A program made the position numbers and the translations under genes. From Streptomyces sp. V3I7 (GTDB lineage: Bacteria; Actinomycetota; Actinomycetes; Streptomycetales; Streptomycetaceae), in NCBI RefSeq assembly GCF_030817495.1, contig NZ_JAUSZK010000001.1:4567001-4631000 (forward strand): 64,000 bases of DNA. Reading direction: 5' to 3'. The notes under the pieces are model-generated. The model was not told the origin of the DNA and did not search any database. It saw nothing but the letters and a program-made list of their open reading frames with translations. Position 1 is the stretch's first letter. Every line of letters begins with the position of its first letter. Of the stretch, positions 1 to 64,000 are shown one piece after another.

Positions 1-115
1 TCATCGCTCCCTCACTCAGTCACCGCGGGTACGCATTCCCTTCTTATGAGACTGCTCGTCAGCAAGTCAGTCAATCCCCTGTACGTCAATTGCCGCCGCC
101 TCTCGTGCGGTTGAG

Positions 116-1624
116 TCAGCGGCGATGCGCGGGCCGGCCGCCCGCCCCGCGACGCTGGTCCGCGTCCCGCAGCCCGAGCACCGCCTCCATCACCGACTTC
201 GCGATCGGCGCCGCGTCCCCGCCCCCGCTGATGTCTCCCCGGTCCGCAGACGCGTCCTCGACCACCACCGCGACGGCCACCTTCGGCTCCAGATCGTCGT
301 CCGCCTGCGCCCAGGACACGAACCAGGCATACGGCGTACCGGAGTTGTCGACGCCGTGCTGCGCGGTGCCGGTCTTGCCGCCGACCGTCGCGCCCGGGAT
401 CGCCGCGTTGGTGCCGGTGCCCTCCCGCACCACGTCGGTCATCAGCTCCCTCAGCCGCGCCGCCGTCGTCGGCCGCATCGCCTGCCGCACGTCATGAGTG
501 CCGGCGCCCTCGACCGTCTCGCCGCCCTTGCGCGTGGTCCGCTCCACCAGATACGGCTCCCGCACCTGCCCGCCGTTCGCCACCGCCGCCGCCACCATCG
601 CCATCTGAAGCGGCGTCGCCCGCGTGTTGTACTGCCCGATCGACGACAGCGCCAACTGCGCCCTGTCCACGGTGGTGTCGAAGGTGCTCTGCGCCACCGA
701 GAACGGGATCTTCAACCCGGTGTCGTTGAAGCCGAACGCCTGGGCCGTCGACACCATGTCCTCCGCGCCGACGTCCACGCCGAGCTTCGCGAACACCGTG
801 TTGCACGACCACGCGAAGGCCACCCGCACCGAGGCGTCCGCACAGTCCTCGGACTCGTTCGTCAGCCAGGTCCGGGTGCCGGGCAGCGTGTACGGGTCGG
901 GGGAGTCCGTCCGCTCGTCGAGGTCCGTCACCACCCCGGCGTCCAGCGCCGCCGCCGCGGTGACCACCTTGAACGTCGAACCCGGCGGATACGTCTGCCG
1001 GACCGCCCGGTTGAGCATCGGCTTCCGCGGATCGCGGTTCAGCCGCGCCCAGGCCGACGTCACCGCGTCCCCGTTCCCGGACAGCTCCGCCGGGTCGTAC
1101 GACGGCGTGGACACCAGCGCCAGCACCCGCCCCGTCGACGGCTCCACGGCCGCCACCGCCCCCTTGCGCCCGGCCAGCCCCCGGTACGCCGCCTCCTGCG
1201 CCGCCCGGTCCAGCGTGGTGACGACGTTGCCCGACGGGCTGCGCGCCCGCGTGACGTCGTTCCACAGCGGCAGCGGCGCCAGCATCGGATCGGAGCCGGA
1301 CAGGATCCCGTCCTCCGTGTGCTCCAGGAGCGTCGTCCCGTACACCTGCGAGGCGAAGCCGGTCACCGGGGCGTACAACGGGCCGTCCGCGTACGTCCGT
1401 TCGTGCCGGAGCTGCTCGCCGCTGTCCCGGGTGCCGGTGACCGACCTGCCGCCGACCAGGATGTCGCCGCGCGGCTGGGCGTAACGGGCGATCGTGGCAC
1501 GGCGGTTGGCCGGGTTGGCGTCGTACGTGCTCGCCTCGAAGACCTGGACCCGGGTGGCGTTGACGAGCAGCGCCAGGAGGAGCAGGGCGCAGAAGACGCC
1601 CGCGTGCCGGATGTACGTCGTCAC
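116..1624 (-). CDS. Class B penicillin-binding protein (PbpA/FtsI-like transpeptidase)
   Basis: Membrane-anchored transpeptidase that should cross-link peptidoglycan outside the membrane, 502 aa. One N-terminal membrane anchor (about residues 5-25) precedes a PBP dimerisation region and the penicillin-binding domain. The three catalytic motifs are visible: SxxK as STFK near residue 217, SxN as SCN near 272 and KTG as KTGTAQ near 416. The GTG start at 1622-1624 overlaps the stop of the upstream rodA-like gene by four bases (GTGA), so the two are probably translationally coupled as a SEDS/class-B PBP pair. Gene order resembles the actinobacterial rodA-pbpA-pknB cluster. A kinase would be expected just outside the window, which I cannot see. 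Confidence 0.93.
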   Translation of the reverse strand: MTTYIRHAGVFCALLLLALLVNATRVQVFEASTYDANPANRRATIARYAQPRGDILVGGRSVTGTRDSGEQLRHERTYADGPLYAPVTGFASQVYGTTLLEHTEDGILSGSDPMLAPLPLWNDVTRARSPSGNVVTTLDRAAQEAAYRGLAGRKGAVAAVEPSTGRVLALVSTPSYDPAELSGNGDAVTSAWARLNRDPRKPMLNRAVRQTYPPGSTFKVVTAAAALDAGVVTDLDERTDSPDPYTLPGTRTWLTNESEDCADASVRVAFAWSCNTVFAKLGVDVGAEDMVSTAQAFGFNDTGLKIPFSVAQSTFDTTVDRAQLALSSIGQYNTRATPLQMAMVAAAVANGGQVREPYLVERTTRKGGETVEGAGTHDVRQAMRPTTAARLRELMTDVVREGTGTNAAIPGATVGGKTGTAQHGVDNSGTPYAWFVSWAQADDDLEPKVAVAVVVEDASADRGDISGGGDAAPIAKSVMEAVLGLRDADQRRGAGGRPAHRR

Positions 1625-3021
1625 GGGGCCACCCGCGCTGTCCCGTACGCCCGGCGTTGCTCGGGCTGTCCGTACGGCGCGCCCTGCCGCCGGGCAGAGT
1701 CGCTGAGCCGGATCAGCAGCGCGGTGATCGCCCAGTTGGTGACGACCGAGGAGCCGCCCTGCGCCAGGAACGGCATTGCCATGCCGGTCAGCGGGATCAG
1801 GCCGGTCACCCCGCCCGCGATGACGAACACCTGCAGCGCCACGATCGAGGCGAGGCCGACCGCGAGCAGCTGCCCGAACGGGTCGCGCAGGGCGAGGCCC
1901 GCCCGGTAGCCGCGCTCCACGAGGAGGCCGTACAGCAGGAAGATCGCCGACAGTCCGGCCAGCCCCAGCTCCTCGCCCGCCGTCGCCAGGATGAAGTCCG
2001 ACTTGGCCGCGAACCCGATCAGGATCGAGTGGCCGAGGCCGAGCCCGGAGCCCAGCATCCCGCCCGCCGCGAAGGCGAACAGCGACTGGGCGAGCTGGTT
2101 GGGGCCCTGCCCCGCCCTGATCGTCGCGAACGGGTCCATCCAGTCCTCGACCCGGCTGTGCACATGCGGCTCCAGCCACCCGACGGCGACCGCGCCCAGC
2201 ACGGCCAGCAGCAGCCCCACCGCGATCCAGCCGGTGCGGCCGGTGGCGACGTACAGCAGCACCACGAACAGGCCGAAGAACAGCAGCGACGTGCCGAGAT
2301 CGCGCTCCAGCACCAGCACCCCGACGCTGATCAGCCAGATGGCGACGATCGGCCCGAGCACCCGGCCCGTGGGCAGCTGCACGAACCACACCCGGCGCCC
2401 CGCGTACGCGAGCGCGCCCCGGTTGGCCGCCAGATAGGCGGCGAAGAACACCGCGAGGAGCACCTTGGCGAACTCGCCCGGCTGGATGGAGAACCCGGCG
2501 ATCCGGATCCAGATCCGCGCGCCGTTCACCGCCGGGAAGAGGATCGGCAGCGTGAGCAGACCGAGGGCCGTGACCACACTGACGTAGGCGTAGCGCTGGA
2601 GCACACGGTGATCGCGCAGCAGCAGGACCACCACGATGAAGAGGCCCACGCCGAGCGTGGACCACACGAGCTGGGCGGGGGCGGCCCGGTCGCCGGGCGT
2701 CTCCAGGTCGAGCCGGTAGATCAGGACCAGTCCGAGGCCGTTGAGCAGCACCCCGATGGGCAGCAGCAGGGGCTCGGCGTACGGCGCCCGGATCCGCACC
2801 GCGAGATGCGCGAGCAGGGCGAGCACCCCGAGCCCGGCGCCGTAGCCGACGGCACCGGGCGGCACGGAGCCGGTCCGCGCCAGGCCGACGTGGCAGTAGC
2901 CGTACAGGGACAGCAGCACGGCCAGCACGATGAGCGCGAGCTCGATGCCGCGACGCCGGGGCAGACGTGCGACGGGCGGGAGGCGGTCCGTCGCCGACAC
3001 GGTGGTTCCGGCCTTCGTCAT
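1621..3021 (-). CDS. rodA: SEDS-family peptidoglycan glycosyltransferase (RodA/FtsW)
   Basis: Polytopic membrane protein of 466 aa with about ten hydrophobic segments, the SEDS fold of RodA/FtsW/SpoVE. It should polymerise lipid II glycan strands together with the class B PBP encoded directly downstream. Family hallmarks are visible: the segment with WIRIAGFSIQPGEFAK near the centre and a C-terminal GGVTGLIPLTGMAMPFLAQG stretch. The length is slightly above typical because of a short cytoplasmic Arg-rich N-terminus. The ATG at 3019-3021 is preceded by only a weak purine-rich site. RodA rather than FtsW is chosen because of the pairing with a PbpA-like protein. The two subfamilies are hard to separate by eye. 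Confidence 0.93.
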   Translation of the reverse strand: MTKAGTTVSATDRLPPVARLPRRRGIELALIVLAVLLSLYGYCHVGLARTGSVPPGAVGYGAGLGVLALLAHLAVRIRAPYAEPLLLPIGVLLNGLGLVLIYRLDLETPGDRAAPAQLVWSTLGVGLFIVVVLLLRDHRVLQRYAYVSVVTALGLLTLPILFPAVNGARIWIRIAGFSIQPGEFAKVLLAVFFAAYLAANRGALAYAGRRVWFVQLPTGRVLGPIVAIWLISVGVLVLERDLGTSLLFFGLFVVLLYVATGRTGWIAVGLLLAVLGAVAVGWLEPHVHSRVEDWMDPFATIRAGQGPNQLAQSLFAFAAGGMLGSGLGLGHSILIGFAAKSDFILATAGEELGLAGLSAIFLLYGLLVERGYRAGLALRDPFGQLLAVGLASIVALQVFVIAGGVTGLIPLTGMAMPFLAQGGSSVVTNWAITALLIRLSDSARRQGAPYGQPEQRRAYGTARVAP

Positions 3022-3091
3022 GTCCGGAACCTACCCAAAGGGGGATGCTTGCGCGCCTTGGCGGGGGCCCTCGCGTGGCGTGGGTGCGGGG

Positions 3092-3170
3092 TGGGGCGGG
3101 TACCCGCTCTGGGCGTAGGCGCGACGGTGGCGGTTCGGGTCGTGTGGTGGTGGGGCGGGTGCCCGCTCTG
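3092..3170. repeat. Two copies of a 20-bp direct repeat
   Basis: A 20-mer beginning TGGGGCGGGT and ending CCCGCTCTG occurs at 3092-3111 and 3151-3170 with one mismatch. It lies in the 265-bp gap between the divergent rodA-like and NERD genes, which is otherwise G-rich with no open frame I trust. It may be slipped-strand expansion. No function is proposed. Confidence 0.6.
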
Positions 3171-3286
3171 GACCCGTCGGCGCGTGGGCGGCCGGGCGCG
3201 CGTCCGGCGTGGGCGCGACGGTCGGCGGTTCGCGCGCTTGCCCCGGGCGGGCCCTGCCTGGTCCCATGGTCAAGGGGTGATGGCAC

Positions 3287-4090
3287 ATGAGCGAACTGCG
3301 CGTCGTGCCGACCTGGAGGCACGGCCAGGAGCGGCTGTACGTCTGCCTCACGGACGGCAGGAACATCGCCTGGTACGACCGTGACACGACCAGGGTCAAC
3401 CTGCTCAGCGCCGACCGCAGGGACGACGTCCTCGAAGCGCTGGACCCGTTCATCACGGTCCCGGTGACCATCGGGCCGCCCCCGGTCCCGACCCCGGCGG
3501 AGCTGGCCCGGCTGAACCTCCACCCGGACGACGACCTCGCCCCGAACCGCCCTGGCGAGGCCCTGCTGATCGCCCTCGACCGCGAACCCGCCCCCTCCCG
3601 CCGCCTCCGCCCCGACCCGCGGCGCCGGGCCCTCCAGGCCGAGCAGACGGTCGGCGAGGTCCTCGACCGGCTCGACGGCGCCGGCTGGCACGCCCTGCAC
3701 TCCCTCCCGCTGCCCGGCGGCGACCGCATCCACCACCTCCTCATCGGCCCCGGCGGCCTCTTCGCCCTGCACACCCTGTACGCCCGCAAGCAGCGCGTAC
3801 AGCTGGCCGACCCGATGGTCACCGTGGGCCGCCGCGAGGCACTCCCGCTGCTGCGCCGGGTCCGCGCCGACGCCGACCGCGCCTCGTACGCGCTGACGGC
3901 CGAGGTCCACCCGGTTCTGGTGCTGGTGGCCCCGTCACACGTGTCCGGGACGTCGATGCCGCGCGACGTCCACGTCCTGCGGGAGACGGAGGTCGCGGGG
4001 CTGGCGAGGCTGGGGGGCACCCTGAAGCCGGCGGACGTGGAGGGGCTGCACGCGATGGCGCGGGATCGGGGGACTTGGGAGGCGGCGTAG
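3287..4090 (+). CDS. NERD-domain protein
   Basis: Soluble 267-aa protein. The C-terminal half (about residues 110-220) looks like a nuclease-related NERD domain. A conserved Glu sits in AEQTVGEVLDRL, followed by a strand reading HHLLIGPGGLFALHT and a further acidic/basic stretch, as expected for a degenerate restriction-endonuclease-like fold. The N-terminal 100 residues are actinomycete-specific with a Pro-rich linker. An AAGGGG ribosome-binding site sits 9-10 nt before the ATG. The substrate is unknown. It stands alone, divergent from the cell-wall pair and convergent with the LigD-polymerase gene. Its last 20 bases form the first unit of a 40-bp tandem repeat. Confidence 0.72.
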   Translation: MSELRVVPTWRHGQERLYVCLTDGRNIAWYDRDTTRVNLLSADRRDDVLEALDPFITVPVTIGPPPVPTPAELARLNLHPDDDLAPNRPGEALLIALDREPAPSRRLRPDPRRRALQAEQTVGEVLDRLDGAGWHALHSLPLPGGDRIHHLLIGPGGLFALHTLYARKQRVQLADPMVTVGRREALPLLRRVRADADRASYALTAEVHPVLVLVAPSHVSGTSMPRDVHVLRETEVAGLARLGGTLKPADVEGLHAMARDRGTWEAA

Positions 4091-4230
4091 CGGGGGTGTG
4101 CGTGTAGGGGGACTTGGGAGGGGCGTAAACGGGGGGTGTGCGTGTACGGGGACTTGGGAGGGGCGTAAACGGGGGGTGTGCGTGTACGGGGACCTGGGAG
4201 GGGGGCGTAACGGGGATGTGCGTGTACGGG
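4069..4230. repeat. Tandem repeat, 40-bp period, about four copies
   Basis: The unit GTGTGCGTGTACGGGGACTT plus GGGAGGGGCGTAAACGGGGG repeats with a 40-bp period. GGGGACTTGGGAG recurs at about 4069, 4109, 4149 and (with one change) 4189. The first unit begins inside the 3' end of the NERD gene, so the array grew out of coding sequence. Confidence 0.9.
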
Positions 4231-4301
4231 GTCGTCGTGGTCGGTCAGGGCAGTGCGGCCGCGACGGGGTCGTCGTGGTCGGTCAGGGCAGTGCGGCCGC
4301 G
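4226..4301. repeat. Two tandem copies of a 38-bp unit over the LigD-polymerase 3' end
   Basis: ACGGGGTCGTCGTGGTCGGT followed by CAGGGCAGTGCGGCCGCG occurs at 4226-4263 and again from 4264. The second copy contains the stop codon (4283-4285) and last codons of the LigD-polymerase gene. The first copy is therefore a duplicated, non-coding gene end abutting the 40-bp array. Confidence 0.9.
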
Positions 4302-5164
4302 CGCTCGGTATCGAGCAGCGGGGCCATCAGGTCGCCGAGGTCACGCAAACGGGCCGCCATGTCCGACGCCTGGATCACGAGGTGCTCGGGCGCCCCACAC
4401 TCCTCGACCTCGGCCCAGGTCACCGGCGCGGACACGGTCGGCTCGGCGCGCGCCCGCAGCGTGTACGGGGTGGCCGTGGTCTTGCGCGCGGCGTTCTGGC
4501 TCCAGTCCACGAACACCTTCCCCGGCCGCAGGCTCCGCGTCATCCGGTGCACCACCAGCCGCGGCAGCGCCCGCTCGGCCTCCACCGCCAGCCCCTTCGC
4601 GTAGTCCGACGCCCGCTGCGACGAGGCCGCGCGCACCGCGGCCAGCAGATGCAGCCCCTTCGCCCCGGACGTCTTCACGTACGCCTCGATGCCGTCCGCG
4701 GCCAGCCGGTCCCGCAGCCAGAGCGCGACCTCGCAGCACTGCACGATCGTCGCGGGCTCCCCGGGGTCGAGGTCGAAGACCAGCCGGTCGGCCTCGCCCG
4801 GCGCCGCGATCACCCACTGGTGCGTATGAAACTCCGTGACGAGGTTCGCCGCCCACATCAGTGAGGCCAGGTCCTGCACCAGCACCATCCGCGCGGGCCC
4901 CTCCGAGCGCGGCACCTCGGCGGTCGTGACCCACTCGGGCGTACCGGGCGGCACGTTCTTGGTGAAGAAGCGCTGACCGTCGGGGCCGTCCGGGTAGCGC
5001 AGGAAGGACGCAGGCCGGTCACGGAGGTGGGGGAGCAGCGCGTCGGCCGCGGACGCGTAGTAGTGCAGCAGCTCGCCCTTGGTGAAGCCGGTCGCCGGAT
5101 ACAGCACTTTCTCGAGATTGCTGAGCGCGACCCTTCGCCCCTCCACCTCGGTGATAGGCGTCAT
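4283..5164 (-). CDS. LigD-type primase-polymerase domain protein (NHEJ)
   Basis: Stand-alone archaeo-eukaryotic primase (AEP) family polymerase domain of LigD, 293 aa, predicted to fill in and add ribonucleotides at double-strand breaks. The metal-binding motif FDLDPGE lies near residues 128-134 and the catalytic TSGAKGLH motif about 35 residues later. No ligase or phosphoesterase domain is fused, which fits the split LigD architecture of Streptomyces, where the ligase is encoded elsewhere. It is divergently transcribed from ku with an 80-bp shared promoter region. The ATG is at 5162-5164. Confidence 0.92.
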   Translation of the reverse strand: MTPITEVEGRRVALSNLEKVLYPATGFTKGELLHYYASAADALLPHLRDRPASFLRYPDGPDGQRFFTKNVPPGTPEWVTTAEVPRSEGPARMVLVQDLASLMWAANLVTEFHTHQWVIAAPGEADRLVFDLDPGEPATIVQCCEVALWLRDRLAADGIEAYVKTSGAKGLHLLAAVRAASSQRASDYAKGLAVEAERALPRLVVHRMTRSLRPGKVFVDWSQNAARKTTATPYTLRARAEPTVSAPVTWAEVEECGAPEHLVIQASDMAARLRDLGDLMAPLLDTERAAALP

Positions 5165-5178
5165 ACGATGACAATCTC

Positions 5179-5212
5179 ATAGAAACCGGAAGAAACCGGA
5201 AACCGGAAGAAG
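5179..5212. promoter_or_regulatory. Direct repeats in the ku / LigD-polymerase divergent promoter
   Basis: AGAAACCGGA is repeated exactly at 5181-5190 and 5191-5200, followed by a third partial unit AACCGGAAGA. The array sits midway between the two divergent NHEJ starts, so it may bind a shared regulator. This is inference from position and repetition only. Confidence 0.4.
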
Positions 5213-5244
5213 CCGTTCGAACCCGGAACGGGAGGGTGCAGCAC

Positions 5245-6345
5245 GTGCGATCCATCTGGAACGGCGCGATCTCGTTCGGCCTCGTCAGCATCCCGATCAA
5301 GCTGGTGAACGCCACCGAGAGCCACTCGATCTCCTTCCGCCAGATCCACACCGAGGACGGCGGCCGCGTCCGCTACCGCAAGGTCTGCGAGCTGGAGGAC
5401 CGCGAGGTCAGCGGCGCGGAGATCGGCAAGGGGTACGAGGACGCCGACGGCACGATCATCCCGATCACCGACGAGGAGCTGTCCCACCTGCCGATCCCCA
5501 CCGCGCGGACGATCGAGATCGTGGCCTTCGTCCCGGCCGACCGGATCGACCCGCTGCAGATGTCCGCGGCGTACTACCTGGCCTCGGGCGGCGCCCCGGC
5601 CGCCAAGCCGTACACGCTGCTGCGCGAGGCGCTGAAGCGGAACAACAAGGTCGCCATCGCCAAGTACGCCCTGCGCGGCCGCGAACGCCTGGGCATGCTC
5701 CGCGTGGTCGGCGACGCCATCGCCATGCACAGCCTGCTGTGGCCGGACGAGGTCCGCTCGCCCGAGGGGGTCGCCCCCGACGTGGAGGTCACGGTCCGCG
5801 ACAAGGAACTCGACCTCGCGGACGCCCTGATGGACACCCTCGGCGAGGTCGACCTGGCCGACCTGCACGACGAGTACCGCGAGGCCCTGGAGGAGGTCAT
5901 CGCCGCGAAGGCGGCCGGCGAGACCCCGCCCGAGACGCCGTCCCCGGCGGCGAGCGGCAAGGTGCTCGACCTGATGGCGGCCCTGGAGAAGAGCGTGCGG
6001 GCCGCGAAGGAGTCGCGGGGCGAGGAAGCTGCGGAGGAGGCGGACGTCACCCACCTCCCCAAGCGCCGCGCCACGCCGAAGGAGACGGGCGCGAAGAAGT
6101 CGACGTCCACGCGGGCGAAGAAGACGGCGGCCTCGGCGAGTTCCGCGAGGAAGTCGACGTCGAAGACGGCGCAGCCGGAGCGCAAGGCGTCGGGCGGGGC
6201 GGGACAGACGAAGAGCACGGCGAAGACGACGACGTCCAAGCCGGCGCCGAAGTCGGCGTCGAAGTCAGCCTCCAAGTCGACGTCCAAGGGGACGGCCAAG
6301 AAGACACAGGCGAAGAAGGCGACGCCCCGCAAACGCCCCGCCTGA
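5245..6345 (+). CDS. ku: Ku, DNA end-binding protein of NHEJ
   Basis: Homodimeric prokaryotic Ku that threads onto DNA ends and recruits LigD. The start RSIWNGAISFGLVSIPIKL and the core up to about residue 255 are typical. The last 110 residues form a Lys/Ala/Ser/Thr-rich tail (repeated KST and KKT), like the extended DNA-binding tails of other actinomycete Ku proteins. I prefer the GTG at 5245 (366 aa) because GGAGGG at 5231-5236 is correctly spaced for it. The in-frame GTG at 5236 overlaps that site. The protein is encoded head-to-head with the LigD polymerase. Confidence 0.95.
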   Translation: MRSIWNGAISFGLVSIPIKLVNATESHSISFRQIHTEDGGRVRYRKVCELEDREVSGAEIGKGYEDADGTIIPITDEELSHLPIPTARTIEIVAFVPADRIDPLQMSAAYYLASGGAPAAKPYTLLREALKRNNKVAIAKYALRGRERLGMLRVVGDAIAMHSLLWPDEVRSPEGVAPDVEVTVRDKELDLADALMDTLGEVDLADLHDEYREALEEVIAAKAAGETPPETPSPAASGKVLDLMAALEKSVRAAKESRGEEAAEEADVTHLPKRRATPKETGAKKSTSTRAKKTAASASSARKSTSKTAQPERKASGGAGQTKSTAKTTTSKPAPKSASKSASKSTSKGTAKKTQAKKATPRKRPA

Positions 6346-6786
6346 TCCTCCTGGCCCTCGACTCCCGCCCTCGCATCTGACGCCCGATCCGACTTCAGTG
6401 AATCCGCACATCGATTGCACGACTACGTCGCGAAGGCCACGGAATCGGCGACGGCCCGCGTCAGACTACGCACGGTTGGCGCGGAGTGTCCGTTTCCCGA
6501 TCACCCTGGCAATGCGCCCGAGGGGTCGATCCCGTAAAGCATGTGGAGATTCGTCGCAGATTCCATTTCCATTTCCGCACAGGAGGGTGGCACTCCGTTC
6601 AACTTCCGTGCTGGAAAGCCGCCTTGACTGGATGCCCGCAGCTCACCGTGGTTTGATCCGGGGGGCCGCCGGGGTTGCGCGCGAAGGATTTCCGGAACGC
6701 ATGTCTCCCGCCTGCGGTCGCGGCCTGCAACTGTCCCCAGCAAGGCCGCTCCCCGTGTAGTACTTCGATGCGAAGGGAAGTCCCCC
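6346..6786. other. Intergenic region, no gene seen
   Basis: 441 bp between ku and the small peptide gene, somewhat richer in A/T than its surroundings. Open frames here lack Streptomyces codon bias. It probably holds the promoter and leader of the peptide gene, whose ribosome-binding site GAAGGGAAG is at 6772-6780. I could not pick a convincing -10/-35 pair. Confidence 0.5.
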
Positions 6787-7017
6787 ATGAACTCCGCTCC
6801 CCAGGTCCACACCGCTGAGATCGCCGACGCCGAGCTCGACAACATCGCCGGTGGCCTGAACCCGCAGGTCGGCATCACCGCCGGTGCCACGTCCATCAGC
6901 AGCGCGGACGCCCTGGCCACCGTCGACGCCCTCGGCAACCAGGCCGTCGGTGCCGCCACCGGTGCCGTCGCCGGCGCCACCGCCATCAACCAGGCGGGCG
7001 TCAACGTCTCCCTCTGA
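6787..7017 (+). CDS. Small peptide with double-glycine leader (bacteriocin-like precursor candidate)
   Basis: 76 aa. Residues 12-24 read EIADAELDNIAGG, which fits the double-glycine leader pattern (LSxxELxxIxGG) that C39-peptidase ABC transporters cleave after GG. The predicted core after GG is about 52 residues with no Cys, rich in Gly, Ala, Val and Ile, and contains GxxxG-like spacing (GAATGAVAGATA), as seen in unmodified class II bacteriocins. A good ribosome-binding site lies 7 nt upstream and codon bias is host-like. No transporter, immunity or modification gene is adjacent. Function is inferred from the leader only. It could equally be a conserved secreted or signalling peptide. Confidence 0.75.
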   Translation: MNSAPQVHTAEIADAELDNIAGGLNPQVGITAGATSISSADALATVDALGNQAVGAATGAVAGATAINQAGVNVSL

Positions 7018-7302
7018 GCACGCACGTGACCTGACCGCCTTCCGATGAGGCACCCGCCGGCTCCCCCGAGCCCGGCGGGACGGCAAGGCGGCCCAGGAAC
7101 AAGCTGCACAGACGACGAGGCTCCTGGCGGGCACGACATCTCACCTTGGGTGGGATGGTCGGGCTTCGCTGGGAGCTTTGTGCGTTGGTCAACGCGGCGG
7201 TCTGAGCGAATCCCGGACGTAGACGCCGGCAACCGAGAAAAACGATCGAGTACTCGTCTCTCGACCCGTTCCGCCCTGTACGGCGATGTCTGGGCGCCGG
7301 AG

Positions 7303-7716
7303 TCAGATCTTGATGACGGTGGCGCGTCCACCGCACAGGGTGATGAGGTCTTCGGGGTCGGAGGTCAGGATCGTGGCAGGGCCGGGTGCCGCGAGAGCGG
7401 TCGCGCTGACCATCGCGTCGATGGCGTACTTGTGGCCGTGCAGCCCGGCGTCCGCGAGGAGAGCAGATGCGTGCCGGGCGATGGGCTCGCTGACCGGTTC
7501 GACGACAAGTCGGGAGAGCGTCCATTCGAGGGCCGGACGGTTGATCCGTGGGTGGACCACTTCCACGAGGGTGGCCGAGGAGACGACCACCCGCAGATCG
7601 TCGGCGTGAGCGAGGGCGAGCCAGCCGGTGACCGTGCGGTCGCGCAGGACGGCCTTGGCCAGCCCTTCGCTATCGAGAACCAGGGTGCCGCCCGGGCTGG
7701 CGGGCGAGCGGGTCAC
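7303..7716 (-). CDS. PIN-domain toxin (VapC-like ribonuclease)
   Basis: 137-aa PIN domain. The acidic active-site residues are visible: Asp in LVLDSEG near residue 15, Glu in TLVEVV near 53, Asp in YAIDAMV near 99 and Asp in ILTSDPEDL near 118. These predict a Mg-dependent RNase toxin. The ATG overlaps the end of the upstream antitoxin by four bases, the usual antitoxin-first layout. The pair lies on the host side of the integrated element, just outside attL. Confidence 0.85.
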   Translation of the reverse strand: MTRSPASPGGTLVLDSEGLAKAVLRDRTVTGWLALAHADDLRVVVSSATLVEVVHPRINRPALEWTLSRLVVEPVSEPIARHASALLADAGLHGHKYAIDAMVSATALAAPGPATILTSDPEDLITLCGGRATVIKI

Positions 7717-7976
7717 GCGGCGTCCGCCCCACCGTGTGTCTGCTGACGCCGGACCTTGTGGAGCTGGTCTCGCAGCGCCTGGATCTCCTCGTCCGTGACG
7801 GGACCGTGCTCGGCCTCGGCGACCTGGAGGAGTTCGTTGAGGTTGTCGCGTTCGATCTGGCGGGCCACTGCGGCGGCCACGTAAGCAGACAACCCCGAGG
7901 GCCCGCTCCGGGCCTTGGCGGCTTCGGCGATGTCGCGTGGCATAGTGATCGAGTACTTGCCGGTAGGCTCACTCAT
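7713..7976 (-). CDS. RHH/CopG-like antitoxin partner of the PIN toxin
   Basis: 87 aa. The N-terminal KYSITMPRDIAEAAKAR followed by a helix resembles the ribbon-helix-helix DNA-binding fold, and the acidic C-terminal helix could wrap the toxin. I chose the ATG at 7974-7976 because AGGA lies 8 nt upstream. An in-frame ATG at 7985 with a closer GAGGAG is possible. The last four bases overlap the toxin start, so the two are coupled. Autoregulation of the promoter by the complex is the family norm but was not tested here. Confidence 0.8.
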   Translation of the reverse strand: MSEPTGKYSITMPRDIAEAAKARSGPSGLSAYVAAAVARQIERDNLNELLQVAEAEHGPVTDEEIQALRDQLHKVRRQQTHGGADAA

Positions 7977-8113
7977 GCTACTCATCCTACTCCTCATCCT
8001 CTCCCTGTCGGTCGGAGTAGACCTGGCAGACGGATCGCCCTACGGCTCGCTTTGGCGAGGCCAAAGACGCCTCCGCGGGAAGTACCAGGGACGTCAGGGC
8101 GCTAGGAAGCACG

Positions 8114-8152
8114 AAAAAGGCGCTGATCTGCATTTCTGCATCTCAGCGCCTT
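8114..8152 (-). terminator. Displaced transcription terminator of tRNA-Arg
   Basis: Perfect 10-bp stem AAGGCGCTGA (8117-8126) with TCAGCGCCTT (8143-8152), followed on the minus strand by a five-T run. It lies directly beyond the decayed tRNA 3' end at attL, on the same strand and in the order expected for the original tRNA terminator. The integrated element now separates it from the functional tRNA by 9.6 kb. Confidence 0.8.
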
Positions 8153-8160
8153 GATCCGGA

Positions 8161-8208
8161 GTGCCCCGGCAGGATTCGAAACCTGCGCACACGGCTCCGG
8201 AGGCCGTT
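8161..8208 (-). other. attL: duplicated 3' half of tRNA-Arg(CCG)
   Basis: 48 bp matching the 3' half of the intact tRNA-Arg at 17739-17786. The inner 28 bp (8181-8208), from the T-stem through the anticodon loop and stem, are identical. The outer part has lost one C in the acceptor stem and gained one A beside the T-loop. This is the original chromosomal tRNA end, now free of selection. Confidence 0.92.
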
Positions 8209-8367
8209 CGGTGGTGCGGAGCGTAGCACGGGCCGTGACCGGCCCGAAGAGCAGAAGCAGCGGCCGTAGGCCGCTTGCGTAGGACAGCAAAGGCACACGG
8301 CCTCCGCGGCCGTGTGTGAGGGCTTTCGTTCGCTCCGATGGGTACGGGAACGTTGCGCGATAGAAGG

Positions 8368-8414
8368 CGTTTAAACACTTTTCCTTGTCGATTATTCAAG
8401 GGCCGTTTAAACAC
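8368..8414. promoter_or_regulatory. Two palindromic GTTTAAAC sites upstream of the first plus-strand element gene
   Basis: CGTTTAAACAC occurs at 8368-8378 and 8404-8414, 36 bp apart (centre to centre), each with a perfect GTTTAAAC palindrome in otherwise GC-rich DNA. They lie 50-100 bp before the ATG at 8467 and are plausible operators. The binder is unknown. Confidence 0.45.
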
Positions 8415-8466
8415 CTCTTGCAAGTCAACCTTGATTCCGCCACCCGGAACGAGTTACAACACTTCC

Positions 8467-8724
8467 ATGATCCTCGACATCACGACCAAAGCCGAAGCCG
8501 AGAGATTGCCCGCCTTCGAGGTGTGCGCCGAGCCTGAGGTAGGCGCGTACTACTTGTGGGCGGACTTCACGGATGAGGATCACACGTTCTTTGTGCGACC
8601 CGTGACCGTGGACGAATCGGGCTGTCTGGTCGATGTGTTCGGCATCCGTGACGGCGTCGTGAAGTACTTGGGCCGAGACAAGTTCATACGGGAAAGCGGC
8701 AGGCTTTGCCTCCTCGAAGAGTAG
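8467..8724 (+). CDS. Small protein of the integrated element, unknown function
   Basis: 85-aa acidic protein beginning MILDITTKAEAERLPAF, with no recognisable domain, signal or membrane segment. It looks like an alternating-strand fold (YYLWADF, TFFVRPVTV, CLVDVFGI). The ATG at 8467 is preferred over an in-frame upstream ATG because the upstream extension runs through the GTTTAAAC operator region. Shine-Dalgarno pairing is weak. A rho-independent terminator follows 26 nt after the stop, so it appears to be a single-gene transcript. Confidence 0.6.
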   Translation: MILDITTKAEAERLPAFEVCAEPEVGAYYLWADFTDEDHTFFVRPVTVDESGCLVDVFGIRDGVVKYLGRDKFIRESGRLCLLEE

Positions 8725-8750
8725 GCGTGACAGGAGAAGACCGCGCTACG

Positions 8751-8775
8751 GCCCCGGAAACTCCGGGGCTTTTTC
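8751..8775 (+). terminator. Rho-independent terminator
   Basis: Stem CCCCGGA / TCCGGGG with AAC loop, followed by CTTTTTC. It ends the transcript of the 85-aa gene. Confidence 0.85.
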
Positions 8776-8806
8776 TATGCCCGTGAACGATTGGAGGAAC
8801 TGTCCA

Positions 8807-9322
8807 ATGACCCAATTTGCCACCGAGACCGCCTATTCCACGGAAGCACAGTGGGATGCCGAGTACGAGCCGAGGGGGCACGCCACCTCGTCCCGTGGAC
8901 CGTGGTTTGGCCTGAGCCAGGATGCGGCGTTCGCCATGGCGCAGTGCGCGGCCTTGGCCACCGATGCTCGGCTTCTCGGCTACGCGGTGGCCCGCGCGGA
9001 CCGGTACGGCCACTCCGAGTACGGCCGAGGGGAACTAGTGCGGCTGATGGGGGTCGATGCCGCGAACGTACGGAGAGCGATAGCGAAGCTGAAGGCCGCG
9101 GGGGTCCTCGCGCCGGAAGCCGACGCACGTTGCCTTCTCATGGCCTACGAATTCCGAGGCGGCGGCAAGACGCCGAACGACCCGAAGCGATGCTCTCGCC
9201 ATGGTGTGACGGGTGCCGCTACCCGTGAGCTGGCAAGCGTGCCGTCTCTGCCGAAGCAGCGTGACGCTGCGCTGTTCGCACTGGATCTTTACCGGGGTAA
9301 CGACGATAAAGCGTGCGCCTGA
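8807..9322 (+). CDS. Winged-helix protein of the integrated element
   Basis: 171 aa. About residues 65-100 (GRGELVRLMGVDAANVRRAI followed by AKLKAAGVL) form a winged-helix DNA-binding motif like that of plasmid and phage replication or partition proteins that read out marker-by-marker helices. The rest is not recognised. The ATG at 8807 follows GGAGG by 9 nt. The in-frame ATG at 8777 lies in the preceding terminator. A replication-accessory or regulatory role is inferred. The hairpin array starts 75 bp after its stop. Confidence 0.65.
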   Translation: MTQFATETAYSTEAQWDAEYEPRGHATSSRGPWFGLSQDAAFAMAQCAALATDARLLGYAVARADRYGHSEYGRGELVRLMGVDAANVRRAIAKLKAAGVLAPEADARCLLMAYEFRGGGKTPNDPKRCSRHGVTGAATRELASVPSLPKQRDAALFALDLYRGNDDKACA

Positions 9323-9397
9323 CGCCCCGCACCAGTGCTCTGACCTGGGCAAACGCGGGTTTCCCTATAGAGCCTGGGCCCCGGAGGGAACAGTGCA

Positions 9398-9570
9398 GCC
9401 CTGGCCGAAGCCAGGGGCGATAGCAGTAGAGCCCTGGCCGAGTAAGGCCAGGAGCAACAGCAGTAAATCCCCTGGCCGATTGAGGCCAGGCTGAGAGCAC
9501 TACTACGGGCACCCCGTCGAGGGTGCCCTACCTATTTCCTATCTATGGGCGCCCCCTCGAAAGGGCGCCC
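9398..9570. repeat. Array of five hairpins, three in tandem, ahead of the HNH gene
   Basis: Three near-repeats of 33-37 bp start at about 9398, 9431 and 9468. Each contains a CCTGGCC-type hairpin (loops CGAA, GAGTAA and GATTGA) followed by a GCAGTA-like spacer. Two further perfect 8-bp-stem hairpins follow: GGGCACCC/GGGTGCCC at 9507-9528 and GGGCGCCC/GGGCGCCC at 9547-9570. The block fills the 264-bp gap between the winged-helix and HNH genes. It could be a packaging or cos-like site, a replication origin, or a structured RNA. The last hairpins may act as terminators. Confidence 0.8.
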
Positions 9571-9586
9571 TTCTTCTGGAGTATCT

Positions 9587-9913
9587 ATGGCTTATTTGAT
9601 GTGCAGCCGCTGTAAGCGGCTCTACTCCCTCGGCTCACGGTGTGAGCCGTGCACCTCGGCCGCAGCGAAGCGGCGGGAGCAGAAGAGACAGCACACGCGC
9701 CCTTCGCCCTGGGCGCGTGGTTACAACACTCAATATCGGAAGGCTAGGGCCGCGATCCTCGCGGCTAACCCTGTCTGCTCTATCTGCAATGCTCGGCCGG
9801 CCACCACGGCCGATCACATAGTTCCGCTCAGTCGAGGCGGAACGAATGACATTGAGAACCTTCGCCCGGCCTGCGGGCCGTGCAACTTCAGCCGAGGCAA
9901 CAGGACGGCCTAG
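9587..9913 (+). CDS. HNH endonuclease
   Basis: 108 aa. An N-terminal zinc ribbon (CSRCKRLYS ... CEPC) is followed by a basic linker and a C-terminal HNH domain with CSIC, ADHIVPLSRGGTNDIENLRP and CGPCNFSRGN. HNH proteins of this kind are encoded beside terminase genes in HK97-type phages and help cleave cos DNA during packaging. Here there is no terminase, so it may act with a helper's enzyme. The start ATG at 9587 follows GGAG by 6 nt. The upstream in-frame ATG lies in a hairpin. Confidence 0.92.
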   Translation: MAYLMCSRCKRLYSLGSRCEPCTSAAAKRREQKRQHTRPSPWARGYNTQYRKARAAILAANPVCSICNARPATTADHIVPLSRGGTNDIENLRPACGPCNFSRGNRTA

Positions 9914-9928
9914 GTGGCGCTCGCTAGT

Positions 9929-10636
9929 TCACTCGGTTCCAGTGGGTTCCGTGGAACCCAACTCGTCAATTGCACGCTGAATCGCTCGCTGTCGTTGGCG
10001 CTCTTGATTCAGATCTCTCCGAGTTTCTTTGAGGGTTTTGGACATCTCACGCAAAGCCTTGGCGGCGTCATGAACACCGTACTCGGTCATGGAGAGAAGG
10101 CTGTACCGGATCGAGAGATCGAGGATGTAGGTCAGGGGCTCTTGTGGTCTTCCATGAGCATCCTCGAATTCGACGGTGGCTGTGTATTTCATCGGCAGTC
10201 CGGCTTCACGCCGATCAGCCCCGACGTCAAAGAGTGCGGTGATGCGTTTGCGTGGAGGCAGTGACGGAATCCCTTGGGTGAGCAACGGTGTCGACTGTAG
10301 AGGATATCCATCGCTATCCAGGGTAGATGTCAAGGGCGGATCTATCTTGATCTTGACATTCTTGGCGAGGGTTTGCCCCATGTTCTCAATCACGAAGTCA
10401 AAGGCTTGACGCCATACCGGGTTGTCTTGGATGTCAACCACGACAAATGGCTGGGCTTGCTCTTCGCGCAGTTGCCGAGCCAGGGTCACCTGTTGGCGCG
10501 CGTAGAGCGCAGCCGCCAAGGCGATAGCCACGGTGAAGAGGGTCAGCAGAGCCGTAGCGACCGCCGAGGCGGCCGACCAATCTTCGGAGGTCCAGGCGCC
10601 GAAGTCGACTGCCAGCAGCATGGATTCGCTTGTCAT
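9929..10636 (-). CDS. Membrane-anchored protein with Ig-like domain and coiled-coil tail (element cargo)
   Basis: 235 aa. One strong membrane segment (about residues 25-48, ATALLTLFTVAIALAAALYA) is followed by a charged helix, a beta-rich domain with FVIENMGQTLAKNVKI, and a C-terminal Arg/Glu-rich helix likely to be a coiled coil. It is on the strand opposite the HNH and capsid genes and has its own transcription unit. This placement is typical of satellite and prophage cargo such as superinfection exclusion or anti-phage genes. I do not recognise the family by name and function is unknown. Confidence 0.7.
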   Translation of the reverse strand: MTSESMLLAVDFGAWTSEDWSAASAVATALLTLFTVAIALAAALYARQQVTLARQLREEQAQPFVVVDIQDNPVWRQAFDFVIENMGQTLAKNVKIKIDPPLTSTLDSDGYPLQSTPLLTQGIPSLPPRKRITALFDVGADRREAGLPMKYTATVEFEDAHGRPQEPLTYILDLSIRYSLLSMTEYGVHDAAKALREMSKTLKETRRDLNQERQRQRAIQRAIDELGSTEPTGTE

Positions 10637-10789
10637 GGGCGCAGGCTAGTGCATCGAAGCATGGGTAACGAGACGTTTGGCGTATCAGGGAAGCGGGGTT
10701 CCGCTCACAGACCCACGGCCAGGAGGAGGGGGATGGGAAAAGGATTCCGGGCTACATCCCCGCACCCGCCTCTTTCCCTCTTTTTGCGT

Positions 10790-10906
10790 GCCTGAGGACA
10801 TAGGACGGCGGTGGCAGCGGATGCGGACGTATCCGCACGTCAGAGCGCGTATTCGCATGCAATGCCTAGGGACATGCCTGAGGACATTCGGGGGACGGTT
10901 GTCCTC
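10790..10906. promoter_or_regulatory. Repeats upstream of the capsid-region genes
   Basis: A 12-mer GCCTGAGGACAT lies at 10790-10801 and 10876-10887, with a variant GCCTAGGGACAT directly abutting at 10864-10875. GAGGACA (10880-10886) pairs with TGTCCTC (10900-10906). A separate palindrome TGCGGA-CGTA-TCCGCA lies at 10822-10837. All are within 140 bp of the next plus-strand start, so this may be an operator region for the structural genes. Confidence 0.45.
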
Positions 10907-10929
10907 AACCATTCGATAGGAGATCAACA

Positions 10930-11298
10930 GTGAAGCGATGCCCGTATTGTCGTACCCGCACCTTGGAGCGGGCCCGGAATGGGAACGTTAAGGCGACCTG
11001 CGGGCAGCCTGATTGTTTGAAGGCCCGAGCGCGGGAGCGCAAGCGTGCGGTGCGCGCTAAGGCCGCTGGGCAGGCCCCTGCGGGGCTGGTGGACCCCGCC
11101 CCGTCTATGGAGGAGGCTGAGGGCGCGTTTATGGCGCCTTGGGGGCAGGTGTACGCCTCGGAGGTCGAGGCGTGGGCCGACTGCCTGTTGACGGGTGGCC
11201 TAGAAGGTTTGGGCAATGTCTTGCCCGAGGAGCAGTACGAGCGACAGCGGATGTTGGCCGGCGGCAGTGATGGCACGTTCGGCGGTCTACTCGGCTAA
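10930..11298 (+). CDS. Small zinc-ribbon protein upstream of capsid
   Basis: 122 aa. CPYC near the N-terminus and C-x4-C (CGQPDC) about 20 residues later suggest a zinc ribbon, followed by a strongly basic stretch (KARARERKRAVRAKAAG) and an acidic C-terminus. The GTG start is supported by AGGAG 8 nt upstream. It opens the plus-strand block that ends in the major capsid gene, so a role in assembly, packaging or late regulation is possible but unproven. Confidence 0.7.
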   Translation: MKRCPYCRTRTLERARNGNVKATCGQPDCLKARARERKRAVRAKAAGQAPAGLVDPAPSMEEAEGAFMAPWGQVYASEVEAWADCLLTGGLEGLGNVLPEEQYERQRMLAGGSDGTFGGLLG

Positions 11299-11521
11299 CG
11301 GCCGAGGTGATCGGCATCACCCATAGTTTTGTGGTGGGTTTCGCAACCTAACCCGTCTATAGATTATGAAACTTCGGGTGATCGAGGTTGGGTAGGGCAC
11401 TGGGCGGTGCGACCGGAGCGGCTCGGTTTCATGGCATTTCCAATGCTGGCCATGGATCGGGCCGCTTCGTGTTTTCCGTACCGGACGCTCTCGCCCCATC
11501 GTCATTCGAAGGAGGTGAGAC

Positions 11522-11707
11522 ATGGATAGCACGGTCGCTCTGACGTGCTGGACGTGTGAGCGTGAGTTTGCCACGGAGTACCGGACAGGCAGACCGCGCC
11601 GATATTGCTCTGATGATTGTCGAGCACTAGCGCACAAGATTCGTCGCAGAGTGCGCTACGCGGAACAAGCCGAGCTTCGGCGCCTGGCTCATGTCGTTCC
11701 GTTCTGA
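11522..11707 (+). CDS. 61-aa zinc-finger protein
   Basis: CWTC and CSDDC form a short Cys4-type zinc site, followed by a basic helix (RALAHKIRRRVRYAEQAELR). It has an unusually complete Shine-Dalgarno AAGGAGGTGA 4 nt before the ATG, suggesting high translation. Its end overlaps the next gene by 17 nt. Similar small Cys-rich proteins accompany HNH genes in actinobacteriophages. Function unknown. Confidence 0.7.
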   Translation: MDSTVALTCWTCEREFATEYRTGRPRRYCSDDCRALAHKIRRRVRYAEQAELRRLAHVVPF

Positions 11708-11909
11708 GCGTGAAGCCTATCGGCGCGAATCGCCAGGGCCGATCAATTACGGCTTCTTCCTGAACATCTCCTGGTTCTACTCGACCGAGGAGATAGGAGA
11801 GCTGATTAGTAGATGGCAGGAGAAAGTCGAAGCCTGCACAAATGAAACGGCGCGGGCTGAATGGCTCGACCGTATAAAAAAGCTTCGCGCGTTCCTGCGC
11901 GAACAGTAA
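11691..11909 (+). CDS. 72-aa protein before the capsid gene
   Basis: Acidic and helical, with no known domain (FFLNISWFYSTEEIGELISR then a Glu/Lys-rich helix). It overlaps the preceding zinc-finger gene, has no clear ribosome-binding site of its own, and is probably translated by coupling. It is followed by a strong terminator before the capsid gene. It could be a scaffold or regulatory helper. Confidence rests on frame continuity and context. Confidence 0.55.
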   Translation: MSFRSEREAYRRESPGPINYGFFLNISWFYSTEEIGELISRWQEKVEACTNETARAEWLDRIKKLRAFLREQ

Positions 11910-11924
11910 CCGCCTGAGTCTATG

Positions 11925-11958
11925 CCGCCCCACCCATTCGGGTGTTGGGCGGTTTTTT
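11925..11958 (+). terminator. Rho-independent terminator before the capsid gene
   Basis: Stem CCGCCC-CACCC / GGGTG-TT-GGGCGG with ATTC loop, then TTTTTT. It lies between the 72-aa gene and the capsid gene, so capsid expression needs read-through, antitermination, or a promoter in the 40 bp that follow. Confidence 0.88.
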
Positions 11959-11997
11959 CATGGCCGCTACCCGGCCCCAATCCGAAGAAGGTTCTTA

Positions 11998-13173
11998 ATG
12001 TCTATTCAGGACACTTACAAGAAGCAGGCGAACGCCGCTCTTGAGGAGCGTGCGAAGCTGGTTACCGAGCTTCGCTCTATCGAGGCCGATTCGAGGCTCT
12101 CTGCCGTTGAGAAGCGTGAGCGTGTCGAGCGCATCGACAAGGACCTTCACCGCCTGGAGGCCGAGGCCCGAGACGCTGTTGAGCGTGGCGAGCGCGAGGC
12201 GGAGGTTCGCACCCTGGCAGAGCGCGCGGGCATGGCGTCCGCCCTCACTGGTAGTTCGGCACTGCTTGGCGATCGCGAGGACGAGTGGCGCACGCTTATG
12301 CCGTCTCTCGGCGAATATCGCGCTCTGATCTCCGAGTCTGTTCCCGTGGATGGTGGATATACCGTTCCTCAGGAGATCTCCGGCAAGTACATCGATGCTC
12401 TGAAGGCCAAGTCCACTTTCCTGCGCGGCCTGCCGGCCGACAGTATCATTCCTTTCACTTCGGCTACTCTCTCCGTTCCGCAGCTTGTTTCCTCCACGGG
12501 TGCTGACTATGCCGCCGAGGGGCAGCAGATCCCCGAGGGGCAGATGGTTTGGGGTGAGGTCAAGTTTGATGCGAAGAAGATCGGCGAAATTCAGTGGGCT
12601 TCGACTGAGGTGCTGGAGGATTCCGCGCTTGATCAGCGGCGGGTGATCGCCGAGAACCTTCTTCGCGACGCTTCCCTCAAGTTCGATGCCGACGCTTTCA
12701 CTGGCTCGGGTGCGAACCCGATCAAGGGCATCGTGTCTCAGGGCACGTCTACGACCCTCGGCACCGGAAAGGTCACGGTCACGTATGACGACCTGGCCGA
12801 CGCCGTGGCCCGTATCGAGGCCACGAACGGAACTCCCTCGGTTGTGTGGGCTTCTATCGACATGGCTGCGGCTCTGCGTAAGGAGAAGGCTGCGGGGTCG
12901 GGCATTTACCAGGGCGGTTCCCCGACGGATTCCCCGGCTTCCACGGCTTGGGGCCTGCCGATCCTTCCTAGCGCGTTCCTTCCCGCTAAGACTGTCGTCG
13001 TTGCCGACGGCTCCCGCATCGTGGTCGGTATCCGTCGCAATGCCACGGTGAAGGTGAGCGAGGATGCGCGGTTTGATTCCGATCAGGTCGGCTTCAAGCT
13101 GACCATGCGCATGGCTGGCGTTTCTCTGGCCGAGGCCACTTCGGCTCAGGTCATCAAGGCTGCCGCCAGTTAG
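11998..13173 (+). CDS. HK97-family phage major capsid protein
   Basis: 391 aa. The first 95 residues are a charged helical region, like the HK97 delta (scaffold) domain. The capsid fold follows from about residue 105, with the family signatures SVPVDGGYTVPQEISGKYID, a WGEVKFDAKKIGEI-type strand, an ASTEVLEDSALD helix, and AFTGSGANPIKGI. The length is typical of the family. No maturation protease or portal is encoded nearby, so delta-domain removal and DNA entry would depend on a helper. Codon use favours T-ending codons, unlike the host genes, indicating foreign origin. GAAGAAGG precedes the ATG. Confidence 0.95.
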   Translation: MSIQDTYKKQANAALEERAKLVTELRSIEADSRLSAVEKRERVERIDKDLHRLEAEARDAVERGEREAEVRTLAERAGMASALTGSSALLGDREDEWRTLMPSLGEYRALISESVPVDGGYTVPQEISGKYIDALKAKSTFLRGLPADSIIPFTSATLSVPQLVSSTGADYAAEGQQIPEGQMVWGEVKFDAKKIGEIQWASTEVLEDSALDQRRVIAENLLRDASLKFDADAFTGSGANPIKGIVSQGTSTTLGTGKVTVTYDDLADAVARIEATNGTPSVVWASIDMAAALRKEKAAGSGIYQGGSPTDSPASTAWGLPILPSAFLPAKTVVVADGSRIVVGIRRNATVKVSEDARFDSDQVGFKLTMRMAGVSLAEATSAQVIKAAAS

Positions 13174-13297
13174 TTTTTTTCGGCCCAGTCAAGAAACCGT
13201 TCAGCGCGTCGAGGACGCGCCGACCCGTGACGCGCTGCTGTCCCCGTCCTCGTCCCCAACCCATGTGGGCCTGGCGGGCGAAGGCTAGGAGCAACGA

Positions 13298-13339
13298 CCC
13301 CCCGCACCCTTCTGGGTGGCGGGGGGCTTTCGTCGTTTT
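13298..13339 (+). terminator. Capsid terminator with shared tail
   Basis: Stem of CCCCCCGCACCC with GGGTGGCGGGGGG (small bulge) and TTCT loop, followed by CTTTCGTCGTTTT. The T-rich tail reaches the stop of the convergent membrane-protein gene. The same 16-nt GGGCTTTCGTCGTTTT tail recurs at 14320. Confidence 0.8.
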
Positions 13340-14130
13340 CAGCGCCAACCAACCCGGGGTCCTTTATAGCCGATGCGTACAAGCTGGTCATTGATCGTCT
13401 TGCAGCCATCTACCTGCTCGGTCTGAATATGCACACCAAACAATTCGCAGCTCATATTTTTCGAATCCAGGAACTCGGGCCCCAGGAATACAAGGACCGA
13501 GCCGATAGTGAGCCCCGCGGCAGGGACCCCGAGAAGGAAAGCCGCGAATAGGCGGAAGTTCGGGCGACGCCACACCGGGAACAGTCCGTCCCGGCTGTCA
13601 ATTGGATCCACTGGCGTTTCCAAGAGATGAGCGCTCGCGCATTCGACGTCATGTTTCCCTCCATCGACCAGGACAAGAAATTCGGCCGATTGGCCAGTCT
13701 TGAATAGGCCCTTGTTCACCGCAACCTTGTTGCCGGTGATCGTTGTTCGGGGAGCTGGTGCCGAAGTGGGGTTAGCCTGAACCGAGAGCACCGAGACCAC
13801 GGGTGTCTTGAAGTCGAAGACAAGTGAATCGTCTCCGCTGGTAAAATCCTGCTCTCGGACATCGCGTTTGCCCGTATTCTTGAGGATGAGGGTCACCAAG
13901 CGGGGCCGCGCGATTGAGGCTCCATCATAGTTGACATCGAACGAGTGTGAATGCGTGTTGGGGTCCAGCAGTGGGGAGTTTGATGCCTCAATCCACAAGA
14001 GATGCCGCCTTGGCTTGGCGGCGTAAAGCGTACCCCAAACTGCAAGACCTCCGAATAGTGCCGCCACTAGGACGGTGATTACGGTATTCCAGAAGTCGTT
14101 TGACCCAATGTAGCTTTCGGCGGTGATCAT
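13339..14130 (-). CDS. Two-span membrane protein with Ig-like insert (element cargo)
   Basis: 263 aa. A membrane segment near the N-terminus (about residues 14-38) and a second one near 200-222 flank a beta-rich domain that includes RLVTLILKNTGKRDV. It is on the strand opposite the capsid gene, like the 235-aa membrane protein, and the NxG strand motif in each suggests related architecture. The ATG at 14128-14130 is chosen because an upstream extension would be Cys/Arg-rich shadow sequence. A phage-exclusion or envelope-associated cargo role is inferred from position only. Confidence 0.68.
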   Translation of the reverse strand: MITAESYIGSNDFWNTVITVLVAALFGGLAVWGTLYAAKPRRHLLWIEASNSPLLDPNTHSHSFDVNYDGASIARPRLVTLILKNTGKRDVREQDFTSGDDSLVFDFKTPVVSVLSVQANPTSAPAPRTTITGNKVAVNKGLFKTGQSAEFLVLVDGGKHDVECASAHLLETPVDPIDSRDGLFPVWRRPNFRLFAAFLLGVPAAGLTIGSVLVFLGPEFLDSKNMSCELFGVHIQTEQVDGCKTINDQLVRIGYKGPRVGWR

Positions 14131-14294
14131 CCTGTACCCCGGGCTCCTCTCCCCACAGACAGCGCGTAGGCATGCCAGGGGTGCCCGCACCTCGCACTCC
14201 TGTGCATCCCTCGAAGTCACACGAACACGGCCAGGGCCGGACAGCCTAGAGCCTCCGACGGCCTTGCGGCCATCCGGTCACGCTCGACATGACA

Positions 14295-14336
14295 AGCCCC
14301 CTGCACCGTCGGGTGCAGGGGGCTTTCGTCGTTTTG
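14295..14336 (+). terminator. Hairpin with the same tail as the capsid terminator
   Basis: 13-bp perfect stem AGCCCCCTGCACC / GGTGCAGGGGGCT, GTCG loop, then TTCGTCGTTTT. It sits between the GntR-type gene and the 263-aa membrane gene. The T-run is on the plus strand, so it would stop transcripts running from the capsid side toward the repressor. Confidence 0.75.
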
Positions 14337-14371
14337 CAGGGCGTTTGCGGCCCTCAGCAGGCAACTGCCCT

Positions 14372-14635
14372 CTACTGCCCTTCGGGCTGGTCCTGTGAGT
14401 CGGCGATGAACGTTCCCTTGGCGGGCAGCGTGACGGCGAGGCCGCGTTCCCGCAATTCCTGAACCGCTCTCCGTGCTGTGCCAATGGCTACGCCGTACTG
14501 CTCAGCCAAGGCTCGCTCCCCTGGCAGGCGAGCCCCAGGGTGAAGCTTCCCCGAGGCCACCTCGGCAGCGATGTGGTCAGCGACCTGCCGGTAGACGTAC
14601 TCGGCGGCTTCCGGATCGATGGGCGTGTCTGCCAT
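14372..14635 (-). CDS. GntR-type winged-helix repressor (DNA-binding domain only)
   Basis: 87 aa. A classic GntR N-terminal domain: VYRQVADHIAAEVASGKLHP, GARLPGERALAEQYGVAIG and TARRAVQELRERGL. The C-terminal effector-binding domain of full-length GntR proteins (about 150 residues more) is absent. Such short GntR proteins control transfer and lysogeny functions in Streptomyces integrative elements. It is divergent from the 72-aa gene. The 128-bp gap between them contains five helically phased 10-bp repeats that are its likely operator. Confidence 0.88.
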   Translation of the reverse strand: MADTPIDPEAAEYVYRQVADHIAAEVASGKLHPGARLPGERALAEQYGVAIGTARRAVQELRERGLAVTLPAKGTFIADSQDQPEGQ

Positions 14636-14678
14636 GGCTCGAAGCTAGGTCGGTACACAGCTGCGTGCAGCTTGCGGT

Positions 14679-14728
14679 AGCGGCATAGAGCGGCATGTAG
14701 CGGTGCGGAGCAGCCTGTAGCAGTATGG
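14679..14728. promoter_or_regulatory. Phased 10-bp operator array
   Basis: AGC recurs exactly every 10 bp at 14679, 14689, 14699, 14709 and 14719. The units are AGCGGCATAG, AGCGGCATGT, AGCGGTGCGG, AGCAGCCTGT and AGCAGTATGG. The spacing puts all copies on roughly one helix face, between the GntR-type repressor and the divergent small gene. Cooperative repressor binding is inferred. Confidence 0.7.
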
Positions 14729-14763
14729 GCTAGTCACGTTGGAGAGGGCCAAGGAGAGGCCGC

Positions 14764-14982
14764 ATGCCTGCCGAGAAAATGGACTCCGCAACCGCCGCTA
14801 CCTATGACCAGGGCCTCGCCGTGGCCGTACGGCTGAAGCGTGCGCTCGACGCGCACGGCATCACCCTTCCTTCCCTGGCCGGCACTTGGCCCGTTCACGG
14901 AATGGCGATGGTCGAGCTCGGGGGATGCCGGGCCGAGGTGGCCGAGGCCCTGGCCGTCATCCTCGAAGAGGCCGGGCAGTGA
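14764..14982 (+). CDS. 72-aa small protein of the element
   Basis: Helical acidic protein starting MPAEKMDSATAATYDQG. It resembles the small conserved proteins of Streptomyces integrative elements and phages but is not assignable to a domain. AAGGAG lies 9 nt before the ATG. It is under the divergent promoter with the 10-bp operator array and overlaps the next gene by GTGA, so the two are co-translated. Confidence 0.68.
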   Translation: MPAEKMDSATAATYDQGLAVAVRLKRALDAHGITLPSLAGTWPVHGMAMVELGGCRAEVAEALAVILEEAGQ

Positions 14983-15170
14983 GGCTCTTCGCTGGCCAGC
15001 TCGTATACGACCCCATAGAAGGCCGGAACGGCCACATCATCCCGAGCGGCGGCCACGATGAAGTCCACCCCGCCCGAGTGTGCGTATGGCTCGAACCTGA
15101 GGGCGGCGGGCTCGAATGGTTGGCCGATACAGACGATCTTGAACCGCCCCGAGGGGGCACCGCGGCCTAG
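14979..15170 (+). CDS. 63-aa small protein of the element
   Basis: GTG start overlapping the previous stop. The sequence MRLFAGQLVYDPIEGRNGHI with later ARVCVWLEPEGGGLEWLADT suggests a compact all-beta (SH3-like) fold. It is followed by a GC-rich hairpin at 15191-15218. No function is known to me. A DNA-mimic or excision-factor role cannot be excluded. Confidence 0.65.
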   Translation: MRLFAGQLVYDPIEGRNGHIIPSGGHDEVHPARVCVWLEPEGGGLEWLADTDDLEPPRGGTAA

Positions 15171-15190
15171 GTCTCCGCAGAGACGACGGC

Positions 15191-15218
15191 AGCCCCCGCA
15201 CGCCTTCGGTGCGGGGCT
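15191..15218 (+). terminator. GC-rich hairpin after the two-gene unit
   Basis: AGCCCCCGCAC pairs with GTGCGGGGCT (one bulged C), loop GCCTTCG-like. No T-run follows, so termination strength is doubtful. Confidence 0.5.
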
Positions 15219-15272
15219 CGTCTGGCCTGTAGGACAGGGCGTGTAAACGCTCTGTCGGGCGGTATTACTGCG

Positions 15273-15464
15273 TCACACGCGGCGCGTGTGACCAGTCGCC
15301 GCAACGGTCGTTCCGGGCTTGAGCTTGAGCCAGGCGGCATACAGGTCGAGGGCGCGGGCAACGGCTTCGGTCGTGGTCTCCGCGTTCGTCACACGCATGA
15401 TGTCGGACAGGGCGGCATCGATCATGGGCGTCCTACGGACCGACAGGGAACGGCTCACAGTCAC
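15273..15464 (-). CDS. Putative ribbon-helix-helix protein
   Basis: 63 aa. SVRRTPMIDAALSDIMRVTN followed by AETTTEAVARALDLYAAWL has the strand-helix-helix spacing of small RHH regulators. The GTG at 15462-15464 is very close to an AAGGAG site. An in-frame GTG six bases downstream is better spaced, so the mature protein may lack two residues. It is the last gene of the leftward integrase/replication block. It may regulate excision or replication. Confidence 0.55.
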   Translation of the reverse strand: MTVSRSLSVRRTPMIDAALSDIMRVTNAETTTEAVARALDLYAAWLKLKPGTTVAATGHTRRV

Positions 15465-15517
15465 AACTCTCCTTGCAGGATGGGCGTTCGGGGTTTCGGG
15501 GCCTGTCAGACCGAGTT

Positions 15518-16402
15518 CTAGGAAGCCGCGAGGAAGGTGGCGGCATGGTTCAGCTCGTCTTGGCAGGAGCGGCAGACGCCGCCCTGGTGGCCGAGACGGA
15601 ACGGGGCCTCACAGACTTCGCACTGGGCCCGCTCAACGGGCCGAGAGGGCGCCTGAGCGGCGGCCTGGGCGGTCCTCTCCGGGGTGAAGTTCTTCAGCCG
15701 GTGAGTGATCAGGCCGGGGACAGAGCTGACGTGCTCGGGGAGGTTCTGCGTGAGGCACTGAAGGATGTCTTCGCTGCGGTAGTCCTCGCGCAGCCAAGGG
15801 ACGACCCTCGGGGCTAGGCGGCCTATCTCCTGATCCGAGAGAGGCAAGCTCTTGTGCAGGCTCAGCCGCTCAAGGATGCGACGGCCCTCACGGGCCATCT
15901 CGCGGCCGATCTTGTGCAGGAAGGCAGTCTCTCCATTCCCGCCCTGCTCGGGGGTCTCAGGAGCGAGCGGAGCGGCTTCCTGAGCCTGGACGGGGGTAGG
16001 GGTGGTGTCTTTCTTGCTCTCCGTCTTTTCTCCCTTGGGAGAGCCGCCGACAGCCCGACCAGTCGTCTCACCGACCGTCGCCATGTGGTTAGTCGGGGAA
16101 GTCTCGGACTCCGGGGTGTCGGAAACGGTCGTGACAGTCACCCATCGACCGGTCTCCGGGTCCTGGAGCTTGGCGCGCTTGACGTAGCCAACCTCGACCA
16201 GCTCGTTCATGGCCTTGGAGACAGAGCGCCGGCCGTTGGGGACCTGGGCGCAGATCTTCTCGACGGTGGCCCCGGTGCCGTCGGGCAGGGAGAGGAGCCT
16301 CACCAGCAAGCCGACGGCTTCGAGGGAGAGGCGCCCGTGCCGCGCGATGACATTGGGGATCTGAACGTACGCGGAGCTGTGCTTAGTACGCTGTACCTGC
16401 AT
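15518..16402 (-). CDS. Replication-initiator-like HTH protein with C-terminal zinc finger
   Basis: 294 aa. The N-terminal 85 residues (YVQIPNVIARHGRLSLEAVG ... GATVEKICAQVPNGRRSVSK) form a helix-turn-helix domain like that of plasmid and phage replication initiators. A Pro/Thr-rich linker of about 50 residues follows, then a helical segment and a C-terminal CEVC ... CRSC zinc finger. AAGAGG lies 9 nt upstream of the ATG. It lies directly downstream of the integrase on the same strand. A role in element replication is inferred from the domain and position. Confidence 0.7.
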   Translation of the reverse strand: MQVQRTKHSSAYVQIPNVIARHGRLSLEAVGLLVRLLSLPDGTGATVEKICAQVPNGRRSVSKAMNELVEVGYVKRAKLQDPETGRWVTVTTVSDTPESETSPTNHMATVGETTGRAVGGSPKGEKTESKKDTTPTPVQAQEAAPLAPETPEQGGNGETAFLHKIGREMAREGRRILERLSLHKSLPLSDQEIGRLAPRVVPWLREDYRSEDILQCLTQNLPEHVSSVPGLITHRLKNFTPERTAQAAAQAPSRPVERAQCEVCEAPFRLGHQGGVCRSCQDELNHAATFLAAS

Positions 16403-16428
16403 CGAAGACTGAACCTCTTCGGTGTCAG

Positions 16429-16470
16429 ACCCCGGAGTGTTGGTAGCACTGCCGGGGTCACTCTTTTTTG
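16429..16470 (+). terminator. Hairpin with T-run between integrase and replication gene
   Basis: GACCCCGG-AGTG pairs with CACT-G-CCGGGGTC (loop TTGGTAG), followed on the plus strand by CTCTTTTTT. It would stop plus-strand (antisense) transcription before it enters the integrase gene. On the minus strand it forms a leader hairpin upstream of the replication gene. Confidence 0.65.
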
Positions 16471-16517
16471 GGGGAAGGGCAGTTGCGGCCAGGTGCCGCC
16501 ATTGCGGACTGCTGCTG

Positions 16518-17588
16518 TCAGTACCGGTCGCCGAGGCGGCGAACGGCCGTCACGGCGCGATCAGAGGCCATGTCGGCGCCGTACCGGCGCAACATGCTCC
16601 GGTCCTTCCAGCCGCCGACTTCCATCACGTCCTCGGGGGAGACTCCCGCGGATAGCAGATCGTGAGTCCAGGTGTGGCGGTGCATGTGGGGCGCTACGTG
16701 CCCGTACCCGGCCTGTTCGGCGCGACGGTTGATCACGCGGTAGAGCCCGCTGTACTTCAGGCGTCCTCGGCCACGGGTGCCGAGCCAGAGCCACCCGCCC
16801 CCGGCGTGGCGGTGTCCTTCACGGGCTCGGAGGTAGCGGCGTAGGGCCATTACGGTCTTCGGCTGCAACGGCACGATGCGGCCCGCACGGGATGCGCGTG
16901 CACCCTTGACCGGGGGAACCTGCAACAGCCCCTCTTCGAGGTGCAGGCTGTCCACGGTGAGCCTCAGCAGCTCATCCGCTCGAAGTCCCTCAGTGAGAAC
17001 GCGAATGATTGCGTGATCGCGGGTCCGCTCGAAGTCACGCACTCGGGGGCTGCCGCCCCCGGTCGCCTTCAGTACGTCCTCGATGAACTCGGCACTGAGC
17101 GTCTTCGGCGCCGCGTCCTGCGGGACGCTGTAACGCTGCAACCTCTTGTCGTCCCACGGGTGCGGGTACTCGTACTCCTCGGCGAGCCAGGTGAAGAGGT
17201 GCCGAAGGTTGCGCTGCTTCGTGTTCGTGCCACCCGTGAAGCTCTCATGCTGCTTCTGGTCGTGCGTGCGCTGGTACCAGCGGAAGAAGCGGTTCAGGGT
17301 GTCGACATCGCACGCGGTGAAGTCAGCGCAGATGCGCTCTTTCGTCATCCAGTGATGCAGCGCAATCGCAGCGTCTTTGTACGCGCCGATGGTGCGCGGA
17401 GCGTACGGGCGGCCGTTCCTGTTGGTCTTCGTTCGAAGCGCGTCGGCGAACTCAGCGATCATCGATTCCCGCTCTGCGACAGCAGTAGCGGTCTTGCTCT
17501 TCGGTGCGCTGGTGGTGGGGGAGCGGTCGGGCTTGCTACCCGCCGCTCGGAGCGGGCTCTTCCGAGTCCTCTCGGCACTGCTCGGCAT
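16518..17588 (-). CDS. int: Tyrosine integrase of the element
   Basis: 356-aa site-specific recombinase. The SAM-like N-terminal domain spans about residues 35-140 and the catalytic domain about 165-350. Active-site residues are visible: Arg in TEGLRADELL, a Lys-containing beta-hairpin around GLLQVPPVKG, HMHRHTW (His-x-x-Arg-like box), GGWKDRSM and the nucleophile Tyr in LRRYGAD. It sits 150 bp from the tRNA it targets, reading away from it, as in other tRNA-targeting elements. The intervening DNA has inverted repeats that may be arm sites. No recognisable excisionase is adjacent. Confidence 0.95.
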   Translation of the reverse strand: MPSSAERTRKSPLRAAGSKPDRSPTTSAPKSKTATAVAERESMIAEFADALRTKTNRNGRPYAPRTIGAYKDAAIALHHWMTKERICADFTACDVDTLNRFFRWYQRTHDQKQHESFTGGTNTKQRNLRHLFTWLAEEYEYPHPWDDKRLQRYSVPQDAAPKTLSAEFIEDVLKATGGGSPRVRDFERTRDHAIIRVLTEGLRADELLRLTVDSLHLEEGLLQVPPVKGARASRAGRIVPLQPKTVMALRRYLRAREGHRHAGGGWLWLGTRGRGRLKYSGLYRVINRRAEQAGYGHVAPHMHRHTWTHDLLSAGVSPEDVMEVGGWKDRSMLRRYGADMASDRAVTAVRRLGDRY

Positions 17589-17648
17589 CCATGGCTCCTG
17601 GGGAGTCTGGAGCTAGGCGAGCTGCGCCGGCGAGCGTCTTCTAGGCAA

Positions 17649-17708
17649 CAAGAAAGCCGCTTGGCAGTTCGCCTAGCACTCTGGCTAGGGCTACCAAACG
17701 GCTTCTTG
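17649..17708. repeat. Inverted repeat between integrase and tRNA
   Basis: CAAGAAAGCCG-C-TTGG (17649-17664) pairs with CCAA-A-CGGCTTCTTG (17694-17708), enclosing CCTAGC/GCTAGG repeats. On the minus strand it follows the tRNA and may replace its displaced terminator. It may also hold integrase arm-binding sites. Confidence 0.55.
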
Positions 17709-17738
17709 AAGCACATTTTCGCAGGTCACTGCGGTTCT

Positions 17739-17786
17739 GTGCCCCCGGCAGGATTCGAACCTGCGCACACGGCTCCGGAGGCCGTT
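17739..17786 (-). other. attR within tRNA-Arg(CCG)
   Basis: Right-hand copy of the attachment repeat, here part of the intact tRNA gene. Identity with attL is exact over 17759-17786. Confidence 0.9.
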
Positions 17787-17811
17787 GCTCTATCCCCTGA
17801 GCTACGGGGGC
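17740..17811 (-). tRNA. tRNA-Arg(CCG)
   Basis: 72-nt cloverleaf without encoded CCA. Acceptor GCCCCCG pairs with CGGGGGC plus discriminator A, D-arm GCTC/GAGC, anticodon stem ACGGC/GCCGT with loop CTCCGGA (anticodon CCG), and T-arm GCAGG/CCTGC with TTCGAAT. The gene is intact. The integrated element supplies everything beyond its 3' end. Confidence 0.97.
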
Positions 17812-17963
17812 GTGTCGATTGTGGAGCTGACTGCTCGCGGCGACGGGTAGAACACTACCAGCTCCGGTGGGGTGTTCAGGAACGGGTTTTGGGGCGGGGG
17901 CGGGGTGGGTCCCTCGCGCGGGTGGAAGTGGGGAAAAGCCGGACGCGGTGGCCCGTGCGGACC

Positions 17964-17976
17964 TACTCTCGAGTTG
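17964..17976 (+). promoter_or_regulatory. Putative -10 box of a leaderless response-regulator transcript
   Basis: TACTCT at 17964-17969 lies 6 nt before the GTG start, and there is no Shine-Dalgarno sequence. That spacing predicts transcription starting at the GTG itself. The -35 is not clear. Confidence 0.45.
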
Positions 17977-18479
17977 TGTCGGGCGCGTCGGGTCGGGTGC
18001 TTGTTGTCGACGACAACAAGGTCATCCGGCAGCTGATCAGGGTCAATCTCGAGCTGGAGGGTCTCGAGGTGGTGACCGCGGCTGATGGTGCCGAGTGTCT
18101 TGAGATCGTTCACCATGTGCGGCCCGACGCCGTGACTCTCGACGTCGTCATGCCTCGGCTGGACGGGATCGGTACCGCCGCCCGGCTCCGTGCCGACCGG
18201 CGCACTCGTGATCTTCCTCTCGCCATCGTCAGCGCCTGTACGCAGCACGAGATCGAGAGCGGCCTCGACGTCGGGATCGACGCCTTCCTCGCCAAGCCCT
18301 TCGACCCCGCCGAGCTCGTACGCGTCGTACGGCAGCTCCTCGAGTGCGGAAGGGACAGGCGGAGTGGGGACGGAGGCGGTGACGGTGACGGTGACGGCAG
18401 CGTCCTCGACATCGACGGTGCGTCGGGCCTTGCCGCAGAGCGGAGCGGGCACACCGAGCGCGCCGCCGGGCCCGCCTGA
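17976..18479 (+). CDS. Receiver-only response regulator
   Basis: 167 aa. A CheY-like receiver domain (residues 7-125): acidic pair in VLVVDDNK, phospho-acceptor Asp56 in VTLDVVMP, and conserved Lys in AFLAKPFD. There is no DNA-binding output domain. Instead there is a 40-residue Gly/Asp-rich tail (GDGGGDGDGDG). No histidine kinase is adjacent. A predicted leaderless GTG start fits the promoter. It stands upstream of the ArgS-like gene in the conserved block. Output is unknown, probably protein-protein. Confidence 0.88.
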   Translation: MSGASGRVLVVDDNKVIRQLIRVNLELEGLEVVTAADGAECLEIVHHVRPDAVTLDVVMPRLDGIGTAARLRADRRTRDLPLAIVSACTQHEIESGLDVGIDAFLAKPFDPAELVRVVRQLLECGRDRRSGDGGGDGDGDGSVLDIDGASGLAAERSGHTERAAGPA

Positions 18480-18559
18480 GCCTGCCCAAGTCCGCCCCCA
18501 CCCCCATCCAAACCCCACCCCCACCCCAAACCACCTCGCACCCCCACCCCCCTCCTCCC

Positions 18560-18575
18560 ATACCCTTGTCCCGTG
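18560..18575 (+). promoter_or_regulatory. Putative -10 box of leaderless ArgS-like gene
   Basis: TACCCT ends about 7 nt before the GTG at 18573, again without a ribosome-binding site. This is the pattern of leaderless Streptomyces transcripts. Confidence 0.4.
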
Positions 18576-19637
18576 ACTCCCGTCGAGCTCTCCCGTACCG
18601 TGCTGGGCGCGGTGCGTCGTGCTGTCTCGGTGGGGGAGCTGGACGTCGGGGTGCCGGAGCGGGCGCAGGTGACCGTGCCGGGGCCCGGGGGGTGGGGGGA
18701 CTACGCCACCAACGTCGCGCTCCAGCTCGCCCGGGCCGCCGGGCAGCCGCCCCTCCGGGTGGCCGAGATCCTGCGGGCGCATCTCCTCGACGCGGACGGT
18801 GTCGGTGACGTCGTCGTCACCGGGCCCGGGTTCCTCAACTTCAGCCTGCGCAGCGACGCCGGCCCGGTCGCCGCCCTCGTGCGGGAGATCCGGGAGCGCG
18901 GCGCCGCCTACGGTCACGGTGACGCCCTCGCCGGAGAGGTTGTCGAGCTGTGGGTGCCGTACGACGTCCGGGCCGAGGTCGTCGCTGATGTGCTCGGGCG
19001 GATCATCGCGACCCAGGGTGGCCGGGTCGAGGTCGTGCACGAGGAGCCCGTCAATCTGCGGCCCGTTCCAGCGCCCGAGGATCCCGCGCCGCTCGGGGCC
19101 GACGCCGCCCAGTGGGCCCTGCTCCACCCCGCCCTCCACGACCGGCCGCGCATCACCGCCGATCACCTGGTCCAGCGCGAGGGCAACCCCCTCTTCCGCG
19201 TCCGCTACGCCCACGCCCGCACCCGGGCGCTCACGCGCAACGCCGCCGACCTCGGCTTCACGGCCGACCCCGGTGACGTGGACGCGCCCGAGCTCGTCAC
19301 CGCCCTCGCCGACCACCCCCGTTTCCTCGCCGTGGCCGCCGCCCGCCGCGCCCCCGACCTGCTCGGTGACGTGGACGCCTCCGAGCTCGTCACCGCCCTC
19401 GCCGACCACCCCCGAGTCCTCGCGGCGGCTGCCGCACGCCGTGCCCCCGACCGGCTCGCCCGGCATCTCGTCACCGTCGCCGACGCCGCGCTGCCCTTTC
19501 TGTTCACCGTCCTCCCGCTCGGCGAGGAGAAACCCTCGGCCGCCCACCGCGCCCGGCTCGCGCTCGCCGAAGCCGCCGGGACGGTGCTGGCCGGCGGCCT
19601 CTCCCTGCTCGGCATCGACGCACCCGATCACCTTTGA
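18573..19637 (+). CDS. Arginyl-tRNA synthetase-like protein lacking the catalytic core
   Basis: 354 aa, against about 550-590 for ArgS. The N-terminal additive domain (GGWGDYATNVALQLARAAGQ ... TGPGFLNFSL) and the DALR-type anticodon-binding domain (RVRYAHARTRALTRNAADLG onward) are recognisable. The Rossmann core is reduced to about 60 residues, and the HIGH and KMSKR motifs are absent, so aminoacylation is not expected. It occupies the place of argS upstream of lysA. Residues 234-264 and 265-295 are a tandem duplication. Possible roles are tRNA binding or regulation. True ArgS must be elsewhere. Confidence 0.85.
   Translation: MTPVELSRTVLGAVRRAVSVGELDVGVPERAQVTVPGPGGWGDYATNVALQLARAAGQPPLRVAEILRAHLLDADGVGDVVVTGPGFLNFSLRSDAGPVAALVREIRERGAAYGHGDALAGEVVELWVPYDVRAEVVADVLGRIIATQGGRVEVVHEEPVNLRPVPAPEDPAPLGADAAQWALLHPALHDRPRITADHLVQREGNPLFRVRYAHARTRALTRNAADLGFTADPGDVDAPELVTALADHPRFLAVAAARRAPDLLGDVDASELVTALADHPRVLAAAAARRAPDRLARHLVTVADAALPFLFTVLPLGEEKPSAAHRARLALAEAAGTVLAGGLSLLGIDAPDHL
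19272..19457 (+). repeat. In-frame 93-bp tandem duplication
   Basis: Units 19272-19364 and 19365-19457 both encode GDVDA(P/S)ELVTALADHPR followed by a similar Ala/Arg-rich helix. The reading frame is preserved (31 codons). Some synonymous and non-synonymous divergence shows that it is not brand new. Confidence 0.92.
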
Positions 19638-19777
19638 GAGCGGAGAGGGCGAGCTGCGGTCACCAGCACCAGCGGCCAGAGTGGACCCGAGCGACCGTGA
19701 CCAGCGGTCAGCCGCCGAGTCCCGCCCCCGCCCCCTGCGCCCCAGAGACAGACTGAGAGATCCAGAGAGCCACCGTC

Positions 19778-21169
19778 ATGAGCCGTTCCGCACACCCCGC
19801 CGGGCCCCGCTACGCCGACGTCCTCCCCGAGGGCCACTACCACGCGCCGCCCGCCGACCTCAACGCTCTCGACCCCAAGGTCTGGTCCCACACCGTCACG
19901 CGCACCGACGACGGAGTCGTCAGCGTCGGCGGGATCGAGGTCACCCGGCTCGCCGAGGAGTTCGGCACGCCGGCGTACGTCCTCGACGAGACCGACTTCC
20001 GGGCCCGGGCCCGTGCCTGGCGCACCGCCTTCGGCACCGACGCCGACGTCTTCTACGCGGGCAAGGCGTTCCTGTCGCGCGCCGTCGTGCGGTGGCTGCA
20101 CGAGGAGGGGCTGAACCTCGACGTCTGCTCCGGCGGCGAACTCACCACCGCCCTGTCCGCGGGCATGCCCGCCGAGCGCATCGCCTTCCACGGCAACAAC
20201 AAGTCGGAGGACGAGATCCGCCGGGCCGTCGAGGCCGGCGTCGGACGGATCGTCCTCGACTCCTTCCAGGAGATCGTCCGGGTCGCCCACATCGCCCAGT
20301 CCCTCGGCACGCGGCAGAAGGTGCAGATCCGCATCACCGTGGGCGTCGAGGCGCACACGCACGAGTTCATCGCCACCGCCCACGAGGACCAGAAGTTCGG
20401 GGTCCCGCTGGCCGGTGGGCAGGCCGCCGAGGCCGTACGGCGGGCCCTTCAGCTCGACGGGCTCGAACTCATCGGCATCCACAGCCACATCGGGTCGCAG
20501 ATCTTCGACATGTCCGGGTTCGAGGTCGCCGCCCACCGGGTGGTCGGGCTCCTCAAGGACATCCGCGACGAGCACGGCATCGAGCTGCCCGAGATCGACC
20601 TCGGGGGCGGGCTCGGTATCGCCTACACGAGCGACGACGACCCGCGTGAGCCGCACGAGATCGCCAAGGCGCTGACGGAGATCGTCACGCGTGAGTGTGA
20701 GGCCGCCAAGCTGCGTACGCCTCGCATCTCCGTCGAGCCCGGCCGCGCGATCGTCGGACCCACCGCCTTCACGCTGTACGAGGTCGGCACCATCAAGCCC
20801 CTCGACGGGCTGCGGACGTACGTCTCCGTCGACGGCGGCATGTCCGACAACATCCGCACCGCGCTGTACGACGCCGAGTACAGCGTCGCGCTCGTCTCGC
20901 GCACCTCCGACGCCGAGCCGATGCTCGCCCGGGTCGTCGGCAAGCACTGCGAGAGCGGCGACATCGTCGTGCGCGACGCGTTCCTGCCCGCCGACCTGGC
21001 GCCGGGGGACCTCATCGCGGTGCCGGCCACCGGCGCGTACTGCCGGTCCATGGCCAGCAACTACAACCACGTGCTCCGGCCGCCCGTCGTCGCGGTGAAC
21101 GACGGCGAGGCCCGGGTCATCGTCCGGCGGGAGACCGAGGAGGACCTCCTGCGGCTCGACGTCGGCTGA
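19778..21169 (+). CDS. lysA: Diaminopimelate decarboxylase
   Basis: 463-aa PLP enzyme of fold type III that decarboxylates meso-DAP to L-lysine, the last step of lysine biosynthesis, in the cytoplasm. The PLP lysine lies in [10 protein letters not shown] near residue 96, [10 protein letters not shown] and [12 protein letters not shown] bind the cofactor phosphate, and the substrate-binding [10 protein letters not shown] and [10 protein letters not shown] motifs follow. Length is normal. It is downstream of the ArgS-like gene and upstream of hom, as in mycobacteria. A strong terminator follows. Confidence 0.97.
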
Positions 21170-21173
21170 CAGC

Positions 21174-21217
21174 CGGAGCAGACCCGGAGCAGACCCGGAG
21201 CAGACCCGGAGCACACC
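21174..21217. repeat. Four tandem 11-bp repeats
   Basis: CGGAGCAGACC is repeated three times and followed by CGGAGCACACC, between the lysA stop and its terminator hairpin. Confidence 0.9.
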
Positions 21218-21223
21218 CCGCAC

Positions 21224-21262
21224 TCCGGGACCGGAGGGCACGCGCTGCCCTCCGGTCCCGGA
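21224..21262 (+). terminator. lysA terminator
   Basis: Perfect 17-bp stem TCCGGGACCGGAGGGCA with its complement, loop CGCGC, followed by a five-A run (so the T-run is on the other strand). The hairpin is strong enough to separate lysA from hom. Confidence 0.75.
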
Positions 21263-21361
21263 AAAATGAAAGAGGCGTCTCATGATCCGGACTTTGGGCA
21301 GAAATCCCCCTCCGGTACGTGAGACTGGTTCAACGGTCGACTCATGAGGAAACGAGGTCGG

Positions 21362-22654
21362 ATGATGCGTACGCGTCCGCTGAAGGTGGCGCTGCTGGGC
21401 TGTGGGGTTGTCGGCTCAGAGGTGGCGCGCATCATGACGACGCACGCCGACGACCTCGCCGCGAGGATCGGCGCCCCGGTCGAGCTCGCGGGGGTGGCCG
21501 TACGGCGGCCGTCCAAGGTCAGGGAGGGCATCCCGGCCGACCTCGTCACCACCGACGCCACTGCCCTGGTCAAGCGCGGGGACATCGACGTCGTGGTCGA
21601 GGTCATCGGCGGCATCGAGCCCGCCCGTACGCTCATCACCACCGCCTTCGAGCACGGCGCCTCCGTCGTCTCCGCCAACAAGGCCCTGCTCGCCCAGGAC
21701 GGGGCCGCCCTGCACGCCGCCGCCGAGGAGAACGGCCGGGACCTCTACTACGAGGCCGCCGTCGCCGGCGCGATCCCGCTGATCCGGCCGCTGCGCGAGT
21801 CCCTCGCCGGCGACAAGATCAACCGCGTGATGGGCATCGTCAACGGGACGACCAACTTCATCCTCGACAAGATGGACTCGACGGGGGCGGGCTATCAGGA
21901 GGCCCTCGACGAGGCCACCGCGCTCGGGTACGCCGAGGCCGACCCCACCGCCGACGTCGAGGGCTTCGACGCCGCCGCCAAGGCCGCCATCCTCGCCGGG
22001 ATCGCCTTCCACACGCGCGTGCGCCTCGACGACGTCTACCGCGAGGGCATGACCGAGGTCACCGCCGCCGACTTCCGCTCGGCGAAGGAGATGGGCTGCA
22101 CCATCAAGCTCCTCGCCATCTGTGAGCGGGCCGCGGACGGGGGGTCCGTCACGGCGCGCGTGCATCCCGCGATGATTCCGCTGAGCCACCCGCTCGCCTC
22201 CGTGCGCGGCGCGTACAACGCCGTCTTCGTCGAGTCCGACGCGGCCGGGCAGCTCATGTTCTACGGGCCCGGTGCCGGCGGTGCGCCGACCGCATCCGCC
22301 GTGCTCGGTGACCTCGTCGCCGTCTGCCGTAACCGGCTCAACGGGGCCACCGGGCCCGGCGAGTCGGCGTACGCCGCGCTGCCCGTCTCGCCCATGGGCG
22401 ACGTCGTCACGCGGTACCACATCAGCCTCGACGTCGCCGACAAACCGGGTGTCCTCGCCCAGGTGGCGACCGTCTTCGCCGAGCACGGGGTGTCCATCGA
22501 CACTGTTCGGCAGCAGGGCAAGGACGGCGAGGCCTCTCTCGTCGTCGTAACCCACCGCGCGTCCGACGCCTCCCTGTCCGGGACCGTCGAGGCGCTCCGG
22601 GGGCTCGACACCGTGCGCGGTGTCGCCAGCATCATGCGGGTTGAAGGGGAGTAA
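21362..22654 (+). CDS. hom: Homoserine dehydrogenase
   Basis: About 430-aa NAD(P)-dependent oxidoreductase converting aspartate semialdehyde to homoserine. The Rossmann motif LLGCGVVGSEV is at the N-terminus, GIVNGTTNFIL and AEADPTADVEGFDAA lie in the catalytic domain, and a C-terminal ACT domain (DVADKPGVLAQVATVFAEHG) is expected to mediate threonine feedback. I chose ATG 21362, with GAGGT just upstream. ATG 21365 and 21344 are in frame. The next gene starts 6 nt after the stop, so hom and thrC form an operon. Confidence 0.97.
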   Translation: MMRTRPLKVALLGCGVVGSEVARIMTTHADDLAARIGAPVELAGVAVRRPSKVREGIPADLVTTDATALVKRGDIDVVVEVIGGIEPARTLITTAFEHGASVVSANKALLAQDGAALHAAAEENGRDLYYEAAVAGAIPLIRPLRESLAGDKINRVMGIVNGTTNFILDKMDSTGAGYQEALDEATALGYAEADPTADVEGFDAAAKAAILAGIAFHTRVRLDDVYREGMTEVTAADFRSAKEMGCTIKLLAICERAADGGSVTARVHPAMIPLSHPLASVRGAYNAVFVESDAAGQLMFYGPGAGGAPTASAVLGDLVAVCRNRLNGATGPGESAYAALPVSPMGDVVTRYHISLDVADKPGVLAQVATVFAEHGVSIDTVRQQGKDGEASLVVVTHRASDASLSGTVEALRGLDTVRGVASIMRVEGE

Positions 22655-22660
22655 CGAGCA

Positions 22661-23719
22661 ATGACCCACCAGTGGCGCGGAATCATCGAGGAGTACCGGG
22701 ACCGGCTGCCGGTGTCCGACTCCACGCCGGTCGTGACGCTCCGCGAGGGCGGTACGCCGCTCGTGCCCGCCCAGGTGCTCTCCGAGCGCACGGGCTGCGA
22801 GGTCCATCTGAAGGTGGAGGGTGCCAACCCCACCGGGTCCTTCAAGGACCGCGGCATGACCATGGCGATCAGCAAGGCCAAGGAGGAGGGCGCCCAGGCG
22901 GTCATCTGCGCCTCCACGGGCAACACCTCCGCCTCCGCCGCCGCGTACGCCGTGCGCGCGGGGATGGTCTCGGCCGTCCTCATCCCGCAGGGCAAGATCG
23001 CGTTCGGCAAGCTGGGCCAGGCCCTCGTGCACGGCGCGAAGATCCTCCAGGTCGACGGCAACTTCGACGACTGCCTCGCGCTCGCCCGTGGACTGAGCGA
23101 CAACTACCCGGTGGCGCTGGTCAATTCGGTCAACCCGGTGCGCATCGAGGGGCAGAAGACGGCCGCCTTCGAGATCGTCGACATGCTGGGCGACGCCCCG
23201 GACATCCATGTGCTGCCGGTCGGCAACGCGGGCAACATCACCGCGTACTGGCGGGGGTACCGGGAGTACGCCGCCGACGGCATCGCCGGCCACACCCCGC
23301 GCATGTGGGGCTTCCAGGCGTCCGGCAGTGCGCCGATCGTGCGCGGTGAGGTCGTCAAGGACCCGTCGACCATCGCCACCGCCATCCGTATCGGCAACCC
23401 CGCCTCCTGGCAGTACGCCCTCCAGGCGCGCGACGAGTCGGGCGGCCTCATCGACGAGGTGACGGACCGTGAAATCCTGCGCGCCTACCGGCTGTTGGCC
23501 GCGCAGGAGGGCGTCTTCGTGGAGCCCGCGTCCGCCGCGTCGGTGGCCGGTCTGCTCAAGGCGGCCGAGCAGGGCAAGGTCGATCCGGGCCAGCGCATCG
23601 TGTGTACCGTCACCGGCAACGGTCTGAAGGACCCCGACTGGGCCGTCGCCGGAGCCCCGCAGCCGGTCGTCGTCCCGGTCGACGCGGCCGCCGCGGCCGA
23701 GCGGCTGGGCCTCGCCTGA
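22661..23719 (+). CDS. thrC: Threonine synthase
   Basis: 352-aa PLP enzyme converting O-phosphohomoserine to threonine. The PLP-binding lysine is in [10 protein letters not shown] near residue 60, [15 protein letters not shown] binds the phosphate, and PVGNAGN is conserved. Length is that of the short bacterial type. It is cotranscribed with hom and separated from thrB by a long hairpin and 299 bp, so thrB probably has its own promoter. Confidence 0.97.
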
Positions 23720-23728
23720 CGTACCGAC

Positions 23729-23789
23729 GGGGAGTCCCGAGGGAGTCCCCCGGCGGCCTTCTCGCCAGGGGGACTCCCTCGAACTCCCC
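23729..23789 (+). terminator. Nested hairpin after thrC
   Basis: The inner 13-bp stem GAGGGAGTCCCCC / GGGGGACTCCCTC (23739-23751 with 23768-23780) is wrapped by GGGGAGT / ACTCCCC (23729-23735 with 23783-23789). There is no strong T-run. It is a likely rho-independent-type or processing hairpin between thrC and thrB. Confidence 0.7.
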
Positions 23790-24018
23790 GGGACTCCTAT
23801 AAGGGGGTGCACGAGGGGCTTGCGACACGCATCGTGCGCCTCCTGTGCGCCCTATGTCGCCGCGGAACCTTCCTTCGATAGGCTGTAGGGAACCCGCCCG
23901 CTGCATATGCCTTCGCATACGGCGCGGTGCCGTGCCGCTCTTGCGGCCTGAGGGCCTTCCCACGTGTCCGTATCGCAGTCATTCGACCTTCACGCAGCTC
24001 AAGGAGAGTCATCGAGCG

Positions 24019-24936
24019 ATGGCCGGTCCAGCGTTCCGTGCCGCCGCCGTCCGGGTGCGCGTCCCCGCCACCAGCGCCAACCTCGGTCCGGGCTTCGACG
24101 CCTTTGGCCTCGCGCTGGGGCTCTACGACGACGTGGTCGTCCGGGTGGCCGACTCCGGGCTGCACATCGACATCGCGGGTGAGGGCGGCGACACGCTCCC
24201 GCGCGACGAGCGGCATCTGCTCGTACGCTCCCTGCGCACCGCTTTCGACCTGCTCGGCGGGCAGCCCCGCGGCCTGGAGATCGTCTGCGCCAACCGCATT
24301 CCGCACGGGCGCGGCCTCGGCTCCTCCTCCGCCGCCATCTGCGCCGGCATCGTAGCCGCGCGGGCGGTCACGATAGGCGGAGAGGCGCGGCTCGACGACA
24401 CGGCGCTGCTCGAACTCGCCACCGAGATCGAGGGGCACCCCGACAACGTGGCGGCCTGTCTGCTCGGCGGTTTCGCCTTGTCCTGGATGGAGGGCGGCTC
24501 CGCCCGCGCCATCAGGGTGGACCCGGCCGATTCCATCGTTCCGGTGGTTTTCGTGCCCGGAAAACCGGTGCTCACCGAGACCGCCCGCGGTCTGCTCCCG
24601 CGCACCGTGCCGCATGTCGACGCCGCGACCAACGCGGGCCGCGCCGCCCTGCTCGTCGAGGCGCTCACCCGGCGCCCGGAGCTGCTGCTGCCCGCCACCG
24701 AGGACCGTCTGCACCAGGAGTACCGCGCCCCCGCCATGCCGGAGAGCGCCGCACTGGTGGAGCGACTGCGCGCCGACGGGATCCCGGCCGTCATCTCCGG
24801 TGCCGGCCCGACCGTCATGGCGCTGACCGACGAGGACACCGCCGACAAGGTGGAATCCCTGGCCGGCGCGGACTGGGCAGCCAACCGGCTGAGCCTCGAT
24901 GTGCGGGGAGCGAGCGTGCTGCCGCTTGCGCACTGA
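24019..24936 (+). CDS. thrB: Homoserine kinase
   Basis: 305-aa GHMP kinase that phosphorylates homoserine with ATP. The N-terminal RVPATSANLGPGFDAFGLAL and the ATP-binding loop IPHGRGLGSSSAAICAG (about residues 95-111) are diagnostic, and the C-terminal GAGPTVMAL is conserved. ATG 24019 is supported by AAGGAGA 11 nt upstream. An upstream in-frame ATG would add a Cys/Arg-rich non-conserved segment. It completes the threonine pathway with hom and thrC. Confidence 0.96.
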   Translation: MAGPAFRAAAVRVRVPATSANLGPGFDAFGLALGLYDDVVVRVADSGLHIDIAGEGGDTLPRDERHLLVRSLRTAFDLLGGQPRGLEIVCANRIPHGRGLGSSSAAICAGIVAARAVTIGGEARLDDTALLELATEIEGHPDNVAACLLGGFALSWMEGGSARAIRVDPADSIVPVVFVPGKPVLTETARGLLPRTVPHVDAATNAGRAALLVEALTRRPELLLPATEDRLHQEYRAPAMPESAALVERLRADGIPAVISGAGPTVMALTDEDTADKVESLAGADWAANRLSLDVRGASVLPLAH

Positions 24937-25338
24937 CACACGATTGCCGGATTTCGAGAGGGGGAATGTTTGTTGGATCCGGTAGTGTTAACCTCAAGTC
25001 TGCACCCGACCTCCACCATGGCGAGGTGCTTCATGTCCCCGTCCGGGACAGACATTCTTCCGGGAGCCTCCCAAGCCACTCCATGTTCCGTACGTCGTAC
25101 CTGGGCAGCATGCCGTACGTGACATTGAGCAGGCCGCAGGGCACGCTCCGGAATCGGTGCTACCACGCCACGTGACACAGGCTGTGACGATTCAGGTAGC
25201 GCCATCACCAGATATCTCTTCCGCCGTTTCGGGCGGACCACCGCCCCGGCTTGGTTCACAGAGACAGGACCACTGCCGGACAGCACAACCGGTCGCCGAG
25301 CCAGACAGGCCGACGTCCGCTCCAGGGAAGGACCCTTC
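24937..25338. other. rho leader/promoter region, no gene
   Basis: 402 bp between thrB and rho. A TAGTGT hexamer at about 24982 could be a -10 box. The following roughly 330 nt would form a long untranslated leader rich in C, compatible with Rho autoregulation as in other bacteria. No coding frame has acceptable codon bias. Confidence 0.5.
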
Positions 25339-27426
25339 GTGAGCGACACCACCGATCTGATGGGCGCACGTGTCGAGGAGACCGCTGCCGCGCCCGCCAC
25401 GGACTCCGCGCCTGCCACCGGTGCCGGCTCCCGTCGGCGCCGCGGTACCGGCCTCGACGGCATGGTGCTGGCCGAGCTGCAGCAGGTCGCATCCGGCCTC
25501 GGCATCAGGGGTACCGCGCGGATGCGCAAGAGCCAGCTGATCGAGGTCATCAAGGAGGCGCAGGCCTCCGGCGGCGCCGCTCCGGCTGCCAAGTCCGGTG
25601 ACGCCGCCGAGGCCAAGCCGAAGCGCCGCGCCACCTCCCGCACCCGTACGGGCGACGAAGCCGAGAAGAAGGCGGAGTCGGCCACCGGGGCCCCCGCCGA
25701 GAAGGCCCAGCAGCAGATCGACATTCCTGGTCAGCCGGCTGGGGGCCCCTCCCGCGATGGGGGTACCTCCCGCGCGAGCGCAGCCGAGCGTGGGGGAGAA
25801 GCCGAGCGTGGGGGAGACGAGGGCGCCGGTGAGCGCCGCCGCCGTCGTGCGACCGCCGAGGCGGGCAGCCCCGAGACGGTTTCCGCCGAGGCGAAGGGCG
25901 AGTCCCCCAAGCTCTCGGCTTCGCTCGAGCAGGGAGGTGCCCCCACCGCCGAGGCGCCCGCGCAAGGCGAGGCCAAGGGCGACGCCGGCGAGGGTGCCGA
26001 GGGCCGTGGCCGCCGCGACCGCCGAGAGCGTGGCCGTGACCGTGACCGCGATCGTGACCGTGACCGCGACCGCGACCGCCGCGGCAAGGGCGGCGACGAC
26101 CAGCAGGGTCAGGGCCGTCAGGACCGTCAGCAGCAGGGCCAGGGCGGCGGCCGTCAGGACCGGCAGCAGCAGGACGACGACGACTTCGAGGGTGGCCGCC
26201 GTGGCCGTCGCGGCCGCTACCGCGACCGCCGTGGCCGTCGTGGCCGCGACGAGATGGGCGGCCCCGAGCCGCAGCTGGCCGAGGACGACGTCCTGATCCC
26301 CGTCGCGGGCATCCTCGACATCCTCGACAACTACGCCTTCATCCGGACCTCCGGCTACCTGCCGGGCCCGAACGACGTGTACGTCTCCCTCGCCCAGGTC
26401 CGCAAGAACGGCCTGCGCAAGGGCGACCACATCACCGGTGCGGTCCGTCAGCCCAAGGAAGGCGAGCGCCGCGAGAAGTTCAACGCGCTGGTCCGCCTCG
26501 ACTCCGTCAACGGCATGGCGCCCGAACACGGCCGCGGTCGCCCGGAGTTCAACAAGCTGACGCCGCTGTACCCGCAGGACCGGCTCCGCCTGGAGACCGA
26601 GTCGGGCGTGCTGACCACCCGCATCATCGACCTCGTGTCGCCGATCGGTAAGGGCCAGCGCGGTCTGATCGTGGCCCCGCCGAAGACCGGCAAGACCATG
26701 ATCATGCAGGCGATCGCCAACGCGATCACGCACAACAACCCCGAGTGCCACCTGATGGTCGTTCTGGTCGACGAGCGTCCGGAAGAGGTCACCGACATGC
26801 AGCGGTCGGTCAAGGGCGAGGTCATCTCCTCGACCTTCGACCGTCCGGCCGAGGACCACACCACGGTCGCCGAGCTCGCCATCGAGCGCGCCAAGCGTCT
26901 GGTGGAGCTGGGTCACGACGTCGTCGTGCTGCTCGACTCGATCACGCGTCTGGGCCGTGCGTACAACCTCGCCGCCCCCGCCTCCGGCCGCATCCTGTCC
27001 GGTGGTGTCGACTCGACCGCGCTGTACCCGCCGAAGCGCTTCTTCGGTGCCGCGCGCAACATCGAGGACGGCGGCTCGCTCACCATCCTGGCCACGGCGC
27101 TCGTCGACACCGGTTCCCGCATGGACGAGGTGATCTTCGAGGAGTTCAAGGGCACCGGCAACATGGAGCTCAAGCTCGACCGGAAGCTCGCCGACAAGCG
27201 CATCTTCCCGGCGGTGGACGTCGACGCGTCCGGTACCCGTAAGGAAGAGATCCTGCTCGGCGCCGAGGAGCTCAGCATCGTCTGGAAGCTGCGCCGGGTG
27301 CTGCACGCGCTCGACCAGCAGCAGGCGATCGAGCTGCTCCTCGACAAGATGAAGCAGACGAAGTCGAACATCGACTTCCTGACGCAGATCCAGAAGACGA
27401 CGCCGGCCCCCGGGAACAACGACTAG
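25339..27426 (+). CDS. rho: Transcription termination factor Rho
   Basis: 695-aa hexameric RNA helicase/ATPase. The Rho N-terminal domain is in the first 85 residues ([20 protein letters not shown]). A long, low-complexity linker follows, with Arg/Asp repeats ([10 protein letters not shown]), Gln/Gly-rich and Glu-rich stretches, as in other high-GC actinomycetes. The RNA-binding CSD domain begins near residue 315 and the RecA core has Walker A in [11 protein letters not shown]. The usual Rho is about 420 residues, so the excess is the linker. The linker contains two translated copies of a dispersed palindromic repeat. GTG start. Confidence 0.97.
25756..25817. repeat. Dispersed palindromic repeat, inverted copy inside rho, plus an 18-bp duplication
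   Basis: GATGGGGGTACCTCCCGCGC then GAGCGCAGCCGAGCGTGGGG is a diverged reverse-complement copy of the element at 25902-25947. AGCCGAGCGTGGGGGAGA is then repeated in tandem at 25782-25799 and 25800-25817, with the rho reading frame kept open. Confidence 0.75.
25902..25947. repeat. Dispersed palindromic repeat, forward copy inside rho
   Basis: TCCCCCAAGCTCTCGGCTTC then GCTCGAGCAGGGAGGTGCCC, translated as [15 protein letters not shown] near-identical copy lies at 52050-52093. The centre (CTCTCGGCTTCGCTCGAG) and C-run/G-run ends give it a folded-back structure. Confidence 0.88.
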
Positions 27427-27455
27427 TCGTTCGTCCTTCGCCGGCGCAGTCCACC

Positions 27456-27487
27456 AAGGGCCGTCCCCTTTCACGGGGACGGCCCTT
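27456..27487 (+). terminator. rho gene terminator
   Basis: AAGGGCCGTCCCC (27456-27468) pairs with GGGGACGGCCCTT, loop TTTCAC. It lies 30 bp after the rho stop. Confidence 0.85.
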
Positions 27488-27570
27488 CGGCTTGTCGCCC
27501 TCCGGGATAAGATCTCGCCCTTCGGTCGGCTTTTCGACCGTCGTATCTCTTATCCCTAGGGGGGACTTGA

Positions 27571-29379
27571 GTGGGTACACCCACGTCCGGGGGCGGACGG
27601 CACAGACGCCGGATACGTATCGCCCTTCCCGTCGCCGCGGCCGGTGTCGCCGCGGCCGTCGGCGCCGCGCTGATGGTCTCGTCCGCCGGTGCCGCGAGCG
27701 CCGCGCCGACGCCCACGGTGAAGCCGGCGCTCGGCTCACCGTCGTACGCCACGCTGGAGAAGCGCATCGCCGGCGCCCTGGCCGGTGACGACACCGCCGG
27801 GCAGACGACCACGAAGTCGTCGCAGAGCGCGAGCACCGGCACCGTCGACGCGAAGATCATCGGTGGTCAGCAGACCACGATCTCCACGGCGCCGTTCATG
27901 GCCCAGCTCTGGTACTACGACGACCGGGGCACCGCCGACGAGAGCGACGACATCGGCTTCTTCTGCGGCGGCTCCGTCGTCTCACCGACGAAGATCCTCA
28001 CCGCCGCGCACTGTGTCCAGGGCTACGACTGGAACGCCAACGGCGCCGTCCTCACGGGCACGTCGCAGTTGCCGACCAGCGACAGCTCCGGTGGCACGGA
28101 CCTGCACGGCGGCACCGCCACCGGCGTCCAGCGCCAGTGGAACCACCCGTCGTTCAGCATGCGCACGATCGACAACGACATCGCCGTGCTCACGCTGGCC
28201 GCTCCGGTCCGGGCGACGCCGATCCGGATGGTGACCTCCGGCGACACCGCCTCGTACACGGCGGGCAAGAGCGCCACGCTCTACGGCTGGGGCCGCACCA
28301 GCTCCACCAGCCAGGACATCTCCGAGACGCTGAAGACGGCGACCCTGCCCCTGCAGTCGGACACCACCTGCTCGCGCTACTACGACACGGACTTCATCGC
28401 CGGCCACATGGTCTGCGCGGGCGACCCGGCCAGCGGCAGCGACGCCGGCACCACCTCCGCCTGCAACGGCGACTCCGGCGGCCCGCTCATCGTCGACAAC
28501 CGGATCGTCGGCGTCGTCTCCTGGGGTGTGCAGGACTGCGTCGCGAAGGGCGCGTACAGCGTCTTCTCCAAGGTGCGGACGTACGTCGGCGCCGCCTACG
28601 CGCAGGTCGACGACGCGAACCTCAGCTACGCCGACGCCAAGGCCGACCTGTGGGTGCGCAACGCCTCCACCAAGACCGGCTACGAGAAGGACTCCAAGGG
28701 CACCTCGTTCGCCACACGCGAGTCGTGGGGCGACTGGAACGGCGTCAACGTCGTCCTGCAGACCGACCTCGACCGGGACGGCATCCAGGACCTCGTCGTC
28801 CGCGAGAGCTCCACGGGCGACGTCTACTGGATGCACTACGTCGTGTCGAGCGGCTCCTGGTCCCGGTCGAAGATCTTCAGCGGCTGGACGACCCGGACCC
28901 GCATCGTCGTCCCGGGCGACGTCACGGGTGACTATCTGCCCGACCTGCTGTCCGTCGACTCCGCCGGCGCCCTGTGGATCTACCCCGGCAAGGGCAACGG
29001 CACCTTCGCCACCCGCGTGCAGGTCGGCACCGGCTGGAACCAGTACAACTCCCTGCGCGGACACGGCGACTTCACCGGCGACGGCAAGGCCGATCTGATC
29101 GCGCGCCAGAAGAGCACCGGCGACATCTACCTGTACAAGGGCACCGGAACCTCGGGCAGCGGGGCCTTCTCGACGCGGGTCAAGGTCCGCTCCGGCTGGA
29201 CGTACAACGCCTTCGACGCCGTCGGTGACATCACCGGCGACGGCAGGGCCGACTTCCTCGCCCGCACCACCGGCGGCACGCTCTACCTGTACAAGGGCAC
29301 CGGCAAGGCGACCAGCGAGATCTTTGCCACAAGGGTCTCCGTCGGCACCGGTTTCCAGCAGTACGACATCTTCGGCTGA
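27571..29379 (+). CDS. Secreted trypsin-like serine protease with C-terminal FG-GAP/VCBS repeats
   Basis: 602 aa. An Arg-rich signal peptide (HRRRIRIALPVAAAGVAAAV, cleavage after about AGAASAA) is followed by a short pro-region and an S1 domain starting IIGGQQ. Catalytic His in TAAHC near 145, Asp in DNDIAVL near 202 and Ser in NGDSGGPL near 300. The C-terminal 250 residues hold at least four Asp-rich calcium-binding FG-GAP-type repeats (DLDRDGIQDLVV, DVTGDYLPDLLS, DFTGDGKADLIA, DITGDGRADFLA). Extracellular proteolysis with substrate binding by the propeller-like domain is inferred. GTG start after an AGGGGGGAC site. Confidence 0.92.
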   Translation: MGTPTSGGGRHRRRIRIALPVAAAGVAAAVGAALMVSSAGAASAAPTPTVKPALGSPSYATLEKRIAGALAGDDTAGQTTTKSSQSASTGTVDAKIIGGQQTTISTAPFMAQLWYYDDRGTADESDDIGFFCGGSVVSPTKILTAAHCVQGYDWNANGAVLTGTSQLPTSDSSGGTDLHGGTATGVQRQWNHPSFSMRTIDNDIAVLTLAAPVRATPIRMVTSGDTASYTAGKSATLYGWGRTSSTSQDISETLKTATLPLQSDTTCSRYYDTDFIAGHMVCAGDPASGSDAGTTSACNGDSGGPLIVDNRIVGVVSWGVQDCVAKGAYSVFSKVRTYVGAAYAQVDDANLSYADAKADLWVRNASTKTGYEKDSKGTSFATRESWGDWNGVNVVLQTDLDRDGIQDLVVRESSTGDVYWMHYVVSSGSWSRSKIFSGWTTRTRIVVPGDVTGDYLPDLLSVDSAGALWIYPGKGNGTFATRVQVGTGWNQYNSLRGHGDFTGDGKADLIARQKSTGDIYLYKGTGTSGSGAFSTRVKVRSGWTYNAFDAVGDITGDGRADFLARTTGGTLYLYKGTGKATSEIFATRVSVGTGFQQYDIFG

Positions 29380-29421
29380 AACCGCAGGTGAGCGGGGCAC
29401 GCCCCGGCCCGCCCCGCTACC

Positions 29422-29456
29422 CACCGTGCCCACCGCACCACGCGGTGGGCACGGTG
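29422..29456 (+). terminator. Protease gene terminator
   Basis: Perfect 15-bp stem CACCGTGCCCACCGC / GCGGTGGGCACGGTG with ACCAC loop. Confidence 0.85.
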
Positions 29457-29577
29457 CGTTGTGCAACGCTTTCCCGAGTTTCGCCCGCTGACCAGGCGAA
29501 GCACGACGATGGTGCGGGCGACCTGGTCCGGCCTCGCGGCAGGGGGTACACGACCCGATACGAGAACCGAGGAGCAC

Positions 29578-30699
29578 ATGTCCGCCCAGAGCACTCCGGA
29601 CCCCGGCATACCCGAGCCCGGCGCGTACGGCCCCGGCCGCATCGAGGGCCGCCGCCGTACGACCCGCGGCAAGGCCCTGCGGATCGCGGCCTGGACGGCG
29701 GCCGGCATCGTCGCGCTGGGCGGCACGGGTGCCGGCTACGTGTACTTCAAGCTCAACGGCAACCTCAAGAGCGTCGACATCGACCAGGCCCTCGGCGCCG
29801 ACCGGCCGCGCAAGGTCGACAACGGCTCCGAGAACATCCTGGTCCTCGGCTCGGACACCCGCGCCGGCGGCAACGCCAAGCTCGGCGGCGGTGACGACGA
29901 CGGAAGCTCCCGCTCCGACACGGCGATGATCGTCCACGTCTACCAGGGGCACCGCAAGGCGAGCGTCGTGTCCATCCCGCGCGACACCCTCATCGACCGG
30001 CCGTCGTGCACCTCCGCCGACGGCACCGAGCACCCCGCCGCCTCCGACGTCATGTTCAACTCCGCGTACGCCACCGGCGGCGCGGCCTGCACCGTGCGGA
30101 CCGTCGAGTCCCTCACCGGCATCCGCATGGACCACTACCTGGAGGTCGACTTCGCCGGCTTCCAGCGGTTCGTCGACGACCTCGGCGGCGTCAAGGTCAC
30201 CACGACCAAGCGCATCAGCGACCCCAACAGCCATCTGCACCTGGCCGCCGGCACCCACCGGCTCACCGGCCGCGAGGCCCTCGGCCTGGTCCGCACCCGG
30301 CACGGCGTCGGCGACGGCTCCGACCTCGGCCGCATCCAGCTCCAGCAGGCCTTCGTCAAGGCCCTGGCCGACCAGGCCAAGCAGGTCGGCGTCCTCACCA
30401 GCCCGCAGAAGCTGTACCGGCTCGCCGACACCGCCACCAAGACCGTCACCACGGACTCCGACCTGGGCTCCGTCAACTCCCTGATGGACTTCGCGAACGG
30501 CCTCAAGGGCATCGGCCCCGCGCACATGACGATGGTCACCATGCCGGTCCAATACGACCCCGCCGACCCCAACCGCGTCCTCGTACGGAAGGCGAAGGCC
30601 CGGCTGATCTGGCACGCCCTGGAGCACGACCGGCCGATCCCGGCGTCCGCCACCAAGGGCGCGGCGACCGGCGGCGCCAAGGGCGTCGTCCGGTCCTGA
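29578..30699 (+). CDS. LytR-CpsA-Psr (LCP) family cell-wall glycopolymer ligase
   Basis: 373 aa. A cytoplasmic N-terminus rich in Pro and Arg, one membrane helix (about residues 37-58), then an extracellular LCP domain. Visible family features are [44 protein letters not shown], and the [20 protein letters not shown] segment whose Arg residues bind the polyprenyl diphosphate. It should attach anionic polymers to peptidoglycan. ATG 29578 is chosen because of CGAGGAG 4-9 nt upstream. Confidence 0.93.
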
Positions 30700-30847
30700 C
30701 CGGCCCGCCCGCCGCCGGGGAATAGTCGGCCGCCGCCCCCGGTTTTGGGGTATGGCGCCAGTCCTGGCAGACTGGTACGTCGGCTCCGGTTCACGCGGCC
30801 GCAACCCGCGGACGCGACCCGGCGCCCTCCCGGATCTAGGAGACACC

Positions 30848-31066
30848 TTGAAGCGCGACATCCACCCCGAGTACGTCGAGACGCAGGTCAGCTGCACCTG
30901 TGGCGCGTCGTTCACCACTCGTAGCACCATCGGCTCCGGCACCGTCCGTGCCGAGGTCTGCTCCGAGTGCCACCCGTTCTACACGGGCAAGCAGAAGATC
31001 CTCGACACCGGTGGCCGTGTGGCCCGCTTCGAGGCCCGCTTCGGCAAGGCCGCCGGCTCCAAGTAG
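30848..31066 (+). CDS. rpmE: Ribosomal protein L31 (zinc-binding C+ form)
   Basis: 72 aa. Cys residues in CTCG and CSEC form the zinc site of the C+ L31 paralogue (the zinc-free version lies elsewhere in most Streptomyces under Zur control). It starts at a TTG ([13 protein letters not shown]) with TAGGAG 7 nt upstream. An independent terminator follows, so it is probably highly transcribed on its own as well as with prfA. Confidence 0.95.
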
Positions 31067-31078
31067 CGAGCCCCCATT

Positions 31079-31129
31079 CGCCGGTCCACGGCTGCGCCCG
31101 CCCCAGGGCGCGCCGGGACCGGCGTTTTT
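31079..31129 (+). terminator. rpmE terminator
   Basis: CGCCGGTCC (31079-31087) pairs with GGACCGGCG (31116-31124), followed by TTTTT. Confidence 0.88.
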
Positions 31130-31171
31130 GGTCGCCCGCCCCTTTTGCCCGCACGTATTCAGGAGCCCACC

Positions 31172-32248
31172 ATGTTCGAGGCTGTCGAGGAACTGGTCGG
31201 TGAACACGCCGACCTGGAGAAGAAGCTCGCCGACCCGTCGGTGCACGCCGACCAGGCCAACGCGCGCAAGCTGAACAAGCGCTACGCCGAGCTCACCCCG
31301 ATCGTCGCCACGTACCGCTCCTGGAAGCAGCACGGTGACGACGCCGAGACCGCACGTGAACTGGCCGCCGACGACCCGGACTTCGCCGCCGAGGTCAAGG
31401 AGCTGGAGAAGCGGCGCGAGGAGCTCACCGAGAAGCTGCGCCTCCTGCTGGTCCCGCGCGACCCCAGCGACGACAAGGACGTCATCCTCGAGATCAAGGC
31501 GGGCGCGGGCGGCGACGAGTCGGCCCTGTTCGCCGGCGATCTGCTGCGCATGTACCTGCGCTACGCCGAGCGCGTGGGCTGGAAGACCGAGATCATCGAC
31601 TCCACCGAGTCCGAGCTGGGCGGCTACAAGGACGTCCAGGTCGCGGTCAAGACCAAGGGCGGCCAGGGCGCGACCGAGCCCGGCCAGGGCGTGTGGGCCC
31701 GGCTGAAGTACGAGGGCGGCGTGCACCGCGTGCAGCGCGTGCCGGCCACCGAGTCCCAGGGCCGTATCCACACCTCCGCCGCCGGCGTCCTGGTGACCCC
31801 GGAGGCCGAGGAGATCGACGTCGAGATCAACCCGAACGACCTGCGCATCGACGTCTACCGGTCGTCAGGCCCCGGCGGCCAGTCCGTCAACACCACCGAC
31901 TCCGCGGTGCGCATCACGCACATCCCGACCGGTGTGGTGGCCTCCTGCCAGAACGAGAAGAGCCAGCTCCAGAACAAGGAGCAGGCGCTGCGTATCCTGC
32001 GCTCCAGGCTGCTCGCCGCCGCGCAGGAGGAGGCCGAGCGGGAGGCCGCGGACGCCCGCCGCAGCCAGGTCCGCACCGTCGACCGCTCCGAGAAGATCCG
32101 GACGTACAACTACCCGGAGAACCGCATCTCGGACCACCGCGTCGGTTTCAAGGCGTACAACCTGGACCAGGTCCTGGACGGCGAGCTCGACGCGGTCATC
32201 CAGGCCTGCGTCGACGCGGACTCGGCGGCGAAGCTCGCGGCCGCGTAG
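31172..32248 (+). CDS. prfA: Peptide chain release factor 1
   Basis: 358 aa, usual length. It recognises UAA/UAG and triggers peptide hydrolysis on the ribosome. The GGQ motif is at about residue 235 in [20 protein letters not shown], and the PxT-type anticodon tripeptide lies in the middle domain. ATG 31172 follows AGGAG. It is directly upstream of prmC, which methylates the GGQ glutamine, the standard pairing. Confidence 0.97.
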
Positions 32249-32308
32249 GGCGGACCGGCACGACGCCGCGCAAGGCGACAACGAAGCACCGAGCACCGGA
32301 GGACGAGC

Positions 32309-33190
32309 GTGCAGCATCATCTTGGGGGGCGACCCCCGAACCCCCGCGGTCTGCTGCTCGCGGAGGTGGCCCAGGCCACCCAGCGGCTGGCCGACGCCGG
32401 CGTGCCCTCGCCGCGCAACGACGCGGAGGAGCTCGCCGCCTTCGTGCACGGCGTCAAGCGCGGCCAGCTGCACATGGTCAAGGACGCCGACTTCGACGCC
32501 CGGTACTGGGAGGTCGTGGCCCGCCGCGAACAGCGCGAGCCGCTGCAGCACATCACCGGGCGCGCCTACTTCCGGTACCTGGAACTCCAGGTCGGGCCGG
32601 GCGTGTTCGTGCCGCGCCCGGAGACCGAGTCGGTGGTCGGCTGGGCCATAGACGCCGTACGCGCCATGGACGTGGTCGAGCCGCTCATCGTCGACCTGTG
32701 CACCGGCTCGGGCGCCATCGCGCTCGCGCTCGCGCAGGAGGTGCCGCGCTCGCGCGTGCACGCCGTGGAACTCTCCGACGAGGCGCTCCGCTGGACCCGC
32801 AAGAACGTGGAGGGGTCCCGGGTCGACCTGCGCCAGGGCAACGCCCTGGACGCCTTCCGCGACCTGGACGGCCAGGTCGACCTCGTCGTCTCCAACCCGC
32901 CGTACATCCCGCTCACCGAGTGGGAGCACGTCGCCCCCGAGGCCCGGGACTACGACCCCGAACTCGCCCTGTTCTCCGGCGAGGACGGCCTCGACCTGAT
33001 CCGCGGCCTGGAGCGCACCGCGCACCGGCTGCTGCGCCCCGGCGGCGTCGTCGTGATCGAGCACGCCGACACCCAGGGCGGCCAGGTGCCGTGGATCTTC
33101 ACCGAGGAGCGGGGCTGGGCCGACGCGGCCGACCACCCCGACCTCAACAACCGCCCGCGGTTCGCGACCGCCCGCAAGGCGCTGCCGTGA
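32309..33190 (+). CDS. prmC: Release factor glutamine methyltransferase
   Basis: 293-aa SAM-dependent N5-glutamine methyltransferase acting on release factors. The N-terminal helical domain is followed by a Rossmann domain with [16 protein letters not shown] and the substrate-binding NPPYIP motif near residue 197. GTG start with GGAGGA 6-8 nt upstream. The first 14 residues ([13 protein letters not shown]) are not typical of the family, whose proteins usually begin a few residues before [10 protein letters not shown]. They are encoded by a C/G-run palindrome (TTGGGGGGCGACCCCCGAAC) that looks inserted. Confidence 0.94.
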
Positions 33191-33258
33191 GCGTCCCGAA
33201 GGCAGTTTTTCCTGAAGTCCCGCAGTACGTGTACTTCGTGTACGAGGAGGCCCGCTAG
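33187..33258 (+). CDS. Possible 23-aa peptide between prmC and the TsaC-like gene
   Basis: A GTG overlapping the prmC stop by GTGA opens a frame reading [20 protein letters not shown] plus EAR, ending at a TAG 2 nt before the next start. It carries the GAGGAG ribosome-binding site of the next gene inside it, so it could couple translation between neighbours. Aromatic-rich and short. It may be a chance frame. Confidence 0.3.
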   Translation: MSVPKAVFPEVPQYVYFVYEEAR

Positions 33259-33260
33259 AC

Positions 33261-33908
33261 ATGGCACGGCGATACGACACCAATGACGCGACCGACCGTG
33301 TGACGGGTCTGCGCGAGGCCTCCTCCGCCGTCCGCCGGGGCGAGCTCGTGGTGCTGCCGACCGACACGCTGTACGGCATCGGCGCCGACGCCTTCTCCGC
33401 GGAGGCCGTCGCCGACCTGCTCGCCGCCAAGGGCCGGGGGCGCAACATGCCCACCCCTGTCCTCATCGGCTCCCCGAACACGCTGCACGGCCTCGTCACG
33501 GACTTCTCCGAGCAGGCCTGGGAGCTCGTCGACGCGTTCTGGCCGGGCGGCCTGACGCTCGTCGCCCGGCACCAGCCGTCCCTGCAGTGGGACCTCGGGG
33601 ACACCCGGGGCACCGTCGCCGTGCGCATGCCGCTGCACCCGGTCGCCATCGAGCTGCTCACCGAGGTCGGCCCCATGGCCGTGTCCTCGGCGAACCTCTC
33701 CGGCCACGCCGCCCCCGAGGACTGCGACGCGGCCCAGCGGATGCTCGGCGACTCCGTCTCCGTGTACCTCGACGCCGGCCCGACGCCCGGCAACGTCCCG
33801 TCGTCGATCGTCGACGTCACCGGCGCCGTGCCCGTGCTGCTGCGCGAGGGCGCCCTGACCGCGGACGAGCTGCGCAAGGTCGTACCCGACCTCGAGGTGG
33901 CGAATTGA
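33261..33908 (+). CDS. L-threonylcarbamoyladenylate synthase (TsaC/Sua5/YrdC family)
   Basis: 215 aa, YrdC domain only. It makes threonylcarbamoyl-AMP for the t6A37 modification of ANN-decoding tRNAs. Family motifs seen: GELVVLPTDTLYGIGADAFS, a KxR-like KGRGRNMP, FWPGGLTLV, and SSANLSGHAAP. The extended Sua5 C-terminal domain is absent, so it is TsaC-like. It overlaps the next gene by TTGA and sits in the conserved prfA-prmC-tsaC block. Confidence 0.92.
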   Translation: MARRYDTNDATDRVTGLREASSAVRRGELVVLPTDTLYGIGADAFSAEAVADLLAAKGRGRNMPTPVLIGSPNTLHGLVTDFSEQAWELVDAFWPGGLTLVARHQPSLQWDLGDTRGTVAVRMPLHPVAIELLTEVGPMAVSSANLSGHAAPEDCDAAQRMLGDSVSVYLDAGPTPGNVPSSIVDVTGAVPVLLREGALTADELRKVVPDLEVAN

Positions 33909-34582
33909 CAGCCCCTGGAGCGGGGCGCGGCATAGGCCTTGGGGAAAGCCCCGCGGAGATCACGACGACGTTCGGGTTTCCGCGCGACACCTTCCGCATC
34001 CTTCACGTCAGCACCGGCAATGTGTGCCGCTCGCCGATCACCGAGCGGCTGACCCGCCATTTCGTGGCGGAGCGGCTCGGCGTACTCGGCGGCCCGCTGG
34101 TCGTCGAGAGCGCGGGCACCTGGGGCCACGAGGGTGCGCCCATGGAGGCCCACGCGGAGACCGTGCTCGCCGAGTTCGGCGCCGACCCGGGCGGCTTCAC
34201 GGGCCGTGAACTCCTCGACGACCACGTGATCATGGCGGACCTGGTGCTGACCGCGACCCGCGACCACCGAGCCCAGGTGATCTCCATGGGCCACTCCGCG
34301 GGCCTGCGCACCTTCACGCTGAAGGAGTTCACCCGCCTGGTCCGCGCGATCGACCCGACGACCCTGCCGTCCCTGGACGACGGGGTGGTCACCCGCGCCC
34401 GCGCCCTGGTCCGCGCCGCCGCCGCCCTGCGCGGCTGGCTCCTGGCCCCGGACGCCGAGGCCGACGAGGTCCACGACCCCTACGGCGCCCCACTGCCCTT
34501 CTTCCGCTCCGTCGGCGACGAGATACACGACGCCCTGGACCCGGTGGTGACGGCGCTGACCGGGGTGCCTGCGCGGATGTGA
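33905..34582 (+). CDS. Low-molecular-weight protein tyrosine phosphatase homologue with Ser in place of catalytic Cys
   Basis: 225 aa, longer than the usual 150-165. The P-loop reads HVSTGNVCRSPITE where active LMW phosphatases have CxGNxCRSP, so the nucleophilic Cys is Ser (codon AGC) while the Arg and second Cys remain. A C-terminal DPYGAPLPFF segment resembles the DP acid loop. A N-terminal extension of about 30 residues and a C-terminal helix are extra. TTG start overlapping the previous stop. It may bind phosphoproteins without hydrolysis, but activity should not be assumed either way. Confidence 0.85.
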   Translation: MTAPGAGRGIGLGESPAEITTTFGFPRDTFRILHVSTGNVCRSPITERLTRHFVAERLGVLGGPLVVESAGTWGHEGAPMEAHAETVLAEFGADPGGFTGRELLDDHVIMADLVLTATRDHRAQVISMGHSAGLRTFTLKEFTRLVRAIDPTTLPSLDDGVVTRARALVRAAAALRGWLLAPDAEADEVHDPYGAPLPFFRSVGDEIHDALDPVVTALTGVPARM

Positions 34583-34731
34583 CGCGGGCGGGGCCCTCCG
34601 GGAGCGAGGGGGCGTGGGGGATCGGTCCCCTATGGCGTACCGCTGACGTTCTTGCGTCCGGTCGGGGGGCGAGATACACGACGCCCTGGACCCGGTGGTG
34701 ACGGCGCTGACCGGGGTGCCTGCGCGGATGT
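34520..34731. repeat. 61-bp direct repeat of the phosphatase 3' end
   Basis: GAGATACACGACGCCCTGGA ... GCGCGGATGT occurs identically at 34520-34580 (end of the coding sequence) and 34671-34731 (intergenic), offset 151 bp. The second copy is non-coding. It arose by segmental duplication of the gene end. Confidence 0.95.
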
Positions 34732-34758
34732 AGCTGACGGGCGGTCCGTGTGGATGGG

Positions 34759-34816
34759 GTGTGTCCGCGCGGATGTGGTGTGTCCGCGCGGATGTGGTGC
34801 GTCCGCGCGGATGTGG
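34759..34816. repeat. Three tandem 19-bp repeats
   Basis: GGTGTGTCCGCGCGGATGT, the third copy with one change. The motif shares GCGCGGATGT with the duplicated phosphatase end. The whole 347-bp gap before the SHMT gene is made of these repeats, followed by an inverted repeat GGCGATACCGGGC / GCCCGGG-type near 34852-34882. No gene is seen. Confidence 0.85.
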
Positions 34817-34929
34817 GGCCGGGCGGCTTTTGTCGGGGGAGTGGTGGCGATACCGGGCGCCGCGTATCGCCCGGGCCTACATTGGACCTACGCCGGACCC
34901 ATGTCCCCGCCGTCGCCCGGGAGCCCACC

Positions 34930-36168
34930 ATGGCGGTCACCCCTACCCTTGAGACGGACGTCCTGCGCCACCAGGACCCCGAAGTCGCCGAGATCCTGCT
35001 CGCGGAGCGCACGCGGCAGGCGACGACGCTCCAGCTGATCGCCGCCGAGAACTTCGCGTCCCCGGCCGTCCTGGCCGCGCTCGGCTCCCCGCTCGCCAAC
35101 AAGTACGCCGAGGGCTACCCCGGCGCCCGCCACCACGGCGGCTGCGAGCTGGCCGACGTCGCCGAGCGGGTCGCCGTCGACCGCGCCACGGCGCTGTTCG
35201 GTGCCGCCCACGCCAACGTCCAGCCGCACTCCGGCTCCCTGGCCGTCCTCGCCGCGTACGCCGCCCTGCTGCGCCCCGGGGACACCGTCCTCGCCCTCGG
35301 CCTGCCCTACGGCGGCCACCTCACGCACGGCTCCCCGGCGAACTTCTCCGGCCGCTGGTTCGACTTCGTGGCGTACGGGGTGGACGCCGAGACCGGGCTC
35401 ATCGACCACGACCAGGTACGGGCGCTGGCCAGCGCCCACCGTCCCAAGGCGATCGTGTGCGGCTCCATCGCCTACCCCCGGCACATCGACTACGCCTTCT
35501 TCCGGGAGGTGGCCGACGAGGTCGGCGCCCATCTCATCGCCGACGCCGGCCATCCCATCGGACTCGTCGCCGGGGGAGTGGCGCCCAGCCCGGTGCCGTA
35601 CGCCGACATCGTCTGCGCGACCACGCACAAGGTGCTGCGGGGGCCGCGCGGCGGGATGATCCTGTGCGGCGCGGAGCTGGCCGAGCGGGTCGACCGGGCC
35701 GTGTTCCCGTTCACCCAGGGCGGCGCGCAGATGAACGCCGTCGCCGCCAAGGCGGTCGCGTTCGGCGAGGCGGCCACCCCGGCCTTCAGGAGGTACGCCC
35801 GCCAGGTCGTCGCCAACGCCCGGGTACTGGCGGCCGAGCTGGCCGACGAAGGCCTCGCCGTCACCACCGGCGGCACGGACACGCACCTCATCACCGTCGA
35901 CCCCGCCCCGCTCGGCGTCGAGGGACGTACCGCCCGCGGCCTGCTCGCCGCCGCCGGCCTGGTCCTCGACTGCTGTGCGCTGCCGCACGCCGACGCCCGG
36001 GGCCTGCGCCTGGGCACGGCCGCGGTCACCACCCAGGGGATGGGCGAGGCCGAGATGGCCCGGATCGCCGTGCTGCTGGCCGGTGTCCTGCGCGGGGAGA
36101 TCGACGTCACAGGGGCCCGTGCGGAGGTCCGCGAGCTGGCCGGTAGATTTCCGCCGTACACCGGCTGA
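34930..36168 (+). CDS. Serine hydroxymethyltransferase (glyA paralogue)
   Basis: 412-aa PLP enzyme interconverting serine and glycine with tetrahydrofolate. ERTRQATTLQLIAAENFASP, NKYAEGYPGARHHGGCE, ANVQPHSGSLAVLAAYAALL and the PLP lysine in CATTHKVLRGPRGG (near residue 233) are all present. ATG 34930 lies in GCCCACCATGG with a GGGAG site. Streptomyces usually have more than one SHMT. I cannot say if this is the housekeeping copy. Confidence 0.93.
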   Translation: MAVTPTLETDVLRHQDPEVAEILLAERTRQATTLQLIAAENFASPAVLAALGSPLANKYAEGYPGARHHGGCELADVAERVAVDRATALFGAAHANVQPHSGSLAVLAAYAALLRPGDTVLALGLPYGGHLTHGSPANFSGRWFDFVAYGVDAETGLIDHDQVRALASAHRPKAIVCGSIAYPRHIDYAFFREVADEVGAHLIADAGHPIGLVAGGVAPSPVPYADIVCATTHKVLRGPRGGMILCGAELAERVDRAVFPFTQGGAQMNAVAAKAVAFGEAATPAFRRYARQVVANARVLAAELADEGLAVTTGGTDTHLITVDPAPLGVEGRTARGLLAAAGLVLDCCALPHADARGLRLGTAAVTTQGMGEAEMARIAVLLAGVLRGEIDVTGARAEVRELAGRFPPYTG

Positions 36169-36306
36169 GCGGGGGCAGACGCACTGGTGCGGACCTCGTG
36201 CGCGGCGCGGGTGCAACCGTTGCCCGCCGCCGGGAAGTCCCCATACATATGTGTGCATCGCTAGTGTGTGGGGCTGTGATGGCCAGCGAGACCTGTGGGG
36301 AAGCTT

Positions 36307-37632
36307 GTGCGTGAATACCTGCTGACGCTCTGCATCACGGCCGCGGTGACGTATCTGCTGACAGGGCCGGTACGGAAATTCGCGATCGTGGCGGGAGCCA
36401 TGCCGGAGATCCGGGCACGTGACGTGCACCGGGAACCAACTCCGCGCCTCGGCGGGATCGCGATGTTCTTCGGCCTGTGCGCGGGCCTGCTGGTCGCCGA
36501 TCACCTGACCAGCCTCAACGAGGTCTTCGCCAAGTCCAACGAGCCGCGCGCGCTGCTCTCCGGGGCGGCGCTGATCTGGCTGATCGGCGTCCTGGACGAC
36601 AAGTTCGAGATCGACGCCCTGATCAAGCTCGGCGGCCAGATGATCGCCGCCGGCGTCATGGTCATGCAGGGTCTGACGATCCTGTGGCTGCCCATCCCCG
36701 GCGTCGGCAACGTGGCTCTGACCCAGTGGCAGGGCACGCTGCTCACGGTCGCGCTCGTGCTGATCACGATCAACGCGGTGAACTTCGTGGACGGCCTCGA
36801 CGGCCTGGCCGCGGGCATGGTGGGCATCGCGGCGACTGCGTTCTTCCTGTACTCGTACCGGATCTGGTACTCCTACGGCATCGAGGCCGCCGCCCCGGCG
36901 ACGCTGTTCGCCGTGATCCTCATGGGCATGTGCATCGGCTTCCTGCCGCACAACATGCACCCGGCGCGGATCTTCATGGGCGACTCCGGCTCGATGCTGA
37001 TCGGCCTGGTGCTGGCCGCGGGCGCGATCTCGATCACCGGTCAGGTCGACCCGGACGCGCTGAAGCTGTTCGCCGGTTCGGAGAAGGCGGCCGTGCACCA
37101 GACGGTGCCGGTCTACATCCCGCTGCTGCTGCCGCTGACCATCATCGCCGTGCCGGCCGCCGACCTGATCCTGGCCATCGTGCGCCGGACCTGGCGCGGC
37201 CAGTCGCCGTTCGCCGCCGACCGCGGGCACCTGCACCACCGGCTGCTGGAGATCGGCCACTCGCACAGCCGGGCGGTCCTGATCATGTACTTCTGGTCGG
37301 CGCTCATCGGCTTCGGTGCGCTGGCCTACTCGGTGAACTCCGCGTCGATGTGGATCGTGCTCGGCGTCGTCTTCCTGAGCGCGATCGGTCTGATCCTGCT
37401 TCTGCTGCCCCGGTTCACCCCGCGGGCGCCCCGCTGGGCCGAGCGCTTCGTGCCGCCGCGCTACCGCCACCGTGAGGCCCTGGCGGCCGTCGTGGCGGGC
37501 GACGCGGCGCAGCCGCTCTCCGGGGATCGCGAAGCCCCCGTTCCGGCCGGCGTCGCGGGCGTCAACGGAGCGACCGCCATCGGCGCCCGTACGCGCTTCC
37601 TGGATCGGCGCAAGGCCGGAACGCCGCGCTGA
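36307..37632 (+). CDS. WecA-like undecaprenyl/decaprenyl-phosphate phosphosugar transferase
   Basis: 441-aa polytopic membrane enzyme (about 11 spans) that transfers a GlcNAc-phosphate-type sugar to polyprenyl phosphate, starting cell-wall linker or glycopolymer synthesis. Motifs: VHREPTPRLGGIAMF, the DD pair in GVLDDKFEID, NFVDGLDGLAAG, FMGDSGSMLIG, and the basic RGHLHHRLLEIGHSH loop. The GTG at 36307 is preferred because GGGGA lies 5 nt upstream. An upstream GTG at 36295 is in frame. It directly precedes the atp operon, as rfe does in mycobacteria. Confidence 0.93.
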   Translation: MREYLLTLCITAAVTYLLTGPVRKFAIVAGAMPEIRARDVHREPTPRLGGIAMFFGLCAGLLVADHLTSLNEVFAKSNEPRALLSGAALIWLIGVLDDKFEIDALIKLGGQMIAAGVMVMQGLTILWLPIPGVGNVALTQWQGTLLTVALVLITINAVNFVDGLDGLAAGMVGIAATAFFLYSYRIWYSYGIEAAAPATLFAVILMGMCIGFLPHNMHPARIFMGDSGSMLIGLVLAAGAISITGQVDPDALKLFAGSEKAAVHQTVPVYIPLLLPLTIIAVPAADLILAIVRRTWRGQSPFAADRGHLHHRLLEIGHSHSRAVLIMYFWSALIGFGALAYSVNSASMWIVLGVVFLSAIGLILLLLPRFTPRAPRWAERFVPPRYRHREALAAVVAGDAAQPLSGDREAPVPAGVAGVNGATAIGARTRFLDRRKAGTPR

Positions 37633-37952
37633 CGCCCCCTCCTTACCAAGCGGGCAAGGTAAGAATCTGACTAGAGCATTGCCAACTCGTGGGGGAGCAA
37701 AGGCCCCCAATATCAGACAAGTCGGTTCTGTTTTTGCTCAGACGCGCGCTTTCACCCTCATGTGTGACACCGGGCACACCAAGCAGGTAAAGACCTCATC
37801 AAATAGTTTGTGATACGGTTCACGAGAACCCCGGACAGAACCGAAGGACCGTAATGCGACGGTCCCTTGGCGCGAGGAATTCACCCCTCGAGCCGGGACT
37901 ACGCTCGTCCATGACGACACCCCTGCCCCCTTGTGAAAGCGGAGTTGCCGCC
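37633..37952. promoter_or_regulatory. atp operon promoter region
   Basis: 320 bp without a gene. A small TGGGGG / CCCCCA hairpin at 37690-37709 may end the wecA-like transcript. TTTGTGATACGGT (37808-37819) looks like an extended -10 (TG-n-TACGGT) for the atp operon, with only a weak -35. The rest is moderately A/T-rich for this genome. Confidence 0.5.
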
Positions 37953-38399
37953 ATGCCGTCCAATGACGCCCGGATCCTGGCCCAGACCGCCGTACCCACG
38001 GCTGTCGTCGGTGCGATCGCCACCGTCGTCAGCGCAGTGGTCGCGGGCGGCAAGGGCGCGATCGGGGCCGTCGTCGGAACGCTGGTCGTGATCCTCTTCA
38101 TGGGGATCGGCCTCTACGTCCTGCAGCGGACCGCCAAATCGCTTCCGCATCTCTTCCAGGCCATGGGTCTGATGCTCTACGCGGCGCAGTTGCTGCTGCT
38201 GTTCATCTTCGTCGCGATCTTCAAGAACACGACGCTGTTCAACCCCCGGTCCTTCGCCATCACGCTCGTGGCGACGACGCTCGCGTGGATCATCGCGCAG
38301 GCGCGCGCCCACATGAAGGCCAAGACGCTTTACGTCGAGCCCGACTCGACGTCCTCCTTGAACGGTGACAAGCCCGAGAAGTCGGGGCGCTCGTCGTGA
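37953..38399 (+). CDS. atpI: ATP synthase operon protein I
   Basis: 148 aa with four hydrophobic segments. It is the small membrane protein encoded at the head of atp operons and implicated in c-ring assembly. Start ATG 37953 (MPSNDARILAQTAVPTAVVG) is preferred over an in-frame upstream ATG because GGAG lies 8-9 nt before it. Recognised by position and topology more than by conserved residues. Confidence 0.88.
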   Translation: MPSNDARILAQTAVPTAVVGAIATVVSAVVAGGKGAIGAVVGTLVVILFMGIGLYVLQRTAKSLPHLFQAMGLMLYAAQLLLLFIFVAIFKNTTLFNPRSFAITLVATTLAWIIAQARAHMKAKTLYVEPDSTSSLNGDKPEKSGRSS

Positions 38400-38624
38400 G
38401 AGGTAGGGCCGGGATAAAGGCGCACGAGAGATGCTGCTATCGTCCGATGCCAACTGCGGCATCGCGGGCGCGGGCATACGAGCTGACGCCTGCTCAATCG
38501 CGAGGCAAGATGCCCCACAGCCGCCCCCACACCCGTAACACCAGTCCCGTGCCGAACCGCGGCCGCACGCCGCGCCGACACCACGAGGTTGCCGTACCTA
38601 TGCGCCACGATGAAGGAGCCCGCG

Positions 38625-39446
38625 GTGAGTGCTGATCCGACGCAGACGCTCGCTTTCGACTCGAGCTGTCACCTGTTCACCGGGTGCGGCTTCCCGGCTC
38701 CGGGCCTGCACTCGTTCCTGTTCAAGCCCATCTGGGGTGACGCGAACAGCAACCTGTACTTCAACAAGCCGATGCTGCTGGCGTTGCTCGGCTCGATCAT
38801 CGTGGTCGGCTTCTTCTGGGCTGCTTTCCGCAAGCCGAAGATCGTCCCGGGCAAGCTCCAGATGGTCGCCGAGGCCGGCTACGACTTCGTCCGGCGCGGC
38901 GTCGTCTACGAGACGATCGGCAAGAAGGAAGGCGAGAAGTACGTTCCGCTGATCGTCTCGCTGTTCTTCTTCATCTGGATGATGAACCTCTGGGCGATCG
39001 TTCCGGTCGCCCAGTTCCCGGTCACGTCGATCATCGCCTACCCTGCGGTGCTCGCCCTGATCGTGTACATCGTCTGGGTCAGCCTCACCTTCAAGCGGCA
39101 CGGCTTCGTCGGCTTCTTCAAGAACGTCACCGGCTACGACCCGTCGCTCGGGCCGGTGCTTCCGCTGGCCATGCTCATCGAGTTCTTCTCGAACCTCATC
39201 GTGCGGCCGTTCACCCACGCTGTGCGACTCTTCGCGAACATGTTCGCCGGTCACACGCTCCTGCTGCTGTTCACGATCGCGAGCTGGTACCTGCTGAACG
39301 GCATCGGGATCGCCTACGCCGGCGTCTCGTTCATCATGACCATCGTGATGACCGCCTTCGAGCTGTTCATCCAGGCCCTGCAGGCGTACGTCTTCGTGCT
39401 GCTGACCTGCACCTACATTCAGGGCGCGCTGGCCGAGCACCACTGA
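38625..39446 (+). CDS. atpB: ATP synthase F0 subunit a
   Basis: 273 aa with five to six membrane spans. It carries the proton half-channels. The essential Arg is in RPFTHAVRLFANMFAGHTLL near residue 196. The GTG at 38625 is chosen because AAGGAG sits 6 nt upstream. An in-frame ATG at 38610 would overlap that site. It is 225 bp downstream of atpI. Confidence 0.96.
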   Translation: MSADPTQTLAFDSSCHLFTGCGFPAPGLHSFLFKPIWGDANSNLYFNKPMLLALLGSIIVVGFFWAAFRKPKIVPGKLQMVAEAGYDFVRRGVVYETIGKKEGEKYVPLIVSLFFFIWMMNLWAIVPVAQFPVTSIIAYPAVLALIVYIVWVSLTFKRHGFVGFFKNVTGYDPSLGPVLPLAMLIEFFSNLIVRPFTHAVRLFANMFAGHTLLLLFTIASWYLLNGIGIAYAGVSFIMTIVMTAFELFIQALQAYVFVLLTCTYIQGALAEHH

Positions 39447-39502
39447 GCGCTCCCCGTCTCCACCCCGTAGTCGTCCGGTGGCCAACCCCCACCGGTCCGT
39501 AA

Positions 39503-39754
<252 letters not shown>

Positions 39755-39795
39755 TCTACGGATCCACGACAGCCCACTAGACGGAAGGCACTGAT

Positions 39796-40341
39796 ATGAG
39801 CCACCTGGTTCAGCTTGCGGCTGAGGGAGCCGAGAATCCCCTCATCCCGCCGATCCCAGAGCTCGTCATCGGCCTGATCGCTTTCGTCATCGTCTTCGGC
39901 TTCCTCGCCAAGAAGCTCCTTCCGAACATCAACAAGGTTCTGGAGCAGCGCCGCGAGGCCATCGAGGGCGGTATCGAGAAGGCCGAGGCCGCGCAGACCG
40001 AGGCCCAGAGCGTCCTCGAGCAGTACCGTGCCCAGCTCGCCGAGGCTCGCCACGAGGCCGCGCGCCTGCGCCAGGAGGCTCAGGAGCAGGGCGCCGAGCT
40101 CATCGCCGAGATGCGGGCCGAGGGCCAGCGTCAGCGCGAGGAGATCGTCACCGCCGGACACGCGCAGATCGCCGCCGACCGCAAGGTCGCCGCTGCCACG
40201 CTGCGTCAGGACGTCGGCCGCCTCGCCACGGAGCTGGCCGGCAAGCTGGTCGGCGAGTCCCTTGCGGACTCCGCCCGTCAGAGCCGTGTGATCGACCGCT
40301 TCCTCGACGAGCTCGAGGAGAAGGCCGAGGCCACGCGATGA
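39796..40341 (+). CDS. atpF: ATP synthase F0 subunit b
   Basis: 181 aa. One N-terminal membrane helix (about residues 22-43, LVIGLIAFVIVFGFL) is followed by a long heptad-patterned coiled coil that forms the peripheral stalk. The stop overlaps the atpH start by ATGA. Confidence 0.96.
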   Translation: MSHLVQLAAEGAENPLIPPIPELVIGLIAFVIVFGFLAKKLLPNINKVLEQRREAIEGGIEKAEAAQTEAQSVLEQYRAQLAEARHEAARLRQEAQEQGAELIAEMRAEGQRQREEIVTAGHAQIAADRKVAAATLRQDVGRLATELAGKLVGESLADSARQSRVIDRFLDELEEKAEATR

Positions 40342-41153
40342 ACGGAGCGAGCCGCGAGGCACTGGCAGCCGCACGTGAGCGTCTCGACGCGCTGACGGAC
40401 TCCACGTCCGTGGACGCGGGCGCGCTCGCGGACGAGCTGGCGGCCGTCACCGCGCTGCTCGACCGCGAGAGGTCGCTGCGTCGGGTCCTCACCGACCCGG
40501 CGCAGCCCGCCGAGGCGAAGGCCGACCTGGCCCACCGCCTCTTCGGCGACAAGGTCAGCGGTCCCGCCGTCGACCTGGTGGCCGGCATGGTGCGGTCCCG
40601 CTGGTCGCAGCCGCGTGACCTGGCCGACGCGCTGGAGGAGCTGGCGAACCTCGCCGACCTCACCGCCGCGCAGAAGGCGGGCCGGCTCGACGACGTCGAG
40701 GACGAGCTGTTCCGGTTCGGCCGGATCGTCTCCTCGAACCCCGAGCTGCGCGCCGCGCTGACCGACCCCGAGGCCGACGCCTCGGCCAAGGTCGAGCTGC
40801 TGCACCGGCTGCTCGGCGGCCGGGCGGACAAGACCACCGAGCGTCTGGTGACCCGCCTTGTGACCGCGCCGGCGGGACGTAGCCTGGAAGCGGGACTCGA
40901 GTCCCTGTCCAAGCTCGCCGCCGAGCGCCGGGACCGCATGGTCGCCGTCGTCACCTCGGCGGTACCGCTGAGCGACTCGCAGAAGCAGCGTCTGGGCGCG
41001 GCCCTGGCGAAGCTCTACGGCCGCAAGATGCACCTGAACCTGGACGTCGACCCGAACGTGGTCGGCGGCATGCGGGTGCAGGTCGGCGACGAGGTCATCA
41101 ACGGCTCCATCGCGGACCGGCTCGAGGACGTCGCTCGCCGCATGGCGGACTAG
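40338..41153 (+). CDS. atpH: ATP synthase F1 subunit delta
   Basis: 271 aa. It links F1 to the peripheral stalk. Longer than the roughly 180-aa enterobacterial form, as usual in actinomycetes. The conserved C-terminal GGMRVQVGDEVINGSIADRL is present. The start overlaps the end of atpF. Confidence 0.95.
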   Translation: MNGASREALAAARERLDALTDSTSVDAGALADELAAVTALLDRERSLRRVLTDPAQPAEAKADLAHRLFGDKVSGPAVDLVAGMVRSRWSQPRDLADALEELANLADLTAAQKAGRLDDVEDELFRFGRIVSSNPELRAALTDPEADASAKVELLHRLLGGRADKTTERLVTRLVTAPAGRSLEAGLESLSKLAAERRDRMVAVVTSAVPLSDSQKQRLGAALAKLYGRKMHLNLDVDPNVVGGMRVQVGDEVINGSIADRLEDVARRMAD

Positions 41154-41213
41154 CAGCACATAGACAAGCAGTACGTACTCACCACGGCCCTGGTTGGGCC
41201 GTAACAGAGGATT

Positions 41214-41254
41214 CACCTCTTTCAGGGGGGAGTCCCCAGCCCCCCAAGTGAAAC
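41214..41254. repeat. Hairpin between atpH and atpA
   Basis: TTTCAGGGGGG pairs imperfectly with CCCCCCAAGTGAAA around the loop AGTCCCCAG. It has no T-run and lies 35 bp before the atpA ribosome-binding site, so it is likely an mRNA stability or processing element. Confidence 0.55.
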
Positions 41255-41286
41255 TTCGGGCCCAACAAGGAGAGCAGGGAACCCAG

Positions 41287-42879
41287 ATGGCGGAGCTCAC
41301 GATCCGGCCGGAGGAGATCCGGGACGCGCTGGACAACTTCGTCCAGTCGTACAAGCCGGACGCGGCCTCGCGCGAGGAGGTCGGTCACGTCACCCTTGCC
41401 GGCGACGGCATCGCGAAGGTCGAGGGTCTGCCCTCGGCCATGGCCAACGAACTGCTGAAGTTCGAGGACGGCACCCTCGGCCTCGCGCTCAACCTGGAAG
41501 AGCGCGAGATCGGCGCCATCGTCCTCGGTGAGTTCAATGGCATCGAGGAGGGCCAGCCGGTGCACCGCACCGGTGAGGTGCTCTCCGTGCCGGTCGGCGA
41601 GGGCTACCTCGGCCGTGTCGTCGACCCGCTCGGCAACCCGATCGACGGCCTCGGCGACATCGAGACCAGCGGTCGTCGTCCCCTTGAGCTGCAGGCCCCC
41701 ACGGTCATGCAGCGCAAGTCGGTGCACGAGCCGATGGAGACGGGCTACATGGCCGTCGACGCGATGACCCCGATCGGCCGCGGTCAGCGTCAGCTGATCA
41801 TCGGTGACCGCCAGACCGGCAAGACCGCCCTGGCCGTCGACACGATCATCAACCAGCGCGACAACTGGCGCTCGGGCGACCCGAAGAAGCAGGTCCGCTG
41901 CATCTACGTCGCCGTCGGCCAGAAGGGCTCCAGCATCGCTGAGGTCCGCCGCGCGCTGGAGGAGAACGGCGCGCTGGAGTACACGACCATCGTCGCCGCC
42001 CCGGCGTCCGACCCGGCCGGCTTCAAGTACCTGGCGCCGTACACCGGTTCGGCCATCGGTCAGCAGTGGATGTACGAGGGCAAGCACGTCCTCATCGTCT
42101 TCGACGACCTGACGAAGCAGGCCGACGCCTACCGTGCCGTCTCCCTGCTGCTGCGTCGCCCGCCGGGCCGCGAGGCCTACCCGGGTGACGTCTTCTACCT
42201 GCACTCCCGTCTGCTGGAGCGCTGTGCCAAGCTCTCCGACGACATGGGCGCCGGCTCGATGACCGGTCTGCCGATCGTCGAGACCAAGGCCAACGACGTC
42301 TCGGCGTTCATCCCGACCAACGTCATCTCCATCACCGACGGCCAGTGCTTCCTGGAGTCGGACCTGTTCAACGCCGGTCAGCGCCCCGCGCTGAACGTCG
42401 GTATCTCCGTCTCCCGTGTCGGTGGTGCCGCCCAGCACAAGGCGATGAAGCAGGTCTCCGGTCGTCTGCGTGTCGACCTGGCCCAGTACCGCGAGCTGGA
42501 GGCGTTCGCCGCCTTCGGTTCCGACCTCGACGCCGCGTCGAAGGCCCAGCTGGACCGCGGTAGCCGCATGACCGAGCTGCTCAAGCAGAAGCAGTACGAC
42601 CCGATGGCCACCGAGGACCAGGTCGTCACCATCTGGGCCGGTGGTACGGGCCGTATGGACGACGTCCCGGTCTCGGACGTCCGGCGCTTCGACAAGGAGC
42701 TGCTGGAGTTCCTGCACCGCAAGCACCAGGGCCTCATGACCTCCATCAAGGAGGGCGGCAAGATGTCGGACGACACCCTGACGGCGCTGGGCGACGCGAT
42801 CTTCGACTTCAAGAAGCAGTTCGAGACCTCCGACGGCAAGCTGCTCGGCGAGGACGCTCCGGCCGCCGCCGCCAAGTGA
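41287..42879 (+). CDS. atpA: ATP synthase F1 subunit alpha
   Basis: 530 aa. A non-catalytic nucleotide-binding subunit of the alpha3beta3 ring. The Walker A GDRQTGKT is near residues 174-181, followed by [15 protein letters not shown] and the alpha signature region [17 protein letters not shown]. The ATG follows AGGAGAGCAGGG. Confidence 0.97.
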
Positions 42880-42900
42880 CGTAAGGAAGGGACCTGACTC

Positions 42901-45296
<2,396 letters not shown>

Positions 45297-45309
45297 GCCC
45301 CGTGCTCTT

Positions 45310-45342
45310 GACGAGGGGGCGGGTGCGTCCCGCCCCCTCGTC
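45310..45342. repeat. Perfect 14-bp inverted repeat between atpD and atpC
   Basis: GACGAGGGGGCGGG / CCCGCCCCCTCGTC with a TGCGT loop and no T-run. It may lower expression of atpC relative to atpD or stabilise mRNA. Confidence 0.8.
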
Positions 45343-45407
45343 CACACCTACTAGAATTGACCCCAACACCCGGCACAACCGCCGGGTGGTGACCCGAGGA
45401 GCCACTC

Positions 45408-45782
45408 TTGGCTGCTGAGCTGCACGTCGAGCTGGTCGCCGCCGACCGCCAGGTCTGGGCCGGCGAGGCCACCCTGGTCGTCGCGCGCACCACGTCCGGC
45501 GACATCGGCGTCATGCCCGGTCACCAGCCGCTGCTCGGTGTGCTGGAGTCGGGCCCGGTGACCATCCGTACGAGTGATGGTGGAACGGTCGTCGCCGCGG
45601 TGCACGGCGGTTTCATCTCGTTCGCGGACAACAAGCTGGCCCTGCTGGCCGAGGTCGCCGAGCTGTCGGACGAGATCGATGTCCAGAGCGCTGAGCGCGA
45701 GCTCGAGCGCGCGAAGGCGGAGGGCGACGCCGCCGCCGAGCGTCGTGCGGACGTCCGACTGCGGGCTGCGGCGGCAAGCTGA
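45408..45782 (+). CDS. atpC: ATP synthase F1 subunit epsilon
   Basis: 124 aa. The N-terminal beta-sandwich (ELHVELVAADRQVWAGEATL, GDIGVMPGHQPLLGVL) and C-terminal helices are typical. TTG start with CGAGGAG upstream. Last gene of the operon. Confidence 0.96.
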   Translation: MAAELHVELVAADRQVWAGEATLVVARTTSGDIGVMPGHQPLLGVLESGPVTIRTSDGGTVVAAVHGGFISFADNKLALLAEVAELSDEIDVQSAERELERAKAEGDAAAERRADVRLRAAAAS

Positions 45783-45809
45783 CCCAGCTCGCTCGACGCG
45801 ATGACGTCT

Positions 45810-45877
45810 CTCAGCCGCGGCTGGGACCGGATAGTCTCCGGTCCCAGCCGCGGCTGAGGCGGATGTGGGTGTTTTTT
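45810..45877 (+). terminator. atp operon terminator
   Basis: Perfect 22-bp stem (45810-45831 with 45837-45858, beginning CTCAGCCGCGGCTGGGACCG) with a TAGTC loop, then a TTTTTT run at 45871-45877. Confidence 0.9.
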
Positions 45878-45939
45878 ACGTTCCATTACCTGGTTCTACT
45901 ACCTGGTTCCACTACTGGGAGACGAGGAGGTCGGTGCCG

Positions 45940-46386
45940 ATGATCCTCGCTCTGACTGTGTGTGGGATCGTGGTCGCGCTCGTGCTGGTGGGACTGTTCC
46001 TGTTCGGCCTCCGGCGCCGGCTCATCCAGCGCTCCGGCGGCACCTTCGACTGCAGCCTGCGCTGGGACGTGCCCGAGAAACCGGACCTCAGCGGCAAGGG
46101 CTGGAGCTACGGCGTCGCCCGCTACAACAGCGACCGCATCGAGTGGTACCGCGTCTTCTCCTACGCCCTGCGCCCGCGCCGCGTCCTGGAACGCTCGGCG
46201 ATCGAGGTGGCCGGCCGGCGTGTGCCCGAGGGTGAGGAGGAGCTGGCTCTGCTCTCCGACGCCGTCATCCTCGTCTGTGTCCACCGGGGCACGCGTCTCG
46301 AACTCGCCATGAGCGAGGACGCGCTGACCGGATTCCTCGCGTGGCTGGAGGCAGCCCCGCCCGGACAACGAGTGAATGTGGCGTAG
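45940..46386 (+). CDS. DUF2550-type membrane-anchored protein
   Basis: 148 aa. One N-terminal membrane helix (residues 2-24, ILALTVCGIVVALVLVGLFL) is followed by a cytoplasmic beta-rich domain with GGTFDCSLRW, GWSYGVARYNSDRIEWYRVF and RRVLERSAIEV. Actinobacteria-specific family found right after the atp operon. Function unknown. ATG 45940 is chosen (GAGGAGG about 10 nt upstream). The in-frame GTG two codons earlier is possible. Confidence 0.85.
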   Translation: MILALTVCGIVVALVLVGLFLFGLRRRLIQRSGGTFDCSLRWDVPEKPDLSGKGWSYGVARYNSDRIEWYRVFSYALRPRRVLERSAIEVAGRRVPEGEEELALLSDAVILVCVHRGTRLELAMSEDALTGFLAWLEAAPPGQRVNVA

Positions 46387-46401
46387 CCGCGTTCACTCGT
46401 T

Positions 46402-46431
46402 GGTGGGGGTCCCGGACGGAGTCTGGGGGAG
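46402..46431. repeat. Short palindromic repeat
   Basis: GGTGGGGGTCCCGGACGGAG then TCTGGGGGAG shares the GGGGGTCC ... GGGGGAG ends of the dispersed palindrome at 52050 (in reverse) but has a different centre. It lies between the convergent DUF2550 and chitinase genes. Confidence 0.5.
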
Positions 46432-46486
46432 CGTCAACGTCGCGTGAGTTCTTACTGGCATCGCTGAGTTCTTACGGACAACTGCC

Positions 46487-48208
<1,722 letters not shown>

Positions 48209-48278
48209 GCTGCGCCTCCTCGGGGGGTGAGGTGGGGGTAGGGGGCATCGACGGAGCCTGCACACCCACAGTGCCGCG

Positions 48279-48320
48279 AGAATAGAAAGGTCTGGACCAG
48301 CGGTCAATAGGTCTGGACCA
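48279..48320 (-). promoter_or_regulatory. Chitinase promoter with 12-bp direct repeats
   Basis: On the minus strand TGGTCCAGACCT occurs twice (48309-48320 and 48288-48299, period 21). Between and beside them are a -35 TTGACC (48302-48307) and a -10 TATTCT (48279-48284) with a 17-bp spacer. This matches the direct-repeat promoters known for Streptomyces chitinase genes and partly matches the DasR-binding palindrome. Confidence 0.9.
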
Positions 48321-48341
48321 GCAAGGAGTTGAGGAGGGTGC

Positions 48342-49046
48342 ATGACGGAGGCGGGGCAGGCGGGGCAGGGTGGTGTGGTGCTCGTCGTGGACGACGACGC
48401 GGCCATCCGTCGCTCCCTCGAACGCGGGCTCAGACTCAGCGGGTTCACCGTCCGCACGGCCGGAAGCGGCCCGGACGCGCTGACGGCCGTGCGGGAGACG
48501 CCGCCGGACGTGCTCGTCCTGGACGTCTCGATGCCCGGCATGACCGGCATCGAGGTGTGCGGCCGACTCCGCGAGGAGGGGTGGGACCTGCCGGTGCTCA
48601 TGCTCTCCGCGCTCGACGAGACCGCCGACCGGATCGCCGGGCTCCAGGCGGGCGGCGACGACTACCTGGTCAAGCCGTTCGCACTCCAGGAACTCGTGCT
48701 GCGGCTGCGCGCCCTGCTGCGCCGCCGCCCGCCGGCCGGACACGAGGTGCTGACGGTCGCCGGACTGGTCATCGACCCCGCCGCGCGCACCGCCCAACGC
48801 GACGGCCGTGCCCTGGAGTTGACCCGGCGCGAGTTCGAACTCCTGGAAATCCTCGCCCGCAACGCCGGACTCGTCCTCACCCGCGACCAACTCCTGGAAC
48901 GGGTCTGGGGCTACGACGTCGACGTGCGCACCGACGCCGTCGACACCTTCGTCAGCTACCTGCGGCGCAAGCTGGAGGCGGGCGGGGAGCGGCGGCTGGT
49001 ACACACCGTGCGCGGAGTGGGCTTCGTCCTCAGGGAGCAGGCGTGA
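48342..49046 (+). CDS. OmpR/PhoB-family response regulator
   Basis: 234 aa. Receiver domain with acidic pair in VVDDDAAIR, phospho-acceptor Asp61 in VLVLDVSMPG, and Lys in YLVKPFA. The winged-helix output domain is in the last 95 residues (ELTRREFELLEILARNAGLV ... TFVSYLRRKLE). It is similar in layout to the MprA/PrrA group. It starts 21 bp downstream of the divergent chitinase promoter repeats. The cognate kinase follows after a 190-bp rearranged segment. Confidence 0.95.
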   Translation: MTEAGQAGQGGVVLVVDDDAAIRRSLERGLRLSGFTVRTAGSGPDALTAVRETPPDVLVLDVSMPGMTGIEVCGRLREEGWDLPVLMLSALDETADRIAGLQAGGDDYLVKPFALQELVLRLRALLRRRPPAGHEVLTVAGLVIDPAARTAQRDGRALELTRREFELLEILARNAGLVLTRDQLLERVWGYDVDVRTDAVDTFVSYLRRKLEAGGERRLVHTVRGVGFVLREQA

Positions 49047-49241
49047 GACTGTCCACTGCCAGGGAGCGGCGCCTGTGCGGCGCGGGGTTCGGTGTCGGCG
49101 TGCGCGTGGTAGGTCCTGGTGCGGCCTTCGGCGGCGGCTCGCGGCCGGGCGCCTCGGTGGGGTTGCCCGCGCGCGCGACCTGGGCGGTCACCGTCCGGGG
49201 CGTGCACACCGGCTTCGTCCTCAGGGAGCAGGCGTGAGACT
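49020..49241. repeat. 31-bp direct repeat flanking a rearranged segment
   Basis: GGCTTCGTCCTCAGGGAGCA GGCGTGAGACT is identical at 49020-49050 (end of the regulator gene) and 49211-49241 (start of the kinase gene), 191 bp apart. It contains the GTGA stop/start overlap, so the regulator-kinase junction has been duplicated. Confidence 0.95.
49043..49237 (+). pseudogene. Chimeric relic of the sensor kinase and regulator ends
   Basis: An uninterrupted 64-codon frame from the first GTGA junction. It starts RLSTA like the kinase and then jumps to RERRLCGAGFGVGVRVVGPG, matching kinase residues around RERRLYSAALDVGIRVVGPD. It degenerates further and ends GFVLREQA like the response regulator. It has lost the membrane helix and any domain. 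It is the product of tandem duplication and deletion. It could still be translated by coupling, but I treat it as a relic. Confidence 0.85.
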
Positions 49242-50697
49242 CTCAACGCGTATCGGCCTCGCGGTGGGCTGCGCCGTGCCCGTGCTCGTGCTGGCCTCCG
49301 GGTGGCTGCTGCTCACGCTGGTCGGCCGGGACCTGCACCGGGCCGAGGACGACCATCTGCGCCGGCGGGCCGCGGCCGCCGCCGTCGACGCCCGGGCCCT
49401 GCTGCGCGCCTCGGCGGGCGGGCGGCCCCGGGCCGTCGACAGCCGGGAGCGGCGCCTGTACAGCGCGGCGCTCGACGTCGGGATACGCGTCGTCGGACCG
49501 GACACCGTCTTCAGCGGCGGCCCACAGCCCGACGCCTCGGTGACACTGCCCGACGACGCCAGAGGACCGGTCACCGTACGCGAGGGCCGCCGCGGCTGGC
49601 GCGCGCTGTCCCGCACGGTCCGTACCCCCCGCGCCTCGGGCACCCTGTGGGTCTTCGCGCCCGACACCGCCGACCGCACCCAACTCCTGCTCGTACGGCG
49701 GCGCATGGTCCTCACCGCGCTGCTCGCCGCGCCCCTGTCCGGGCTGCTCGCCTGGGGCCTCGCCACCGGCGCCACCCGCCCGCTGCGCCGCCTCACCCGC
49801 CGTACCGCGGGCCTCGACCCGCGCACCAGCGCCGCACGGCCCCGCCACGAGCCGACCGGGGTCACGGAGGTCGACGAACTCGCCGCCACGGTGAGCATGG
49901 TCCTCGCGCGCTACGACGAACAGGCCGCCCGCGCCGCCGGCGCCCTGAACACCGCCCGCTCCTTCTCGTCGGCGGCGGCGCACGAATTGCGCACCCCGCT
50001 GATGAGCATGGGCACCAACCTCGACATCCTCGCCGAGCACCCGGGCCTCCCCGGCGAGGACCGCGCCGAGGTGCTCGCCGACCTGCGCCACGAGCACGCC
50101 CGGCTGCTCGGCCTGCTCGTGATGCTGCGCGAACTCGGGCGCGGCGACCTCGTGGAGGCCGAGGCGTTCCAGACCGTGAACCTCACCGAGGTCGCCGACG
50201 CCGCGGTGGCCGAGGCGCGCCGCCGCGCCCCGGACGCCCGGATCACCCTGAGCGCACCCCCGTCCCTCGCCGTCCACGGCTGGGAGCCCGGCCTGCGGCT
50301 GCTGTGCGACAACCTGGTCGGCAACGCCCTCGCCCACGGCCAGGACGCGCACGGCGGGGCGGAGGTGACCGTCGCCGTCCACGACGCGGACGGCCAGGCG
50401 GTGATCACGGTGGACGACCGCGGACCCGGCGTCCCGCCCGAGGCGCGCGAGAAGGTCTTCGAGCGCTTCCACCGGGGCCCGCACAGCACGGGCTCCGGGC
50501 TCGGCCTGACCCTGGTCGCCCAGCAGGCCGCGCTGCACCGGGGGAGCGTCACCGTGACGCAGGGGGCGGACGGCATCGGCGCCCGCTTCGAGGTGCGGCT
50601 GCCGTCGGCGGGCGGTGAACTCCCCGCACGGCGGGACTGGCTGAGCGGGACGGCCGGGGCAAACCGGTCACAGAATTTCCCCAAGGACCGTCCCTAA
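49234..50697 (+). CDS. Sensor histidine kinase
   Basis: 487 aa. Membrane helix near residues 8-30, an extracytoplasmic domain of about 110 residues, a second helix near 155-178, a HAMP-like linker, HisKA with the phospho-acceptor His250 in SAAAHELRTPLMS, and HATPase_c with N-box VGNALAHG, DDRGPGVPPE and TGSGLGLTLV. GTG start at the second copy of the duplicated junction, with GGGAG 7 nt upstream. It pairs with the regulator 190 bp upstream. It is followed by a secreted protein and a lipoprotein that may be its targets or accessory factors. Confidence 0.93.
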   Translation: MRLSTRIGLAVGCAVPVLVLASGWLLLTLVGRDLHRAEDDHLRRRAAAAAVDARALLRASAGGRPRAVDSRERRLYSAALDVGIRVVGPDTVFSGGPQPDASVTLPDDARGPVTVREGRRGWRALSRTVRTPRASGTLWVFAPDTADRTQLLLVRRRMVLTALLAAPLSGLLAWGLATGATRPLRRLTRRTAGLDPRTSAARPRHEPTGVTEVDELAATVSMVLARYDEQAARAAGALNTARSFSSAAAHELRTPLMSMGTNLDILAEHPGLPGEDRAEVLADLRHEHARLLGLLVMLRELGRGDLVEAEAFQTVNLTEVADAAVAEARRRAPDARITLSAPPSLAVHGWEPGLRLLCDNLVGNALAHGQDAHGGAEVTVAVHDADGQAVITVDDRGPGVPPEAREKVFERFHRGPHSTGSGLGLTLVAQQAALHRGSVTVTQGADGIGARFEVRLPSAGGELPARRDWLSGTAGANRSQNFPKDRP

Positions 50698-50748
50698 CCT
50701 GCGTCGGGTCGGACGGACGTCAGGGCCGTCCGGGAAAAGGAGACGCAG

Positions 50749-51153
50749 ATGACCATGCGACGACGGCCGCGCACCCTGCTCGTCGGGCTGGCCGCGGCCG
50801 CCCTGCTCGCGGGTGCCGCGGGAGCGGCCGCGGCCGACGGGCCCTCCGCCGCGCCGAAGCCGGCCGGCGACGGCGCCAAGGCGCTGTGCAAGCGCGTACC
50901 GAAGATCGACCGCCGCATCGACCGGGCCCTGAAGCGGCTCGACGCGGGCCCCGCCCGGCGCGGCTCCGTCGAGCGGCTTCAGCGGCGCGTCGAGAACGCC
51001 AGGAAGGCCGGCCACGACGAGGTCGCCACGTTCCTGGAGCACCGCCTGGAGTTCCGCAAGTCCCTCGTGCCGACGCTGAAGCAGCGCAAGGACGACCTGG
51101 CGGACGTCCGGACCTGGTGCGAGGACAACGACGGCGGCAAGGACGCGCGTTGA
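50749..51153 (+). CDS. Secreted helical protein
   Basis: 134 aa. A cleavable signal peptide (RRRPRTLLVGLAAAALLAGA, cleavage near AAAADG) is followed by a Lys/Arg/Asp-rich helical domain with two Cys (CKRV and TWCED) that could form a disulfide. AAAAGGAGA precedes the ATG. Encoded 51 bp after the kinase, overlapping the lipoprotein gene by TTGA. A possible extracytoplasmic accessory of the two-component system. No domain recognised. Confidence 0.8.
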   Translation: MTMRRRPRTLLVGLAAAALLAGAAGAAAADGPSAAPKPAGDGAKALCKRVPKIDRRIDRALKRLDAGPARRGSVERLQRRVENARKAGHDEVATFLEHRLEFRKSLVPTLKQRKDDLADVRTWCEDNDGGKDAR

Positions 51154-51368
51154 CGCGCCCACCCAGGGCGGCCGCCGCGGCGCTCCTCGTCCTCGCGGCC
51201 GCGGTCCTGACCGCCGGCTGCGACGGGGACCGCGCCCCGGCGGCCACGCCCTCCGCGACCTCCTCGGCCACCCCCTCCGGCTACGAGGAGATGCGGCAGA
51301 AGGTCGCGGACGCCGAGTCGGCCGTCGGGCGGGCGGAGAAGGACGCCACCGACGACGGCGACCGCTGA
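51150..51368 (+). CDS. Small lipoprotein
   Basis: 72 aa. Signal peptide with lipobox LTAG-C (Cys near residue 23), followed by a Thr/Ser/Pro spacer and a charged helix. TTG start overlapping the preceding stop (TTGA), so it is co-translated. A membrane-tethered partner of the secreted protein is plausible. Confidence 0.75.
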   Translation: MTRPPRAAAAALLVLAAAVLTAGCDGDRAPAATPSATSSATPSGYEEMRQKVADAESAVGRAEKDATDDGDR

Positions 51369-51390
51369 GGACCGGTGCGGGGAAGCGGGC

Positions 51391-51963
51391 TCAGCGCTCC
51401 CCGCCCGGCACCCACAGCACGTCTCCCACGTCCTTGTTGGCCGTACGGGCCAGGATGAACAGCAGGTCCGACAGCCGGTTGAGGTAGGTCGCGGTGAGCG
51501 GGTTCATCACCTCGCCGTGGACCTCCAGCGCCGCCCAGGTGGAGCGCTCCGCGCGGCGGACGACCGTGCAGGCCTGGTGGAGCAGGGCCGCGCCCGGGGT
51601 GCCGCCGGGGAGGATGAAGGAGCGCAGCTTCTCCAGACGTTCGTTGAAGCGGTCGCAGTCCGCCTCCAGCCGGTCGATGTAGAACTGCTCGACCCGCAGC
51701 GGCGGGAACTCCGGCTTCTCCACCACCGGAGTCGACAGGTCCGCACCCACGTCGAACAGGTCGTTCTGGACCCGGGTGAGGACCTGGACGACCTCCTCGT
51801 CCAGCGCGCCGAGCGCGAGGGCCGTGCCGATCGCCGCGTTCGCCTCGTTGGTGTCCGCGTAGGCCGAGATCCGCGGATCGGTCTTGGCCACCCGGCTCAT
51901 GTCGCCGAGCGCCGTCGTGCCCTTGTCGCCGGTCCTGGTGTAGATGCGCGTCAGATTGACCAT
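51391..51963 (-). CDS. Cob(I)alamin adenosyltransferase, PduO type
   Basis: 190 aa. It transfers adenosyl from ATP to cob(I)alamin. N-terminal YTRTGDKGTTALGDMSRVAK (ATP-binding) and the central FILPGGTPGAALLHQACTVV plus RRAERS motifs are diagnostic. Typical length. Convergent with the lipoprotein gene. No cobalamin riboswitch was seen in the 370 bp upstream. Confidence 0.95.
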   Translation of the reverse strand: MVNLTRIYTRTGDKGTTALGDMSRVAKTDPRISAYADTNEANAAIGTALALGALDEEVVQVLTRVQNDLFDVGADLSTPVVEKPEFPPLRVEQFYIDRLEADCDRFNERLEKLRSFILPGGTPGAALLHQACTVVRRAERSTWAALEVHGEVMNPLTATYLNRLSDLLFILARTANKDVGDVLWVPGGER

Positions 51964-51972
51964 ACGGTCAGC

Positions 51973-52176
51973 CTAGGGGGTGCCTCGTCGGTCAGGCCGG
52001 GCTCGCGGCGTCTGGCACCGCGCCTCGCCGCGTTGTCGTCGGTTGCCGATTCCCCCAAGCTCTCGGCTTCGCTCGAGCAGGGGGGACCCCCACGCATCGA
52101 CGCCCTCCTCCGCCTTGCGATGCACGGCACCAGACGCCGCTCCCTGATCCGGCCTGACCGACGAGGCACCCCCTAG
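51973..52176. mobile_element. 204-bp MITE-like palindromic element
   Basis: Perfect 28-bp terminal inverted repeats (51973-52000 and 52149-52176, starting CTAGGGGGTGCCTCGTCGGT), with complementarity continuing into GCGGCGTCTGG / CCAGACGCCGC. The ends can be read as TA-flanked (TA-GGGGG ... CCCCC-TA), suggesting TA-target insertion. It has no coding capacity. A 44-bp dispersed palindrome (52050-52093) sits in the middle. Confidence 0.85.
52050..52093. repeat. Dispersed palindromic repeat inside the MITE-like element
   Basis: TTCCCCCAAGCTCTCGGCTT then CGCTCGAGCAGGGGGGACCC. Nearly identical to the copy in rho at 25902-25947. Confidence 0.9.
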
Positions 52177-52333
52177 CCGCTCAACTGTCCGATGCCGCGG
52201 GCGGAATGGGCCCCGCCGGTGTGATGTCCGTCGGATGGGACGTGACGCGCGTTACTAACCCGTCACACAGCGCCTTCTTGGCGCTAGGGTCCGCCGAACA
52301 AGGGATACGTGAACAGCGTGTAGGGGAGTCGGA

Positions 52334-53182
52334 GTGGCAGGGAAGCTCGCCGTCATCGGGGCCGGTCTCATGGGGTCCGGTATCGCTCAGGTCTCCGCGC
52401 AGGCGGGCTGGGACGTCGTTCTGCGCGACGTCACCGACGAAGCCCTGCGACGCGGCACCGACGGCATCAAGGCCTCGTACGACAAGTTCGTCGGCAAGGG
52501 GAAGATGACGGTCGAGGACGCCGAGGCCGCCCTCGCCCGGATCACCGCCACCACCGATCTGGACGCCGCGGCCGACGCCGACATCGTCGTCGAGGCGGTC
52601 TTCGAGAAGCTGGAGGTCAAGCACGAGATCTTCCGCGCGCTCGACAAGCTCGTGCGCGAGGACGCCGTGCTCGCCTCCAACACCTCCGCCATCCCGATCA
52701 CCAAGATCGCGGCGGCCACCGAGCGCCCCGAGCGGGTCGTCGGCGTGCACTTCTTCTCGCCGGTGCCGATGATGCAGCTCGTCGAGCTCGTCCGCGGCTA
52801 CAAGACCAGCGACGAAACCCTCGCCACCGCACGGGAGTTCGCCGAGTCCGTCGGCAAGACCTGCATCGTCGTCAACCGCGACGTGGCCGGCTTCGTGACC
52901 ACCCGGCTCATCTCGGCGCTCGTCGTCGAGGCGACCAAGCTCTACGAGTCGGGCGTCGCCACCGCCGAGGACATCGACCTCGCCTGCAAGCTGGGCTTCG
53001 GCCACGCCATGGGCCCGCTCGCCACGGCCGACCTCACCGGCGTCGACATCCTGCTGCACGCCACCGGCAACATCTACACCGAGTCGCAGGACGAGAAGTT
53101 CGCGCCGCCGGAGCTGATGCGCCGGATGGTTGACGCCGGTGACATCGGCCGCAAGAGCGGGCAGGGCTTCTACACGTACTGA
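52334..53182 (+). CDS. 3-hydroxybutyryl-CoA dehydrogenase
   Basis: 282-aa NAD(P)-dependent 3-hydroxyacyl-CoA dehydrogenase. Rossmann motif AVIGAGLMGSGIAQVSAQAG at the N-terminus. The catalytic His-Glu pair is expected in GVHFFSPVPMMQLVELVRG, and NRDVAGFVTTRL and LGFGHAMGPLATAD are typical. The product is acetoacetyl-CoA or its reverse, feeding fatty-acid, butyryl-CoA or ethylmalonyl-CoA metabolism. GTG start. A hairpin terminator follows. Confidence 0.94.
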   Translation: MAGKLAVIGAGLMGSGIAQVSAQAGWDVVLRDVTDEALRRGTDGIKASYDKFVGKGKMTVEDAEAALARITATTDLDAAADADIVVEAVFEKLEVKHEIFRALDKLVREDAVLASNTSAIPITKIAAATERPERVVGVHFFSPVPMMQLVELVRGYKTSDETLATAREFAESVGKTCIVVNRDVAGFVTTRLISALVVEATKLYESGVATAEDIDLACKLGFGHAMGPLATADLTGVDILLHATGNIYTESQDEKFAPPELMRRMVDAGDIGRKSGQGFYTY

Positions 53183-53218
53183 ACCTCGCGTGCGTACCGC
53201 CGCCGTCACCGTACAAGC

Positions 53219-53242
53219 CCCGGGTGTGTCACACCCCGGGGT
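53219..53242 (+). terminator. Hairpin after the dehydrogenase gene
   Basis: CCCCGGGTGTG / CACACCCCGGGG-type stem with a TCA loop and no T-run. Confidence 0.75.
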
Positions 53243-53368
53243 GAATTCGGTATCGGTTCGCTCACGGACGGCAACTTCGGCGCCGCTGATGCAGTCAGAC
53301 ACAGCACCGTCACGGAGTACTCGGGGTACGACACGGGGTCCGACGCCGCAACTCACGGGGAGCGCATT

Positions 53369-53692
53369 ATGCACATCAGGGGCGACCACGCCGAGCTGGT
53401 CGTCGGGGGCCGCCTCGACGTCCGCAGCGCGGCGGACGCCCGTACGGTCCTGCACTCGGCCGTCGACGACGGAGTCGGCGATCTCGTGCTCGACCTGTCC
53501 GAACTCGACTCCTGGGACGCCACCGGACTCGGGGTGATCATGGGGGTCCACCGACGGGCCGGCCGCTGCGGCCGCCGCCTGGTGCTGCGCCGCGTACCGC
53601 CGCAGATGCAGCGCCTGCTGGTGGCGACCCGGCTGCACCGGATCCTGGCCATCGAGGGAGGCATCGGGGTGGAGTCCCTGCCCCGGGTCTGA
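53369..53692 (+). CDS. STAS-domain protein (anti-sigma-factor-antagonist-like)
   Basis: 107 aa. One STAS domain: ELVVGGRLDVRSAADARTVL, then LVLDLSELDSWDATGLGVIM. In SpoIIAA-type antagonists the phosphorylated residue is Ser at the position that is Thr in DATGLG here, so phospho-control would use Thr or be absent. No anti-sigma kinase is adjacent. Confidence 0.9.
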   Translation: MHIRGDHAELVVGGRLDVRSAADARTVLHSAVDDGVGDLVLDLSELDSWDATGLGVIMGVHRRAGRCGRRLVLRRVPPQMQRLLVATRLHRILAIEGGIGVESLPRV

Positions 53693-53972
53693 AGGCCCCG
53701 GCCGCGCCCCGGCCGCGCCGCGGACGGGACGCGTGCGACGGGGGAATCGGGCCGCACACCGCGCCGCGCGCCCTGCGCAATCCTCGCGAGACCGTGACGT
53801 CTCGGGCGGCGCGGCACCCCCGACTGTCGCGGACGCTGTGCGAAGGTTTAAGGTTCGGTCGCCCGCGCCTCGACACCCTGGAGCGGGCCCGGACCGGAAG
53901 CGACAGCGCTATGTGCGGCAGGCCGGGAGGGGCCGGACACGGGCACATGACGCTTTTGGGGGCTTGAGACCT

Positions 53973-56522
53973 ATGGACCCGATCAACCGGGGACCCGAGG
54001 AGTACGGCCAGGACGGCGAGGGCCACGCGCCGCGCCAGCGCCCGCCGAGGGACTCCCTCACCCAGGACTTCGGTCACAGCGCGCCCGCCCGCGTCCGCAC
54101 GGCGCGGGTCGTCTCGGGCGACTTCCTGCTGACCGTCAATCCCGTCGACGGCAGCGAGATCGAGGCCTGCCCGCCGGCCGACCGGCCGGCGCGGCCCGTG
54201 AAGCTCACCGCGGCCGAGCGCGCCGAGGCCGCCCACGCGGACCGTCCGCCCACGCCGGCCGGCCCCGCCCGGCCCGAACTGCCGCTGCTGGAGCGCCAGG
54301 ACGAGCGCGAGCGCCTGGTACGCCTGCTCGCCCGCGGCCGCTCCATACGCCTCACCGGCGCCGCGGGATCCGGCCGCACCTCGCTGCTCGACCTCGTCGC
54401 CGACGACTGCTTCGACCTCGCCCCCGACGGAGTGGTCCGCCTCAGCGGCTTCGACCGCACGGTCGGCGAGCTCTTCCACGACCTGTTCCACGCCGTCTAC
54501 ATGGCGCCCGGCCACCGGCCCGAACAGGACGAACTGCTCGCCCTGGTCCGGGAGATCGCCGCCGTCGTGGTCGTCGACGACCTCGCCTTCGGCGGCGCCG
54601 CGCTCGACGAACTGCTCGACGCCACCCCCGAGTGCGCCTTCCTGTTCGCCGCCACCCCCGACGTGCCCGAGCCGACCGCTGACTCCGGCGTCGAACTGGT
54701 CGCCCTCGACGGCCTCAAGCGCGCGGCGAGCGTGGAGCTCCTGGAGCGGGCCGCGGGCCGCGCCCTCACCGAGGAGGAGTCCAACTGGGCCGGGGACCTC
54801 TGGTTCGAGTCGGAGGGGCTGCCCCTCAGGTTCGTCCAGGCCGGTGCCCTGCTCAGGCAGCGCGACCACCGCGACGCCGAGGCGCGCGCCGTGGACGAGT
54901 TCGGCGTCTTCCAGGATGCCCAGGACGTCCAGGGCGAGGCGCCCGCAGCCCCGTACGACGCCGAGGACGGCGGACACATACCCCTGCCCTCCCTCGGCGA
55001 GGCCGCGGGCCCCGCGCCGCTGCTCGCCGCCCGGCTGAGCCCCTCCGCCCGCGAGGCGCTGCGCTTCGCCGTCGCCCTCGACGGCGAGATGCCGCACCAG
55101 GCGCACCTGCCCGCACTGGTCGGCGACACCCACGCCGACGCCGCGCTCGGCGAACTCACCGCCTGCGGACTGGTCTCGCCGGTCGGCGCCCGCTACCGGC
55201 TCGCGGCCGGCGTCGCCGACCAGCTGCGGGCCGCCGGATACGGCGACGACGTCGAGGCCCGCGCGCGGACCGCCGCCCGGCACTACACCTGGTGGGCCGG
55301 ACACGCCTCCGTCACCCCCGAGCGCGTGTGCGCCGAGGCCGACGCCGTGCTCGCCACGCTGGCCGTCCTGGTCCCGCTCGGACCGGACGAGGCCGCCGCC
55401 GACGAGGACGGGGAGAACGGCACCCCGAACGCCACCCTGAGCCTCGCCCGCAGCGCCGCGCCCGCCTTCGCCGCGGGGCTGCACTGGGGTGCCTGGGAGC
55501 GGGTGCTGCGCTTCGGCGTCGAGGCCGCCCGCCCGGCCGGTGACGTGACCGAACAGGCCTACTTCCACCACGAGTTGGGCATCCTCGCGCTCTGCGGCGG
55601 ACAGTACGAGCGGGCCCGCGCCGAGCTGGAGGCCGCGATCGGCCTGCGCGGCGCGCTCGCCGACAAGCACGGCACCGTCACCGGCCGCCGCGCCCTCGCC
55701 CTGGTCGCCGACCGCACCGGCGACGTGTCCATCGCGGCCGCGGCCGCCGTCACCGAGGAGTTGGCCGCCGTACGACCGGGGGAGCAGGCCCCGGCCCGGT
55801 CCGGTTCCCTCGCGCCCTTCCCGACGCTGCGGCAGTCCGTGACCGACACCGCGGTGACCCAGCGGGCCTCCGTGCCCGCCGCGTCCCCGGCCGCGACGCC
55901 GCACTCCACGGCGAAGCAGCGCGGGCTGCGGCGGGTGGTCCGGCGCAACGTGGTGGCCGGCGGCGCCGGCGCACTGCTCGTCGCCGTGCTCGGCACGGTC
56001 GTGACGCTCGGCATGAGCTCCCACGACAGCGCCGACGACCCGTCCGACCACGTGAACGTCAACCCGTCCGCGACGCAGGGCTTCGACGACGGCGGCACGG
56101 GCGCGGGCACCCCGGGGAAGGACGGCAAGGGCGACACCGGCACCGCCACCAGCCGGCCGACCGACCCGGGCCCCGACGGCACCTTCGGCACGGCGGATGA
56201 CCCGACGCCGTCGGCGAGCACGGCCCGGCCCTCGGACGAGCCGAGCGGGACGAAGAAGCCGAGCGAGCCCGGCACGTCGAGCAAGCCGTCGTCGCCGAAG
56301 CCGAGCAGCAAGGCGCCGAGCAGCAAGTCCCCGACGCCGACCAAGACGAGCCCGCAGCCTCCTTCGGACACTCCGCCGGGCACCCCGTCCGGTACGCCGT
56401 CCCAGAGCCCGACGGAGTCGTCGACCCCGTCGACCACCGACACCGCGAGCGGTCCCGCCTCCAGTGCCTCCGCGAGCAGCTCGGGAAGCGCTCCGCGAGG
56501 CGGCTCCGGGCTGGTCATCTGA
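53973..56522 (+). CDS. Membrane-anchored STAND-like P-loop ATPase with Ser/Pro-rich tail
   Basis: 849 aa. N-terminal basic/acidic region, then an ATPase domain with Walker A LTGAAGSGRTSLL (residues 127-139) and Walker B-like AAVVVVDDLAF (near 200). A winged-helix-like and helical (TPR-like) region follows to about 620. A single membrane helix is at about 660-682 (VVAGGAGALLVAVLGTVVTL). The last 165 residues are a low-complexity Ser/Thr/Pro/Lys tail, probably extracellular. The start ATG 53973 (MDPINRGPEEYG) is chosen over upstream ATGs in Arg-rich shadow. Signalling across the membrane is inferred. The ligand is unknown. Confidence 0.8.
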   Translation: MDPINRGPEEYGQDGEGHAPRQRPPRDSLTQDFGHSAPARVRTARVVSGDFLLTVNPVDGSEIEACPPADRPARPVKLTAAERAEAAHADRPPTPAGPARPELPLLERQDERERLVRLLARGRSIRLTGAAGSGRTSLLDLVADDCFDLAPDGVVRLSGFDRTVGELFHDLFHAVYMAPGHRPEQDELLALVREIAAVVVVDDLAFGGAALDELLDATPECAFLFAATPDVPEPTADSGVELVALDGLKRAASVELLERAAGRALTEEESNWAGDLWFESEGLPLRFVQAGALLRQRDHRDAEARAVDEFGVFQDAQDVQGEAPAAPYDAEDGGHIPLPSLGEAAGPAPLLAARLSPSAREALRFAVALDGEMPHQAHLPALVGDTHADAALGELTACGLVSPVGARYRLAAGVADQLRAAGYGDDVEARARTAARHYTWWAGHASVTPERVCAEADAVLATLAVLVPLGPDEAAADEDGENGTPNATLSLARSAAPAFAAGLHWGAWERVLRFGVEAARPAGDVTEQAYFHHELGILALCGGQYERARAELEAAIGLRGALADKHGTVTGRRALALVADRTGDVSIAAAAAVTEELAAVRPGEQAPARSGSLAPFPTLRQSVTDTAVTQRASVPAASPAATPHSTAKQRGLRRVVRRNVVAGGAGALLVAVLGTVVTLGMSSHDSADDPSDHVNVNPSATQGFDDGGTGAGTPGKDGKGDTGTATSRPTDPGPDGTFGTADDPTPSASTARPSDEPSGTKKPSEPGTSSKPSSPKPSSKAPSSKSPTPTKTSPQPPSDTPPGTPSGTPSQSPTESSTPSTTDTASGPASSASASSSGSAPRGGSGLVI

Positions 56523-56539
56523 CGGCACGCACGCACGAA

Positions 56540-56569
56540 GGGCCGGGTTCCGCTTTCGGAACCCGGCCC
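56540..56569. terminator. Bidirectional terminator between ATPase and nucS
   Basis: Perfect 12-bp stem GGGCCGGGTTCC / GGAACCCGGCCC with GCTTTC loop, placed between two convergent genes. Confidence 0.88.
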
Positions 56570-56622
56570 TCGTCGTCGTACACGGCGCTGCCGCCGTGCC
56601 TCACAACGCTGTCGCCTTTGCC

Positions 56623-57294
56623 TCAGAACAGGCGCAGCTTGTCGTCCTCGATGCCGCGGAGCGCGTCGTAGTCCAGCACCTGGCAGCCGATGTTCCGGTC
56701 GGTCGCGAGGACGCGGGCCTGGGGCTTGATCTCCTGCGCGGCGAAGATGCCGCGGACCGGGGCGAGATGCGGATCGCGGTTGAGCAGGTCGAGGTAGCGC
56801 GTGAGCTGTTCCACGCCGTCGATCTCACCGCGCCGCTTGATCTCCACGGCGACGGTCCGGCCCTCGGCGTCCCGGCACAGGATGTCGACGGGGCCGATGG
56901 CGGTCATGTACTCGCGGCGGATCAGCGTGTAGCCCTCGCCGAGCGTCTCGATGCGGTCGGCGAGCAGCTCCTGGAGGTGCGCCTCCACGCCGTCCTTGAT
57001 CAGGCCGGGGTCCACGCCGAGCTCGTGCGAGGAGTCGTGCAGGACCTCCTCCATCGTGATGATGAGCTTCTCGCCCGCCTTGTTGATGACGGTCCACACG
57101 CCCGCGTCCTCGCCGCCGCCTTCCTTGAGCGTGCAGGGCGGCGACATCCAGTTCAGGGGCTTGTAGGCCCGGTCGTCGGCATGGATGGAGACGCTGCCGT
57201 CCGCCTTGACCAGGATCAGGCGGGGAGCCGAGGGGAGGTGGGCGGTGAGCCGGCCGGCGTAGTCGACGGAGCACCGGGCGATGACGAGACGCAT
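56623..57294 (-). CDS. nucS: Mismatch-specific endonuclease NucS/EndoMS
   Basis: 223 aa. It cuts both strands at mismatches in the non-canonical actinobacterial mismatch repair pathway that replaces MutS/MutL. The N-terminal DNA-binding half begins [20 protein letters not shown]. The RecB-like nuclease half has the metal-binding residues in [20 protein letters not shown], then [11 protein letters not shown]. The extreme C-terminus KLRLF looks like the beta-clamp-binding peptide known for NucS. ATG 57294 matches the conserved start. An upstream in-frame start would add an Arg-rich leader. Confidence 0.95.
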
Positions 57295-57651
57295 GGTCGG
57301 CAACGCTACTCGACACCCGGCGCTCGACGCGATTCGCCTGCCCCGCCGCGACCCCCGCCGCCCTGTCGGACACGTCACGCCCGCCTCGCCGGGGCTCTCC
57401 CGTCACCGGTTCCGACCGGGTCTCTCCGGTCCGTCCCGTTTCTCTGGGTATCCGGTGTTCATCCTTGGCCGATTGTGTGCCCCTCGGGATCGGCGCATGT
57501 GCGCATTCTCCTGGTGCCGCCACCTGCCGTTGCCTACCGTAGTAAACGGGAGGTCGCGGCGTGTGTACGCAGCGTGTTCGATAGTCGGTGCCGTGAACTT
57601 CCTTTCCGTGTCCGGCAACCCCCGCAGTCCGGGGGTGCGAGAGGAGAACCC
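57295..57651. other. Divergent intergenic region, no gene
   Basis: 357 bp between nucS and the SCO5389-family gene, presumably holding both promoters. A CCCCCGCAGTCCGGGGG hairpin at about 57619-57636 precedes the GAGAGGAGA ribosome-binding site of the plus-strand gene and could mask or shape its leader. No convincing promoter hexamers found. Confidence 0.45.
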
Positions 57652-58044
57652 ATGTCGCTCGACGTCTCACCGGCCCTACTCGAACAGGCCGAGCGAGGCG
57701 AGGTCGACGAAGCCGCCTTCGTCGACTGCGTCCGGACCTCCCTGCCCTACGCATGGGAGATGATCAGCTCCCTGGTGGCCCAGCTGAAGGTGGACGGCGG
57801 AGACTTCGCCGACAACCAGACGCCTCCGCCGGACGAGCAGGCACGGGGTCAGCTGCTGCGCGCGCTCGCCAGCGACGCGATACGCGGGGCTCTCCAGCGG
57901 CACTTCGGTGTACGGCTGGCCTTCCAGAACTGCCACCGGGTGGCGGTGTTCCCGCTCGACGTCGCGGTCGACGAGAAGCTGTCCCGCTTCACCTCGGTAC
58001 GCAGCCAGGTGCTGAACCAGTCGCCGGAGTTCCGCGACTGCTGA
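57652..58044 (+). CDS. SCO5389-family conserved hypothetical protein
   Basis: 130 aa. Starts MSLDVSPALLEQAERGEVDE. Contains AFVDCVRTSLPYAWEMISSL and a C-terminal beta/alpha part (HFGVRLAFQNCHRVAVFPLD). A highly conserved streptomycete family recognised from memory by its sequence and its position after nucS. Function unknown. GAGAGGAGAACCC upstream. Cytoplasmic. Confidence 0.88.
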   Translation: MSLDVSPALLEQAERGEVDEAAFVDCVRTSLPYAWEMISSLVAQLKVDGGDFADNQTPPPDEQARGQLLRALASDAIRGALQRHFGVRLAFQNCHRVAVFPLDVAVDEKLSRFTSVRSQVLNQSPEFRDC

Positions 58045-58130
58045 CGGCGCTGAGCCGTTCGCTTGCCGCTCCACCGCGGGAGGTGCATTCGGTACGGGGC
58101 GGCAGGCTCACCGCACGGCGGACGGCTCGC

Positions 58131-59159
58131 TCAGCGGAGATGGGGGAGCACCTCGGCGCCCAGGCGCCGTACGTTCTCCTCCGTCGCCGCGAGGTCGCCC
58201 GAGCCCTCCACGAGGAGGGCGAAGCGGGTGATGCCGGTCCGCTCCGAGGTCGCCGCGAGCCGGTCGGCGCACAGCCGCGGCGTGCCCACCGGGTGCAGCC
58301 CGCAGAGCAGTTCGGTGTAGGCGACCGGGTCGCGCATCGCGCGCGCCCGGCCGTCGACCGTGACATGGGCCTCGAGCCCTTGCCGCAGCCAGCCCGGCAT
58401 GGCCTTCAGCAGGGTCTCCACCGCGTCCGTGCGCCGGTCCGCGATCTGGCAGACGCCCGCCGAGACATGCGCCGCGCCCGCGATCTCCGCGGCCGGCCGT
58501 CCGGCGGCGCGCGCGAACTCCCGCCAGCGGGCGACCATTTCGGCCTTCTCCTCGTCGCCGATGTGCATCCCGAGCAGCATCGGCAGCCCGCGCTCGGCGG
58601 CCAGCCGTACGCTCGCCGGCGAGGTGCAGGCCACCACGACCTCCGGGCCCGGCGTCTCCGTGAGCGCCTCCGACGGCCTTGGTACGACGGGGACTTCACG
58701 GAACGTGAAGCGCTCGCCCGAGGCGCCGACCGCCGGTTCGCGCAGCCAGCGCATCAGCAGATCGAGTGATTCCGGGAACCCGCGCTCGTACGCCGCGAGT
58801 CCGGAGCCGAACACCTCCAGGTCCACCCAGGGCCCGCCGCGCCCCACGCCCAGCGTGAAGCGCCCGCCGCTCGTCACATGCAGCAGCGCGGCCTGTTCGC
58901 CGAGGGCGACGGGGTGGACGGTGGGCAGCACGCTGACCGCCGTGCCGACCCGGATGCGGCGGGTACGGCCCAGCAGCAGCGCGGCCAGGGTGATCGCGGA
59001 CGGACAGGTGCCGTACGGCACGAAGTGGTGCTCGGCCAGCCAGACCGTGTCCAGTCCGGCCTCCTCGGCCACCTCCGCGGAGCGGACCGCCCGGTGCAGG
59101 GTCTCCCCCTGACCCTGACCCGGGAACTGGGCCGCCAGCACAAAACTTCCGACGTGCAT
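58131..59159 (-). CDS. LLM-class flavin-dependent oxidoreductase
   Basis: 342-aa luciferase-like monooxygenase, a TIM barrel using FMN or F420. Typical features: EEAGLDTVWLAEHHFVPYGT, RIRVGTAVSVLPTVHPV, a Gly-rich GRFTLGVGRGGPWVD loop, and a C-terminal GTPRLCADRLAATSERTGIT. ATG 59159 is preferred (AGGAA upstream) over a start 21 codons earlier. Substrate unknown. Confidence 0.92.
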   Translation of the reverse strand: MHVGSFVLAAQFPGQGQGETLHRAVRSAEVAEEAGLDTVWLAEHHFVPYGTCPSAITLAALLLGRTRRIRVGTAVSVLPTVHPVALGEQAALLHVTSGGRFTLGVGRGGPWVDLEVFGSGLAAYERGFPESLDLLMRWLREPAVGASGERFTFREVPVVPRPSEALTETPGPEVVVACTSPASVRLAAERGLPMLLGMHIGDEEKAEMVARWREFARAAGRPAAEIAGAAHVSAGVCQIADRRTDAVETLLKAMPGWLRQGLEAHVTVDGRARAMRDPVAYTELLCGLHPVGTPRLCADRLAATSERTGITRFALLVEGSGDLAATEENVRRLGAEVLPHLR

Positions 59160-59393
59160 GTGCGATTCCTGCTCTCTCGGCTCCGACACGGAGCTCCCCC
59201 ACCCGGCATAACCGGCCGACACGTGACGAGGTCACGGCCTGGCGAAGAGATTTCCGGATTGTCTGCGGAATACGGTGCTCCGGAGGGGGACTTGTGGGGA
59301 TCGGCCAGGATTGACGCCCTACGCGTACCCAGACGGCCGCCGCGTACGCTGGAGACGGCCCCTGCTCCCCGTACCGCCCCTGTGAGGTGTCCC

Positions 59394-59735
59394 GTGTCCC
59401 CGCGTCGCAACCGATCCAAGGGCCCGAAAGGGGCGGCCTCCGCCGGCCGGAGCGCCGAGGGCGACCGCGCCGGCCGCTACGGGGGCTGGCAGTCCATGGA
59501 GAGCTGGCAGGGCGAGGACTGGAACGTCCGGCATGTGGCCGGGGCGAGCGCGGAGGGCAAGACGTACCGCTGCCCCGGCTGCGACCAGGTGATCCCCTCC
59601 GGCGTCCCGCACGTGGTGGCCTGGCCCGAGTTCGCGGGCGTCGACGACCGCCGGCACTGGCACAAGGCGTGCTGGAACGCGAAGGACCGCCGCACCACGC
59701 GGGTGTGGCGGTCCCGTAACGGGCCGAGATTCTAG
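59394..59735 (+). CDS. Small zinc-binding protein
   Basis: 113 aa. A Ser/Arg/Gly-rich N-terminus is followed by YRCPGCDQVIPSGVPHVVAW and HWHKACWN, a Cys-x2-Cys ... His-x3-Cys zinc site. Basic C-terminus. Streptomyces members are sometimes labelled ATP/GTP-binding, but no nucleotide motif is visible here. GTG start with GAGG about 8 nt upstream. Function unknown. Confidence 0.78.
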   Translation: MSPRRNRSKGPKGAASAGRSAEGDRAGRYGGWQSMESWQGEDWNVRHVAGASAEGKTYRCPGCDQVIPSGVPHVVAWPEFAGVDDRRHWHKACWNAKDRRTTRVWRSRNGPRF

Positions 59736-59771
59736 GCTCTTTCGTTCGGATCAGGCCGGATCCGGCCGGGC

Positions 59772-60650
59772 TCAGACGTCCCGGCGCTGGAGCAGTGCGC
59801 AGGCCGCCGCGAACACGGCCGCCGTCACGCCCACGATGATCCACAGCGGCTCCCACCCCGACGGGCCGGACTGGCTGAGGGAGTTGGAGTAGAAGACGCT
59901 CAACTGGTTCGGGATCGAGTACTCCAGCAGGGCCGCGCGCAGCTTCTCCAGCGACGACGCGAACATGAACAGGGCGAGCACCAGCGGCGCGAGCAGCAGG
60001 CCGATCATGATGGTGATGGCGCCGGCCGAGTGCCGGATGATCGAGCCGACGAGCAGTGACAGCAGTCCGAGCAGCGCGATGTAGAGGCTGATGCCGACCG
60101 TGGCCTTCATCCAGTCCCCGCCGGACGGGGCCGGGGCGCCGTGGCTCTCCAGCATGGACACCTGGGCGAGGGCCACGAGGGTGGTGGACACCAGCGTGAC
60201 CACGAAGGCGACCAGGAAGAACACGATCGCCTTCGCCGTGAGCACGCGCACCCGCGAGGGGCAGGCGGTCATCGTCGTGCGGATCATGCCGGTGCCGTAC
60301 TCGGAGGCCGTGGTCAGCACGCCGAGCGTGATGATCGGCATGCTGCCGAGGAGCAGTCCGAAGAAGCCGAAGCCGAGCGCGTTCTCGGTGGACAGGTCGG
60401 AGGAGGTGCTCGCGATCAGCGCGCCGGCGGCCAGCCCGACGCCGAGCACCAGCACGACGAAGACCCCGAGCGTCCACACCGTCGAGCGCACCGACCTGAT
60501 CTTCGTCCACTCGGAGGCGAGCGCGTGCCCGAGGTGCGTGCGCACCACCGGGATCGGCGAGGTATAGCCGGGGTGCGCACCGCCGGGCGCCGCCTGCCAG
60601 GGGGCGGCGGCGGGAGCGGCCTGCGGCATCGGGGGCTGGTGGGTGCTCAT
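59772..60650 (-). CDS. ABC-2-type transporter permease
   Basis: 292 aa. A Pro/Ala-rich cytoplasmic start of about 35 residues is followed by HALASEWTKIRSVRSTVWTL (amphipathic coupling helix) and six membrane segments. TASEYGTGMIRTTMTACPSR is typical of NatB-like permeases. The start overlaps the stop of the ATPase gene by ATGA. Forms an exporter with that ATPase. Substrate unknown. Confidence 0.93.
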   Translation of the reverse strand: MSTHQPPMPQAAPAAAPWQAAPGGAHPGYTSPIPVVRTHLGHALASEWTKIRSVRSTVWTLGVFVVLVLGVGLAAGALIASTSSDLSTENALGFGFFGLLLGSMPIITLGVLTTASEYGTGMIRTTMTACPSRVRVLTAKAIVFFLVAFVVTLVSTTLVALAQVSMLESHGAPAPSGGDWMKATVGISLYIALLGLLSLLVGSIIRHSAGAITIMIGLLLAPLVLALFMFASSLEKLRAALLEYSIPNQLSVFYSNSLSQSGPSGWEPLWIIVGVTAAVFAAACALLQRRDV

Positions 60651-61852
60651 CGGACGTCCTCGGGCTTGGTCAGGTCGGAGGGTGCGGGTGCCGGGGCGGG
60701 CGCGGCGGGCGGCGGTGCCTGCTCGGCGGCCGGCGGGGCGGCGTGCGGGGCCGGGTGGGCGTACGGGTTCGGCTGCCCGGTGCCGGGAGCGGACGGAGTG
60801 CCGTACGGCGAGGGGGCGGGCGCGCCCGGGTGGGGCGGCGGCGGGGCGTACCAGCCCGGCTGGCCCTGGCCCGGCACCGGCATCGGAGGCTGGGCGCCGG
60901 GCGGCACCGGCTGCTGGAGGGCAGCCTTCTGGTCGATGGTCGAGCGGTAGTCCACGGCGCCCTGCGTCATCCGCATGTACGCCTCCTCCAGCGACGCCTG
61001 GTGCGGCGACAGCTCCCACAGGCGTACGTCCGCCTCGTGCGCCAGGTCGGAGATGCGGGGGAGCGGCAGCCCGGTGACGCGCAGCGCCCCGTCCTGCTCC
61101 GGCATCACATGGCCGCCCGCCTCGGTCAGCGCGGCGCTCAGCTTCTCGCGCTGCTGCGGCTCGGTGTCCGGGGTGCGCACGCGCGCGAAGCCGGCGGAGT
61201 TGGCCGCGATGAAGTCCCTGACGCTCATGTCGGCGAGCAGCTGCCCGCGCCCGATGACGATGAGGTGGTCCGCGGTCAGCGCCATCTCGCTCATCAGGTG
61301 GCTCGACACGAACACGGTCCGGCCCTCGGCCGCGAGCGCCTTCATCAGGTTCCGCACCCAGAGGATGCCCTCGGGGTCGAGACCGTTGACCGGCTCGTCG
61401 AACAGCAGCACCCGGGGGTCGCCGAGGAGGGCCGCGGCGATGCCGAGGCGCTGTCCCATGCCGAGCGAGAAGCCCTTGGAGCGCTTGCGGGCCACGTCCT
61501 GGAGGCCGACGACGCCGAGCACCTCGTCCACGCGCCGGGCCGGGATGCCCGACAGCTGGGCCAGGGACAGCAGATGGCTGCGGGCGCTGCGGCCGCCGTG
61601 CACGGCCTTGGCGTCGAGCAGCGCGCCGACCTGGCGCGGGGCGTTCGGCAGCCTGCGGTAGGGATAGCCGCCGATCGTCACCGTGCCGGACGTGGGGTTG
61701 TCCAGACCGAGGATCATCCGCATGGTCGTCGACTTGCCCGAGCCGTTGGGGCCGAGGAAGCCGGTGACTGCGCCCGGCCGTACGTGGAAGGAAAGATTCT
61801 GCACGGCGGTCTTGTCGCCGTACTGCTTGGTAAGGCCGACAGCCTCGATCAT
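60647..61852 (-). CDS. ABC transporter ATP-binding protein with Pro-rich tail
   Basis: 401 aa. The ABC domain occupies residues 1-300: Walker A FLGPNGSGKST, signature-region LGMGQRLGIAAALLG, Walker B VLLFDEPVNGLDPEG and switch His in SSHLMSEM. The C-terminal 100 residues are Pro/Ala/Gly/Tyr-rich low complexity, absent from the paralogue at 63132. ATG 61852 begins MIEAVGLTKQYG. An ATG 18 bp upstream is possible. Coupled to the permease. Confidence 0.93.
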   Translation of the reverse strand: MIEAVGLTKQYGDKTAVQNLSFHVRPGAVTGFLGPNGSGKSTTMRMILGLDNPTSGTVTIGGYPYRRLPNAPRQVGALLDAKAVHGGRSARSHLLSLAQLSGIPARRVDEVLGVVGLQDVARKRSKGFSLGMGQRLGIAAALLGDPRVLLFDEPVNGLDPEGILWVRNLMKALAAEGRTVFVSSHLMSEMALTADHLIVIGRGQLLADMSVRDFIAANSAGFARVRTPDTEPQQREKLSAALTEAGGHVMPEQDGALRVTGLPLPRISDLAHEADVRLWELSPHQASLEEAYMRMTQGAVDYRSTIDQKAALQQPVPPGAQPPMPVPGQGQPGWYAPPPPHPGAPAPSPYGTPSAPGTGQPNPYAHPAPHAAPPAAEQAPPPAAPAPAPAPSDLTKPEDVR

Positions 61853-62357
61853 GCTCCGCACCCATCGCAAGGTTCAGGACGGCGGGGCCCACGCCCCCGT
61901 AAGCGTAGAGTAGACAACTGTTCGGCCATGGCGGTGCAAGAGATCCTTTTAGCTCGATCGTGTGATGAGCGGCTCGTGGGCTTGCAACGCCCTGGGCCAG
62001 CCGGGTTAGCTGCGTGTGCGATCTGGCGCACAGGAGACGGTGCCAGTGTGCGGGGCCCCCACTTCACCAGAGCGATGGAGCAGGGCCTCCCCGTCACTTA
62101 TGCCGAACCTATGCGGCCAGGTCGAAGGGAGCCGGCCTCCTGGGACCGGACCATGCACACGATGCGTGACACCACCCTGGGCTGAGTACGCCGGGGACCA
62201 GTGCGCTCAAGACCGTTCGGAGCGTGCGGCTGATCGGGTTTGTGCCTGGACAGTCCAAAGGAACGGTTAGGAGGATATCGGGACACTGTCCCTGCCTCAT
62301 TCCCATGGAGGGCGCCCGGCCCTTCAGCGCGCGAGGCGCGGGCCGGGGCACCGCCCA
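61853..62357. other. 505-bp intergenic region, no reliable gene
   Basis: Between the two leftward ABC operons. Less GC-biased, with scattered palindromes, including GGGACACTGTCCC at 62280-62292 next to a second GGACAGTCC half-site near 62248. It probably holds the promoter of the left ABC operon and a CCCGGCCC / GGGCCGGG hairpin (about 62316-62346) that may terminate the right one. A plus-strand frame of 85 codons is rejected on codon use. A small RNA cannot be excluded. Confidence 0.45.
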
Positions 62358-63128
62358 CTATGCGTCCCGCTTCCGCAGGAGCAGATATCCACCCGCGATC
62401 GCCGCGATCACCCACAGCCCCATGATCCCCAGTCCGCCCCAGGGGCCGTACGGGGTGTCGTCGCCGACCCGGGGGACCACCTGCATGATGCGGCTCCCGG
62501 CCTGGTCGGGCAGGAACTGGCCGACCTTCTTCGTCGCGTCGACGTTCCCGAGGATGTTGGAGATCAGGAAGAAGAACGGCATCAGGATGCCGAGCGACAG
62601 CATCGGCGAGCGCAGCATCGCGGCGACTCCCATCGAGAACAGCGCGATGAGCGTCATGTAGAGCCCGGCGCCGATGACCGCCCGGAGCACCCCGGGGTCG
62701 CCGAGCTGGGTCCGGTGGGTCCCGAGCATCGCCTGCCCGAGGAAGAACGCGGCGAAACCGGTCGCCATGCCGACGACGAGGGCGAGTCCGCCCGCCACCG
62801 CGAGCTTGCTGAACAGGAAGGTCCCGCGCCGCGGGACCGCGGACAGCGAGGTGCGGATCATGCCGGTGCTGTACTCGTTGGACACGACCAGCACCCCGAA
62901 CACGATCATCGCGAGCTGCCCGAGGGTCATCCCCGCGAAGCTGACGAAGGTGGGGTCGAAGGAGAGCCGCCGATCGGGTGGCATCTGGTCGAACTGACTG
63001 CGCGACAGGGCCGAGATCAGCATCCCGAGCGCGATGGTGACGACCACAGCGAGGGACAGCGTCCACAACGTGGACGCCACGGACCGGATCTTCGTCCACT
63101 CGGACCGGAGCACCTGGACAGCCGCCAT
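62358..63128 (-). CDS. ABC-2-type transporter permease (second copy)
   Basis: 256 aa, paralogous to the permease at 59772 (shared VLRSEWTKIRSVASTLWTL start and SNEYSTGMIRTSLSAVPRR). Six hydrophobic segments. Lies 3 bp after the ATPase stop, so operonic. Lacks the Pro-rich N-terminus of its paralogue. Confidence 0.93.
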   Translation of the reverse strand: MAAVQVLRSEWTKIRSVASTLWTLSLAVVVTIALGMLISALSRSQFDQMPPDRRLSFDPTFVSFAGMTLGQLAMIVFGVLVVSNEYSTGMIRTSLSAVPRRGTFLFSKLAVAGGLALVVGMATGFAAFFLGQAMLGTHRTQLGDPGVLRAVIGAGLYMTLIALFSMGVAAMLRSPMLSLGILMPFFFLISNILGNVDATKKVGQFLPDQAGSRIMQVVPRVGDDTPYGPWGGLGIMGLWVIAAIAGGYLLLRKRDA

Positions 63129-63131
63129 GGC

Positions 63132-64000
63132 TCAGGCTCCCTTCCCGTCGGCGCCCCAGCCCCGTGGGGCGGAAGGGGGGTCGGTGTGCGCGTGGTACTC
63201 CACCGACTGAGCCGTCAGCCGCATGAACGCCTCCTCCAGTGAAGCCTGCTGGGGACTGAGCTCGTACAGCACGACACCGCCCCGGGCGGCGAGCTCCCCG
63301 ATCCGCTCCGCCTTGCCGCCCTCGACCTCCAGCGTCCCGTCGCCGGGCCGCGTGACCGCGATGCCGTCCTCCTGGAGCACGTCCAGCAGCCGCTCGGGCT
63401 GCGGGGAGCGCATCCGGACGTACGAGCGCGAGTTCTCCCGGATGAAATCGGCCATGGAGGTGTCGGCGAGCAGCTTGCCCTGGCCGATGACGACGAGGTG
63501 GTCGGCGGTGACGGCCATCTCGTTCATGAGGTGGCTCGACACGAACACCGTCCGCCCCTGCGCGGCCAGCGACTTCATCAGGTTCCGGATCCAGTGGATG
63601 CCCTCGGGGTCGAGCCCGTTGACCGGCTCGTCGAACATCAGGATCCGCGGGTCGCCGAGCAGCGCGGCCGCGATGCCGAGCCGCTGCCCCATGCCGTACG
63701 AGAACCCCTTGGCCTTCTTCCGCGCCACCGCCGTGAGTCCGACGGTGTCCAGCACCTCGTGCACCCGGCGCTCGGGGATGCCGTTGCTCTGCGCGAGGCA
63801 CAGCAGATGGTTGAAGGCGCTCCGCCCGCCGTGCACGGCCTTGGCGTCCAGGAGCGCCCCGATGTATGTGAGGGGGTCCTTCAGCTGGTCGTAGTGGCGG
63901 CCGTCGATCCGCACGTCGCCGGCGGTGGGGCGGTCGAGGCCGAGGACCATGCGCATGGTGGTGGACTTCCCGGCCCCGTTGGGACCGAGAAAACCCGTGA
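63132..64000 (-). CDS. ABC transporter ATP-binding protein, N-terminus beyond window (partial)
   Basis: About 289 codons visible, with the start outside the window. Walker A is right at the edge (GFLGPNGAGKSTTM). The signature-region YGMGQRLGIAAALLG, Walker B ILMFDEPVNGLDPEG and SSHLMNEM follow. Paralogous to the ATPase at 60647 but without its Pro-rich tail. Cotranscribed with the downstream permease. Confidence 0.95.
   Translation of the reverse strand, partial: TGFLGPNGAGKSTTMRMVLGLDRPTAGDVRIDGRHYDQLKDPLTYIGALLDAKAVHGGRSAFNHLLCLAQSNGIPERRVHEVLDTVGLTAVARKKAKGFSYGMGQRLGIAAALLGDPRILMFDEPVNGLDPEGIHWIRNLMKSLAAQGRTVFVSSHLMNEMAVTADHLVVIGQGKLLADTSMADFIRENSRSYVRMRSPQPERLLDVLQEDGIAVTRPGDGTLEVEGGKAERIGELAARGGVVLYELSPQQASLEEAFMRLTAQSVEYHAHTDPPSAPRGWGADGKGA

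What the first reader, a model, noticed from the sequence alone, without database searches (positions are those of the whole stretch)
8161..17786. Minimal capsid-encoding integrative element (candidate phage satellite) in tRNA-Arg(CCG)
Seen: exact 28-bp att repeats, integrase, replication-type HTH protein, GntR-type repressor, HNH nuclease and an HK97-type major capsid gene, but no portal, large terminase, protease, tail or lysis genes in 9.6 kb. Established: capsid-forming PICIs and mycobacterial phiRv1/phiRv2 carry partial morphogenesis sets. Inference: it makes its own (perhaps smaller) capsid shell and borrows portal, packaging motor and tails from a helper phage. One capsid plus one HNH gene with no packaging motor is unusually minimal.
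Basis: partly seen in the sequence, partly recalled or inferred. Interest (0 to 1): 0.88.

Follow-up and report, generated by a model that had tools for sequence, protein, structure and literature searches.

The report
Capsid-carrying phage satellite in Streptomyces
A 9.6-kb piece of mobile DNA in a Streptomyces chromosome looks like a parasite of a bacterial virus: it carries its own virus-shell protein and a likely DNA packaging signal, but lacks the motor, entry ring, protease and tail, which it probably takes from a group of viruses whose shell-assembly domain and packaging signal it resembles.

Summary
A 9,578-bp element sits in tRNA-Arg(CCG), with 28-bp exact att repeats; two relatives have the unoccupied site. 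It encodes an intact HK97-type capsid protein but no large terminase, portal, protease or tail gene was found. It is not a prophage remnant: it belongs to a recurrent family (about 8-10 kb where ends are known) in Streptomyces and kin whose capsid shells form one clade apart from phage capsids, under purifying selection. Two related metagenomic contigs look circular.

Two results point to a helper lineage of actinophages (contigs of 39-44 kb, order HNH-TerS-TerL-portal-protease-capsid). The capsid's scaffold (delta) domain is up to 80% identical to theirs while the shell is about 25%. A profile of their HNH-TerS intergenic site, a candidate cos, finds one site in 13 of 15 satellite loci, including window 10725-10791. 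The right half of that site is phage-like in 9 satellites without own TerS/E and at chance level in 4 that have one.

Closest analogue: Ccm of SaPIbov5. Verdict: new variant of a known kind. Own versus mixed shell, and the helper, remain inferred.

The parts
8161..8208 (.). attL: partial copy of the 3' half of tRNA-Arg(CCG)
   Evidence: direct repeat with 17739-17786, last 28 bp exact; unoccupied sites in L085 and L086
17739..17811 (-). intact tRNA-Arg(CCG), containing attR (17739-17786)
   Evidence: ARAGORN
8467..8724 (+). protein A, 85 aa, function unknown
   Evidence: homologs in L037 (1.3e-6) and L139 (5.8e-38)
8807..9322 (+). protein B, 171 aa, weak winged-helix match
   Evidence: MarR_2 0.0019, below the cut-off; homologs in L035, L036, L037 and L139
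9433..9490 (.). two hairpins CCTGGCC-N-GGCCAGG upstream of HNH, function unknown
   Evidence: exact pattern in 7 of 14 satellite loci: WIN, L003, L035, L036, L037, L139, L142
9590..9913 (+). HNH endonuclease (earlier in-frame start at 9545)
   Evidence: PF01844 3.3e-11; 39-45% identical to the HNH upstream of TerS in the six best phage matches
9929..10621 (-). protein D, hydrophobic N-terminus by eye, probable cargo, function unknown
   Evidence: no Pfam or PADLOC hit; about 70% identical in L003 and L037, dN/dS about 0.1 in the two of three pairs where dS could be estimated
10725..10791 (+). candidate cos (cohesive-end packaging) site; core TCCCCGCACCCGC at 10757-10769
   Evidence: profile built from 5 phage HNH-TerS gaps: E 2.7e-9, 35.2 bits; best in 20 block-shuffles 13.7 bits; left half 28/36 to phages
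10790..10906 (.). candidate E-specific recognition repeats: GAGGACA at 10794 and 10880, inverted copy at 10900
   Evidence: same repeats with the same spacing in L161, the other satellite locus with E; function inferred
10930..11298 (+). protein E, 122 aa, Cys-rich, in the TerS slot; its last ~10 residues (SDGTFGGLLG) resemble the C-terminus of satellite TerS
   Evidence: 44-bp DNA match 11264-11307 to the 3' end of terS in L037, 86%; E homologs P0122-P0128 and the E of L161 lack this tail
11522..11707 (+). protein F, 61 aa, Cys-rich (weak zf-FCS), just upstream of the capsid gene
   Evidence: homologs just upstream of the capsid gene in L002, L003, L035, L036, L037, L038
11691..11909 (+). protein G, 72 aa, function unknown
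   Evidence: homologs in L038 and L050
11998..13173 (+). HK97-type major capsid protein, 391 aa
   Evidence: PF05065 1.6e-34, phrog_10 2.9e-42, TIGR01554 6e-44; model pLDDT 80, HK97 fold
11998..12237 (+). delta (scaffold) domain of the capsid protein, residues 1-80, phage-like
   Evidence: up to 80% amino acid identity to phage-type delta, 81-83% DNA identity over about 205 bp in the 14 best rows; shell about 25%
13339..14130 (-). protein I, hydrophobic stretches by eye, probable cargo, function unknown
   Evidence: no Pfam or PADLOC hit; homolog in L039
14372..14635 (-). GntR-type HTH, probable regulator
   Evidence: PF00392 4e-16
15273..15425 (-). protein M, 50 aa, very weak VapB-like match
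   Evidence: VapB match E 0.058, below the cut-off; homologs in L039, L137 and L139
15518..16402 (-). replication-type HTH protein, 294 aa
   Evidence: phrog_4707 replication initiation protein 1.9e-12; homologs in L137 and L139
16518..17588 (-). tyrosine integrase, 356 aa
   Evidence: PF00589 2.1e-21; homolog in L051 at the same tRNA, 6e-150

Best explanation
An integrative phage satellite with its own HK97-type capsid protein. Shown: site-specific insertion in tRNA-Arg; intact capsid gene in a satellite-only shell clade under purifying selection; no TerL, portal, protease or tail gene found; a site shared with phages that looks like cos; a capsid delta domain shared with one actinophage lineage. 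Inferred: when a phage of that lineage (HNH-TerS-TerL-portal-protease-capsid) grows in the cell, the element excises and replicates; its capsid protein joins helper procapsid assembly through the helper-like delta domain, nucleating on the helper portal and being cleaved by the helper protease, to give a satellite-sized shell (alone or mixed with helper capsid protein); helper TerL, with HNH and either helper TerS or the element's own TerS/E, cuts the shared cos core and packages the element; helper tails finish the particle. In the window element, E in the TerS slot plus an altered right half of the site would let packaging prefer its own DNA.
For: Unoccupied sites, and a second genus at the same tRNA. 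TerL/portal/protease queries: none in 15 satellite loci, one or more in 47 of 50 related IMG/VR loci; 53 further satellite proteins match no family annotated as head, packaging or tail among the 25 of 26 PHROG families shown; no PF04860 in 6 of 7 satellite-host genomes (the exception, G000, only in a separate prophage) and no PF03354 in 7 of 7. Shell clade: 9 of 9 satellites against 13 of 13 phages and 3 others, 100/100 (after leaving out 9 of 65 rows). dN/dS 0.14-0.25 for the 9 capsid pairs of at least 60% identity (dS 0.9-2.4). Delta: best phage-type match at least 55% in 39 of 46 delta-1 satellites, while 0 of 46 has a phage-type shell match of 30%; within the phage-type set delta (median 78%) is less conserved than shell (85%), so slow delta evolution does not explain it. 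Candidate cos: one hit each in 13 of 15 satellite loci. TerS/E carriers 4 of 4 have a right half at chance level (15-16/32) against 9 of 9 non-carriers at 19-28/32. Circular-looking contigs L139, L142.
Against: No induction, particle or helper has been seen. The element's own genome holds no phage of the proposed lineage by capsid search. Some copies are decayed: the capsid gene is broken or partial in L005, L039, L040 and L161, HNH is broken in L003 and L035. 31 of 77 satellite capsids have another delta (delta-2) with no phage match found in phage records, IMG/VR or 392 genomes, so helper matching is unsupported for them; 7 of 46 delta-1 satellites have no good phage delta match. On the 80-column delta-only tree one clade of satellites is not rejected (p-AU 0.095) and starred branches alone do not force any mixing. 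The cos call rests on sequence and position only; the profile does not hit the ends of Gordonia phage Kita, nor the Streptomyces prophage L162 of the same general type, and is weak in L116, L127 and L128. E homologs other than the window's lack the TerS tail. P27-type TerS was found in only 1 of 10 satellite-host genomes. L051 and L040 lack the site. The right-half split (4 against 9) was noticed after looking, not predicted.
Confidence: 0.75

Rival explanations
1. Ccm-like saboteur (a sub-version of the satellite reading): the capsid protein does not build the shell by itself but inserts into helper capsids, redirecting their size and blocking the helper; the shell divergence reflects this specialised role.
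For: SaPIbov5 Ccm is a lone HK97-fold capsid homolog with 19% identity to the helper capsid protein, occupies pentamers and needs helper capsid protein. Here too the shell is diverged and there is no portal or protease; a shared delta would favour co-assembly.
Against: The shell domain is intact and has its own clade under purifying selection; nothing in the sequence says pentamer-only.
Confidence: 0.4
2. Decayed prophage remnant in which the capsid gene survives by chance.
For: Decayed copies exist (capsid in L005, L039, L040, L161; HNH in L003, L035); HNH, TerS and capsid are related to a phage head module.
Against: Similar compact order in many genomes with different integrases and sites; satellite-only shell clade; purifying selection; candidate cos kept in 13 of 15 loci; circular-looking contigs.
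Confidence: 0.07
3. A capsid-type defence island: the capsid protein poisons helper assembly and the element is kept by the host for immunity, without being packaged.
For: Ccm cuts helper titre strongly; cargo-like proteins D and I.
Against: A kept packaging-type site and the covariation of TerS/E with its right half point to packaging of its own DNA; among the 10 proteins scanned against PADLOC only the HNH gave matches, generic ones.
Confidence: 0.1
4. Actinomycete integrative conjugative element (pSAM2-like) that picked up a capsid gene.
For: tRNA insertion, tyrosine integrase, GntR regulator and a replication-type gene resemble such elements (recalled).
Against: No FtsK/Tra-type translocase or Spd family reached significance in the window proteins scanned; one FtsK-like PHROG match of protein G is at E 0.034 over 37 residues.
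Confidence: 0.02

Closest known systems
cos-type SaPIs with Ccm (SaPIbov5, helper phi12)
   Same: Integrative satellite whose only capsid-type gene is a lone HK97-fold homolog; needs a cos helper (PMC8569155 and PMC5052747: passages; one section).
   Different: Sequence kinship was not tested. In SaPIbov5 the delta parts of Ccm and helper differ in length (87 against 128 residues); here the delta domain is the part that matches phages and the shell is what differs. The Streptomyces elements carry HNH and, in some, TerS or E.
Candidate PICIs of Mycobacterium (integrase plus major capsid gene; phiRv1/phiRv2-like)
   Same: Actinobacterial, tyrosine integrase at tRNA or serine integrase elsewhere, capsid gene; proposed satellites (PMC10654092: passages and one section).
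   Different: Different host group; some of those carry other virion genes such as terminase or scaffold; capsid kinship not tested here.
MulchRoom/MiniFlayer satellites of Streptomyces phages
   Same: Streptomyces satellites with capsid and HNH genes, MulchRoom also a tyrosine integrase and a GntR-type HTH (PMC10690885: outline and results part 1).
   Different: They encode both terminases, portal, scaffold and head-tail adapter, are 14.8-17.4 kb, and use presumed virulent helpers of 130-134 kb.
Capsid-forming PICIs (cfPICI)
   Same: Own capsid (PMC11389934: passages).
   Different: By recall these carry a near-complete packaging and head set; here portal, TerL and protease were not found.
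Actinophage lineage on contigs of 39-44 kb (IMG/VR loci L105, L107, L113 and others; more distant Streptomyces prophage L162)
   Same: HNH-TerS gap with the candidate cos in most; HNH 39-45% and TerS 46-49% identical to satellite genes in the six best rows each; delta domain up to 80%.
   Different: They have TerL, portal and protease (for L105); shell about 25% identical.

Membership tests
Phage satellite (general) | Integrates at a specific site with its own integrase | tested here: met
   att repeats, integrase, unoccupied sites; excision itself not shown for the window element
Phage satellite (general) | Lacks a complete set of virion genes, and the family recurs in that state | tested here: met
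   0 of 15 satellite loci with phage-type TerL, portal or protease; 53 proteins scanned
Phage satellite (general) | Induced and mobilised by a helper phage | not testable with these tools
   no experiment; helper lineage only inferred
cos-type SaPI with Ccm | Lone capsid homolog of HK97 fold | tested here: met
cos-type SaPI with Ccm | Carries the helper's cos site | tested here: inconclusive
   phage-type HNH-TerS site in 13 of 15 loci; physical ends not known
cos-type SaPI with Ccm | SaPI regulatory and replication module (Stl, primase; recalled) | tested here: not met
   GntR and Rep-type HTH instead; no primase family in the window proteins scanned
Capsid-forming PICI | Own portal, TerL and protease with the capsid gene (recalled) | tested here: not met
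MulchRoom-type Streptomyces satellite | Own terminases, portal, scaffold and capsid | tested here: not met
Mycobacterium candidate PICI | Integrase plus major capsid gene in a non-prophage region (the paper's own working definition) | tested here: met
   same working type, no kinship claimed
Defective prophage | Same genes found in a complete prophage of close relatives, or disrupted reading frames | tested here: not met
   not seen in complete prophages; window capsid frame intact; disrupted copies exist in L005, L039, L040, L161
Actinomycete integrative conjugative element | FtsK-type conjugal translocase (recalled) | tested here: not met
   none in the window proteins scanned

The most novel reading that the evidence does not exclude
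Satellite capsid proteins of this family are two-part keys: a scaffold (delta) domain exchanged with a helper phage lineage and fitted to the helper's portal, protease and assembly path, joined to a private shell domain; and the packaging site is likewise split into a helper-type cutting half kept by nearly all and a recognition half replaced whenever the element has its own TerS or the unrelated Cys-rich protein E, which would be a new kind of small-terminase substitute.
Probability: 0.4. Interest if true: 0.82.

Novelty: new variant of a known kind. Interest (0 to 1): 0.64.

Why it matters
If true, sequence alone would name the helper of a satellite: the delta domain and the left half of the candidate cos site point to one phage lineage, which makes helper dependence in Streptomyces directly testable. 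It also offers a natural experiment on what the HK97-type delta domain does (partner recognition as against shell geometry), and a candidate replacement for the small terminase. In the library held, searches for Streptomyces satellites with capsids and for delta-domain recombination in satellites listed no paper whose title or shown abstract start describes this family or pattern; other literature was not searched.

Tried and rejected
Rejected: decayed prophage, conjugative element and complete cfPICI (see rivals and membership test). Considered and dropped: the resident prophage-like region of the same genome (portal at 3.67 Mb) as helper: the window capsid search finds no second match in that genome, so nothing links it; its other genes were called but not scanned. 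Since that region has a portal but G000 gave no hit to PF03354 or PF20441, these two TerL profiles probably miss some terminases; the phage-specific queries are the better test. Prediction that delta-2 satellites match another phage lineage: tested in phage records, IMG/VR and 392 genomes; only satellites, a decayed satellite (L161) and one weak match in another context (L138) were found, so it is unconfirmed. L137, met as an 84% delta-2 match on a 56-kb IMG/VR contig, turned out to be another satellite. The delta domain of the window gives no match in 50,697 phage records; its phage relatives are in IMG/VR and genomes. The ends of the Kita record lie between HNH and TerS, but the cos profile does not hit them, so this is positional support only, and whether the record's ends are the physical ends was not checked. 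The structure of E is poor (pLDDT 68.5, pTM 0.33) and was not searched. Capsid pairs under 60% identity were left out of the dN/dS statement. In the first capsid tree (65 rows) three outgroup rows with long branches fell inside the satellite side; the tree quoted leaves out 9 rows (L041, L042, L046, P0055, P0062, P0064, P0070, P0072, P0077). Counts use proteins of 375-470 residues and include some proteins twice, once as a locus and once as a P id. IMG/VR scans with P0062 and P0040 gave only L137 and nothing.
Full report
WHAT IS THERE. The element lies between a partial and a full copy of the 3' half of tRNA-Arg(CCG): 8161-8208 and 17739-17786, of which the last 28 bp are exact. Its G+C (58-67% in 1-kb windows) is below that of the flanks (67-76%). 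In two relatives the flanks are contiguous with one repeat copy (L085: window 8114-8206 and 17739-18307 map to 6077-6170 and 6125-6681; L086 likewise), so the inserted unit is 9,578 bp. In another genus (L051) a homologous integrase (6e-150) and the same repeat pair enclose about 8.35 kb at the same tRNA beside argS. The genus is Streptomyces by inference: the genome counted as same genus, G547, has a contig of the same length (376,076) as NZ_JNXE01000005.1, Streptomyces sp. NRRL F-525, and its locus L049 was taken to be L003 again.

GENES. Integrase, replication-type HTH, GntR regulator, HNH and an HK97-type capsid protein are confirmed. The model of the capsid protein (pLDDT 80) has the HK97 fold with a long helical N-terminal part (residues 3-80); the best solved matches are HK97 and other phage capsids. 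No TerL, portal, protease, tail or lysis family was found among the window proteins scanned. D and I have hydrophobic stretches (by eye) and no Pfam or defence match.

A FAMILY. A capsid search found relatives, satellite- and phage-type together, in 53 of 392 genus genomes at E 0.001 (7 of them at 1e-25 or better, the window's own genome included), in 5 of 394 family genomes at 1e-25 (two of these five were also), and 132 proteins at 1e-20 in the large protein set, 120 listed. Satellite-type neighbourhoods were read in L002, L003, L005, L035-L040, L050, L051, L137, L139, L142 and L161. Parts of the order A-B-HNH-D-[TerS or E]-F-capsid recur with different integration modules: tyrosine integrase in the window and L051 (and, read by eye and not scanned, L137); a large serine recombinase in L003, L035-L040, L050, L139, L142 and L161, often splitting a gene that I read by eye as LysE-type, and often followed by an XRE-DUF5753/DUF6879/small-protein trio. 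L139 (9,126 bp) and L142 (8,946 bp) are metagenomic viral contigs with identical 127-bp ends; in L139 the recombinase frame runs across the junction. That fits a circular or head-to-tail form; tandem copies are not excluded.

NOT A REMNANT. Queries of TerL, portal and protease from phage L105 match none of 15 satellite loci (the whole window among them), and one or more of the three match 47 of 50 related IMG/VR loci (all three plus capsid in 32 of 50; the three without any, L125, L131 and L132, are contigs of 4.7-6.2 kb). Genome-wide, PF04860 (portal) and PF03354 (TerL) were absent from the satellite hosts G104, G373, G234, G188, G164 and G119; G000 has a portal only in a separate region. PF20441 gave no hit over the cut-off in 10 genomes. 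These TerL profiles probably miss some terminases, as that portal-bearing region of G000 shows. Fifty-three other satellite proteins matched 26 PHROG families, of which the 25 shown hold none annotated as head, packaging or tail. The 9 satellite capsids of known context form one side of a branch against 13 phage capsids and 3 others, 100/100 (9 of the 65 rows left out because of long branches). Capsid dN/dS is 0.14-0.25 in the six pairs among WIN, L002, L003, L035 and 0.15-0.25 in the three among L036, L037, L038, with dS 0.9-2.4. Against this, copies with broken or partial capsid genes exist (L005, L039, L040, L161), and HNH is broken in L003 and L035.

A CHIMERIC CAPSID PROTEIN. The window capsid protein is 80% identical to the phage-type protein P0082 in residues 1-80 and 25% in residues 121-391; the change is sharp near residues 71-80. 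P0082's own context was not read; against L092 and L098, which have TerL, portal and protease, the delta domain is 81-82% identical over residues 7-78 or 18-78. Of 77 satellite-type capsids aligned (labelled by their shell; no conflict at the 22 rows of known context), 46 have this delta-1 domain: median delta identity to the 52 phage-type rows 60% (among themselves 54%), median shell identity 24% (among themselves 49%). In 39 of 46 the best phage-type delta is at least 55%; in 0 of 46 is the best phage-type shell 30%. Within the phage-type rows delta (median 78%) is less conserved than shell (85%), so slow evolution of delta is not the cause. At DNA level the window delta matches phage loci at up to 83% over 205 bp, while the shell matches only the two satellite contigs L139 and L142 in that set. 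The other 31 satellites have delta-2, unlike any phage delta in the set (best 36%), and delta and shell reassort: window and L035 share shell (69%) but not delta (29%), window and L036 share delta (68%) more than shell (40%). The delta-only tree (39 satellites, 26 phages, 80 columns) mixes the two groups (7 changes; 5-8 in bootstraps), but starred branches alone force no mixing and one satellite clade is not rejected (p-AU 0.095), so the direction and number of exchanges are open.

A SHARED PACKAGING-TYPE SITE. In the phages the order is HNH-TerS-TerL-portal-protease-capsid (families confirmed for L105). A conserved block lies in the HNH-TerS gap. A profile built from 5 phage copies, out of 13 phage loci looked at, finds one site in each of 13 of 15 satellite loci (E 1.5e-16 to 6.6e-6; 24.3 bits or more; best score in 20 block-shuffles of the same loci 13.7), including window 10725-10791; the two misses are L040, whose capsid gene is cut, and L051. 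In 12 further phage loci it finds 8 above the inclusion threshold; L127 and L128 (E about 0.05) and L116 (0.6) are weaker and L162 has none. The position, between HNH and TerS, is also where the record of Gordonia phage Kita, with a related TerS (37% over 67%), starts and ends, but the profile itself does not hit Kita. I call it a candidate cos.

TerS, E AND THE RIGHT HALF. L037 and L142 carry a P27-type TerS (for L037 phrog_83 1.3e-29 and TIGR01558 1.3e-19). The window and L161 carry E instead. In the window, a 44-bp stretch over the end of E (11264-11307) matches the 3' end of terS in L037 at 86%, giving E the same type of C-terminus; other E proteins lack it, so this may be a scar or a working TerL-binding tail. 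The left half of the site is phage-like in all 13 (23-35 of 36; random stretches of the element reach 23 in 0.1%). The right half is phage-like in the 9 satellites without TerS or E (19-28 of 32; random 1.5% reach 19) and at chance level in the 4 that have one (15-16; 84% of random stretches are at or below 16). The right halves of the window and L161 are alike and carry the same three GAGGACA-type repeats at equal spacing. This fits own recognition proteins with own recognition sites; it is 4 against 9 loci, seen after the fact, and needs a larger survey.

MECHANISM. Shown: insertion, family, no motor, portal, protease or tail gene found, delta sharing, and the shared site. Inferred: helper lineage, co-assembly through delta, cutting at the site, the TerS-like role of E, shell size. 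Ccm of SaPIbov5 gives the precedent that a lone capsid homolog can redirect helper capsids while still needing helper capsid protein (PMC8569155 and PMC5052747: passages and one section). Which of own shell or mixed shell holds cannot be told from sequence.

NOVELTY. Capsid-bearing satellites are known in Staphylococcus, in Streptomyces (MulchRoom, MiniFlayer, with fuller head modules; PMC10690885, outline and part of the results) and as candidates in Mycobacterium (PMC10654092, passages and one section). A survey of actinobacterial prophages supposes that a good part of the elements under 15 kb are satellites (PMC10023795, passages). No paper describing the family here, its chimeric capsid protein or the split site was seen among the listings.

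Noticed in passing
window 7303-7997: PIN-like gene (just below the Pfam cut-off) with a small upstream gene, toxin-antitoxin-like in arrangement, just outside attL; similar DNA (up to 85%) lies in several relatives, so it may be mobile in its own right.
   Followed up: partly
L047 and L048 (Terrisporobacter plasmids, 8,218 and 9,281 bp): Small plasmids with a lone phage capsid gene (in L047 also a scaffold-like gene and a VapE-type helicase): possible plasmid-borne capsid satellites.
   Followed up: partly
G000 contig 1, 3,650,000-3,689,800 (L052, L053): A portal-bearing prophage-like region in the same genome; genes called but, apart from the portal, not scanned.
   Followed up: partly
31 satellite capsids with the delta-2 domain, e.g. 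L035, L037, L038: Second scaffold domain with no phage counterpart found; its source is unknown.
   Followed up: partly
window 9433-9490: Hairpins CCTGGCC-N-GGCCAGG upstream of HNH, exact pattern in 7 of 14 satellite loci; other GC-rich hairpins lie upstream of HNH in the phages printed.
   Followed up: partly
window 14676-14730: Repeated AGCGG-type units between the GntR gene and the divergent small gene, possibly operator sites.
   Followed up: no
L003, L037, L039, L040: Serine-recombinase satellites lie between two pieces of a gene that reads by eye as LysE-type, a recurrent insertion site.
   Followed up: no
L161 (G209) 9708-16215: Satellite whose capsid gene ends soon after the delta domain, followed by an ORF of 1,794 codons.
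   Followed up: no
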